Below are positions 1 through 64,000 of a stretch of 64,000 bases of DNA, piece after piece. Each line of letters starts with the position of its first letter. Within the stretch, counting starts at the first letter, position 1. The stretch comes from Membranipora membranacea (lineage: Eukaryota > Bryozoa > Gymnolaemata > Cheilostomatida > Membraniporidae). The notes under the pieces are model-generated. The model saw nothing but the letters and a program-made list of their open reading frames with translations. It made no database searches and had not been told where the DNA came from. The stretch covers positions 23,498,001 through 23,562,000 of the forward strand of contig OU612073.1 of the NCBI GenBank assembly GCA_914767715.1, written 5' to 3'. Both the position numbers and the translations under genes were made by a program.

Positions 1-139
1 GTAGACAAACTTTAATATATGAATCAGTTGTAGTTCTTCCAGTTTGTGAGTACGAATTATATAAAAAAATCAGTCTTTCGATGGACCTTGTAACCCCAGG
101 ACTATATTTCACATTATATGTGTCTTTCTACTATTGCAG

Positions 140-1351
140 AATTACCAACCACAACAGAAGCTATAATCCCGCCCACACGCAGACCTGAGGGCACCATAGC
201 CTGTCCTCTCTGTACTAAGAGGACCATGAGGACCGGGCAGGTGAACGTAACGTGTCGGGACAGCCCTGTGTGGTGTGATCAGTATGGAGGATGCTGGGTA
301 AAGTTACTTATATATAATATATACTCTGAGGGAATAATATGGTGCTGAATTATATGAGTGGTAGCAATAACTTTTTTGAAGGCATTATATGATATCTGTA
401 GACCCCCTTTTCAAACATGCCTGGTGTCAGTCACTTTGTTTTGCTCTGAATTTATCAAAATATATCAATCTCAAATATTTTAGAACTGCATGAGAATATT
501 TGAAATCATTACTTGGCTTCCAACTAAAGTGATTTGATTACCGAGTCTGCATATATGTATCAGTCATCCGACAGAAAGCACATATTCAACGTGATATCTT
601 TACTTATTTACGATCTGGAAAACAGGTGCTTATTCTGTGGTTTTTCTTCATTTTTCCCTCAAAACTCGTTTTTTTAGTACTATACAGATGTTGATGGTCA
701 TATAACTAAAGGGTGTATGGATATCATCCCTAAAAGAGCAGGCTTCTATCCTACATCATGCTCAGAATTTTATAAGCACGGCTTTTGTGTGAGAGAGGTA
801 AGTTAATATTTGAGCATTGGTACAAATGAATAGATGTTGGTTTGATTAAGTTGATAATAATAAAGGAAATATCTTAATTAATTGTTCGTTGAAGCAAAAA
901 TAACTCAAATGCTGACACAATAAGCTTCAGTGATTACAATAATAATTCAAATAATATCAGAATTTCCTCATTATAGCCTCTGGTATTTGTCACAGCCAGC
1001 CCTTGATGGCGTTCGGGATGGCGATTGCGGTCGCTAACGACCAGGCTACAGCCATGATCGCCATCCTGAACGCCATCAAGGGCTGGCTGTGTTATTTATG
1101 AGCTAGGCGGATGATATGTTTCATCATTGACCAGAATGTCAAGATCATAGACTTAATATAATATATTAAGTCTATGGTCAAGATATATAATATACACTCT
1201 CATACAATTATATCAATTATTATATCAATTTACCTTTCAGCAATGTCTGAGTTGTGATCTATTTGGAGTAGGAGGAAGCAGCAGTCAGCAATTATCTGTA
1301 AAACGCTTTCAGATTATCATCACGGCTGTTTTGACCTATTTGCTAGTTTAG
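140..1351 (+). CDS. Ten-cysteine Ly6/uPAR-like secreted protein, probable GPI anchor (5' end outside window)
   Basis: Three exons are visible: 140-297, 678-797 and 1241-1351 (stop TAG 1349-1351). The junctions (TGG|GTAAAG, GAG|GTAAGT, TTTCAG|CAA) keep one frame. Codon 1 is split, so at least one exon, presumably the signal peptide, lies upstream of the window. The product has a TTTEA..PPTRRP linker, then ten cysteines (ACPLC, TCRD, WCDQ, GGCW, KGCMD, SCSE, FCVRE, QCLSC), then GGSSSQQ and a C-terminal hydrophobic tail (IIITAVLTYLLV). Ten cysteines, small size and a GPI-like tail suggest a Ly6/uPAR three-finger fold. The usual CCxxDxCN ending is absent (CLSC instead), so the family is an inference. 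It is paralogous to the gene at 2708-5265, which has the same exon phases and cysteine order. A possible polyA signal AATAAA is at 1742. Confidence 0.72.
991..1091. repeat. 35-bp-arm hairpin, GC-rich, inside intron
   Basis: The arms 991-1025 and 1057-1091 are complementary at 34 of 35 positions, around a 31-nt loop that contains a smaller GGTCG/CGACC stem. It lies in the last intron of the ten-cysteine gene on its sense strand and is far more GC-rich than its surroundings. It could be a fold-back element or a small-RNA precursor. No coding function is seen. Confidence 0.85.
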
Positions 1352-2040
1352 AGGCATTTGCACGAGTTCTTATATAATAACATATCTAGTCAGTGTTGAT
1401 GTTTTTTCCTTCTTTCTATTCATTTTTATGGCAAAGGAAAAATTCGATAAAATGATGTGATACCATCAGCTAAGTGAGATGGATTTGGTGACAATTTCAG
1501 CCGATCTGGCAACAAAAGGTACAACTTATGTGAGCACAATATTTTCACAAAAGAATAGACAGTGAGGCCTGTGAGACAGTGAGGCCTGTGATAACCGGGC
1601 CACAATTTGTCCCATTTGGTTATTCAAGTTCCATTGTAGGAATGTAACCCACAGGCTCCATCATTTTCTTAAAGCTATCTTATGGAACATGTTTTGTAGT
1701 TTTTATCATCGATTTATTTTTCTTGTAAGAGCTTATATTTAAATAAAAGTTTATAGGAAAGACAGTACAGTGTGAATGCTGCACCGGTAGTTCGGTTGTG
1801 GTTATGATTTTGTTGCCATTTTCTTAATTGAGTAGTAGCAAAAAACAGCAGTCATGCCTTAACCATCATTTATATGGCAGGTATTATAAATAAAGTGGAA
1901 ATAATTGCGAGACGCTTATCCATTCTTGATCATCGTAATAGTTATAGAAAGTTTCTATCAAATTCTTATTGATAGCATTTGAGCAGAGAGAATGGAATTC
2001 TCCCTGGTGAGAGCAAGTAAGTAAGGACCGATTTTAATAT

Positions 2041-2224
2041 GCTGTCATAGGGAGGTCTATGCTGTCATAGGGAGGTCTATGCTGACATAGGGAGGTCTAT
2101 GCTGACATAGGGAGGTCTATGCTGACATAGGGAGGTCTATGCTGTCATAGGGAGGTCTATGCTGACATAGGGAGGTCTATGCTGACATAGTGAGGTCTAT
2201 GCTGTCATAGGGAGGTCTATGCTG
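2041..2224. repeat. 20-bp minisatellite, nine units
   Basis: The unit GCTGTCATAGGGAGGTCTAT repeats nine times without spacing (2041-2220) plus four bases. The only common variant is GCTGTC/GCTGAC, so the array is nearly homogeneous and young. It sits between the two ten-cysteine genes. The remainder of 1352-2707 holds no gene I recognise. Confidence 0.97.
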
Positions 2225-2707
2225 ATTAGCTGTTCATCCTTATTGGGCGATGATGTAGTTTGTTCCCTCAAACTAGTGTCCTCAGGGCCAGATCAATAAC
2301 CTGTATTGACTTTGACAGCTGGCTCATAATAATAACAAAAGAAAATGTGTACGTGATGAGTGACTCCTTGTATTGCGCTTCAATAGCCGGAGAAAACAAT
2401 TGGCATGCAAGTATAGGGTCTCAATTGATTAAAAAAAATAGCCAATAAATTCACCATCATATTAGCTTACTACGCACTGACAGTTTTTGTTTGGTCCAGA
2501 TTGCTGGCTATTGAGTGACAGTGATCATGAAGTGATAGCACGTTCCGTTCCGTGTAAACTAGAAGGGCTTGATCAGCGGACTCTTTTGCTCAACTGTAAT
2601 TAAATCCTACAACTACAACTACATACTTCTGATAGGACAGTATAGTAAATTTATTTCCCAAGAGACACACTTACACTGTTTACTTGGCTGGCATATGTAT
2701 CAATTTC

Positions 2708-5265
2708 ATGATGATCGCACAAGGACTATTTTGCTGGTGCTTCTTCATTTTCTTTGCAACTGGTGAGTAGCGTTTCTTACGTAGAGTGCCCTTATCATAT
2801 TTATTTTTAAGATTTTGGCTGGATTCCTGCGACATCAAACATAAAACGAAGCAGAGAACACATAGGACCTTTGTGCGAGGCTGGCAGACCTGAGATTGCC
2901 AAATCTGAGACAGCCCCATCTATTTGACAGAGTATAGGTCGAACCAGCACTCTCCAGATATATATACTATATATATATACTTTATTTTGCTGATCAATGT
3001 CAATGATGAAGATAGCTGCCTAGATGTGAGTAGTGGTCAGCCTATCCAGAAGTCCTGTACCACAAATAGTCTTTGTATCATTAGGACTCTGCTGTTATAA
3101 ATCTGAAGGCTCGGTCGTTACTGCGAGATACTGAGTTTTATGAGTAAACAGGTCGTTGGTTGTAACTTGTTGATAGTTTAAAATATATTATTATTTCAGC
3201 ACCAAATATCTAGATTGCCAGAGCAAAATAAAGTCAACAGGGTACTATTGTTGATGAGCACAATGGTAGTGCTTTATTTACCCCTACACTGTTGTATGTG
3301 GTACAAGTACTTTTAGTTTTTATTCATCTTTTCCGAGAAACGCAAGTGATCCATCCCACCCGCATTTTCAGAGAATAACTTTTAACTGATGTAGAATGTC
3401 TTCTGCCTCTTCTCGCCAAAATGCCACTATTCTTAGACCAACAAAGGCCAATAACAAGCCAAATCACATTTCAAGAGAAATTAATAAAATTTCAGTTTTT
3501 ACATTGTGTATTATTCCCAAGTGATATTTGAATGTCAAATTAACACACCATCACCTCCTTAAACATGAACACCCTGCTCTCTATTTAGCCTCAGCTCAGC
3601 CTGACCCAGATGAAATAATGGAGACGATACCATGTCGCTCATGTTACATCCATCCAGACAGTCGAGACAAGAACTTAGCCTATTGTGACACAAGTCCTGT
3701 ACAATGCCCTGTATATGAGGGATGCTGGGTAGGTAATCGTCTGCATATGGGAGTGGAGGAATAAGTTACAACCATGTTCTGATGCACCATATTGACTGGC
3801 ACAAATGCCTAAGGTTATGAAACAGGAAGAGAGATTTGCTTCGTTTAATCCCCATTGTTATAACTGTTGTTTGTGGCTGGTTTTATATCAGCTTTATCTC
3901 AAAAGGCCCCTATTCTGTTTTTATTGAACCTTTGAGATAAGTTTATAAGTTTTATACGGCTTGCGTTCATCTTTGTATGAAGGATTTGTGAGATTATCAG
4001 TCACACTGGTAAGCAGGGGCGTATATTCTAAAAAATTTCACTCACTGACTTTTCATAGATGAGCATAATAATAGGCGTGGCGGGGAGGGTGTGGGAGGGG
4101 CGCTTAAGCGCCCTCCCACCACGGAGATTTTTGCATATCAGTAGCAAAATAGTGCAAGCAGAGAGGTATTTCAATAGCTCACTGAGCTGTTGGGTACTTT
4201 CAGAAAACAACTCAATAGCGGTAGAAGATCACGGTAAAAATGCTCCAGTTATAAAGCACCCATTTGAAAAAAAACTGACCTTGATGGGATTCGAACCCAC
4301 AACAATCTTAATTATAGTGAATTATAGGCAGACGCTCTACACACTGAGCTATTCAGCAATTCACGGTAATACGAGGGCCATGAGTGCTAATATACGCCAC
4401 TGCTGGTAAGTTTTCTCCTACTTATGCTACTTACTGATATATTTACCGGTGATATGTACATGTAGTCAGTGACGATTTTATGTGATTAGGAGTTAAAGAT
4501 GGAGGAGTACACCATAAGTGGGTGTATGAAGGATGTGACATCACAGCACAGTGGAGCTAGTCCGGTGTACTCTGAGAAAGACATGACTTATTGTACACAG
4601 TTCTGGAGAGATGGAGCATGTACACGAGGAGAGGTAAGTCCAGTGAATCACAACATAATATGTTGTGATTCACTGTGACTCACATTATGATAACTATAAA
4701 CACTACACTATGGTCTATATTAGCTCCATGGTCATAAATCGTAGATAAAAGAAAATATATATTTATACATAGATCATTCTATGACATTATAAACATTTAT
4801 ATGCTATCTCAGGCTCTGTATATGAAACAACCAGTGAATTTTTTCATTTCATTGTACCACGTTCTTGTATGAGACTCTCCATATTCTCACATATTATAAT
4901 GGCTTAGCCAGGCCAATAATATTGAACATAACTGATATGTCCCTAATATTTCAATTAACTATTAATTAGTCCCATAAAGAATTCCAACAAATTGCTGGTC
5001 ATTGTTTAGGAATTATGATGAGAACAGTTGACAATTTTGTATTTTAATCTCATACTGGCTATTGTCATCAATTTCTTTTTTGAATTTGTGCTTCTGATGC
5101 TTCTGTTGTCCCTTTTTACATCCTTTGGTTATCTTTCATGGGAGACATTTCTTTTTTTTCTAGATGTGCCTGTCATGCAGCACTGCTAGTCATCTTACTA
5201 TAGAGATGGGAGTACTAATGGCTATAATCAGCTTACAGACTATACAGCTTATGAGACTGCTCTGA
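2708..5265 (+). CDS. Ten-cysteine Ly6/uPAR-like secreted protein, complete, probable GPI anchor
   Basis: Four exons: 2708-2762, 3589-3728, 4490-4633 and 5164-5265 (stop TGA). The first exon starts ATG ATG ATC GCA and encodes a signal peptide (MMIAQGLFCWCFFIFFATA) that joins in phase to SAQPDPDE. A longer ORF starting nearby in another frame does not splice in phase, so it was not chosen. The mature chain has ten cysteines (IPCRSC, AYCDT, VQCPVYEGCW, SGCMKD, TYCTQF, GACTRGE, MCLSC) and ends in a hydrophobic stretch (MGVLMAIISLQTIQLMRLL), typical of a GPI-attachment signal. It should be a small cell-surface or secreted protein. Exon boundaries, phases and the EGCW / GCM / CLSC landmarks match the paralogue at 140-1351. 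The family call rests on cysteine count and size only. Possible polyA signal near 5724. Confidence 0.8.
4014..4402. mobile_element. hAT-type MITE with perfect 8-bp target-site duplication
   Basis: A 389-bp non-autonomous element in intron 2 of the ten-cysteine gene. Its ends are inverted (CAGGGGCGTATATT at the left, AATATACGCCACTG at the right), and it is flanked on both sides by CTGGTAAG (4006-4013 and 4403-4410). The CAGGGGCG terminus and the 8-bp duplication are both characteristic of the hAT superfamily. There is no transposase. Open frames across it are incidental. Confidence 0.88.
4281..4362 (-). other. tRNA-like segment captured inside the MITE
   Basis: The minus strand shows a polymerase III A box (TAGCTCAGTGTGTAGAGCG) and a near-perfect B box (GGTTCGAATCC) about 50 nt apart, as in a tRNA or tRNA-derived SINE head. 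I could not build a clean acceptor stem, so it is not called a functional tRNA. It lies wholly within the hAT-type MITE. Confidence 0.7.
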
Positions 5266-5826
5266 TCCTATACCTATTAGCGCCACATGCCACCATAGGT
5301 GTAATCTTCCATTCCTTCATTGACTGACGAGTTATATATGAAGTCCAGTCACAAAAACGGGTCAACTGCAGGGTTCCTATCCAAAATAATTAACATCAGC
5401 TCAGCAAGCAATTACAGCCCTGCTTCTATTCTATCCCCAAATAATACAGGCAATTAACATGGCTACCACAAGCATCTTTCCGGATCCTAAAATAGACCAA
5501 GTTTTTAGATGACATTATCAATGACTTTGATATATAATATATTTTAGACTCACTGACTCACAAATATATCAATATTTGATACTGCAAGGCAACATAGGCT
5601 ATGCATTTCAATTTGGACCACAAAGATCTACATTCTGTAGTGTAGAGCAGATTTGTGCAATAACTTATTTTTATCAACATTTTATTTATCTACAATATGC
5701 AGACAATCATCAAGTTTCTGAACAATAAAAAAAAGATTTACATAGAACTACTTAATAACGTATGTTGTCTCCTCTCCATCAACACCAATTGTAAATTATA
5801 TGTGACTGTGTCTCACTATTAAGTTA
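5266..5826. other. Convergent 3' intergenic region
   Basis: Space between the stop of the ten-cysteine gene (plus) and the stop of the proteasome gene (minus). It should hold both 3' UTRs. On the plus strand AATAAA occurs near 5724. On the minus strand AATAAA occurs near 5690, about 130 nt past the proteasome stop. Nothing else was recognised. Confidence 0.5.
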
Positions 5827-8684
5827 TCATCCCTCATAGAATTTAGGCATATCATCCCCTGTGACTGTGTGTCTCTCTACACCATCCGCTGAGATTGAGG
5901 CTACTCGGATAACTCCACCACTACTACCATCACGGGTCATCGCCAGGGATAAACCTGTAAGCATGGATCATATAAGTGTGAGAGAAAGGACACAGAACAC
6001 AGCTGAGCTGGCTGATAACTGACTACCAACCAGATCTTTACGTTCTTTATCTTGGTTTGAGTGATAACACCATCTATGTCTAGTGCAGTGTTGTCCAAGT
6101 TGTCACTTGAAATGTTGAATGACCTTCAATCAAGATCTCGAATTCCATTTTTTAAACATCATCTTTGTTGTGTGGGGTGAATGGCATCAAATGTTAGATT
6201 TTATATAGTACGATACATCAAGTCAAAAGTTGTCTTCCCCTCAAACTTTTACAAGAGGACAACTCCATAACTCCACTCATCCTAATGCATACATATACCT
6301 ATTTCCCGGTTCAATAATACTTTCTATAAAGATTCCATAATAATGTTACTCACAATTAGCTATGAACTGTAGGGCCTCCTGTTTAGTCATATTAGGTTTG
6401 TATGTCGCGTCGACGTATCCGTATATATAAGTACTACCTGATCCTCCGAGAGCTACAGCCTGTCTCAGCATCATACCACCGATCGGTACTCTATATACCT
6501 ACAAAAATATATATATATGTATATAAATATCTAACCATGGCATCAAATTGTAATCTTAGTGAAAACATACACAACCTATCAGTTAAATAATTCATCATTG
6601 CCTAAATCCTTGAACAATAATACAAACGAACGTAACTGAGCAACCATAAAACAATATACCAAACAATCAGTAACCTGCTTAGAAGATAAGTGAATAACAA
6701 CTTACCTGTCCACCTTTCTCTTTATCCCAGCCTGCCACAATAATACCAGCCATGAGCTGATCTCTGTAGTTATAACAGATCTCTCTGAATATGTTAGCAG
6801 CTGTATGTACACTTGGCTCAGCACCCATCTGCATCCTATCGAGAGTAAATAATAATATAAATCAATACATATAGATGACAACAATCAATGCAAACAGAGA
6901 TGGTTCTTCTATGCCCAGATAGTACTCTCAGAACTCAGATTTTTTGTCCATAACTCGATTAGTTTTGATCGGCTTTTGAGTTTGAAAATTGCTTTACAAT
7001 CAGCAGCATCTTTTTATCAACATTAGGTAACTTCGGCCTTTGGTATCTATATTAAATAATCATTAATTATAATCATTTTCATGGGGAAATCCAACTGAAT
7101 AGATTTTATGATTAGGTATACGGTTTTTCAATGATATTGACATGAAACTAAGAATTATCTCCTCATTGGTAATAGGGAGACCACTTGAATTCAAGTTGGA
7201 TTCAGTTGGATTTCCCCATGAAAATGATTATAATTAATGATTATTTAATATAGATACCAAGGGCGCGAAGTTACCTATTGATGTCATTTCTTGTTTGTCT
7301 AAATCTCGTATCAAACTGTTAAGGATAAGCTGCTTAATCTATTATAATTTTCAAACTCAAAATCCGATCAGAATTTATCTAGCCTAGTATATGAGCTGCA
7401 AGTCAATGATATGAAAAAATTCCAATGTGGTTATGTCGCCCATAATTATATGCCTCAGTGCCTGGGCCTTTATTATTAAGTCTATGGGGAATTTCAAGCT
7501 ATAGGCAGTTTTATTATTAACGTATTTCACTAATGTTTTATATAGACTAAATAATAAACATATAAACCATATACATAAAAGGCACTTATTTGAGGGTGAC
7601 GTTACATTGTTGAATTGTGTAGTAGGAATTATGTTATAATTGATTTGCAGTCCAGGTTTTATTGTTGATATTGCAAAATCCGATCAAGTTTATCAACATA
7701 TTATCGATAAAAACCTTGACTGAGGACTGCATATTATCAATGATAACACCTTCGCTACAACACAACATCATTCAATGTCATGATGTCACCAAATAAATGC
7801 CTCAATGCTCAAATTATGTACCGTCTAGCCTCTAGGTATACTATCAACCGAATGTGTTATCTATATCTATATCTATATCTATATCTCAACAAGCTAGCTA
7901 ATTTATGTCCTGTTCAGTGTACATACTATATTGTTGTCTCAACTAAATCATTAAAATATAATATTGAAGGTAGTTATTATAATTATCTATAGAACATACT
8001 TGTGAATGCCGAGGTTGTATTTGACGATGTCTGCCACAGCCTGAGTGTCAGCAGCACTACCGCTACGGCAGCAGTATATGGACTTTGTGACAGGGGTCAG
8101 TTTGTCTGTCACACGGTTAGCTACATACGATCCCGTAGTTGTCCTGGAATCCGCTCCGATAACAACTCCTCCATTATACTCCACAGCTAAGATTGTGGTC
8201 TATAAAAGGCAGAAATATATCAGTATTACAGAGACGAGTAAACGAATGGAATAGACCAATAAGCCTAATAATTCAAATGAATCACTCACTCACCACTAGC
8301 AGTCAACTCAATGTGTTCAAAGCTGCAGAGACACATTCTCAACTGATGGATCTTCCAGACGTTGGTTGAGCTTGGTTGGTTTGAGCTAGTACTAGTATGT
8401 AGTAAGTTCCAAAGTTAGTAAGCATAGAATAGAATGGATAGATACAGATAGAGATGATGATTGATGATATTAATTAATTAATGATGTTGGTAAACTTTTT
8501 TCAGAACAGACTGACAAACCCATTTAATATGGCACAATTGAGGCTAATCAAGGTTTGAATGCACTCCCATTTTCTGTCATGTACTTACACCTGTTGTGTG
8601 TTCACTGGTCAGCCAGTCTGGAGTCGACACTCCATAGTTGGGTGCTGAATTAATATTTGCTGAGTTCATTGTCATAGAAGCCAT
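5827..8684 (-). CDS. PSMB6: 20S proteasome subunit beta type-6 (beta-1, caspase-like)
   Basis: Five exons on the minus strand: 8589-8684, 8000-8199, 6706-6835, 6354-6498 and 5827-5954 (stop TGA). All junctions are GT-AG and in phase. A ~32-residue propeptide ends EHTTG, followed by the catalytic N-terminal threonine of the mature chain ([13 protein letters not shown]). Conserved blocks are [69 protein letters not shown] and [12 protein letters not shown]. The mature subunit is cleaved after Gly and forms the beta-1 active site, cutting after acidic residues in the proteasome core. The immunoproteasome paralogue PSMB9 is vertebrate-specific, so PSMB6 is the natural name. Intron 2 (6836-7999) is enlarged by fold-back repeats. 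The gene shares a 318-bp divergent promoter region with the SLC35F6-type gene. Confidence 0.95.
6968..7371. repeat. Long inverted repeat (fold-back/MITE) in proteasome intron 2
   Basis: The inner arms 7028-7100 and 7200-7273 are almost perfectly complementary over ~73 bp (sharing CATGGGGAAATCCAACTGAAT-type sequence). The outer arms near 6968-6992 and 7348-7371 also pair. The near identity of the inner arms points to a recent insertion. No ORF is present. Confidence 0.85.
7609..7775. repeat. Imperfect inverted repeat
   Basis: The left arm around 7610-7673 and the right arm around 7708-7775 are mutually complementary with mismatches (GCAGTCC / GGACTGC, TTGTGTAGT / TACAACACAA). It lies in the same proteasome intron as the larger inverted repeat. 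A short TATATC microsatellite follows at about 7855-7885. Confidence 0.6.
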
Positions 8685-9002
8685 TTTCTTTTTCTTATGT
8701 CCTAAAACAACAATGATCCTATAAGGAATTTTCAATTTGAGCAAAGAATCCAGGCTATTTGATGTATCTGAAAGCTTATTGGTGTATATCAGTAACATCA
8801 CGATCTGATTGGGCACAATACTATAAAGAATACAGGCTAGTAAGTCACATGACTCTAGTACGCCTATATCACGTGGTGTAAATAGGAATCATATGAGAGA
8901 GGCAGACTCTAGACATTCTGTAGCTTTTCTTGCCTTTCTCTGCTCATCTTAGATCTTCCAGGTCAACCTCTACCTCACTGCTAAGCATATATATCATCAA
9001 GA
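8685..9002. promoter_or_regulatory. Bidirectional promoter region, proteasome / SLC35F6-type
   Basis: The two divergent start codons are only 318 bp apart, so this segment must hold both 5' UTRs and promoters. It contains a canonical E-box CACGTG at 8870-8875 and a near-palindromic GTCACATGAC at about 8845-8854, close to the lysosomal CLEAR consensus GTCACGTGAC. Sharing of regulation is an inference from spacing. Confidence 0.6.
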
Positions 9003-12000
9003 ATGGGCTGGTCACCATATCAATTCTTTTTGGCAGGTTTGATGCTTGTAACAGGCTCAATCAATACAATCTCTACTAAGTGAGTACCCCTTTCACTTAT
9101 TCAGCACTGAACTCAATAGTAGTACAATTCAATGTTATTCAGTTATGACTATTTATGTATTATTTATAGTAATTAAACCCATACCCTTACTTGTTACTTG
9201 TCGAGTAATCGCCAACTTCTTTCCAAAAGGTAGAGGCAATATGGCTATTCATCAGTCCTTTTCCGGTCCGGGTCATCCACAGGGTCGTCCGTCAGAGTGC
9301 CAAGTCCTATCTCAGCCAGCCACAGGTGGTGCTTCCAGGAGTCTGGATCCAGGTGGGAGCTTGTTCCACAGTTTGACCGTAATGACCTTAAAGTTGTTCT
9401 GATGGTACTTAGTGTTGCAGTGGGGTATCATATACTGATGCTGGTGACGTCTGGAGAAGCCAATTGTTGGGCAACGGGGATTGATGTAGTCACTGATGTT
9501 GGTTGCAACATCATCGAAGTCATTGCTCGGAGGAGTCCAAGCCTGCGATGTACTCGTCTTGTTTCCAAAGTATTCCATTCCATATCCTTTATGAGTAGGG
9601 TCGTGCTGGTAGTGTGATCAGTGCGTTTTATGTTGTGCACTAATGTAGCAGCCCTTCTCTGAACAGCTTCTAGTTCCTATTTAGAAATCACAAAGCTCTA
9701 TTGACAAGAATTTTGTTGAGCCTGTGTTTACCATGTCAACTGCTGCAGTTTATGCAATTCCAGTTGTGAGCATCCCTGTTGGCAGTAACCCATGTTGTTG
9801 AGTGGAGCAAATGGCCACGGATCTAATGAGAATTATTTTTTTCCAGTCAAATTGATCTGTGGCAATCTATTTTTGTTTTGAAATGACCAGTCAATGACAA
9901 CAAGTTTATGTACACTCAAAGGATGGCAATCATACAGTATTTGCTGAATGCTCTCGTGTAAACTGCAGATTGTTGTGAGGCAGTCATGAGGTGTGGAATC
10001 AATAGAGAGTTGAGGGATAGTACGCATGAAATCTCTTAATGTTGGGCAGTGGGCACCCTTTGCTTAACACTAGCGTACAGGGACATTGTTTGGTTTACTT
10101 ACTGTAATCCTCTTGATCCTAATCATTAGTTGCAAAGAACCACTGTGCGCACAGAACTCCTTTTTTGGTAAAATCGTAGAGAAATTTAAAGTGATTACAG
10201 TGATTACTCTCTGATTACAGATGGGCTGATAAGTCTAACGGTACAGGAAACTCATATTATGGAAAAGCTTATGGCGAGTCTCGGCCGTTTGATCATCCTT
10301 TTTTTCAGGTTTGTAGTGTTCACCTACCTCAGTGTATGCATGCTTCTGTCATGGCACTGAAATATATTAGAGTGCTAGGTGAACGTAAGAAGAGCTTGGT
10401 GTCAGGCTCAGTAAATAGTATTGTTGACAAATGCATAGAATTATAATTTGAATTCGGTGTCTACTAATCATCTTGTCACTGTGACTGAAGTTCTCGTAGC
10501 ATTAAACAAAATGGAAAATAGAGTATATACCAATATCATTGTGTAGCTTCCTTTTTATGATTGAGTTGACAGTCTGTAGATAGATTTCTTGGGGAAAAAA
10601 AAAAACATTTTAAATACTAAGTAAGTTCTGGTTGATCACTATATGGAGAGTGTTAAAGTATATATGGCACAAAGGAAATTGACTGTTATGTGTCCTGAAT
10701 TATATATTATATCATAAACTCTTATTTCATGTGTAGCCTAAACAGAAATTTAAGATTATTTTGGACATGTCTGCAATAAGTTCTGGATATCGTAGACAAA
10801 GATCACAATTCTCTGCTTTTGATACTGATCTCTTGTATTATACACTGTCAATTTTGATGTCATCCAATGATGGAATGTAAATGCTTGATGATCTTTTACC
10901 TTTAACAGTCAGTGGGTATGTTTCTTGGAGAGCTGAGCTGTCTGATAGTATTTAAGATAGTGTACGCCTACTGGAAGGCTAAGCGTGATGCCGGTGAGGA
11001 GACGAGTCACGGTATTAATAAACTCGTCGATGGTAATCAGGATTTCAACCCCCTGATATTCTGGCCGGCCGCTATGTGCGATATGTGTGGTACTACTCTT
11101 ATGTACATCGGACTCAACATGACAGACGCCTCCAGCTTTCAGATGCTCCGAGGTTTGTTACTAACCTTAGTGTCAGTATTTTAATGCATTGTGTATGTGA
11201 AGGTTTTGTAACTTGGTCTATCAGTAAGCAAATATCTCTGAAATATTCAGTCATGAGTAAATTCACTAACTGCTTTGGTCAAAACCTGGATTTTCTTGTT
11301 GTGGGTCTGATTTGTAAGGTATCTGTATTGTATAGCAGTTTCACTAGATTACTTACATTATTCTCATACACATCGGCTATTCACCAGTGACCCTACAATA
11401 GAGCGTCTCGTGACAAATACTTAGGAAAGATTAGATAACATTCTTGTCAACTAATCACCTTCAAGGTCTTGTGATTTGAGCGCTCGCTCGTAATAACTTT
11501 CAACAAGTATTTTAATATTGAGAATTGATTAGGTACACCGTGCTTGCTCATCGTATGTGTACTGAGTTTGAAGTTCAAAGCGCTGATCCTGTTCTCTCAC
11601 TACACCAGTGCTTTACGATGCTGACTAATTTCCTTTTTGATATATCCCTGCACCTAGGCACAATGGCACCCTTTCATAATATTGTGTCGTTTACATTTAT
11701 ACAGGAGCTGTGATAGTTTTCACGGCGCTGCTGTCCGTCACATTCCTGAACAGGAAGATCCGCAGATTCATGTGGGTCGGTATTCTGTTTGTTGTACTCG
11801 GTCTGGTGGTCGTTGGTATTGCTGATGTCTATTACCAACCTCCTGGTTCTGTAAGTATTTCTATGGGTTTTAACATTCAGCATTCAAAGATACAGATTCA
11901 GCATAGATATAGATACAGACACCCTTAAATGAGTGTTGGAGATTCTTTTGCTGAAAATCACCTTTGTTATCAGGATTCTGAAAACTTGGAAAACTATGGA

Positions 12001-15000
12001 AGAAAACTTTGTGAACATTGAAGAAGAAGATAGAATTATCATATATAATATATTATAAGCAAACAGCAACCTTTTTATCGCTATCAACATATTATCATAT
12101 GCCCGGGTATCATCGAACCATTTTCTGAGAATATAAAAGCAGCCCTGGGACTTTTTTATTACTTGAGCATTGAGGTTATGTTTAAGTGGCAGAGAAAGGG
12201 CTGGCGCCCATTAACTGGACAATTTTGTACATATCACAGGCTACGGGCGGATATTCGGACACTAACCTCGTTATAACAGGAGATTTACTCATTGTCATTG
12301 GTCAGATAATCACGGCCTCTCAGATGGTGTATGAGGAAAAGTTTATATATAAATATAATGTACCGAGTCTGCAAGCTGTCGGCTGGGAGGGTGAGTGTCT
12401 AACTGTCTATTTGAATGAGATAATTCTTAGGATATTAATTTGTAGCTCCCATGGATCCTATTGTTGCAACTGTGTATTAAATATCATTTTCAGATCTCTG
12501 GAAACCTGAAATATTTAGTTCTGTGAACTTTTAGCTGAGTTGCTAATGTTGATTCAGTGCTGAGCTTCATTCAACATTATAGAGATGACATTGTTGTGCA
12601 CTTTGTACTGTGAGTCACAAGCTTTTTAACCAAACAAAAACATTAGAGGTCAATTGATGTTTTCAATATTTTAAAAATGGAATTATATCCCATCAAATAT
12701 GATTGTGCAATGAATCGATTTCATCTCATCTTTTGACATAATCTAAGCCGGACATGAAAGTTCTCCCTGTACGTCCTGCTTTAGAAATTTTTGTTGATGA
12801 CAATAACACACGTCATGATTAGGGTATAACTAGAGACAGTATCTCAGTTGGAATATTTTTGAATATAATGTTATGTGAGAAAAAGCTATAGCCTATAGAC
12901 ACGATTGTGAGTTCCAGCAACATTGGAAAAGAATTTTCTTCATCATTCAAATTTTCCGATAAGACTTATTATCTAGCTAGTTGATTGATTCATTGATATT
13001 CACACTTGGATCTTATACGATTCCAGGTTTCTTTGGATTCTTCACCCTATCTATACTTCTGATACCTCTGTACTTTATCAAAGTCGGATCAGGCGGCAGC
13101 TTCATCTTCAAAGATCCCGACACGAGAGTGGAGAATGCTCTTGATGCGTTCTATCAGATGGGAAGTAACTGGCAGATTATACTCGCCCAAGTTGGTATGT
13201 TTATTGCAGTCACACATACACAACCTACCGATATGTGTTGTGCTTTGATAATAATTGACTCTATACTTGTAAGCAATGCTGGGTAATCCAGGCAAGACCC
13301 AGAGTTTATATTCATCAATTTGCTAGAATGAGAAACATACTCTATATTCTTATTATTTGCATTGTGATTACAGTATTTCATCGAATTCAAAACAAAATGT
13401 TGAAATAGAAATGTATTTTGTATGTAGGCCCTTGTATTATCAATCGGTATGCGTCATATCAAGCTGCTAAAAATATCTTGGTCCTATCGATGTTGTTTAC
13501 CAGTCTGATGTAATACTTCATTTAACAAAACAAATGTGGTGCCTTATCAAATTACACATCACAAGCAGGGCTCTCAACCACTCAGATTTAGCCCGAGTTA
13601 CTCAGGTTTTTGGGTTCAACTCAGGCAACTCAGGGGATTTAAGAATATTAGCTGAAAACTCAGTTTTTGCCTTGTATTCATCGAAGTTGGGGAGTTCCTC
13701 TCGGTGTGGCCTAGTTGTATGTTTATAAAGAAACAATTTTATGTGGTGATATATGAAATACATAAACCAGGATGAATTTTACATTGATTCTATATTGATG
13801 ATCTGCAAACAACTCTAAAAAACCAGTATTATTCATATGTAGAGGCCTAAATTGCTCTCTAGGCTTTGGGAAGCCGGAGGCATTGAGGAGGTTTACAGAG
13901 CTCTAAAACTTTAAGCTGTTTGTGCACAGGGCGTTTTCACGCCTTTAGAATGCCACCTGCAACACGGAATCGGCAAAACTCAGGTTTTGATCCTCCCAGG
14001 TTGAGAGCCCTGATCACAAGAGTTCCAGAGAGTTCAAGTCATTGTACTGTGATGTTTGTTATTGAAAATCCGTTCACACATTATTTTCGTTTCCATTTTG
14101 ATATTATTGATCTTACCTCTAAAAAAGAGATCTGGCCGCAAAACACAAATTAGTTTACTTGATTATATCATTGTGAAAAAAAAAACATTTAATACTTGTT
14201 CAGAGCATCAACAATCTCTGATACCTGACCAAAGCGATGCAACCCTAGAATTATTTGTGAAAACAAAATATGAAGAAAACGCTGCAGAATCATTTTAGCT
14301 TCACGTCTCATGGTTCATGGCTTATCATCTTATTAAGGAATTACGTAACGCACATACAAAGAACACCGCAAAATAGTTTCAAGTTGTGAAAATATCTCAG
14401 TATTTTTGTTAGATCCTGTGACAGTCTGTGTATGTAGAGAACTCATTTATATTGTGTTCTATTCTAGGTAATGTTGTGAGTATAGCCTTCTTCAACTTTT
14501 CTGGTATAAGCGTAACCCGAGAGTTGAGCGCTACGACTCGTATGGTACTTGATAGTCTGAGAACTATCGTTATATGGGCGGCTTCTGCTATCTGGGACCC
14601 CCTCAATCCTGCTCAGATTCCAGGTATGAGTTAATCAGTCTTTTGTTTAACAACAAGCCCATTTCCTGGTCAGGATATTGCGCAAAGTTCATTGATAAAT
14701 AACTGGCTGAGGAGCCAAAATCATTATCATTGTCAGCATCTCTACAATATCCAATTAGTAAAGGAGTTGAGCTGCGACAAAATTAGGTTTTGAGCCTCAT
14801 TTTCATTAAGATTAAACGATCTGTAAACTGTACCCAGTGCTGGCTGTGTATCAATACGACTCATAAGTGTAACATGTTGAAGTTGTCTTGCCTTGTTTTT
14901 CCTGCAGTAGTTGGGAGGCCCTTCAGAACAAAGATGGATACTTTACACTGAATGCAAACTTCCTGACAACGGATATTTCCCCTGATGTTGCCGAGTTTGT

Positions 15001-15496
15001 CCTGCTGTTAATATTATTTTGTTATTGTTACAGGTTTCTTTCTACTGGCCATAGGAACTGCTGTGTACAATGGGCTTCTCAATAAACCAGCTCTTAAAGT
15101 GTTTGGACGATGTGAGTAGGGAATTAAAGTAGCTTTAAATGCTCAAAATTTGCTCAACCCCTACGTAGGAGCAATCATCTCCCACAAACTAAGTGACCAA
15201 AACTGTGCATATCTGTTTCCCGATCGATTTCTAACCTACCAGAAGTTTGATGTGACCAGGTTGGGTTAATCTGATGATTTGTTCTGTGTCGTGATGACAG
15301 ACAAGAGGTCCATTCTTGCTGAATTTGCAAAGGTTTAATTCAGAAGCATCCTAAGTGCTGTGATATGTAGATTATTTAAGGATGGCAATATAATCTGGTA
15401 TTTAATTGTCTTTTAAACGTTTCCCTGCCGATTCTTTTAATAGGTTGTAACCTGGAGCAGGACGAAGAGGAAAGAGAGAGGCTCATCAACGCATAA
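9003..15496 (+). CDS. SLC35F6: SLC35F6-type drug/metabolite transporter superfamily membrane protein
   Basis: Nine exons: 9003-9079, 10221-10308, 10909-11152, 11705-11850, 12240-12390, 13027-13194, 14468-14623, 15034-15111 and 15444-15496 (stop TAA). They splice in phase to 1161 nt (386 residues), close to the vertebrate protein length. Strong landmarks are MGWSPYQFFLAGLMLVTGSI at the N-terminus, SVGMFLGELSCL, CDMCGTTLMYIGLNMTDASSFQMLRG, GLVVVGIAD, GDLLIVIGQII, MVYEEKFIYKYNVPSLQAVGWEG, VENALDAFYQMG, GNVVSIAFFNFSGISVTRELSATTRM, LDSLRT and IGTAVYNG. The family has about ten membrane helices (EamA/DMT fold); the human protein is lysosomal and mitochondrial and its substrate is unsettled. The cytosolic C-terminus is acidic/basic and short. 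Introns 1 and 8 contain retroelement or unassigned sequence. It is divergent from the proteasome gene. Confidence 0.95.
9310..9640 (-). mobile_element. LINE 3' fragment (C-terminal tail of reverse transcriptase ORF)
   Basis: Two overlapping minus-strand frames carry the tail typical of non-LTR retrotransposon ORF2: HNIKRTDHTTSTTLLIKDMEW..LETRRVHRRLGLL, then HQHQYMIPHCNTKYHQNNF and VKLWNKLPPG. The frame switches between them, so the copy is decayed. It lies in intron 1 of the SLC35F6-type gene. The remaining ~550 bp of that intron (9650-10200) has an open minus-strand stretch at 9833-10027 that I cannot assign. Confidence 0.75.
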
Positions 15497-16089
15497 TATC
15501 ACCATCTCCTGAATAATTAGAGACTGAGTATCCATCAACAGGAGTCACTTACTGAGCTAACAGATAAATGAGATAAGATAACACTGTTATCTCACCACTC
15601 CCTCACTCACAGTATAACACTGTATGTAAACTTACCTACATGTATCTGTACCTGCAGTACATGTGCGATCTCAATAGTAGATTGTAAATAATGTAGTCAT
15701 CAGTTTTGTTTGGTAACAAGGCTGGAATGTCTGCTGGCCAAAAAAAGAATTTTCAACAATTTAGCACTCAAATGGTATCTACGTTCTGCAAGAAATGCTA
15801 GTTGACTCATATTTCGTTTTTATAAGTTGTGTTAAGGGACTTAGTTCTAGGCCATGAATGTTATAATGCCTAGCTTATTTCGAATATAAAATTAAATGCG
15901 GGGTTTTGAGTTGAAAATTGGAATTGTGGGCCGTGCAGATAACATTTGATCATCTTTGCTTGCAATCTGATTTCCCCTCAGATATATATATATATATATT
16001 ATTGCCGATCAAAGTCAATGACAAATAAAGACCATGCATAAATAAATAAATAAAAACAAAGCAGTCAAGTGTATTTATGAACAATATCA

Positions 16090-16540
16090 TTGTCTATAAA
16101 TGCTGTTCTATTTATAGAAGGGTGATTTCGGGCTTCCAAAAATGTTTTGCATGGATGGTTCTCATATTCTTGAACTTTTGCAATATATCTAGTTAAAGAG
16201 CTCTAACTCCGGTGGTTCAGTGGCATTACATTATCATCTCCCCCGGGGAAGAGGATAATGTAATGCCACTGAACCACCGGAGTTAGAGCTCTTTAACTAC
16301 AATATATCGAAAACAAAGAATGTCAAGATTTATTTTTAGCTCTTCCAGCTTTAGTAAAGAAAGTCTCTCTTCATACTCTTCCTCATATGGAATCATAATT
16401 CTGGTGCAGAGCTTTTGAAATCTCTCCAGTTTATCCTTATCATTTTGGGAGGTGTGTGGAAACCAGCACGGGGCTGCATATGATAAAACCGATAAAATTC
16501 TAGCTTTGTAAAATAGGATGCGCAGTCCCAAATACAAACT
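16090..16540 (-). mobile_element. LINE reverse-transcriptase tail, interrupted by a MITE
   Basis: The minus-strand frame 16537-16300 reads YKARILSVLSYAAPCWF, LERFQKLCTRIM and LKLEELKINLDILCFRYI. After the 16190-16299 hairpin it resumes as YIAKVQEYENHPCKTFLEAR..HPSINRTAFID. The two parts form one typical LINE ORF2 C-terminus, cut by a later insertion. It sits downstream of the SLC35F6-type gene. Sequence 15497-16089 shows only a TA microsatellite near 15980-16000. Confidence 0.78.
16190..16299. mobile_element. 110-bp palindromic MITE with 9-bp target duplication
   Basis: The arms 16191-16235 and 16254-16298 are perfectly complementary (ends TAGTTAAAG / CTTTAACTA) around an 18-nt loop. CAATATATC flanks both sides (16181-16189 and 16300-16308). 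The inner stem TGGCATTACATTATC recurs in the hairpin at 24493-24582, so the two are related elements. It is inserted in a LINE fragment. Confidence 0.9.
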
Positions 16541-17718
16541 ATCATTTATAATATTGGGCTATCAACAGTTGCCATTTTTACAGTGGATTAGTTTTTTTAA
16601 AACAATTTCATGAAAATCTTTTTTTATTTTTGGCTTCATGCATCAGAAGAGATTCTCATATTACCCCAAGCCTGAGGCCACCGTGTCGTTTTATGGTACT
16701 ATTTTACTTATGAATGTTCTTGCAATACCTATAGCTTATAGGAATATCTACAAACATTGTTCACAATAAAGAGAAAGAATGAAAGCATAGAAAGTGTCTT
16801 TATTTTTTGATACTTAGGTTCACTTATTTTATATGCACCATTGGCCAGCTGTGCAAAGCATCCCATACGCTTGATTGTTATGTAAGTGACCCGCAATCTT
16901 CTGTAAGAATTGAGCCATTCAAATAAAATCCTGGCCGTGAAAAAAGCGAAAGTTCATCAAATTTATATTTTGCAAGCTTTTGGATGGGCCTGAAATTTTC
17001 TGCTCACATTTGTCGGGCTTACTCGTCCTTGAGTCAACTGGCCCGCTGGGCCTTCATTTTAAGTTTCAATATGTCAGTTAGCAAAGTCATTGTATCATTG
17101 TGACAGATGCATAAAAGTACCGACCCTCTGTAATCAGATTTTATTATCTGGCTGTATAACCTTGATGCTTTGACAGGCTAAGGAGCTATTAGACAATCAG
17201 TGACGGCTTACATGACAGCCGTTACATGTTTGATAGCTTTGAAATTATAGTTAGCTGACAGTCTGCTTTTTAGATATAACATAACACACAATTATGCTAT
17301 GAAACTGCCAGCGTGGCTAATACTTCAGTATTTTGACTAGGCTAGTCCTAATAGAGCTTATAATCTGCATGTGTGATTAACGCCACATGTTGAATGTATA
17401 TTAAGTTTCACACTTTGTATTTATCCTTGTACCAGCATCAGTAGAGATAGACAGATCTTCTAACCTGCAGTTTAACGCATCACTGGATAGCCGCTTACCA
17501 ACACTTTAAACACATTAGTCATTGGTATCCAGGTGATTTACCTAATCTTTGCCAGTCTCCACGTCGCAACCGCATACCAGTCAATTATAATAACAAGCCG
17601 GGTACAGGCGCATTACTTGTTATCTACTGAGCGCTAGAAGTAGACGCATATTCAAGCTGCAGTCTTGAATGTGGATTATATTTTACCCTGACTACTGATA
17701 TTACTGTAAGCAGACATC
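16541..17718. other. Intergenic, no gene recognised
   Basis: AT-rich sequence between the LINE fragment and the CAP-domain gene. No coding exon, RNA gene or clear repeat was seen. The promoter of the CAP gene should lie in its last few hundred bases. Confidence 0.4.
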
Positions 17719-20516
17719 ATGCTGCCAATTCCAGCTATCGCTTTGATGCTGACAAATTTCTTCTTACACGGACCTGCTCCAGAGTTCTACAGCAATCCAA
17801 ACCCTGGTTAGTTTCCATGCATTTTAGTTTTCTCAGTTCGTCTAACATTGTTATCGTGCGAATTGCATACCAGGTTCCAATCTCCTGCTCATATGTTTAT
17901 TATGCTAGTCAGCACCATTGCCAGGCAAACATTGTGCAGTGTGCATTTACCACTAAGCGTACTCCAGAGAAGTGTTAGGATAGGAGGTATACGATATCTG
18001 CATGGCTCAAGCATCGGTCATGACAGAGACTCTCACCAGTGATAATAAGCTGAGCAATTATCAACTTTGGCACAAAGGCGCAGGCTGTAAGATGTTAACC
18101 AAACTAACTGGAACGTAGGTTGAGCTGAAGAAATTTAGATAATGGTTGTAAAACTTTGGCAACATTCAAAGGCAAATCTACAGAGCTCGTTTAAGCCAAG
18201 TTGCCTGTATTTTGGGCAGCATCACAAAACAATTATCTGTGCTGATGTTAATTTATTTTAAATTTTAGTAATTGAAGTTGCACAGCTATGTGATGATAAT
18301 ACAGGAGTGTGTCAGTATGTGGATAAGGTGAGTCACATCGACTAAGTCGCTCTAATGATCACAAGTACACAGAATTATCTGAGCTGTATGAATTTGAATT
18401 GTAGACTAGACAGCTGACCATTGTATACTATGCCAAGTTGGCCGTGATACAGAGGCAGAGTCTGTTTTTTTATGGCCATAAATCTTAACTGGTCAGATCA
18501 CGTAGCTGTTTGTCATCATGCAGGGTGTTTTACACGCATAAGCATGTATTCTTTTATTCGTTACTCACAGTAACATACACTTATTCTTCGTTATGCTGCT
18601 TCTTGACCATCAGCAGAAGAATAGTTGGTCTGTGACTGTAGATTGCAAATTTATAGTTTGAGTTGCTATTTTGACTTACTGTTAACGCTTTGAATGCCTA
18701 TAGCCAGCAGAGCAGACGTGCCATACTAATTAAGAGCCATGATAAGTATGTAACTGAATTCATGTCTTGTCGAGTAGATACTATTGTCGTATATATACTA
18801 TAAGATTATTATGTTATATCATATTGTAGCAATTTGTGGTTGCTAAAGAAGAGACTAGAAAACAACTACAACATGAAGAAGCTGCTCGGTTGAAAGCTGC
18901 TCAGGAGAAAGCTGAACAAGAAAGAATTGCGCTCCAGAAAGCCGAGCAAGAAAGAGTAGCTGCAGAAAGAGCTGAACAAGAAAGGTTAGCTCGGGAGAAG
19001 GCAGAACAAGAAAGAGTCGCAAAAGAGCAGGCCGAGCAAGAGAGGATAGCGCTAGAGAATGCAGAACAACAGAGATTAGCCAATGAAAAAGCTGAACAAG
19101 AGCGTGTTGCTGCAGAAAAAGCTGAGCAGGAAAGAGTAGCTGCAGAAAAAGCTGAACAAGAGAGATTAGCTGCAGAAAAGGCTGCCGAAGAACAGCGCAT
19201 TGCTGCAGAAGAGCAAAGAATAGCTGCAGAAAAAGCAGCTGAAGAGCAAAGAATAGCTGCAGAAAAAGCTGCTGAAGAGAAGAAAGCTAAGGAGGCAGCA
19301 GCAGCAGCAAAACCCAAAGAAGCAGAGAAGAAGAAACCAGCTGCTGAAAAAGAAGCTGCATCTGCAAAAGAAGCTGCGACACCAGAGCCAAAGAGCAAAG
19401 AACCAGAGGAATATGGAGGTGAATTCAAGTGGACCAAAGAACAAAAAAACGCCCTAGACAAGCATAACGAGCTGAGGACAAAGCACGGAGCTGCCTTCCT
19501 AAACCTGTCTAAAGGACTGAGCGTGATGGCTACTAAGTGGGCCAAGCACCTTGCCAGCATTGACAAGATGGAGCACACAACTCTGGAACAGAGGCAGAAC
19601 ACAGGGGAGAGTCTGTACGTAGAATTCGGACGCGATGTAAACAGCGGAGAGGGAGAGAGAGGTGAGCAGTGTTATTTATATACCTTCACAGTTAGGGATC
19701 AGTGTAATACAATCCAATAGCATATAGCCCAAAAGCTGTTCAATGCCCTAAATTTGTTGATGAACCGGAACAAACAATGACTACGAGAAAACAAGTCTCT
19801 CGAGTCACAGCAGGAGATGCTGGTGCTGGAGACTATGACGACGTAGGTAAATACGAAGGGAAATGCAATACCAATCTTTGTCAATAAAGTTGGTGTCTTC
19901 AATGTGGTCATTTCCATTTTACTATTTCTGCTTGTTGATAGTCATTGCCAATAGATGATCTCATAATATTTCTATTTTGTTTCAGCTACACAATGGTGGT
20001 ATGATGAAATCAAAGATTACGACTACTCAAAGCCTGTATTTGACTGGGCAACAGGTATGGTGATTGACTAGATTTTCCAAATCAAAAGTTTTCCACTTTT
20101 CCAATCTTAACAATAATTTCAAGGGGAACAGAACATTGGGCTGGCTATCTATTTCTACAATATGCCCACAGCTATGACCTAATAAATTACTGCAAAAGGC
20201 GGGAAATGAGCTCCCTAAGGAGAGTATATTTTTAGATTGAACAGCTAGCGTAACCTTTTTATTGTTTTTATTAATTATCTTTATTATAATTAGTTTTTTT
20301 TACCCTTGTTACTTGTTTATTATTTGCATTAATTTTATTTATATTATGTTTACAGGTCACTTTACCCAGCTGGTATGGTTTGGAACTGTAGATATGGGAC
20401 TAGGAGTAGCTGTATCTGAGACAGGAAAGACTTATGTTGTAGCAAACTACTTCCCACCAGGAAATACTGCTGGCCAGTTTGAGGCCAATGTAGGAAAGGC
20501 ACTCAATAAGAAGTGA
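17719..20516 (+). CDS. Secreted CAP-domain protein (GAPR-1/GLIPR2-like) with KAEQER helical repeats
   Basis: Five exons: 17719-17806, 18269-18327, 18830-19661, 19986-20054 and 20356-20516 (stop TGA), giving 402 residues. A signal peptide (MLPIPAIALMLTNFFLHGPA) is followed by a short segment with two cysteines. Residues ~50-190 are a highly charged helix of ~10-residue repeats (KAEQERVAAE type), ending in an Ala/Lys/Pro-rich linker. The C-terminal ~150 residues are a CAP domain: LDKHNELRTKHGA, MATKWAKHLA, GESLYVEF, WWYDEIKDYDYSKP, the CAP1 signature GHFTQLVW and CAP2 signature VVANYFPPGN. The best match in architecture is the GAPR-1/GLIPR2 subgroup, which lacks the Cys-rich tail; those proteins are normally intracellular, so a signal peptide and coiled coil are unusual. 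A 233-residue minus-strand ORF here is only the shadow of the repeats. Confidence 0.92.
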
Positions 20517-20773
20517 ACCTGGTGATATGATAGCAGTAATCCTGACAGGGTTTCAGTCCTGTTAGTAAGAACTTTAGCTTCCATAATATACCAGGGTTGT
20601 CATTTTAGTCATGTGTTTTTAAAACTTCCAGTGATATTCAGAATCACGCTGTAAAGTAGTAATGAGATATTCATTGCAACCCCTAATCTAATTGTAAAAT
20701 ATTTGTAAAAAAAAACTTTATATTTAATCAGAAGCCTTTTGTCGATATTGAAAATATTGCCAAAATGATATAA

Positions 20774-20779
20774 AATAAA
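20774..20779 (+). terminator. Polyadenylation signal of the CAP-domain gene
   Basis: AATAAA lies 258 nt after the stop codon on the same strand, with U-rich sequence following. Position fits a normal 3' UTR. Confidence 0.55.
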
Positions 20780-20899
20780 ACGAGTATTTGTTACTCCAAC
20801 TCTCTTACTGTATTTTATTCCAGGTATTCACACTCCTGTGAGCCTGTGTGTCTATTTAATCATTTTCTTCAATGATCACCAATCAATCATTGCTAGACA

Positions 20900-20975
20900 G
20901 TCAGTGCACCCGGTGGGCTTGTACCCAGGCCCTAATGATCCTAAATGCGGCGCCTCTAACACTGAGCTATCCCTC
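20900..20975 (-). repeat. Degenerate tRNA-derived SINE head
   Basis: On the minus strand GATAGCTCAGTGTTAGAGGCG matches a tRNA A box, and GGGTACAAGCCC is a decayed B box about 45 nt downstream. It lies between the CAP gene and the secreted-protein gene. The rest of 20517-21551 holds nothing recognisable. Confidence 0.5.
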
Positions 20976-21551
20976 ATCCCTAGTTATATGACTGGGATGG
21001 AGTCAGTTGCGTCTATTAAATGACGTTGCCTCAAATAATGGCCGTTTTATAATGTTAATGAATTGTTTTGATATCATTTGGATTCTATATTATTCTGAAA
21101 TTGAAAAATCCTGTCCAGACAACTAAAATGACTAAGTATTCGGACAGGCAATTCTACTTTGAGTTATGCTCACTTGTTAAAAAAGAAGGCAACTCCTTTT
21201 ATTTGTATGAGCTTGATCTAGCCTAAGTAAGACATTGCGGAAAATTATTCCTTATATCAGATCAGGCAACATTAATTTACATGCTTACAGGATTTTACAG
21301 CATAATGTTTATCCTATATGCTTCCTTATTATCTCTGAAAATAGCCTGACTCAAGGAATGCAGCAGGCCCTAGAATCGAAAAAAGCCAAAATCTAAGAAA
21401 ATGTTGTATTCTTGCTTCCTACATAGACCTACATCTCATTAACCTAATGTTACTGTGAAATCTTATACTTATATTGTAATATATGTAATCGTAATATTGT
21501 ACTCAAATTTTAGTTGTATTGTACATTATTGATAATTGAGTTAAGGTCACT

Positions 21552-22527
21552 TTACTCCACAACATATTCAATCCACTGTACATAAGTCCAGACTGCTGAG
21601 TAGAAGGTAAGCGTCTGTTTCCCTGCTGCATCAGTACTCACACAAACCTTGTTATCATCGGCTGAAAACAAAACAGGAGCGGTCTTCATAAGGTTTCATG
21701 TCGCAAAAATGAGCCAGATGGACCTGCAGTGATGGATTTTATGTTACCTTCATATCCCCAAACCGATAAGAGGGGTAAATCATATAGTAATGATCACATA
21801 AAGACCAGTTAACCTACTGAAAATTATACAAGTGCTGCAGCAATTTCCCTATTTCCGTCATTCCTCACATATATTAAGAAACAGCGATAAACAATATGTC
21901 ATTATATATATATACTGACAGTAATTATTGACGCATACCTGCCCTGGTGCCAAGAGGTGAGAGGTAGATGGTGTTACCAGACATATCAGTAGCTGAGTCT
22001 CTCAGTAGATCTATCTGTGATCGGTCAGTGATACAGACCTTAGACTCTGGAGTCAGATTCCATGTCACCTAAGAATTAGTAACATATCATCACAACATAT
22101 AGGGAAATTTTGTTGCCACTTTGTTAACATTCTCAGATCTTAACTCTACCTGCTCACTTTGAGTTAACCTCTGACCTCAACAACAGGCTGCCAAGCATCC
22201 ATCCCAAATAAATTCTTGCTGATACTTTACATTGTTTTAGAGAGTAACACCTAGATGTTTATTAGGTAGTTCTTGATATGAACCCGATTGCTGAGAGGAT
22301 ATTACTAGTAGACTTACCTTTAGACCACCCAGTGTGTACTGAGGATAATTCCAGTTGATGACACCCTGCTGACAGCCAGCTGTAGCTGTCAGACTGTCTG
22401 GATCAGACTGACTGACTCCTGTACTCTGGTAACATTCATGTCCCCAGCCGATCACTGCTGACTGAGAACCGCTGATACACGCTAATACTAGAAGACTTAC
22501 AGCACATGTCCTCGCCATGTTGTACAT
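21552..22527 (-). CDS. Small secreted four-cysteine protein, family not recognised
   Basis: Three exons: 22318-22527, 21939-22068 and 21552-21661 (stop TAA), in phase, 149 residues (146 if the second ATG, four codons in, is used). A signal peptide (ARTCAVSLLVLACISGSQSA) precedes the mature chain, which starts near VIGWGHECYQS. The four mature cysteines are HECYQ, AGCQQ, KVCIT and KVCVS. Motifs include VINWNYPQYTLGGLK, VTWNLTPESK and LTFYSAVWTYVQW, whose alternating pattern suggests a beta sandwich. I know no family with this sequence. Exon 1 and its flanks are duplicated at 57285-57545 as a broken copy, and its 3' edge survives near 51186-51222, so it belonged to the unit amplified in the PY-gene array next to it. 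Confidence 0.82.
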
Positions 22528-23297
22528 AATGATGGTGCTCTTTAGGAATTCTAGAGTAACGATGAAATACTATGTTGTAGTTTGCAGTTTATATGTGTTA
22601 CTATGGTGGGAATCTCCGCACATGTTTATTTTATCAACCCAGATCTTATGAAATCTGCCACCGAAAATGATGTATTACTCAATATTATGCACGGATATAG
22701 TAATAGCATATATTGTATTATCACGCTGCCTGTGGTCCCAATTGAACGTTACAAGGACAACATGTGTTAAATAATCAGTGCACATCTAAATCTGACAGCG
22801 AAACTCTGGCTGACATCAATGTACCTTTGATATCAAGAAGATTTAATTAGGTATTTATGGCTAACAATGACAAAAGGAACACCAGGCTAGGTCTTAGCAA
22901 GTTCTCCTCTGAAAACTGACCTACAATCTTGAACTTTAGAAGTGATTCATTGATAAGATGATATAATCTTTGTCAGCTATATTTTACCCGTAAGCGAAAT
23001 TAAATAGAAAATAACAATCAGACTATAAAAATGTACAATGTACAATCTTGCAGTATAGCCACTGGTACCATGAAAAATTATGACTTTTGGTGAACGGTCA
23101 AACTTTGTTGAGCCACTGTTACAAAGCTTGAAAATAATGTTGTGATTGAGGTTGAAAATTTTGGTTGCTAGAGTTGATACATAACGACTGTAAACTATTC
23201 AGAAGCTAAATTATATAATTAAAAGCTATGAGTTTGTGGCTGCAATCTGACTAGATTTTGAGCTCTTGCTGTCCCACCTTTCTCTCTTTAAGCCTGT
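22528..23297. other. Spacer between secreted gene and PY-A, duplicated at 57.6-58.3 kb
   Basis: Non-coding. Short blocks (for example TTTATCAACCCAGATC, AAGCGAAACTCTGGCT and ACTATAAAAATGTACAATGTAC) recur at 57.6-58.1 kb and partly at 42.4 and 51.5 kb, marking the ends of the tandem duplication unit. It should hold the promoter of the secreted gene and the 3' UTR of PY-A. Confidence 0.6.
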
Positions 23298-26200
23298 TTA
23301 ATTTGACCTTCTGCCTGAGATGACATCATCATATGAAGGCAGGCAATTATCTGAAGTTGTTGTGTTATTGAGTTGGTCGGATGACAGCAGACTTTGATCT
23401 GGAGTTGTCCCCTCATCTCTCAGTAGATTCTGCATACACTGTGAAAATAAGGTAGTATAGTACACTAAGTCTGAACACCCATAAATTGAGGAGGAAAATT
23501 TGATGAGAAGTGCAGTTCTCTCAAATACCTTCCAGTAAGTGCACCATGTAGTAACTAACCTGTGCACCGTTTCGCCACATGGTAAGAGAGTCTAAGCAAT
23601 ACCTACTACTATAATAATAATAATAATATTAATTTTTGTGAGTCAACGATTGGTCAGCTATTCCTGATCGCTTCTCGGCCCATTGGCTAAGGTCAAAGTG
23701 TCACTGCCAAAGGGCGATTAGTGCTTGTTTCAGTTTTTGGCAGCTTGCTGCACACTCACAAACGAGGTCCTCTATGGCCTCACCTCTGGGATGCATTCTA
23801 GTTTTCTATGATGTATCACACTCACAGTACGAGGACTTCGAGCAAATTGCGTCCCTGTTTTTCGGCAGCCCACCTTCTGTTTTGTCATAAACAGGAACCA
23901 GCTATCCTGTCCAGATAGCTTGTTTTTACTGTATCAGAATCAACAGACCCTTGTGTTTTGATTTTGTTTTTCTTCCTCTCAATTTTTACATAGCTGTACC
24001 ATTTTAACCATGTATAAACAGGATCACACCTCTGTCATAGTTATCTCGATCATCTCAATCGAAAGTCATGTTTAATTTAATCAAATAATGGTATTTGATT
24101 TTCGCTTCATATACTTTTGGACCTGTGAGTCACTGTCTTCGTGGGAAGAGATTCTGATAGGATATACAAATCTATATTATCATCCATTCACATGTTTCCA
24201 TATATCGATTTGACACCAGTTTTAAGCTTGACCGATCTATGGGAATAGCATCTTAGTTCACTTCAGCTTGTACCGAACGACATTTTTGATGCAAAAATAT
24301 ATATCGTGTTTAGGCGGCATGGCTGAATGGTTAGAGCGCTTGCACACAATGTCTTCAAATGTTTTTTCCATCATGGAAATCGTTAGGATTCATAATTCAA
24401 AATTGGATTGGGCCACTCATTTGAGGCACGGGTCCATAGTGTATACTAGTCTATGTGCTCAGACGGGTCCATAGTGTATACTAGTCTATGTGCTCAGACG
24501 GCTGCAATGGCATAACATTATCATTTCCGGAAATGTTTGGTTAATAATGTAATGCCATTGACTCACATTGCAGCCGTCTGAGAGCTTAGACAACAGTAAA
24601 GAAACATTATCATTTTTGCCCTACTTCTTTTCCCCAACATATGCCTCTTTGGCATGCAATGTAAAACATCCGACCAGGATGATATTGCCTGCCAAATAAA
24701 ATATGTATTATAATAATATTTTGGCTTGCATAGGAATGTCGAAGGGTTACAGTCTAATCTTAGTTTACATCTAATTTACTATCTCACATAGGAACAACAC
24801 AACACAAACCATCAGACATTTTCCATTAGATTTTTCTTTTATAAAAGCTGTCATTGGTATCAGCCAAAACACAGGATTCCAGTTGATATCAATGACAGCT
24901 CTATAAATAGAAAACCTGACCATAATGTTCTGACAGAAAGTCTGCAGTGTGAATGCAACTTTAGTCAGAAAACAATAACAAGCTGAATGGAGAATGCATT
25001 CCTCACAATTTTCAAGAAGAATTTTCTTTCACAGAGAACCAACATTCTGTTCCCAATAATTTACAATCTAATTATAGGAACTTGAGCATATGAGGGCATT
25101 CAGTAACAGTAATTTAGTCCTTTATTGTCCAGGATAGAGAAATCGGAGGTGACTTACAGTATCAGTGTATGTGGGCGGAGCGTTCCTAACATTGGGCGTG
25201 GCATAAGATCTAGTATAAGAATAGTCCTGAGCGTTTTCTATATCCGCATCATTGACGCCTCCATTAGCTAAAGTCGATGATCAAAAGGATAAAACATGAT
25301 AAAACGAAGAACAGGGAAAATAATTATAGCAGAGTGGTCATTTGATATTGGCTAGCATGGCATGAGAAGCCTTCAGAGTGGACGGTGAAAAATGTTTGAA
25401 ATTGATATCATCAGCTGCAGTATAATAGATAGCTGTTTTACCTGGGTGCCGCTTCTCTCTGAAACGCTGTTTTATCCGTAGACTGGCGATCACAAGCATA
25501 ACAATAACAATCACTGCTATTGGTATTATGGGTGCCAAGATAGACCTGTTTAAAGAGCATGGATGCAATATCGAACATTATACGATATGAGATAAAGCAG
25601 TGTAGCTTGAAGGTGAAGTCAGGGGTCAAGTTATATTTTATATCTAAAATAGACCAAAAGAATTGAAAACACTGAGCTCGCTACTTTTAATAGTTCAACT
25701 TCTCGTCATAAAGAACAGTTGATGGACAGAAATCGACTCTTACAGAAATTAAGCTTTACTAGCGAGTCTATATTGATAGAATATTTATCGCCAATGACAA
25801 TGACTGAGGGTTACACATATCAATGTTTTATACATCTATATCTTATCACAGAGTAAGGATATATCCTTACTCTGTGATCTTATGCTGGGCAAGACTTAGG
25901 TATACATATATGTATACATATATGTATATACTGCTGCAGTCACCAGAATAGGACTCAAATTAGTCACTTTTTACCCAAAAAGAGGTTTTCTGGGATGCTA
26001 TGTACCGATTGAGTTTGATACTATACGCAACTGGATGCGACTAATTTCATTTTTCCTACGCCATCCGGTCTTTGAAGCTTGAGTCATCCAAATAACACAC
26101 ATGGTTGGTTGGTTGGTTTATTTTGTCACAAACATTAGGTATGCTGCGAGATTGAGTGTTTATACTGTTACATGAGTAGGGAATACCAAAAAGAAACATA

Positions 26201-27756
26201 AACAAAATGAGTAAAGTAAAGTCTGACTTCTAGTGGATTAAAAAATATCTTGCAATATCAAAATCAAGTGTCTGAGGAATGAGTCTTTACCCCAGGCAGT
26301 TCTGTATTTAAGGCTGCGATATCTGCCTGAGGGGAGTTTCTCAAGAAAATTGTTTAAAAAATGTTCGTCATCATGTATTATCTGCAGGGCCAAATTACTA
26401 TTCATGGCGGGACCAAAAGAATATTGACGTACTTTTTACTGGCTAACATTTATGTGCTCAGTGGCTATCTACTTATGATGTGTAAATACTTACGATGGAA
26501 AATTGTTAGCATGACTATACCAGTAATCTTGCCACCCTGTAGAGCTTTCAGTGGTAGAAGTTTTATTACTAGAAGTAACAGATCCTGTAGTATTATTTGT
26601 CACCAGTTCAGGTTTACCAGTGGGTCGCTTAGAATTACTGTTCCAGCTCCACCATGGGATTATACCATCCTTAGGAATATCATCTCGTTGTGCTTGAACA
26701 GAAACTGCAAGAGGAAATCAAGACAGTTTCAGTTTATTTGTACATTCGGTATCATGAGAATGATAAAATTGAATGTGTACATTAATTAATATATGGACTT
26801 AGAAATGTTGTTAAAATAAGTTGGAAAAAATGATTTGGCACGTTTTTGAGTCTTGCAGGTCTTGGGTCGGAAAAAGGTGTTATGACGAGAGGATGTTCTG
26901 TTATTGTTTCGTATTACTCTACTAAAAAGTGGATGCTCTGGATCACTCGCTATCTTATTAAAATGACTCTTGCTCAGATCAAAAATAAAATCAGATAAGG
27001 TTGGAAAACGCAAAAGTAACAGTCTTTCTTCATAGCTATGGTCTGGAAAAATGGGTTGTAGCAGACCTTTGAATGTGCAAAGTGTAAAGTGGTCTCTGCT
27101 GTGTGCTGAATCCTCCTATCTGATACACGATTATCATTCCTGATTTGGAGACGGGTTTGGCCCTGTTTATGACAAAACAGAGGGTGGGCTGCCCCTACAG
27201 AGGGACGCAAGTTGCCCGAAGTCCTCGTACTGAGAGTGTGATACATCCTAGAAAACATCCTAGAGTTGAGGCCATGGTGGACTTCCTAATCGTAAGCAAT
27301 GAACTCATTGTCGTAGGTGTGCAGCTAGCTGCCCAAAACTGAAACAGGCACTAATCAGCCATTGGCAGTGACACTTTGATCTTAGCCAATAGGCCGAGAA
27401 GCGAGAAGGTTTGGGGTTTGGCCTATGCAAAAGCCGTCGACTGTGTTACATTGGAGGGCTCTATGCAGACTAATGTAACGTAACCGCATGCTTTACTCAG
27501 TGTGCACATACTGGTTATGTTAGCTTCTGTGACTATATATAAGCTCGGAATCAAATGAATCCGAATCAATGTTTTGAAACATCCACACACATGATTTCAT
27601 ATGAATGGCTGATTAACTGTGAGACTTACCATTGCTGTCAGAAAGCAGTTCGGGGGAGATAACACTAATAATGAGTAGCAGAAATAAAATCTTGCGAAGT
27701 CTGACAAGAGAGCAGACGAGTAAATTAGCTGAACCTACATAGGAACTGGTATACAT
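23298..27756 (-). CDS. PY-A: single-pass membrane protein with PPTY and LPSY tail motifs
   Basis: Five exons: 27630-27756, 26494-26704, 25442-25545, 25158-25267 and 23298-23438 (stop TAA), in phase, 230 residues. Exon 1 encodes a leader (MYTSS..., then ILFLLLIISVI). Exon 2 encodes a ~70-residue ectodomain with no cysteine, starting VSVQAQRDD..IIPWWSW and rich in Thr, Ser and N-glycosylation sites. Exon 3 holds the membrane helix (IIPIAVIVIVMLVIASL) and a basic stop-transfer. Exons 4 and 5 are the cytoplasmic tail with NAPPTYTDT, then CMQNLLRDEGTT and LPSYDDVISG. PPxY and LPxY motifs bind WW domains, notably of NEDD4-type ubiquitin ligases; PMEPA1/LDLRAD4 have a similar layout. Function is inferred from architecture. 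Introns contain two LINE fragments and two U2-type SINE copies (one in intron 1, one in the last intron). Confidence 0.85.
23667..23898 (+). mobile_element. U2 snRNA-headed SINE-like element, copy 1
   Basis: A 232-bp repeat whose first bases, ATCGCTTCTCGGCC, equal the 5' end of U2 snRNA. The match continues as TTGGCTAAGGTCAAAGTGT with few changes. It is flanked by CAGCTATTCCTG (23655-23666) and CAGCTATCCTG (23899-23909); the paralogous intron positions near 43020 and 52283 have this target once and no element. The 3' end is TTTTGTCATAAACAGG. The second copy lies inverted at about 27161-27404. It is in the last intron of PY-A, antisense to the gene. Confidence 0.85.
24312..24340 (+). repeat. 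tRNA A-box-like fragment (possible SINE head)
   Basis: GGCATGGCTGAATGGTTAGAGCGC matches a Leu/Ser-type tRNA A box region. No convincing B box follows before the duplicated segment at 24430, so only a 5' fragment is supported. Confidence 0.45.
24430..24600. mobile_element. Hairpin related to the 16.2-kb MITE, preceded by a 36-bp duplication
   Basis: The segment GGGTCCATAGTGTATACTAG... is tandemly repeated twice (about 24430-24500). A hairpin with arms 24493-24509 and 24566-24582 follows. Its inner stem (TGGCATAACATTATC / ATAATGTAATGCCA) is that of the MITE at 16190-16299, but the outer stem is unrelated. Confidence 0.75.
24841..24906. repeat. Hairpin with ~24-bp arms
   Basis: ATAAAAGCTGTCATTGGTATCA pairs with TTGATATCAATGACAGCT across a ~17-nt loop. 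It lies in the last intron of PY-A. Confidence 0.7.
25845..25878. repeat. 34-bp perfect palindrome
   Basis: The sequence is its own reverse complement, with half-site ATCACAGAGTAAGGATA. It is followed at about 25905-25930 by TATACATATATG repeats. It is in intron 2 of PY-A. Confidence 0.85.
26105..26395 (-). mobile_element. LINE 3' end, same family as the 45-49 kb element
   Basis: The minus-strand frame ending at 26238 reads HDDEHFLNNFLEKLPSGRYRS, then WGKDSFLRHLILILQDIF. This matches the C-terminus of the 45.2-kb LINE (HDEEHFINDFLTKCPSGRYR, WGRDNFLRHLIHTL). The 3' end runs into a TTGG-type microsatellite at 26104-26120. Paralogous introns at 49.45 and 54.25 kb lack this segment, so it is an insertion. 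Confidence 0.8.
26786..27020 (-). mobile_element. LINE fragment (reverse-transcriptase C-terminus)
   Basis: The minus-strand frame ends FNKIASDPEHPLFSRV, RTSSRHNTFFRP and KRAKSFFPTYFNNISKSIY. The DPEHPL..RTSSRH...R.KSFFP pattern is that of LINE ORF2 tails of another family. It is in intron 1 of PY-A. Confidence 0.6.
27161..27404 (-). mobile_element. U2 snRNA-headed SINE-like element, copy 2
   Basis: The minus strand starts TCGCTTCTCGGCCTATTGGC, then TAAGATCAAAGTGT, closer to U2 snRNA than copy 1. It is collinear with copy 1 over its whole length to the same 3' end (TTTTGTCATAAACAGG). A GGTTTGG-containing direct repeat flanks it (about 27148-27160 and 27403-27414). It lies in intron 1 of PY-A, in gene sense orientation. 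Confidence 0.82.
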
Positions 27757-28271
27757 ATTGCATACCTAAACAGGACTTAGTCCTACCAGCTATTAGCTTC
27801 ACCTAAAAGACTTGACAATGCTTCCCAAATGACATCTACAAACGGTAATAAGCAGTCAAAATAACTTGGGGGTTTTTATCACGCATGACTGACTTTGACT
27901 ACCGTTGACGAAACACTTATCAGGAAAGGTTACAGGCATTGAATTGTACTATTGAGTTCAGTGGTTACAGGTGATAAGATCCTTTAAGGGCGGTGCTTAG
28001 GCGGATAATACATAAACAATTTAGCCTGCTTTTCTGAAGTCAGGTAGGGACAGGGAGGGTGCTAGTTGTACGCCCGCACCACCTCAGACAGCATACTCAG
28101 TCTAGCTCCTTGCTGTGGGAAAGAAAAATCTGTTTGAAAATTTAGCTTAGCTAGCTGTCAGATTTAGATGAATAATACTCTGCCAAACCAGTGAAACTCT
28201 ACCAGCCTAGCTAATCAAACACTGATCATGGGTATTGATTGACAGATTCACTGAGTGATAGAGCTACAACC
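27757..28271. promoter_or_regulatory. Upstream region of PY-A with block shared by all four PY genes
   Basis: Divergent spacer between PY-A and the plus-strand gene starting at 28272. At 27856-27890 it has AAAATAACTTG...CACGCATGACTGA, matching 51054-51090, 57193-57230 and 60801-60840 upstream of PY-B, C and D (AATAACTTGTTTACTGG, then ACGCATGAC). Conservation of this non-coding block at a fixed side of each gene suggests a promoter element, or simply shared ancestry. Confidence 0.5.
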
Positions 28272-31200
28272 ATGCACGAGAGAAGATACGAGACTGAAAT
28301 TAATAAGGTAGGCCTTCTTTTGTTGTAGTTCGTGGTAGCTCAGGCCTACCTACAAGCTTTACTATTACTTACAGGCCTACGACCTTGCATACCAACAATA
28401 TTACAGGCCTTCCCGCTAACAGGCCAACCAGCTTATAAAACTACAGACTTACATATCTACCAGCTTTCAGGCTGGCTACCACAGCTTACAGGCCACGGGT
28501 CTACTCCAAACCCTGGGATTTTGTCAAACATTGCCAAATTCCCAGATTTTGGAGTAGACCTGTGTTACAGGTCTACCAGCTTGCAGACCTGCCAGTTTAC
28601 AGACCTAAGACCTTACAGGCCTGCGAGCTTACAGACCTAAGAGCTAACAGGCCTGCAAGCTTACATACCTATCAGCTTGGAGCTTTCAAACTTTCAGGCC
28701 CACCAGCTTACAGGCCTATGAGTTTTCAGACATAAGAGCTCACAGGTCTACCAGCTTTCAGGCCTGCCACAGCTTATAGGCCTGCACAGCTTACAGACCT
28801 ACCAGCTTAGAGCTTACAGTCCTACAAGCTTACAGGTCTACCTACTAGCTGAAAAACTAACAAGCTTATAGATCTACCAGCTTACTGGCCCACCAGCTTA
28901 GTTAAAACCAGCTTTCAGATTTTCCAGGTTACAGGCCTACCGCCTTACAGAACTACCAGCTTTCAGGTCTTACAGACCTAAGAGCTTGCAGGCCTACAAG
29001 CTTACAGGCCTACCAGGTTACAGACGTACAAGCTAACAGGCCTACGAGCTTACAGGCCTACCGATTTACAAGCCTACCAGCTCACAGGCCAACCAGCTAA
29101 CAGGCCTCAAGCTGGTAGGCCTACAAGCTTTTAGATCTACCAGCTTACAGGCCTGCACCCTTATAGGCCAACAAGCTTACAGATCTACCAGCTTTCAGGC
29201 ATACCACAGCTTGCAGACTTACCATCTTAGCAGCTTTTAGGCCTACCAGCTTCCAGGCCTATGAGCTTACAGGTCTACCAGCTTTTAGGCCTGACACAGC
29301 TTATATGCCTGCCACAGCTTACAGACCTACCAGCTTAGAGCCTGGCAGCTTTTTTGCCGACAACCTTGCAGACCTAAGAGCTTACAGGCCTACCAGCTAA
29401 CCGGCCTACAAGCTTACATGTCTACCAGCTCACAAATTTACAAGATAACAAATCTACCAGCGTACAGGCCTTCCAGCTTTCAGGCCTACCAGCTTACAGG
29501 CCTTATCACAGCTTACAGGTCTGCAAGCTGACAGATGTACCAGCTTTCTGGCCTACCACAGCTCACAGACCTATTAGCTTGCAGACCTACCACTTTAGGG
29601 CCTAGCAGCTATCAGGATTACAAGCTTACAGGCTTACCCCCTCTTATAGGCCTACCACAGCTTACAGACCTATTAGCTTGCAGACCTACCAGCTTAGAGC
29701 CTAGCAGCTTTCAGGCCTATGAGCTTACAGGCCTATGAGCTTACAGGCTTAAGAGCTTACAGATCTAAGAGCTTACAGGACTACAAGCTTTCAGGCCTAC
29801 CAGCTTACCGGCCTACAAGCTTACAGGTCTACCAGCTCACAAACTTACAACATAACAGATCTACCAGCATACAGGCCTTCCAGCTTTCAGGCCTACCAGC
29901 TTACAGGCCTCAAACTTTCATGCGTGTAAGCTTACAGGCCTCAAGCTGGTAGGACTGTAAGCTGGTAGGTCTGCAACCTAGTCAATATGTAAGATGGTAG
30001 GCCTGTAACCTGGTAGATCTGTAAGGACATTGGCCTGTAAGCTGTGGTAGGTCTGAAAGCTGGTAGATCTGTAAGCTTGTAGGTCTATAAGCTGGTAGGC
30101 ATGTAAGCTCACATGCCTTCCAGCTTAGAAACTGACAAACCTACAGACCTACCAGCTTGCAGGCCTAAGAGCTTACTAGCCTACGAGCTTACAGATCTTC
30201 CAGCTTACAGACCTACCAGCCTACGGGCCTGGCAGCTTTCAGGCCTACCAGTTAACATGCAGTTTATCCAACCAGTAAGAGCTCCACAGACAGTACTTGA
30301 TGGGTAATTTCATTTGTCACCAAGCAGTTTTTTCAAAGCCCCTCTCGCTGCTTAATTTAAAAAGTGAAAGCTACATTAGCGAAATATTTTGTGTCTCAAA
30401 GCATGCCAAGATAGAATAATGGTATTACAATGTGGAAATAACATGCTGCTGGTCCTTGCAGGTGACTGGTAGTACAAAGGAACAGCTGATTTCTGAGTTG
30501 CTGAGCCTTACAGGAAGGCATGGCAGACTTCTAGAGCGTAAGGGTGGCCCAGAGGTGGTACATGGTCAACCTCTAACAAAAAAGAGATATTACTATCGAA
30601 TCGGTAAGCATGTAAGGTGTAGTCATGTACAGTTGAGAAGCCATATCGTTATTCAATATGTAAAAAGGTAAAACGTTTGAAAGAATAGCATCTCAATTAA
30701 ACAATTTTTTTGAGAGTTGATAGGCTTAAATTACTTGAACTAAAATCTTGAGTGTAGCTGGCTGTTCCTGTGCCATCAAAGGCTGTTACTCAAAGAAGTA
30801 TGAATGTATGAATGTATGAAAAAAATCATGAAAACTGAAATTCTACTCAATTACATCCTCTACAGCGTCTAGGTAAAAGTGAAAACTTCTCCATCTGAAA
30901 GTCATGCTATTGCCAGGTCATAAAAAGTGGGTGTAAGCATACAACCCTGCTGACATCCCATATCACAACAAGAGTATTAGTTCGAATAGTGTTGAGGTGA
31001 ACAACGAAATTTAGAAACATGACTTACTACTTGACACTCCATGGTCTCTACCATACTTCTCCGATCAAACTTTCTGTGTAAACTTTGACAAGCACTATGT
31101 TGAAATTTTCAGGTCGCATGTTTTTGTTTACAGATAAAGAATCAGTTGAGGAGTCAACAAGTCGAGTGATCTCGATATTGAAACCAAGAACAGGGAGGTA

Positions 31201-34200
31201 AGCTCGAGCTTGGACAATGTACTTATTGTTGTCATCGCACAATGCATATTATTATCTTTTTGATAAATGATAAGGATAAGCATCTTGCCTTGCTCTTGTA
31301 CGGCACCAAAAACAAAATAACAGATCAGCTTAATGCAAATAATGCTCTGCCATCTTGCTCGCCAGATAACAATTGCATTTTGTCAATTTTGATGATGCTG
31401 TTCTGCAGAATGGTAAATCTAGAACCAACGAATCGGAACCAACCGCAGTCTCCCCAGCCGCAGCACCTGAAACCGCAGCACCCGTACCTGCAGCACCTCA
31501 ATCGGCACCTAAAGCGGCTCCTAAAACAATCATTACAAAGTTTGTCGATCAGGTGCATTGAGCTATATTTTTTATGACAATTTTTTTTTAAACATAATAA
31601 ATCTCTATGTATGCTTTCCTGGGTCGGATTTGACCAAATTTCAATTTCCGCCCCAAAAGAACTGAACGTAGATTTATTCTCATACCAATTTTAATTCAAT
31701 TGATCTATGAGTTTATGGCTATGATATGCAATAATTTGACACAGATTTATACTGTACTATAGTTTTCTTATTTTTAGGACAACAGAAACAGTGTACTCAT
31801 TACAGGGGAACCTGCAATCAAAAAAAGAGCCAGGGCACCTGAAGTAAATTTACTTCAGGTGCTCTTTAGAAGAGCGATTAATGAGGTAAGCCTGCTTTCT
31901 CTTGGATGCTTGAAATTGCTCTTGATTGGTAAACTTACCAGTATTCCTTTCAAGCCCCATCTCTTGCGTTATTGTGAAATGTATTAAGATAATAATTATG
32001 GGAATCCTGTCAGCATACTCAGAGAGTGGACAACCAGTAAAACATTCACACCCCATTCTCTTTGATACAGAGAGAGTTAATACCTCATGCGTGCAGACAG
32101 GTCCTAGGACCCATAGTACTCGCACAGCGCCCTATACCCACAGTCATAGTACTCGCACAGCGTCCTATACCCATAGTACTCGCACAGCGCCCTATACCCA
32201 CAGTCATAGTACTCGCACAGCGCCCTATACCCATAGTACTCGCACAGCGCCCTATACCCACAGTCATAGTACTCGCACAGCGCCCTATACCCATAGTACT
32301 CGCACAGCGCCCTATACCCATAGTACTCGCACAGCGCCCTATACCCATAGTACTCGCACAGCGCCCTATACCCACAGTCATAGTACTCGCACAGCGCCCT
32401 ATACCCATAGTACTCGCACAGCGCCCTATACCCACAGTCATAGTACTCGCACAGCGCCCTATACCAACAGTCATAGTACTCGCACAGCGCCCTATACCCA
32501 CAGTCAACTTGTCTTGGCTTGCTTGAGGCAGAGGGAGATATTTTTCGTTCCTCAAGATTTGGAGGTCTAAGGATATAAGTCTGTACACTTAAACATTAGA
32601 CCACTCCTGACTCACCACCACTTACTATTATTCCTCTTCAATCGCATTTCTTTTATTTGGTAGTCATGTGATATTAGACAGAGCGTCGATCTCCACGACA
32701 GCAGTGCCGTGCAGAAAACGCTGAAAGACCTGCAAGAGAATGACGTAAGTTTGGAATGTGACAGGCCTCCACATTAAGTATTATATACGCTTAGAGGTTA
32801 AATTGATTATTTACAAATTACAGAAATAAGACATTATGTGGTTAGGTAATGCTGTCTGTTCCCTTGTGCAAATCCTCAGACTTAAATGTTTATCATTCAA
32901 ATTAATCCATGCTTGCATATTGATGATCCTGTGACGCAGATACGAACTGTGTACAATCTAAAAATGACAAACCTGGTAACGCCTGAATCCATTTTGATTT
33001 ATGAATTGACCATGGTTAATGATACCGGTGATTTGCAATCAGTTTTCTTTCTGCCAGCGGACTTTAAACACAAATTCAAACATCTTGAGTAAGTGGGATT
33101 TTTTGTTTGTTCTACAATTGCGTATTCCATGCTCTCTCTCTCTCTCTCTTTCCCTCTCTCTCTCGCTTCCTTTGAAGTTAAAGCTTTTTGTCATTGAACA
33201 AGTAATAACCGATCAATAAGGTATTCAGATAGTTTAGGAGATGTGACAACAATAGACAGTTTTCTGAGCTCTGATTTAGGCCTCTATTCGGAGTTGTCCT
33301 CTCTCCAGTTTGGTACTTTTAACCCACGCCACATAGGAAAAACGTGCTGAAAAGAGGGTTATCTTGAAATCCCCTTAGGGATAAAAGTAGGATAGTAGGG
33401 ATAGTAAGATAAAAAGGATTTTTGATTCAGAATCTGCACCATTGAAAGCTGATAGGGACATAGTTTGGGAAATATTTTTGATATTCGGTTAGTCAATTAT
33501 ATCAATTTCTGCCAGTTTTGCGGACCATTTGGCAGAATTTTTCTTGAATTTCGTCACTAAAATTAAGATTCATCAACATTCAAGCCTCCATTGATTTGGA
33601 AACCCTGTCTCACAGGGTTTTCAATGGTGCGGAATCCGAATCAAAAATGAATTTTATCCTAACATAAGCGGTTTTCAAGAAAACCCTCTTTCAGCACGTT
33701 TTTCCTATGCGGCGTGGGTTAAAAGTACCAAACTGGAGAGAGGACAACTCCAAGTTGAGGCATAAATCAGAGGTCAGAAAACTGTCTATAACAGCAACAT
33801 CTGTTCAAATCAAAGCAATCCCTTATAGTCCAGAAGACACCTAGCTAAAAGTGCTCATAAAAAGGTGTTTACTTTAACGAAATGGGGGCAATATGGAATT
33901 AAATTTTTCTAGATCAGAATTTTATGCTGATTTCAAATATATGGTTTCTACACCTCTCAGTCTGCCAGTTAGAAAGTAATCCAGGGTTATAGTCCTGAAT
34001 TAACGAAAAGCTATCGTTCAGTTCATTATAACTGAAGTGGGCAACAATTTGGCAGCATTTATGTGTGGAGATAGGTTGTGTCAATATTATGTCTTAGTTC
34101 TACACCTCTAAGCTTGTCAGTTAAAGAGAAATTAAATTTTTAAACTTAAAAAGAACGGAGGGGATAACTCTAATTATTGCTATATAATCCCATTGTTTTG

Positions 34201-37200
34201 CCTGTTGTGTAATTTCTGATTTGAAACCTCACCGTTCGAGCCTTGATATTATAATATACATACTGTATACATACTGTATATACACTGTATATATACTGTA
34301 TATAAAATGTATATATACCTAGATACTACATATATTGCTTTGTTTAAGAACCACTACGACGTGCATCCAACCAATTTCTACCAGCTCGCACAATATAAAT
34401 TAGATGGGGCTGATTGCCTCTGACAACCTTGTTGAACAACGCCCAGATAAGATTTTGTAGCTTAACTTAGAGTCAGTGGATATAATGTATTCAATGACAT
34501 TGGCTAATGTCTGAACAGAAGAGAAGAATCAGAATGAGTCAAATGGGAGTACCATACCGTAACTTTGTCTTCCCTAAGGGAATTTCTAATATCACCAAGA
34601 AGGAAAATTAGAGAAAGATTTTATTCTGTATGGTAGGCCTGTATGGTAGGTCATAACGCTTCTTGTTTTGATTTGAAATTATTCTAATCACATTCAGTCT
34701 CTCTCTATTCATATTATAAAAATTGTTTCCCTTCTTGGTGACGTCTTTTGAATAATAAGCGCAGGGCTCTGATAGTTCTCGCGGTCTCAGACTTTTAGCC
34801 ACTCTGACTTATTCTGTAAATATTTACACCAGAGAAATAGGCTAATAAACCTGATAAACTGGACAACTAATGAATGATAGTGTGAAGGTCTCATTGACAT
34901 GTTTATGCGTAGATAGTGTTAGAATTTAGGGGAGATGTAAGGGGATGGTGTCCCTCTTCCTACTTTGTCTAGGGGGATGCATCCCCCCTTTATATCATAA
35001 CCCAGGTAAACACCAGCTGGTAAATACATCAATATGAGTTTTCCAAAATATGGCTAAATTTGATGCATTTTCAATTGTAATCACCACAGGGCTCCGGCGG
35101 CCGGGACTCCGCCCACGACCCAGCCGGGGGCATAGGCGGCCCCCTGGACCCCCAGCCTGGTTGGCATCCCCCTACCTCATATTTCCACTTCTAACACTGC
35201 GCGTAGATATCCCATCCTCAACCGCTGAGGCACTGAGTGGGAAAAAATAGATAACCAGGTGTATTATCTGAACTAGAATACATTGTTGGCCTTCGAATTT
35301 CAATCACATGAAACAGCTGCTGGAGCAGAGTTGCTACCTAAGAAATGATCAATACTAGAATCTCATCTATATATATTAAATTCATGTCTGTGAAATTTCC
35401 AGTTGCCTCCCCTACACCCCAGTTGCCATCACTATCGGATGATCACCCCCACACAAAAATGTGTACCCATCACAATGGATTATTTCTTATTAAAAGGCAC
35501 TGTGTCAAGTCCTCAAAATCAGGTGGGGGGAGGGTGGCTTGTCAAGACAGGCTAAAAAACACCAATCACAGCAGCTGTGCAAATATAATATCGTGCAGAG
35601 TCTGCATGCAGTCTTGAGGGACTGTGAGGGCTTTTGAGATGTTACGAGGTAGTATCGGGAGGGTAACTTTGAGTCTTGAGAAGCAGTCATGTGGCCTAGT
35701 ACATAGCCTCAGATCATCAGACTGAACAAAATGATTAGGTTAATACCAATACAAAAAACATTACCAAAAGATTTTGATAGCATCTGGGTTATTTTGCCAG
35801 CTATAAGGTGAATGAACTTTGTCTGCAAGTGGTGAATGTGGTGGTTTCATTATAACCAAGGAGTAATGCAAGTGGTTGAAAGTTCTACCCTTGAAGCTCC
35901 AGTAGCTGCTTCTTCCTTTGCCAGCTTCTCTCAATTCAGCCCTCTCACAAACCAAAGTGCAAACTCTTGATTAAGAGGTCATAGCATATACACTATAATT
36001 CCCTCTATTGGATTGAATTTGGTGGCTGTAGCCTTTTAAACTCTTTCTAAGATGCACTCCCATCTCTCTGGATATACATTTGCTGACTTAAATTAACTTT
36101 GAGTCATAATTGTACCATGTCTCATAACATTTCACCCTGCAGTAACATTTACAATCTTGCTCCAATTCCTTTTAAACTGAGCTGAAAATGGATTAAATGG
36201 GAATATTTTGGTATTCTAAGGCAAAATAACGGGATTCCATGGGCAATTATTAGGATTTATCTCCTCCCACATTTTTGAGTTGAAAAACTGATTTTCTCCC
36301 AAACTGGCAAACTGAGAGGTGTAGAAACTATGACATAGTATTTAGAAAACCTATCTACAAGTGTAAACACTGTCAAATTCTTGCCCCTAAGCCGTTAAAG
36401 TAAACTGAAAGCTAACTGTTGGTGTCTTCTGGACTATTAGCAATGAACATAAAAACTAACTTAAGTTTTACCCCCTAAGGACATTATGTGCGTGATTAGA
36501 GGGGTCTAGTCTAGAGTAGATCATATCCCTAGTTAGGCGATCTAAAACCAGTACCATCCGATAATAACTTGTGGTGAAAGTATAACAACCTCAAAACTCA
36601 TTTAAATGGTTTTGGGTTAGCAACTCCTCTACCTTTAGATCTCTCCTGACTACTGAGTCTTATATTTATCTTGTTCATATTTTAAGGCAGGATGTTTGAC
36701 TTCACTGCGGATGATGTCACAACCAGAACTCTAAATGAGGTGAAAAGCCACGGCAAGCTGTACACCGTAGTTGCCTTTCGAAGGCGTGAAAAGGTTTGGT
36801 AGAGATTATTGACTTTGATCTTATAGGTTTGATTGATTGTGAAACAAATTTAATATAAGCATTCAGAATATTTAGAACTTTTGTATTTAGTCGACAAACA
36901 CTGGATGCGACCAAATACAGCAAGTTTCAGCCGAGTTGCTTATGCTGCTAGTGTCCTGATAGACTCCATTTCATATTGCATGACATTTAACTGATTTCAA
37001 TGTGATTATATGCACATAAATAGAGCAATGTATTTTGACAGGTAAGACCTCTGGAATGCCCAATGAAGGGGGCAGAAGTAACGGCCTTCCTCTCAACAGA
37101 GCCGAATGCTGTGCATTGGCTCAGTGACAGCAGGAAGTGGTGAGTAACAGTCACAATCCATAATTATAAATTTGCCGCCATGTATTCAAAGTATTGGATT

Positions 37201-38259
37201 ACCACACCAGAAAATAAAGCCAAACTCACTGTTTTGCTTAACATTTCGTAAAGGAAGTGCAGATCTACCGAGTCTAAGTGATCATACAGCTGAAAGTGGG
37301 AGTTCGTGACATCAAATTATCAAACACTCATTTAAGAGATAACTAAGAGATACCTCATGTTTGAATGTTTCATGCTAAATGTGTGTGTGACAATATCCAT
37401 AAACCTTAATGTCGTTATATGACCGTAACTTCATTTCAAGGTGGGTCTCCTACGGAGTTGAGGATGAGATTGCTGATGCCGAAACCACCAACTACCGGCT
37501 TAAATTTTTAAGCTGTATCCTTTTGCCACCTACATTAAAATATATCTAGATTTTCTGGCAGCATCTCAAACCTGCAAAAAGTCTCCTCCGAAAAAAAAAT
37601 AGGAAAAAAAATTGATTAATGGTCAATTCTATTATGGTAAAGTGTTTTATTTGACAAGCTATATTTCCTTGACTGCTAGTGACAAACAGCTGTAGTAATT
37701 ATAAGAAAACATTCAACGAGAGTAGAGGTGGAAGCAGATGTAGCTGGGGAGCTTGTTGGGCACACAAGAGATCGGATGCCAGGGAAAGCCCCGGTGAGTC
37801 GTGCTTACAAACAATACCTTTCTCTCTATTGAAACGCATACACTAAGGAGTTAGAGTTAGAGTCTCTCACTCCGTGGTTGGACTTCAGTCCCAACAGATT
37901 TTGATTGCGATTAAAATTTGTCCACACTGCATTACGGTATAAAGTGGTAACACGTCTGACCCGCAATGCTCTTCAAATAAGCAATAATTACTGAAATTAT
38001 TACCCGTTTTCGAAAGATGAACTGGGTGTCATTCGATGGTCATATTATACGATAGTGTTATCTTGTTTGTTGAGAGATGATACTGATAGGTGCTTCAACT
38101 GCATCAAAAAGCTTCTCAAATGTCAAAATTCGATTTTTAATTATATTTAGTGTCAGATAAATTGTTTCAAAAAGCAAAGCTTGAAAATGATAGACTTTCA
38201 ACTTTCTATTTTTAAGAATGATGATGCTAGGCTAATGGCAGGAAGGGAATATTTTGCAG

Positions 38260-38279
<20 letters not shown>
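28272..38279 (+). CDS. Unrecognised ~363-residue N-terminal region, spliced in frame to a katanin-like segment
   Basis: Eleven exons keep one open frame of 1089 nt: 28272-28307, 30462-30603, 31134-31197, 31423-31552, 31778-31885, 32664-32744, 32940-33088, 36691-36793, 37042-37139, 37441-37514 and 37690-37793. A 20-nt exon, 38260-38279 (GNPNVE), follows and joins to a TGA codon. Visible landmarks are STKEQLISELLSLTGRHGRL, an Ala/Pro-rich linker (AAPETAAPVPAAPQ), LLQVLFRRAINE, ESILIYELTMVNDTG, AVHWLSDSRKWWVSYG and RVEVEADVAGELVGHTRD. There is no signal peptide and no MIT domain as in katanin. Some borders are weak (31423 acceptor, 37515 donor). GNPNVEW is the usual lead into a katanin AAA domain, so the exons are one locus. 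It could also be a separate gene ending here. Function is unknown. Confidence 0.55.
28330..30260. repeat. Degenerate 16-bp minisatellite, ~1.9 kb, partly inverted
   Basis: The unit is close to ACAGGCCTACCAGCTT, with many variants and indels, filling intron 1 of the plus-strand gene. From about 29935 to 30110 the unit is on the other strand (AAGCTGGTAGGCCTGT), then it returns to the first orientation. ORFs in it (LQAYELTGL-like) are repeat artefacts. Confidence 0.95.
28498..28560. repeat. Hairpin inserted in the minisatellite
   Basis: Arms 28498-28523 (GGTCTACTCCAAACCCTGGG...) and 28535-28560 pair with few mismatches. The sequence is unlike the surrounding 16-bp unit except at its edges. Confidence 0.75.
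31836..31863. other. 28-bp palindrome inside a coding exon
   Basis: GCACCTGAAGTAAATTTACTTCAGGTGC (split here as GCACCTGAAGTAAA / TTTACTTCAGGTGC) is perfectly self-complementary within exon 31778-31885, encoding APEVNLLQV. The frame stays open. Confidence 0.85.
32115..32510. repeat. 27/33-bp minisatellite, ~13 units, open in all frames
   Basis: The unit TAGTACTCGCACAGCGCCCT+ATACCCA (27 bp) is repeated about 13 times, some units carrying an extra CAGTCA (33 bp). Both lengths are multiples of three, so long ORFs (STRTAPYTH, VLAQRPIPI, GIGRCASTM) run through in three frames. It lies in an intron of the plus-strand gene. Confidence 0.95.
33132..33168. repeat. CT microsatellite
   Basis: (TC)n, interrupted once, just after the exon ending at 33088. 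Confidence 0.9.
33252..33789. mobile_element. 538-bp fold-back element with ~190-bp arms
   Basis: The terminal arms starting ATAGACAGTTTTCTGA and ending TCAGAAAACTGTCTAT pair over ~115 bp with few differences (including CAGTTTGGTACTTTTAACCC). Pairing resumes near 33425-33450 and 33613-33645. No ORF is present. It lies in the ~3.6-kb intron between exons 33088 and 36691. The rest of that intron holds TGTATA-rich repeats (34255-34325) and a GC-rich patch at 35085-35165, but no gene. Confidence 0.85.
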
Positions 38280-41274
<2,995 letters not shown>

Positions 41275-42625
41275 AACCGTTTATGTTCCGTTGATAATAT
41301 ATCAATATGGGCCAATATGCCATAAACGATTTCCTTAAAACTCCCTATTATACATACTGCACGTTACCAGTCAATAAAATGTACATAGTCAACTTATCAG
41401 ATTTACATATTGTGTTGTTATCTACTCTTTTGTTGGGAGCAGATCACTCCAGCTGTCTACAGGGTTTTGATGGAAATGGTTAGTGAAGATAGAGACCTAC
41501 CGCTTGACATTTGTGTGAATTGGACAATGTTAGGTGGAAGCCACATTGACTACCAAAGAGGCTATGCTAAGGAGAAGGAATTGATATACTAATAGATACT
41601 TAACATGACTATGTAGTACATAGAACAGCTCCAGCGCTTATTTGGACAGAAACGATAACTAGCTCGATCGGTTTCCATAGAGTAGAAATTTATTCATTCT
41701 TTAGTGTGTATATTTATAAAAAAGGAATGTTATCACAAATTGAAACGCGCAAGTTCCAGCTGATGCACATTATGTTTATAGTTAAAGCGTATAACAGCAG
41801 AGTCCGAACCAAGCAAGTAGGATATTTTGGCAGACCTCTTATTAAGTTGTTTTTATTTACTAGATGTCAATACATAACACCTATATCTGTACATGGACAG
41901 GATATCTACTGGAATGATGAATGTTGATTGTTGTTTCTGCCGGTCTGTAATGTCTGCAATAGTCTTACGTGTCACAATGCACATGTCGGTCAAGTCTTTG
42001 AGATAATGGGGAGCAGCGGATGATATTCAGCTTATCCTTCAACAAATTCCACTCTCTCTCTTTATCTATCATCATTTTTCTCGGCATATCTAAGACACCA
42101 AAAAATGAGGTTTTCAGAGCTATTTTTGTAAAATAAAAGCTTTTCTTGAGATTCTTTTTGCTATATCAACTTATACTATGCCATAGACTATATGTGCCAA
42201 ATTTCAGACCTCTAGCTATAGTACATCACCATGGGGTCCAGTTGTGGTCCATTTGTCTCGTGGTCCATTTGTCTTGTGGTCCATGTTGCATGTGGTCCAT
42301 TTGTCTTACACTCCATTTATCTTGTGGTCCATTTGTCATAGAACCGAAAAAAATGTAGGGTACTGGATATAATATTTGTATAACATTTTACCCGTAAAAG
42401 AATTATATAAGAAAAATAAAAAGTGAGACTATAAACATATACTATGTACAAAATTGATGTATAGCCACTGGTATCATAAACAATTTTTGGTTTGAACGGT
42501 AAAATTGTTGTTTATAGATGCATTATGACTGTAAAACATTTCTTCATTTAGACGCTACTATTATTTAAAAGCTAGAATTTCATCAAATTGACTAGATTTA
42601 AGCTTTTCTTCAGCCTCGATTTATT
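41275..42625. other. Convergent intergenic region with polyA signal and 18-bp repeats
   Basis: AATAAA at 41373-41378 lies 99 nt past the katanin-like stop. At 42233-42340 there are about six diverged copies of an ~18-bp unit (GTGGTCCATTTGTCTTGT). An ORF at 41410-41592 has no recognisable similarity and is not called. Near 42380-42560 sequence matches the spacer after PY-A and PY-D. Confidence 0.6.
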
Positions 42626-45600
42626 TCACCATCGGGCTAAAATAACATCATCATATGACGGAGGCAGGCAATCATCCGAAGCTGTTGAGTTATTGAGAGG
42701 GGCAGATGGCATCTGAGTTTGATCAGAAGTTGTCTCCTCATCTCTCACTAGAATCTGAACACACTGTCAAAACAAGAAAATACAGTACACCAAGGATTTC
42801 TCTTGAAATCCTTGAGTACACTAAGGACTAAATACCAAAAATTTGAGGAGAAAGTTGATGGTATGAGAGTTTGAGCATAACTCACATTTTTTCTTTGGAA
42901 TTTCGATTAACTATTTAAATTCTATCTTGCAAGCCATTGCACTCTTAAAAAACCGACTGCATGAATTCTATCTGTCATCAAATATTCATATGTTAGTAAA
43001 CGATCCGCCAGCTATTCCTGTTCATATAGCTTGTTAATACTTCATCTCTCTAAGGCCACTGACTAGTTATTGCTATCAAATATTGTTAAAAGAAAAAATG
43101 TCATTGAAGCTCTGTTTTTTTGTGTGGCAAAAATGACATCAAACAATTTGGCCGACTTCAATTATAGGAACAATAGCATCTGAGGGCATTCAGTCGCAGT
43201 TAAAAGAACTGCGCATATCAAGAGGTTAAAGCGGGCTACTCAAATGTCCTTTGCTGTTCAGGATAGATTAATCAGTAGTGGCTTACAGTATCAGTGAATG
43301 CGGGCGGGGCATTCCTAGCATTGGGCGTGGCATAAGATGGAGCATAAGAGCAGTTGAATTCTGTGCCTCCATTTGCTAAAATCAACGATAAAAAAGAAAT
43401 AACACATGATCAAACGGAGACAAGGAAAGAAGTCACTGCAGAGTGAGCATTTGATATTGGTTTCAAACAAACTCACAGCATGGGTCAGTGTCGGCAATCT
43501 GCCAGGGAGGTGGGGAGGGGGAAGGTGGGGAGGCGGTAGGAGGGTGAGGAGGGAGGTAGGGAGGTTCCTTTTTGTCGCAGCTAGTTTTCTATGTGCAAAA
43601 AGTCATCAATGTTATGATGATAATCTTAGCAAACCATAAATCACTTTTTATTTATTACTTAAGCATTGATATATTCAGCTGAAGTGTAACAGATAGCTAT
43701 CTTACCTATGCGCTGACTCCTCCTGTAATATCCTCTCATCCTTACAATGGTGACCAATAGACCAATAACCAACAAAATTGCTGCTATGGGTACTCCAAAT
43801 ATATAGCTGTCAAAAAAGCATAACACATATGTAATATGGTATACTATGAAACAAAGCAGAGTATGAAGCCGAAGAACAGCTTTGTTCAGTTTGACTATGA
43901 ATCTTGAATAGCTGGGTCCATTGTTACTTTTAACAGTTCAACCACAAGGGTGACTATATAAAAGTTGTAGGAGGTGGCTCAGTTGGTTAGAGCGCCGGTC
44001 CTTCAACACGCAAGTGATGAAGGTAGTGAGTTCGAATCCCACTGCAGTCCATTGACTACTGGGGTTTGGTTGGCCCCCAGATGTGCTCCGACCTGCCTGC
44101 AAACTGAGAGCGAACTGGCGCAGACATTGCGGCCTAGCCCTTAAGGTAACTAAATTTCGACGCCCTTACTCGGGATGTGGCGCCCTTACTCGGGATGTGG
44201 CGCCCTTACTCGGGATGTGGCGAGTGATATGACATCTGATTTTAATCAACCTTAATCAACCAAAACTTAATTTAGTAATTTTCATTGACAGCTCGAGTTG
44301 TAGGTAATTAATTGATGCCTGTCATGAAGGGACAGCAGATGATGGACAGAAATCAAACTATTAAAAAAACTCTTACACCTTAACCTACATTGTAACAATT
44401 TATGCTGTTTTGGATGGGCGCTAAAAACAGGCACTGGCAACGGATGTTGTGAGATATGTGGCAAGTGCTGTATGGGACGTGTTTTACACCACCCATGCGC
44501 CTCCTACAGCACCCACAACAATGGTTTATGGGCCTTGAGTGGTGTAAAACATGTCCCATGCAGGGCCTGCCACATGCCTCACAACATCCGTTGCTAGCAC
44601 CTGTTTCAATGCCCATTCCAAACAGTAAAAACTCTCGCAATGTGGTTTAGTTTGTGCATGATTTCTGTCCATCAACATACTGCTGTCTCTTCATTACCGG
44701 CATACAACAAACCATCTATCATGATTTTTCATAAAACTGGCTACTGCACATACAGGACTGAACATTTTCTATAATGGAGTTTTTTTATACATATTTTTAG
44801 ATGCAAACAGACAGAATATTTTTCGCACACACAATGGCCTTGTTAAGAGTCAGAGGGCTACCCATATAAGAGTCAGAGGGCTACCCATATAAGAGTCAGA
44901 GGGTTACCCATATAAAGGTTTTATACGTCCATATCTTAAACTGGGCAAGACTTCGGTATTCAATGCTTCAGCGATATTCCCGATGAAGCTTACATACATG
45001 AATTATACCTTACACGGCAGGCTGCAGCCACAAGAAAAGGAGTCCAATAAAGATATTTTTACTCAAAAAAGGTATTCCAGTACACGATGTGGATGGATTT
45101 ATTACTATCATAGACAAAAATTTGTCACGAAATACGTTGCTAATACTGACAAGAAAGAAAAACATGGAAAAAATCAGATCTCTGTTGTATAAAAAGTTTT
45201 TTAGAATAGTATATTATTAAGTGTATGTATGAGATGTCTTAAAAAGTTGTCTCTACCCCATGTACCCTGATATTTAACGGTGCGGTAGCGACCTGAGGGG
45301 CATTTAGTTAGAAAGTCATTGATAAAGTGCTCTTCATCGTGTATGTACCGTGGTCCAAGTGTCTTGATCTGGTTGGCCACCAGAGCATCTATATTGGGGT
45401 GCTCAATCCCTAACTTGGCGGCATCTTTAAATATTTTGCGTAAGGCCTTCTTGTCGCTTGCATGGATGCTTGTAAAAAGTATGGGGAGACAGTAAGTGAT
45501 GAGGGATACAATAAAACTCTTGAATAACATATGAGAAAGGGGCTTTGAGCTATAGTATACAAAGTTTTTCACAATATACATGCGTTGAGATGCAGTAGTC

Positions 45601-48600
45601 ACTATGGATTGCACATGATCATGATAGCGGAGTTTATCGTCAACAGTAACACCAAGGTATTTTACTTGTCACAAAAATCAACTTCCGTGCCGTTAAGGAT
45701 AAGAGTAGAGGTAATGGGCCTAACAAGCTGAGTAGAAAACATCATTTCTTGAGTCTTGGAGGCGTTTAACAATAGGTTTTAATCACAACATTGCTTTGAA
45801 ATTCTACTAATCTCATCAAGATAGGCATTAAGATCTGATTGATTTGATACGCATCCAATTATACAGGTGTCGTCTGCGTATTTAATGACAGTAATATTAC
45901 TCAAGTCTGAGGTAATCCTATTGGTATATATTGAAAACAAAAGTAGAGATAAACAGCAACCCTGGGGAGTGCCAGTGTTGGTTATGATGGGTTTTGAGAT
46001 ATTGTGCCATCTACTATTGTTCTTTGGGTGTGATTCGCTAGGAAGCTGTATATCCATTCAGTGACATTGGAGTCGAGATGTGATAGTTGCGAGATTAAGT
46101 CTGGAACATGTATTGTGTTGAATGCAGAAGAAAAGTCAAGGAACAGACACCTGGCATAATTTGAAGCTTTCTTGTCAATGAAATCTGTGATGGTAGTAGT
46201 GAGGCATAAAAGGGCATCTTGAGTTGAGCGGTTTGCACGATAAGCAAACTGAAGGTGGTCCATAGCTGTATGAGTAATAATGTAATGTTTAACAAGTCTC
46301 TCCATCATTTTGCACAGGCAACTGGTGAGCGCTATTGGTCTGTATTGTTTAAGTTGATCGTGATTCTTAACTTTGGGTAGGGGTTTGATAATGGCCGATT
46401 TCCAGGAAGTAGGGGTTGACTTAGACGTGATAGATAAATTGAACAGTTTTGTTATGACAGGCGCCAGTTGATAGGCACATAGCTTAAGTACTTTGGGGAT
46501 GAGGCCATCAGGGCCTGGACTTTTCCTCGAGTTCAACGATTTCAATTGCTTTAAGACAGTAGCCTCTTCTATTTCTAAAGGTGGTGCTATGGTTGCGTTG
46601 TAATTGATGTCAGGACGGTCAGCGAGAGGATTCTTAAATCTTGTGAAGAAGGTGTTTAGGTCATCTGAGTTGAATGGATTTTGGATAACGCTCTTAATGA
46701 CTTCTATCTTCGTTTCGAGAAAACCCAGGACCCTCCCGAGCTACCTCCACTCTGCAGCGATAATATCCCTAAGCTGGTTGCTGGTGACTACATCAAAACC
46801 CTACGTCAAACTGACAACAGAAAAAGCGGTGGACCAGATGGCATTCCAGGTAAATTACTCAAAACTGCAGCCTATGCACTTGGTGATCCTCTATGTAATT
46901 TATTCAATGACTGTATCAAGGAGGGTAAATATCCAGATGTATGGAAAAATGCTGTTATCAAGCCAATCCCAAAGTCAAACACTGCAAATGTGGCCAAGGA
47001 CTATCGACCGCTTCAATACACAACAACATGCTGAACCTGATACATAGCTTCCTGGTGAATTGTAAGCAGTGGGTAGCTACGAAAGAAGCCAAATCTCTCG
47101 TTAAGACATCTTCAACAGGCTCGCCCCAGGGCTGTGTGTGGAGCCCAATCCTATTCTCAATTTATGTACAGGATATGTCGGTACCATCGATGGGCAACTA
47201 TCACCTTATCAAATATGCAGATGATACAATCTTACTAGAGCTATGCTATCCTAATGTACCATCTACATTACCTGCTGCAGCAGAATGTCTAACCAGCTGG
47301 TTCAGCTCGCAAGATCTGCTCCTCAATGTCTCTAAGACTAAAGAACTCATATTTACCAACATGAGAGACAACCGTGCATGTGATCCCCTGGTAATCAATG
47401 GCACAGTAGTTGAGCAGGTCGAGTCATTTGTATATTTAGGTACCACTGTTGACCACAAGTTGAGCTTTAAGGTACATTCTGAGGCAGTTATCAAGAAAGC
47501 TCGTAAGCGCCTGTTTATTATGAAGAAGTTGTCCTCTCTTGGTTACTCTACTTTCATTGAATGTGTTTTTATTTATCATCTATGTACATTATTTGGCCAT
47601 ATATCCAAAACATGTCGCAACTCCATTAATGATGTTATATCAACCGCTAGCTTTTTAGCTGACTGTGAAGTCCCATCTCTGTGCGAGGTTTTACCAGAGT
47701 TTTTAAGAACCGTTGTCTTCGTATGTATGAAACAGACAATGAGCCAATATTAGCCCTAGCTACTCTTCCATCAGGGCGCTACTGTAATATCAGATGTAGG
47801 ATAGAGCTACGGAGACAATGCTTTAAAGCACAATGTGTGAAATTTTTAAACTCTGTTTTCTTCAAAAGATGATATTTTATAATGTGCAGACTTTTATATC
47901 ACTAGTTAACTTTTTAGCTCTACAAAACCAATATTTCTTAACCATAACGGCAGAGACAGAATAAAGTATATATATATTTTGAGTTGGTTTTGGGCTATTA
48001 GTAGGTAATCCACTAATCTTTTTAGTGTCAGTCCAGGCTTTAGCAGGTTCTTTCGCTAGGTTATGCTGTATTTTCCGAGAGTATTCTTGTTTGGCTTGTT
48101 TAATAGATTTAGTGATGTCGCATTTGAGTTTGTTGTAGATTTTACGGTTACCAGTCTTGTTGGCTTGTTGTTTCTCATCGATCATCTCCGATATTTGTTT
48201 ATTGATCCAGGGTTTTTGATTTGTGCAAACTCTGACGCTCTTCTCTGGTATACACAGATCGGTACAAAAGTTAATATAGTCAGTGGTTATATCCGTTTGC
48301 TTATCAAGGTCATCATTGTCAGAAATTAAATTGTCCCAAATAGTGATGTCAAGAGCAGCTTGCAGATTTTCACAGTTTTCTTCAGAATAGGTACGACGAG
48401 TTATTCTAGTGGGTTTGCATTTTGATAACGGAGTGTAGGTGGGAATGAGATGTGTTATATAATGGTCAGATTCACCAAGCTTAGCTAGTTGACAACATTG
48501 TTTGAACGCATCCTTAATCCTAATGTAGCATTTATCTAGAATTCTGTTTTTACGTGTGGGTGTTTTCACTGATTGGTAATATCCAGCAAGCTTAAAGGGT

Positions 48601-50959
48601 AGCTGATTGAAATCACCCATCACGATGATACAGGAATCTGGATGTTTTTTCTCTAGATCTTTGACATGTGATGATATCGTTTGAACAGTAGTTTGAGCAT
48701 TGTGTTTTAATCTGGAATCACCGGTGAAGGGAGCATAACATGATACAGATGATCGAGGAGAACTCTCGCGGTAGCCAATGCGGTCTTGACTTGATAGTTA
48801 AGATTTCGCAGTGTGAATTGGCGTGGTTGAAGATAATTTTATTGTTTGTAGACCATTTGTTGTAGATATAAACTAAAACACCCCCGCCACAAGATTTACC
48901 AGAAGTCTCGGGTATTCTGTCGTTTTGGAACTGTTCATATCCATCTAGTTCTGTGCGCGAGTGTGAGATATCTGGGGTCAGCCACGATTCAGTAATACAA
49001 ATGAGCTGGGATTTATTTTGAAGTCGTTTTGTTTGCAACAGTCCATGCAGCTCATCAAGTTTGTTGCGTATAGATTGAGCATTAGTGAGAACGATAGCAG
49101 GGAGAGGTACTTTTCCGTTTTTGATACTGTGATTCACTCTGACACCAGCTAGCTTACCGCGTTTCCGAGTGCGTAAAAGTCCAGGGTCAATATTTTTGAC
49201 TAAGTGCTTGTAATTATTATTCCAGATTTCTTTTAGTAAGGCTCCATCTAAAGTGTTTTTTATATCCAACAGAGATTGATAATCCATGTGTTCAAGGCTT
49301 TTCACTCCTCTAGGCTGGTATATGAGGGTGATTATAAGTGCCAGTATGAACATGTAACGATGTAATGAAAGAGTATAAAACTACAGGAATTGGTTGCAAT
49401 AAACCTTATTTTTACTACACCACCCAGCATTATTTGAAACTTGGCTCTTCCAAATAACACACATAGTGACATAGCCCGTTACAGTATACTGTGCAACAAA
49501 AACATTATTGACAAGCTTCTATTGGACTAACATTTATTTGCCATCTACTTACGCATAACCGTTGCTAGAAGGGCCTATAGTAGTAGTAGTTCCATTACTA
49601 AGAGTATAATTTTTCACCAGGTCGAGTTTATCAGTGGATGGCCACCATCGGATTCTTCCATCTTCTTGTGCTTTAACGGTAACTGCAAGATGAAATCAAT
49701 ACATGTGCTTAATGTAGAGTAGTCTCTGCTGTGTGCCGAATCGTCCTGTCTGATATACATAATCATTTACACTTACATAACCATAACCATCTGATTTGTA
49801 GGCAAGTTTGGGGTTGGTCCTGGGCGTTGGTGCTGTACAGCAGTAAGTCTTCGATTAGATCGGGAGGGCTATATGCAGAGAAATTAAAAGCATGATATAC
49901 CCAGTGTGAACATACCGGTAGAGAATCCTATCTTACTATAGCTTCCACAAATACATACATCAAAGTTTGGAATCAAATGAATCTTGGCGAATCAATATTT
50001 GAGAACATCCACTGAATCCACTACCTGCTTTACTAGATATGTTAACTGTACTTTCTAATCCAATATTATAATACATTACAATGGGCGAACCACCGTGGTG
50101 GCCTTCGATCTCAGATTGGCAGTCATTCTGCCATTTGATCAGATTCAGGGCCATTCATAACTAGTCTAAGGATGGACCTCACTGCCTGCATCACTCAACT
50201 CATTCCAAAGTTCAATTATTTCTCTCAACTATATAATTTCCATGTCTATATGCAAAGCAAAACACCCGGGATACACTCCAATTGACCATCAATTTTTCAA
50301 TCTCTTCTTTTCCCCACTCTTAAGCTTGGAACATACTTGGAAACTTAATTGGAACATGCTCCTTTGGTGGCCCTCTCTGAAGATATCATTTTAAACAACC
50401 TGATTGTTTGTTCAGCAGTTTCGTGGGCTATGGGATTGGGAACCCATATGGTGAACCTGCTTTGGCCACAAAAGATAACTGTTAGGTAGGATTTACCCAT
50501 AACAAAAGTTATGACTGTTGCTAAACTCTCCCAATTCCTCTCGACCCCCAGCTGTCCACGCTTCTATGCCACAGGAGCTGGATCAATCTGTATACATATC
50601 TGACAAGATCCGTCGACGTCTGCAATCCTCTCCATGCCTAGAAGATTTTTCTCATGAAGTTTTCTGACAGCTTTTGTCTCTTCACCCCTACCCAAAGCAT
50701 ATACACCTTTCTCAGCCTCTTTTGAGGGACACCAGTAAGCACATCTGCTTTATTCTTCTCCGATACCACACGCCTCAGGAAATCCTACAGGTCATACTCA
50801 CTATTTCATTTGATTGGCTGGTAGACTGTGAGACTTACCATTGCTGTTAGAAATTAGCTCTGGGAAGATCACAACAAAAACCAGAAATGAAATCTTGTTG
50901 AGTCCGACAAGAGAGCAGCTGTGTAGATCAGCTGTTACTACATGAGAACTTGTATGCAT
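42626..50959 (-). CDS. PY-B: single-pass membrane protein, shifted PPxY motif
   Basis: Five exons: 50839-50959, 49553-49682, 43706-43806, 43287-43375 and 42626-42763 (stop TGA), in phase, 192 residues. The leader is MHTSSHVVTADL...ISFLVFVVIF; an in-frame ATG 48 nt upstream exists but MHTSS is the start shared by the paralogues. The ectodomain is the shortest of the four (VTVKAQEDGRIRWWPSTD, no Cys). The membrane helix is FGVPIAAILLVIGLLVTIV followed by basic residues. In the tail the first PY motif is changed to NAPPAFTDT, losing its tyrosine, but the second reads CLPPSYDDV, a full PPxY. Intron 2 is ~5.7 kb because it contains a SINE, an inverted duplication and nested LINEs. The role as a WW-domain/ubiquitin-ligase adaptor is inferred. 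Confidence 0.83.
43969..44265 (+). mobile_element. tRNA-derived SINE
   Basis: The head 43969-44050 has an A box (GGCTCAGTTGGTTAGAGCGC) and B box (GAGTTCGAATCCCACTG). A ~110-bp body follows (TTGGTTGGCCCCCAGATGTG), then exactly three 20-bp units CGCCCTTACTCGGGATGTGG (44161-44220), then a tail ending TTAATCAACCTTAATCAACC. It is in intron 2 of PY-B, antisense to it. Confidence 0.9.
44338..44674. repeat. Inverted duplication of intron sequence, ~86-bp core arms
   Basis: Sequence 44405-44490 pairs with 44541-44625 (about 85% by eye), and ATGGACAGAAATCA recurs inverted at the outer ends. The left arm is ancestral intron sequence (compare 25718-25745 in PY-A), so the right arm is an inverted copy rather than a separate element. 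Confidence 0.75.
44845..44916. repeat. 23-bp tandem repeat, three units
   Basis: AAGAGTCAGAGGGCTACCCA(TAT) is repeated three times with one substitution in the last unit, in intron 2 of PY-B. Confidence 0.92.
45195..49353 (-). mobile_element. APE/RT non-LTR retrotransposon (LINE), decayed, split by a second LINE
   Basis: Minus-strand reading order: endonuclease region at 49353-48718 (AIVLTNAQSIRNKLDELHGLL, SQLICITESWLTPDI, GGGVLVYI) and 48623-47985 (MMGDFNQLPF, GESDHYI, KPWINKQISEMI). The reverse transcriptase is at 46680-45201 (SLNSRKSPGPDGLIPKVLK, IKPLPKVKNHDQLKQYRPIA, DFSSAFNTI, GTPQGCCLSLLLFSIY, KYADDTCI) with C-terminal HDEEHFINDFLTKCPSGRYR. Frameshifts occur near 46000, near 45660 and within the endonuclease. 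The layout is that of CR1/L2-type elements. It is interrupted at 46678-47981 by a plus-strand LINE and lies in intron 2 of PY-B, in gene sense orientation. Confidence 0.93.
46684..47975 (+). mobile_element. Second LINE nested in the first, 6-bp target duplication
   Basis: Plus-strand reverse transcriptase fragment: LDNALNDFYLRFEKTQ, KSGGPDGIPGKLLK, IKPIPKSNTANVAKDYRP, then after a deletion LNLIHSFLVNCKQWV, GSPQGCVWSPILFSIYV, LIKYADDTILLE and a C-terminal LPSGRYCNIRCR. It lacks the endonuclease (5' truncated), and its 3' end is a short ATATAT run. ATTTTG flanks it (46678-46683 and 47976-47981). Removing it restores the minus-strand reading KPTQN-PFNSDDL of the host LINE. Confidence 0.92.
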
Positions 50960-51180
50960 ATTGCATACCCTAGTTAGGATTTCTCGGTTTACAACTTTTA
51001 GCTTCATCTAAAGCGCTTGATGATGCCAACTAAATTTCAACAATGATAAGCAGACAAAATAACTTGTTTACTGGTTACGCATGCCAAACCTATCGCCAAC
51101 TTAAATTATCTCTAGAAAAGCTACTTTTATAGTACACACAGTGATCATGATATCAACTAGACTAGATTACTGGAGCGTTA

Positions 51181-51230
51181 TTACCACTAGACTTACCTTG
51201 AGTCAACTTGTTTGGTACTGAGGCTTGCAT
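51181..51230 (-). pseudogene. Vestige of the secreted-protein exon 1
   Basis: CACTAGACTTACCTTGAGTC...TTTGGTACTGAGG resembles the exon end and donor at 22305-22345 and is followed directly by the spacer seen at ~22.8 kb. Exon 1 is otherwise deleted here, between PY-B and PY-C. Confidence 0.5.
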
Positions 51231-51699
51231 CAATACACCTTTGATATCCACAAGGTTTAATTAGGCTTCCATGCTTCCATGTCACCTAGCCAAGTTTTAG
51301 TAGGTTTTAGCTATGTTTCACCCAAAGTATGGGGTTTTGGGATTCTTCACTTTTTCAGATTTTCCCCTGGAAACCTCATCTTCATATGTAATTCTGAACT
51401 TTGGGAGTATTCGATCAATAAGATGACGAGAATGCAGGGTACTGAATTTAATCTTTGGCAACTATATTTTACCCGTAAACAAAATTATGTAGAAAAATAA
51501 AAAATTAGACTATAAAAATATACTATGTACAATCTTGTTGTGTATCAACTGGTATCATGAGAAAATTCTGTTTTGAATGGTTAACTTCATTGAGCCAAAT
51601 CTTGGTTTCTAGACTCATCGCATTATCATCTGGCTGCAATCTGACTAGATTTTAAGCTCTTTTTATACCACCTCTCTCTCTCTTCCAGCCTGTTTAATT

Positions 51700-54600
51700 T
51701 TATGTTCTGCCTAAAATAACATCATCATATGACGGCAGGCAATCATCTGAAGCTGTTGAGTTATTAAGTTGGTCGGATGGCCTCGGAGCTTGATCCAAAG
51801 TTGTCTCCTCATCTCTCAGTAGAATCTGAACACACTGTGAAAACAAGACAATACACTACCTTAGACTGAGTACCCATAATTTGAAGAAAAGGTTGAGTGC
51901 TACCCATGAAGTAGGTGACAGGGAGTGCAGTTTTTTTAGAAGTAAAACTGCTTGTTCTTTCAGAAAATTTCCAGTATACGCATCCATGTTGCAGCCTCCT
52001 CATTAAAACCTTTAGCCCTAGAACGCTTTAAGTTTTACAGAAACAGTGTTCTAGATTAATCGCAAGTGTACAAAACATTCCAAGCCATTCGATCCAGTGT
52101 TTAGATCTCTATGTTTCATTACCGTTACTTCCACTGCCACTGATTTCCGGATACTCTACTACAATTTTTTGTTATACGATTTCTGACAATGTATGTCCTT
52201 GGTCTGTCTTCAATGGTTTTCATTCCCACACTCAAATATTCCTATGTCATGAATTAAACTTGTGTTATTCAACCATTGGCCAGATATTCCTCTCCAGATA
52301 GCTTGTTATTACTGTCAGGTGTGTAGGGAGTACCCCTACCCCCCGGCCTATCTGGGGGTAAATTTACAACCCCAAGTTTTTGGGGGTTGAATAGATCTGG
52401 GGTGAGGAGAGAAACTCCGGGGTTGAGAAGTATAGGCTAAAAATTAGCTCAAACTCACCACTCACTTATGACCTTGACTTGAATCTTGTTATTACTAGGT
52501 TACCAGACTACAATCTTTTTCATTGGCTATTATTGCACTCTTAACGTTTTTGATTGGTGGAATGTAATACAATTTAGAGGCTACATAAAGTAAATGAAGC
52601 ATGAGTATCTGAATGAAGCTGTTACAGCTGCTATAAAATTACAATACGAATACAGCTAACAGAACTGCGCGATTCCCTGCAGTGAACGGCCTCGGCATGC
52701 CATTCCTCCCGTCCAAGTATTTATTAACTCCTTGATTACACTCATCATCACATCCCAGTGAGTTATGTTTGCAAGCCAAATCAAAATAGGGTCATCATAT
52801 TTATTAAGGTGCAAAGCCCACCCCATGGTGGTCAGTCCATATTACATACATGATACTGCTGAGTACATGCCACTACAGATTACTAGTTGGCCCTTGACTG
52901 CCTCGAGGGCACAGGCCACCTTATTGTACTGGTTGTTGGGGGTATGCGGGGTGGGGAAGAAAAGGAGATATCTCTTCTTTTTTAACAATGTTGGAATTCA
53001 ACCCCAGATCAATGAGCTCGAACCCAGATCTTTTCTACCCTAGATTTTTACTTGCCAACCCCAGATCCAAATTTTTTATCTGGGTTTCGATAATAAACTC
53101 AATACTCCCCTGATTACTGTATCCCTCAAACTCAAGGCCACTGACTAGTTATTGGTATCTAATATTGTTAGAAATAAAACAAGAATAAAAAAGAAGAGAA
53201 ATATCAACCGCTTATCGACACACTTTTGTTTTGTTTTTATCAGTTTTTACATTATTGATCTTCCGTTCAGAATAGAGAAACCGGGGGTGACTTACAGTAT
53301 CAGTGTATGTGGGCGGAGCATTCCTAGCGTCGGGTGTGACATAAGATCTAGCATAAGAGCAGTTTAATTCTGTGCCCCCGTTAGCTAAAATCAATGATAA
53401 AAAAGGAAAAACACATGGTCAAATGGAGATCATAAAATTAGTTACTGCAGAGTGGTCATTTGAGAGATAGGGAGGAGTGAGGTAAGATAAGTATATCTTG
53501 TAGAACAGCATTGACAATTGCAACAGGTTACTGTATACCGCAGTTTTTAAAAGCACAAAAAACAACAATCCATGTTAAGAGGGAGAATTGTTGTCTGTGA
53601 TGATAATCTTAGCAAACCATAAATCATTTTTTTAATAACTTCATTATTAGACAAGCATTGATATCTTCAGCTGAAGTACAATAGATAGTTATTTAACCTG
53701 CTCGCTGATTCCTTCTGTATTTCTCTCTTATCCTTACAATGGTGACCACAAGTATAACCAACAAAACTGCTGCGGCGGGTACTCCAAATAAATAAGAGCT
53801 GTCAAAAAACATAAAACACGGGTGTAACATTATGAAAAATACAGTGTAGCTGCAAGCTGAAGAACAGCTGGGTTCAGTCTGACTCAAAGCCTTAAATAAA
53901 CTGAAATCAATTCAGTGGGGTCATTGTCACTTGTAACAGTCCAACCTCAAGGGTGAATATTAAACTTGCTGTACTGGTTCTCATTGACAGCCCATTACAT
54001 GTTATAATCAGGCGGTTACTTACAATAGAGTTATGTCAGATTCTTGGTATGAATTATTGATGGTGAATAAAACGCCTCCCATAAGGGAAGGTTACTCTCA
54101 TTTTCTGCATTATGATGTCACAGTCTCCAGTGCTTGTTTCTTGTATTGCACTTTCTGGAGATTGTGACATCATAATGCAGAGAATGAGAGTTAATAATAA
54201 GTAACTGCCTGACTATAACATGCATGGGTCTTTTGGTATCCTTTAAGGCATCCTCCATATAACACACATAGCCTATTTATTGTGCAACCAAAACATTGTT
54301 GACTTTTTCTGACTAACATTTATTTGATATCTACTTACGTATCGTTATGGATAGGATGAATATGCCGGGAGTATTTGTACCACCAGGAGATAGTAGTTCC
54401 ATTACTGGAAGTTAAAGATTCTGTAGTATTATAATATGTCACAAGGTCAGGTTTACCAGCGGGTGGCTTAGTATTACTGTTCCAGCTCCACCATGGGATT
54501 ATACCATCATTATCAATATCATCTCGCTGTGCTTGAATAGAAACTGCAAGAAGAAATCAAGACATGTGCAAAGTTTAGAGTATAGTCTCTGCTATGTGCT

Positions 54601-57088
54601 GAGTCCTCTTATCTGATAAGCGCTTATAATTCCTTGCGTAAAAACGCAACAAAAATTTTCCTGATTTGGAGATTGGTTTGAGGTTGAGCCTAGGCGTTGG
54701 TGCTGAACAGCAGTAAGCTGTCGACTATATTAGATTGGGAGGCCTGTATGCAGAGAAATTAAAAGTGAGATATACCAGTTACGTACCCAGTAAATATTTC
54801 AACATCAACCTCAGAACATTTTATGCCAGCCCAATTTAAGCGAATGTCATTTCCCTCTGCTGGTATCACACCTGCAACCTTTCCCCAGGTAATGTAAACC
54901 CGATCCCGTGCCTGCTAGGGATTGACCTGAGTCGGCAGGGGTCTCAGGTCTCCTGGTCACCTTACCTGGATATATTCTCCTGGCAACCTTGTCTCATATT
55001 CAAACATTGATATTGGCCGATATTGACATTGATGTGTGAAACATCATCAGCCTGCCTCATCCAGACAGCCTTTCCATAACTTGAACACTGCAACCAATTT
55101 GAATCACAACACACATTACAACCTATCTCTGATTTTACCTCCCAAACACCCTTCACAGGTTCCTCGGAACACACTCTATGCACAACATCTTTTATTAACT
55201 GTTGAGAGTTAGCTTGTATTGTGCCATCCAACAACACCTCATTTGCTTGCCTTCTAACGTAGCCAGCCACGCAGCCCTTCACTTTGTAACCTCAAGCCAA
55301 TTCTACAAACAGGCCAGGCAGCAAACCTTTGGTCAATCTGTCCTAAAGGGGGCAGCTAAGCCAATGTGCATCACAGTTTCATATTTGCTTCAATTCATTC
55401 GTATTTTGGGGCGTTTTGAACAACAATGCTTGATTAAACTTTGTTTTATGGAAGGATTGAGTTCTATGGGTCCCTGAGACCTGAACCCAGGTTGATCTGA
55501 GTTAACTCGGTCAGACCCTTCTCAAAGACAAGACAATGTAGCCGTACACAGTTCTTGGCCACCCTGTGACTGTATAGTGGCCGACAAGTTTTCCACAAAC
55601 AGAAAACAGTTCACATTTATTCAGCCTGTTGGGAACAGTTGGCACAACTCAATTTCTTTGCCACAAAAATAGGGACTCTCCATCATTATGTACCCTCAAG
55701 CCCAACCCACTAATGATGTTTAGTCCTTTGAGGCCAAGCCATAAAGCTCCAGCAGTTGATTCACCTTATCTATTTTTGGGACATTCTCATTTATCCATAA
55801 ATTGCCAATTTAATGATCACAGTACCTTTCCTCACCTGATCATCCCGTACCAACACATGGCTTATTATCCATCCTCGACATTACCTTTAGCAACACATAT
55901 TACGAACCTCATCCGTGTGAGATCATGAACCGACTTCTATATCTAACAGTTTGAAGAAGGCGAAACCTGTTGCCGATATTGACTTGCAGGTAAACATTAC
56001 GCAAATCTAACAGTGATGCGACAGTCCCTTGTTATCTCCACTTGCAGTTTCTCCTGACAAAGAGCGTATCTTATACTGGTTTGTCCCGGGCATAGCCATT
56101 AGGCTCGCGGTTTTCTATGACTGGAAATATTTTCTTAGGCGTATTAGATTGCCGTTCGGTCATTAGTGGTGGTATACCCCCCCCCCCCCATCTACAGGAC
56201 CACATTTCATCTCCTTATGTAACTACAGCCACCCATCTGGAATCCACTTATCAAATTCTGCCTCAAATGCATTGAACCAATCAGGCGGCACAGCATACTG
56301 AGCAAAAACTATTACTTAGTATAGGTTCTTCATCAATTGCAACTTCCACTCCACAGTCCACACACTACCATCAAACACTGAAGAAAAGTCAGTGTCCTCG
56401 ATATGTAATTGCTCAATCAGATGTGCTGCAGCGCGGTTGCACACACCTGTTTAGGCAGGGCAACACTACCGTCTTTGCCACTTGTGATGCCTAACTCCAG
56501 AATAACACCTGCACAAAACGGTGATGCCAGACAGCAGGTCCTCACAAACTTCTCTGGCCATTCTGCGAACTCTCCTGATGTAATTTTACCCTCATATTTC
56601 TTTATAATGTCTGACAGCTTCACCGGTGCCTATTTCTAGACTCACTGTTTCTATCAATGCCTAAGTAGCTCGTACTTTCTAAACCATTATTCCTGGTATC
56701 CCGAATAATCCATTGACCTACTCTTCTCATGAGGTTACATTATCCCCCAAAAGCAACAGGCTAACTGACTAACTAACTGTTTTGACAGCCAATCATACAA
56801 ATCTATTGATACGATAGGTTTGAGGAACATACCATTGACAACTGGCTTTAACCACATCACCACATTAACCACTAAGCGATTAGCACTGAAATCGATTAAT
56901 GATTGAAAGCCAGAAAAGTGCTCCTTGCATATTATTGGCTGATAGGCCGATAGAAACTTACCATTTCTGTTAGAAAGTAATTCTGGGGAGATAACACCAA
57001 CAGCGAGAACCAGAAATAATATCTTGTGAAGTCCGACAAGACAGCAGACAAGTAAATCAGCTGAACCTGCATGAGAACTTGTATGCAT
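51700..57088 (-). CDS. PY-C: single-pass membrane protein with PPTY and LPSY tail motifs
   Basis: Five exons: 56962-57088, 54339-54543, 53698-53798, 53296-53384 and 51700-51834 (stop TAA), in phase, 218 residues. The leader is MHTSSHAGSADLLVCCLVGL then ILFLVLAVGVI. The ectodomain is cysteine-free: VSIQAQRDDIDNDGIIPWWS, KPDLVTYYNTTESLTSSNGTT, ending in an aromatic/His stretch. The membrane helix is FGVPAAAVLLVILVVTIV and the stop-transfer RIREKYRRNQR. The tail has a SYARSYVTP segment, NAPPTYTDT, CVQILLRDEETT and LPSYDDVILG. It is closest to PY-A in the ectodomain and to PY-B in the tail. Intron 1 holds Ty3/gypsy-like fragments, intron 2 a hairpin and intron 4 a decayed DNA transposon. Confidence 0.85.
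52321..53115. mobile_element. Possible decayed DNA transposon with inverted ends
   Basis: The left end (GGGAGTACCCCTACCCCC, TCTGGGG, AACCCCAAGTTTTTGGGGGTT) and right end (AACCCCAGATCC, TCTGGG, AATACTCCCCT) are roughly inverted, repeated Gly-rich motifs. The interior, including an ORF at 52765-53043, is not recognisable. It is in intron 4 of PY-C and is absent from the other paralogues. Confidence 0.4.
54094..54191. mobile_element. Hairpin with 37-bp arms
   Basis: Arms 54094-54130 and 54155-54191 match at 35 of 37 positions (ACTCTCATTTTCTGCATTAT...), loop 24 nt. It is in intron 2 of PY-C. Likely a small MITE; no certain target duplication was seen. Confidence 0.8.
54960..56625 (-). mobile_element. 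Ty3/gypsy-like retroelement fragments, decayed
   Basis: The minus-strand frame 55282-54962 has VRRQANEVLLDGTIQANSQQ, VKGVWEVKSEIGCNVCCDS, and AVWMRQADDVSHINV. The W.V...I...CD......W.R..D..HINV pattern is that of a retroelement RNase H/RT-connection region. Upstream, about 56280-56200 reads WFNAFEAEFDKWIPDGWL, like the start of a gypsy RT. The frame 56623-56417 (EWPEKFVRTCCLASP) may be Gag-related. There are frameshifts and stops; no LTRs were identified. It is in intron 1 of PY-C. Confidence 0.5.
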
Positions 57089-57284
57089 ATTGCATAGTTA
57101 GGAGTACTAGGACTTCCTTATTCACAACTTTTAGCTAGCACTTGACAATCAATAATGATACCCTCTACAGACGATGAACTATGATAGGCTGACAAAATAA
57201 TTTGTTTACTGGTTACGCATGACTGAACCTATTGCTAACAAAAATTATCTTATTATGAATCGTACGTTTTTTCACCAGTAGACT

Positions 57285-57545
57285 TACCTTTAGACCACCC
57301 AGTGTGTACTGAGGACATACAACTTTAGACCACCCAGTGTGTACTGAGGATATACAACCTTTAGACCACCCAGCAGTGTGTACTGAGATTAATTCCAGCT
57401 AGTTGATGACACCCTGCTGACAGTCAGCTGTAGCTGTCAGGCTGTCTGGATCAGACTGACTAATTCCTGTACTCTGGTAACATTCATGTCCCAAGCCGAT
57501 CACTGCTGACTGAGAACCGCTGATACACGCTAACACAAGAATGTT
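57285..57545 (-). pseudogene. Broken copy of the secreted-protein exon 1
   Basis: About 90% similar by eye to exon 22318-22527 (LVLACISGSQSAVIG, GHECYQST, SQSDPDSLTATA). It lacks the start codon region, has an in-frame TAG just after the VIN codons and a shifted frame. The 3' end TACTGAGGA...TAGACCACCCAG has been expanded to three copies (57290-57380). Exons 2 and 3 are absent. It lies between PY-C and PY-D. Confidence 0.85.
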
Positions 57546-58326
57546 TGGAATCTTGGCACATGTTTACTTTATCAACCCAGATCTGATGAAAACACTCCCG
57601 ATCATGATTGATCACAAAACACTATGCACCGATATATGTGTTGTATTACCGCTCTGCCTGTGTTTCCAACTGAATTTGATCAAGACATCATATGTGAAAT
57701 AATCAGTGCATGTCGTTGGATCAAAAATTGGTTAAACAAAGCGAAACTCTGGCTTACATCAATATACCTTTAATATCTACAAGATTTAATTAGACCTCCA
57801 TGGCTAAAGATGGTAAAGGTATCACTGAGCCGGCTTTCGCTTAGTTTCAGTCGTTTTCAGAATTTCCACTGAAAACTGACCTTATCTCAATGCGCCATTC
57901 AGAACTTTGGAAGTAATTCGCCAATAAGATGACGAAAATGTAGTGTACTGGATATAATCTTTGTCTGCTATTTTTTACCCGTAAGCGAAGTGAAATAGAA
58001 AAATCGTAATCACTATTTATCAGACTATAAAAATATACTATGTACAATCTTGAAATAGCCACTGGTTTCATGAAAAAAATTGTGACTTTTGCTTTGAACG
58101 GTAACATTTGTTTAGCCACTTCAACAAAGCTGAAAAATAATAGTGTAATCGAACATTCTATCAAAAATTTTGGTTGCTCGAGTTGATGCATTATATCTGT
58201 AAAACAACACAATCTTCATTGAAATTGTAAACTGTTCAGATGCTATAATATGTAATTACCAGCTCGGATTTCATGGCTACAAACTAACTAAATTTTAAGT
58301 TATTGCCGTAATACCTCATTTCGACC

Positions 58327-60692
58327 TCAGATTGGCCTTGACGTTCTTCCTGAGATGACATCATTATATGACGGCAGGCCATCATCTGAAGGTTTGTTGT
58401 GATTATTAGGTAGGCCTACCTGTGGCGGGTTAATGAGTAGGCCGGATGATGGTGGTTGCTGATTAAGAGTTGTCTCCTCATCAATCACTAGATCCTGAAC
58501 ACACTGTGAAAACAAGACAATACAGTTACACTTCGTCTGAATCCGAGTGCAGTTTTTATGAGACAAACTGGTTGTTCATGGATGTGCAACCAAGGATTAA
58601 TCTGTCAGTACACCGTTTTGTAACATGGTAAGAGAGTCTGCGGATAACTATTGCTCTAAGCTGAATTATATGTTGGCTTGCATAGGAAGGTTTTATCATT
58701 ACACTCTACTTTCATATTACATTGCACTCTAGGCGACAAACTTAACAACACAAACATCAGATTTTCCTGTCACTATTTTTCATCAGAACCTTTCTTTTAT
58801 ATAAGCTAATTATTATTTGGCCTGCTTTGTGTTTCAACTCCGCAGAGTAAATGTACCTTCAGTCAAAAAACAATAATGAGCTAAATGGAAAAATAGCATC
58901 TCACAAAATTTTCAACAAAAGGAAAGTTGGTCAAGCTAGACTTTCTTTTTCATATATATCAAACATTCTATGGCTGAATTGGCCATTTCCAATCAAGAGC
59001 TAGAGCATATGAGTGCACTTGGTCACAGTAATTAAGACCTCTGTTGTCCAGGTTAAAAAAATCGGTGGTGACTTACAGTATCAGTGTATGTGGGCGGAGC
59101 ATTCCTAGCATTGGACGTGGCATAAGATCTAGCATAAGAGGCGTAAGAGTAGTTCAGAGCGTTTTCTACATCCGCATCATTGGCGTCTCCATTAGCTAAA
59201 ATGGATGATAAACAAGGATTATCACAAGACAGTAGTGGATGTACTTGTATTGTAAGACCACAGAGGTAAGACCAACAAGCTGTGGAGGTGAGGAGTCTTG
59301 TTACTGCTAAGACCTTTTACAGTTAGGAGTGAGGTGAGACAAGTATTTCTTGTAGTTCAGCATTTGCATAGACGATAAGTTCATCTTTATCGACGCTTTT
59401 TTACATGTCTAAAAGTCTCCGAGTGGGTGGGAGGGGGATGGTGAGAAATGTTGGAATAGTATATATCATAAAACTTTGTTTTTATTTCTTCTTCTCTAGG
59501 TAAACATTGATATCTTCACCTGATGTACAATGAATAAATATCTAACCTGTTGGCTGATTCCCCTTGTAACATTGTCTCATCCTTAATACGGTAACCACAA
59601 GTATAGCCAAGAAAACTACTGCTAAGGGCACTCCAATAAGAGCGCTGTAAAAAGAGCATTATAAGGATAAGATATAATGTTGTACATTATGGGTAAAGCA
59701 GTGCAGCTGCAAGCCGATGAACAACTGGGTTAACTTAAGTAGACCTAAACAATTGAATCACTGAGTTAATTTTGACTTTTAACAGATAGAATAACCTCAA
59801 TATAGCGATATGAACCTCAAGCTATATTAAGAGTGTTTATTGCTGCTGACAATGACCTTGACCTTGTTTAGAGGATCAGAGGTATACAGCTATATCTGAA
59901 GCTGGGTGAGATTTTGGTGATACTACGTGACAGCGAAATTCCAGACAAAGCTTACATCAGCATCTGATATCACACACCGCAGGCCGCGGTTACCAGTATA
60001 TGATAATAAAGCTCATGGCTCAATGGAGGAGCTTAAAACTGATTAACATATTTATGTGATCCGTGGCTATCTACTTACGATGCTATTTTATGATTCAGTG
60101 GTGAGCTAGTAGGGGGTACATAAGGCGGCCCAGTAGAATTAGGAGACAATGGATGTTGGGTATAAAGCTTGGGAGGCCATCTATAAGTAGTTCGTACTCG
60201 TGTTGGATAAGTAGTAGTTCTATCTGTAACACTGGGAGTAACCTTTGTCACCAGGTCAGGTTTAACAGTGGGTGGCTCAGTATTACTGCTCCTGGTCCAC
60301 CATAGAATTCCGTCATCTTCTTGCGCTTGAACAGTAACTGCAAGAAGAAATCGAGACATGTGCAAAGTGTACAGTCGTCTGCTCTGTGCCAAACCCTCCG
60401 AACTGATACACAATTCCTTTTCTGATTCATAGAGGGATGGGTTTGGCGTTGACTCCATTACCTGACTTAGGTATCTGCTAAACTAACCAGAGCTATGATT
60501 GGTGATGAAATCGGCTAATGATGGAAAGCCAGCAAAACTATGATTCTGATAAACTGCAGACTTACCATTTCTGTTAGAAAGTAGTCCTGGGGAGATCACA
60601 ACAACAACAAGAACCAGAAATAATATCTTGTTAAGTCCGACAAAAGAGCAGACAAGTAAATCAGATATAACTACATGAGAACTTGTATGCAT
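58327..60692 (-). CDS. PY-D: single-pass membrane protein with PPTY and LPSY tail motifs
   Basis: Five exons: 60566-60692, 60079-60337, 59547-59644, 59077-59195 and 58327-58503 (stop TGA), in phase, 259 residues, the longest paralogue. The leader is MHTSSHVVISDLLVCSFVGL then ILFLVLVVVVI. The ectodomain starts VTVQAQEDDGILWWTRSSNT and continues as a Thr/Pro/Arg-rich stalk (TTYPTRVRTTYRWPP, PNSTGPPYVPPTSS), again without cysteine. The membrane helix is IGVPLAVVFLAILVVTVL. The tail has NALNYSYASYARSYATS, NAPPTYTDT, CVQDLVIDEETT, a Pro-rich insert not in the others, and LPSYNDVISG. The introns are nearly free of mobile elements, so this copy shows the basic gene size of about 2.4 kb. Confidence 0.86.
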
Positions 60693-60800
60693 GCCCTAAA
60701 TAGTACTTTGTTATTCACAGCTCTTAGCTTCACCTAAAGCACTTGACGATGCCAAACAAGTGATAACTACTGCTTGTCTCTGTGTTAGATGATAAGCACA

Positions 60801-60840
60801 CGAAATAACTTGTTTACTGGTCACGCATGACTAAACCTAT
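60801..60840. promoter_or_regulatory. Conserved block upstream of PY-D
   Basis: GAAATAACTTGTTTACTGG then TCACGCATGACTAAACCTAT is shared with 51054-51090, 57193-57230 and, less well, 27856-27890. In each case it lies ~100-140 bp upstream of the PY start codon. Confidence 0.5.
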
Positions 60841-63800
60841 TGCCAAATTTATTTTTAGAAACACATAATCGGAATGTACACAGCGATCATATCCTCTTAT
60901 CCTCATATCCTTGTCATGTGAACGATTGGGTAATTTCGTTGCGCAAGCCGATCGCAACTAACAAGTCAATAAGTTTCTGAAACTCCCGGATTCCTACAAG
61001 GCTTTTAACTGCCAAAATCTTAAGCGCTCAAGCTTTTTGAAGAATATTAAACGTAGGCAATTATAAACCAGATCGTCTTACACAAAAATTATTGCTTTGT
61101 CAGTAGATGCTACGAAAAGCTACTTATTATTATAAATGTAAGAGCAGCAACTCTAGAAAGCTCTGAAAATCTTTCAATACTGATACTGGTAAGAGTAATT
61201 AGAAATCCTGTTTATAAGGCTCTTTCCTTGTAAGGCCTAGAATGTCTTGTCAAAGTATATTGCTTTACTCTTTGGTCTAATTTTGGTTAATGAAATTTAA
61301 GAGATGTCCAATGTCTGAGGTGGCAACATGGGAAACCTTATGGTCTGGATATATCTCATCTGTTTTCATTATTATTACTCGCTTTCGGAGCCTCAACTTC
61401 TCAGTTCAATCAGAGACTCTAGATAGTATCTAAAGTCTCTTGTTCAACTACGAATCTAATTTAAGATTACCCGATATGCTACCCGCTGCCCTCCAAACAT
61501 CATGTCCTTGGTTCTGAGTTGATGTTAATATTGTGAGTCATGAGAATCTGATTATAATTTGTTCCGTTACTTATATGTTTTGTTTTGGTAGAAAGAGACA
61601 GCATCGTGAATCACAACCACAACCATCACCAGCAGGCAAGCCATCAGATTTCTTTCTTGGCTCATGATAAAATGATTAGGTTCCAATATCAATCTTTTCC
61701 CTGATTCACCTGCTGGACAATTTTATATTAAACATAACTTTCCAAATGGTTGAGTTTGTGATATCGTTGGTATTATGATTTGTCTTGTTTTTCTGAATAT
61801 TAGATCTGCAGTATAGATATATGTCAGCGCTGTTGCTGAATAAATGTACGGAGAAACGTAAGGCCTCAATCCAGAGAGAGTTTTTCAGTATGCAGTACAT
61901 TTTCATTACAGTGCCACATCACCCACTGCATAAATAAGGCCACCTCTTATAAGAAGGAGGTAGAAGATATTTGTTATTGGTGCATACATACAGGGGTCCT
62001 GGCGAGGATGGATACCTGCCAGTACAACATAAAGAATGACTGCTGACGCTTTGAATTGAATCTTGATCTCAATGGCCATAAATCTGTACCCTTGAACATT
62101 AGACCAACATGTAACATCTATGGGTTACGAAATATTAACATTTTAGATCAAGACATGCCCGGTTGTAAACGCATAGTTATCTCTACATGACTTAAAATAG
62201 GACAACTCCAGTAGTCGAGATCTGAAATTGCTCACAATGTCATCGCTGCTACATTACAAAATGTAAAGTACAGAGTCCTCATGCACACATCGCACACATT
62301 GGTTTGCAGAAGCAGAAGCTCAGCCAGCCCCAATTTGCAGCTGAATTAATTTAATAAAACTGTGTTTGAAAATACATGTATGTATGCCTTCCCCTTGACT
62401 AACTTAATTAATATACATTTATTTAATGGCCTAATAGGTGAAGTAAATTTTTGGCCTGAGGGAAGGGTTTTATAAAAATATCTGTACAAAGTTTACTGCA
62501 GATTTTATGTATTGCATTGATTTGATCGCTTTTCCTTGGATTTGGAAATCTTGATTTAGGTTGATAACTAGTTATTCTGACTATACAATTCTGACAGCCA
62601 CAGTTCAGATGAGGTGTAATTAAAAACGTTTAGATGAAATATGACAAATTCAGGGATACCATATATCATTTTGAAGAACTCAGAAAATTAAACGAGCTTT
62701 CAAGTTTTTTTATACAATGGATTCTTGATTTTGAAGTTGCCCCTCAACCATCGGCTTCAAGTCAGAAGTGTGGGCAGTATGTTTAGAAATGATATCCGAT
62801 CTCAAGTGATCTAGTATTATAAGGCATCCATGGATGGAAGCTATCTTTTTTTGTTGCGCATTCTTTATATGATTTCTGCTTTAAAGTATGAGGCTTAAGC
62901 CCTAAATGGCAATGACTACAGAATAATACAGCTACGGCTGTGGAAGTAGTAAGACACACCTCAAACTAGGAGAATGATTTTACGGTATATTTTTGTGGAC
63001 CCTTCTCCTGTGCTGACAATTTGGCAGTATACAAATAGACAGAATCTAATTTTGTCGTCTAGAAAACAATGCAGCGTCATTATTATACAGAAGTATGCTT
63101 CAGCTGGCGAAAGCCTACAGCCTACAGTCGGTCTTATATAATATCAATTACTGTTTTGCCGTTTTTGCAACTAATCAAAACTTTTATTAATAGTCTGTTG
63201 ATGTACAGTTATAGGATGATTCATCCGCTCTCGTGTCTATTGTATGAGTACTGTGACTGTGATATAAGCAGGTGATATGTAGGGGCACTCGAGTGAGATG
63301 TCACCCTACTCTGACACCAACTCCGGATGGGCCTTCACAAGTGACACCTCACTTTCACTAGTTCATCTAACATATTTTCATGACGACTTTGTTTTAAAAC
63401 ACATTATAGTTTTTAATTTGCTAATTTATTTCACAATTTTCTCATCAAGATTCAGCTCTGAGTATAAGTAATCAAATTAAATTTGAGGGCCGGCTGTTTG
63501 ATAATGAAGGCGGCCTGTTTGGTCACTGCGTGAGAATTCTAGGTTTGTGTTAGAATGTATGCTGTTATTTCAGGGCCTTTGACCTTTTTTAAATTGTACA
63601 AAATAAAGATTGAGATGGTATAATTGTTTATTACCATTGTCAAGTGGCTTGAGTATTAACAGGGGCCTATTCTAGTGGCTGGTGTATTCACATGACGATG
63701 GCGACTCATAATTCTCATGAGCTGACCACATAGACGACAGCGACAAACTCATGTCTTGATGAGTTCTCTGAAAATTTAGCTGATCTCAACCTTCTCAGGG

Positions 63801-64000
63801 AACGGTGACATTTTTAGCAAGGAGCGTACGTCACAGGGGGACCCACTTGACAAGAAATCTTTTTCAAAAAGAACCAATCTTAGGTCATTCCTAATGTTAT
63901 GGCATTCATAGTTTTGCCGAAATGCTATAATGATCAATGTCACGAAATAATTAAGTGTAGTCATTTTAAATGTTCAGACTCCATGTTTGCTATTCCTAGT
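60841..64000. other. Intergenic, no gene recognised
   Basis: AT-rich sequence upstream of PY-D. Open frames are short, lack matching splice partners and show no family motif. No RNA gene or clear repeat was found. Confidence 0.4.

Follow-up and report, generated by a model that had tools for sequence, protein, structure and literature searches.

Two short repeats in the genome of the bryozoan Membranipora membranacea (339,339,785 bases in 18 contigs) begin with the sequence of the U2 small nuclear RNA (snRNA) and then run on into something else, raising the question of whether an snRNA has here become the 5' end of a mobile family, and by what route. Both lie in the window, the 64,000-nucleotide stretch C9:23498001-23562000, for which a first-pass annotation had proposed a SINE-like family with a U2-derived 5' end. 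We conclude, with a probability of roughly 0.88, that the repeats belong to a SINE family whose head derives from U2 snRNA and which is presumably moved by a LINE enzyme that recognises a 3' hairpin; that the head was acquired by a template jump is our proposal, and the least certain part.

The two copies are found where they had been annotated, at 23667-23895 on the plus strand and 27404-27162 on the minus strand, and are members of a dispersed 231-nt retroposon family. The end of copy 1 is 23895, the earlier figure of 23898 taking in three extra nucleotides (AAC) that precede the flanking repeat. Both copies start at or near U2 nt 1 and keep the match for about 35 nt, as proposed: the head of copy 1 (23667-23701) runs from U2 nt 1 to 35 with two mismatches to the host U2, and that of copy 2 (27371-27404, minus strand) from nt 2 to 35 with no mismatch over 34 nt. 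Against a human U2 query, blastn returned E values of 1.5e-6 and 1e-8 for the two copies. The body of copy 1 (23702-23876) has no U2 likeness above chance and leads into a terminal hairpin, CTGTTT-TGTCAT-AAACAG plus G, at 23877-23895; the body of copy 2 (27181-27370) carries a segment of about 20 nt extra to the consensus, and its hairpin with G occupies 27162-27180. Direct repeats flank both. Those of copy 1, CAGCTATTCCTG (23655-23666) and CAGCTATCCTG (23899-23909), differ by one 1-nt indel. For copy 2 the repeat is GGCCAAACCC, found at 27414-27423 on the 5' side and at 27153-27161 on the 3' side, where its first G is common to the element end, and nine unexplained nucleotides (CAAACCTTC, 27405-27413) separate it from the U2 start. 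The copies are 77% identical over 251 gapped alignment columns. Each has its own flanks and repeats, and the family occurs throughout the genome, so a segmental duplication is ruled out.

No Rfam family matches within the window at the gathering threshold, because a 35-nt piece of U2 scores under the cut-off (36.8 versus 46 bits). Below that cut-off a U2 match covers the window copy with an E value of 4.6e-6, and U2 alone is significant there, the three other listed matches having E values of 0.1 to 5 and lying far under their cut-offs. The best of these non-U2 matches (E 0.1, 20.7 bits versus a cut-off of 55) is regarded as a chance hit, and another RNA family in the body was rejected.

A whole-genome search, suggested in the first-pass annotation and run here with copy 1, found far more than two copies: at least 49 scored places, with 40 of the 2,002 first-look candidates scored. 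A 24-nt pattern across the head/body junction, allowing at most one mismatch, occurs at 1,336 places genome-wide (676 on the plus strand, 660 on the minus), compared to none for the reversed-pattern control, and the 100 matches listed are spread over C1 and C2. For the 19-nt tail of subfamily A (see below), exact matches were found at 484 places, again with none for its control. A 200-kb sample, drawn at fixed steps across C1-C6 and irrespective of the family, contains one copy, which extrapolates to some 1,700 per genome, the interval (43-9,450) being very wide. From the junction count 0.25 copies would be expected in the window, against the two present, for which the window was picked. The annotation had itself named two other ways to read the locus, a pair of segmentally duplicated copies or a longer repeat with an internal U2 match, and both are excluded by the more than 1,000 places and by the terminal position of the U2 match.

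The consensus, built from 34 copies, is 231 nt long and comprises U2 nt 1-35, some 178 nt of body without relation to U2 and a terminal 3' hairpin of roughly 19 nt, with neither poly(A) nor a simple repeat at the 3' end. Six of 40 sequences had been dropped: the refetched window copy, three flank-sharing relatives of L004, a duplicate of L011 and one 5'-truncated copy. Identities to the consensus range from 87.6 to 98.7%, many copies being at 98-99%, in a set fetched as the most similar to copy 1 and not drawn at random. Two subfamilies are distinguished, A (32 copies) and B (six copies, three from one array), whose hairpin loops differ; they are separated by 31 differing columns outside the head, gaps included, and by none in head columns 3-35.

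The yardstick for the head was changed from human U2 to host U2. The consensus head is identical to nt 1-35 of the host U2 (35/35), represented by the array gene L051, and diverges from it at nt 36; a second, dispersed U2 gene (L057) gives the same 35-nt match. Host U2 and SINE share the motifs TATT and CAAAGTG, where the human U2 used as query has TTTT and CAAGTG. A genome search for U2 gave at least 45 matches, at least 41 of them above the cut-off (46 of 22,093 candidates scored), and among the matches listed 36 score at least 172 bits. Thirty of these 36 form a tandem array with a period of about 1.29 kb at C6:14621734-14660556, in which one unit, near 14638480, is missing from the list.

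Among 38 copies, a set that leaves out five duplicate loci and shorter fragments, differences from the consensus affect 22 of 1,275 head cells compared to 324 of 6,694 in the body and 40 of 669 in the tail. The head-versus-body Fisher test gives a p value of 5e-8, which is indicative only, as cells of related copies are counted as independent; the fairer comparison of subfamilies A and B, in which three of the six B copies are units of one array, sets 0 of 33 head columns against 31 of 196 others (p 0.01). The lower divergence of the head, together with the lack of any A/B difference within it, suggests that it is kept constant, either by selection or by fresh copying from U2. The body is not a further piece of U2 in sense or inverted orientation, the local alignment scores being reached by 375, 619, 419 and 994 of 1,000 shuffles. 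The predicted fold of the whole RNA (z -2.98) pairs the head with the body, which we do not read as an inverted U2 copy because these alignments are no better than shuffles. A U2 retropseudogene was likewise rejected: U2 ends at nt 35, a body without U2 likeness follows, and there is no poly(A).

An exact repeat of 8 nt or more flanks 26 of the 38 full copies. Twenty-two of these are plain duplications of 10-19 nt, and in the other four the repeat runs into a neighbouring array unit (two units at L023, one at L017 and one at L015). U2 begins at nt 1 in 12 of the plain-duplication copies, at nt 2 in four, at nt 3 in four and at nt 5 in two, so that the precise 5' ends and target duplications that the annotation had suggested checking are seen, with 20 of 22 copies starting at U2 nt 1-3. 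For all 26 the corresponding counts are 13, six, four, one (nt 4) and two (nt 5); where the last letters of a duplication also occur in U2, the start is ambiguous by one base or more. The 12 copies without an exact repeat comprise window copy 1 and L009, whose duplications have diverged, a truncated copy at L017 whose repeat has one mismatch, array units of L015, L023 and L024, the copies at L004 and L058, and four single copies (L002, L008, L018 and L027) with no flanking repeat at all. The element end is followed by GC at 14 of 18 scorable junctions, or 12 of 15 when repeats running into a neighbour are set aside, against a background of 3.8%; either the nick favours N|GC, or this is where the end of the RNA anneals. 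The targets are not U2 sequences in nearly all cases seen.

Copy number, 5' precision, identity of the head to host U2 and target duplications together bear out the main claim of the annotation, a SINE-like family with a U2 5' end. They weigh heavily against the view that this is no retroposon at all, but a satellite, a segmental duplication or a MITE in which a piece of U2 is present by chance. Short arrays at L015, L017, L023 and L024 and the flanks common to L004, L005, L013 and L014 are what speaks for such a view, yet the 1,336 places lie on both strands (the 100 listed being spread along two contigs), 22 of 38 copies combine a duplication of variable length (10-19 nt) with nearly constant ends, and the ends are unlike each other, with U2 on one side and a different structure, the hairpin, on the other. 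We regard this explanation as extremely improbable, and continue with a U2-headed SINE copied from RNA.

How would such an RNA be recognised? The subfamily A element ends in CTGTTT-TGTCAT-AAACAG followed by G, a hairpin with a z score of -4.05 that none of 200 shuffles equalled. The corresponding end of subfamily B, CTGTTT-CTTAGC-AAACAG, has a z score of -1.29 and is matched by 20 of 200 shuffles, a fold no better than chance. Outside U2-headed elements the hairpin was met once in the 363,946 bases searched, at L012 near 2759, with the same CTGTTT ... AAACAG stem and a 7-nt loop. A tail 11-mer with at most one mismatch lies at 18 other places besides L052; at three of them, which were read, a LINE end was not found. 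In these bases, which make up about 0.1% of the genome, we recognised no LINE with the 3' end of the SINE, and mobilisation by a resident LINE, as the annotation had proposed, is presumed. The window itself holds a fragmented non-LTR retrotransposon on the minus strand (45201-49353), with a further reverse transcriptase fragment, in plus orientation (46681-47753), in its midst. These LINE pieces at 45-49 kb were rejected as the partner, the hairpin being absent from them.

We propose that a LINE reverse transcriptase would bind the RNA by its 3' hairpin and copy it at a nicked target, that is by target-primed reverse transcription, presumably favouring targets whose duplication starts with GC, and that copying would reach U2 nt 1-3 in most events. 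The head may have been gained when, at the 5' end of a headless body RNA, the enzyme jumped to nt 35 of U2 snRNA and ran on to the U2 5' end, which is the least certain step of the scheme. The fused RNA could then have become the master, with selection or re-copying keeping its head U2-like. No headless body was seen among the sequences fetched as matches, the window and the 200-kb sample.

Arrays at L015, L017, L023 and L024 consist of A and B units at the same duplicated site, or placed head to tail without a spacer. At L015 and L024 the A and B units lie within one shared duplication, which points to repeated insertion at a single site, and the head-to-tail units of L023 point to head-to-tail jumping. 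At two further loci, L054 (C2:26524600-26524900) and L055 (C11:16021650-16021960), U2 nt 2-37 is joined directly to the complete 5' end of a SINE; these look like a further jump onto U2 RNA, possibly one duplicated event, as their flanks are alike. Together, arrays and joined copies would favour a template jump as the way in which the head was gained.

SINEs in general are recognised by the A and B boxes of an internal Pol III promoter, a feature that this family lacks as far as canonical boxes in the subfamily A consensus are concerned: the best A box (7/8) is reached by 29% and the best B box (6/10) by 99% of 1,000 mononucleotide shuffles. In addition, a TTTT stands at positions 216-219 of this consensus, ahead of the 3' end, so transcription by the route usual for SINEs is not evident. 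It might still be supposed that the family is an ordinary Pol III SINE whose internal promoter has degenerated, and in which the U2 head is a late substitute for a tRNA or other head. Most SINEs do work through Pol III, according to the available text of PMC7245038, and U2 nt 18-29 is weakly A-box-like (6/8); against this stand box scores that shuffles reach so readily, the TTTT ahead of the 3' end of subfamily A, and an Rfam result for the window copy that is significant for U2 alone. We find a Pol III ancestry of this kind doubtful and retain the SINE with a jumped U2 head.

The copies do not appear to bring a U2 promoter with them either. In a comparison of 43 5' flanks, U2 genes included, the only matches were those of the U2 genes to themselves and one of 20 bp with an E value of 0.36, and nowhere in the genome do the final 14 bases of the array-type U2 promoter stand ahead of a SINE, allowing up to three mismatches over 56 nt. 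Five non-array copies have extra nucleotides before U2 A1, the one adjoining it being G in L011, L030, L021 and L029 and C in L025. The extra G is possibly the trace of a capped RNA, in what are very small numbers.

A second U2-headed retroposon is present at C5:25185144 (L053), where U2 nt 1-50 is followed by a different body of about 340 nt. It spans L053 (positions 1-271) and L059 (C5:25185130-25185568, the 87 bases between them being unread), ends in CTGCTT-CTTTCAT-AAGCAGG and is flanked on both sides by AGTTACTTT, a 9-bp duplication, with five more bases (AAATT) preceding the U2 start. Its hairpin has a z score of -3.52, and compared to that of subfamily A the stem is kept by a compensatory change from T-A to C-G; in a second copy, at L052 on C1, the stem is broken (z 0.10, 106 of 200 shuffles).

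This C1 copy is part of a composite locus (C1:34928080-34929140, L058 and L052) that suggests another way to obtain a head, in which a headless element was inserted between nt 35 and 36 of a U2 gene and the capped Pol II transcript, U2 nt 1-35 plus element, became the SINE. A B-type body here lies exactly between U2 nt 35 and 36, U2 nt 23-35 are repeated beyond it as a 13-bp duplication, and the whole is inside a copy of the second family, which ends in CATAAACAGG directly ahead of U2 nt 36-192 and a U2-like 3' flank; L053 resembles the empty site of the composite. An insertion origin would also account for 5' ends at or near the U2 transcription start, for the G adjoining U2 in four of the five non-array copies with extra nucleotides, as reverse transcription of a cap could leave, and for Pol III boxes no better than chance. 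However, we no longer take the composite to prove that the SINE was born in a U2 gene, because a headed SINE inserted into any U2, pairing through its own head, gives the same product. Moreover, the body at this locus is a diverged B copy nested in another element, its upstream side has no likeness to two U2 promoters, the exact junction of CATAAACAGG with U2 nt 36 is single, and a SINE directly behind the array-type U2 promoter was sought in vain with up to three mismatches over 56 nt. Birth by insertion into a U2 gene is therefore possible, if on the whole unlikely, and a template jump onto U2 RNA remains our preferred source of the head.

With at least two families, carrying U2 nt 1-35 and 1-50 and related hairpins, one may speculate that the system repeatedly captures the capped 5' end of U2, its RNAs being made by Pol II and not Pol III, and that SINEs without a Pol III promoter would renew their head from host U2; we put this forward as a conjecture that is rather improbable as a whole.

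Kojima reportedly described in 2015 crocodilian SINEs with U1- or U2-derived heads, which are said to have been gained recurrently and for which a Tx1-type LINE was proposed as partner. SINEs with snRNA heads make up a class termed SINEU in the available text of PMC5753468, PMC4455052 and PMC8010984, and snRNA heads are also treated in that of PMC7245038; a Daphnia paper names a repeat class SINE_U, in its available text without detail. The word 'new' in the first-pass annotation thus holds for the family itself and not for its kind, which is a recognised class (PMC5753468, PMC7245038, in their available text). The family is real and belongs to this rare known class. It resembles SINEU in its U2-derived head (35/35 to host U2), in being short and dispersed and in its many copies with target-site duplications. 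It differs in coming from another phylum and in a head that is exactly the bryozoan's own U2 nt 1-35; its origin is probably independent of the crocodilian elements. In a literature search outside which Repbase itself and subscription journals lie, no paper on bryozoan SINEs was found, and the name SINEU returned no bryozoan title.

A link between non-LTR retrotransposons and U2 is also known from the Utopia and Keno LINEs, which insert into U2 genes with downstream U2 starting from nt 39 (PMC4640811, in its available text). The bryozoan case shares this link, with one U2 interruption seen, but its junction is at host nt 36 and the SINE family is dispersed and not targeted to U2. If Utopia and Keno are numbered as in human U2, their nt 39 would correspond to host nt 40, as the host U2 appears to have one extra A; on that numbering the bryozoan junction is four bases off, and an insertion exactly at the Utopia/Keno site was rejected. 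Retropseudogenes of snRNAs, those of U2 often with poly(A), and LINE-snRNA chimeras, for instance of U6, are dead ends that are not known to give rise to multiplying families. These too have an snRNA copied from its 5' end, whereas the bryozoan fusion has multiplied to more than 1,000 copies.

Having their own class in Repbase, snRNA-headed SINEs were described from crocodilians, and the bryozoan family is a second, far-removed case in a protostome; together with the further U2-headed family in the same genome, it suggests that new SINEs arise recurrently by capture of U2. How a SINE multiplies with the head of a Pol II gene product and without an internal Pol III promoter thereby becomes a testable question.

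Elsewhere in the window we noted an open reading frame (18836-19720) in which a long, repetitive run of charged residues precedes the beginning of a CAP (cysteine-rich secretory) domain, a long degenerate array of a 16-bp repeat (28565-30251), and two similar, roughly inverted stretches (44300-44720) that are possibly a MITE.
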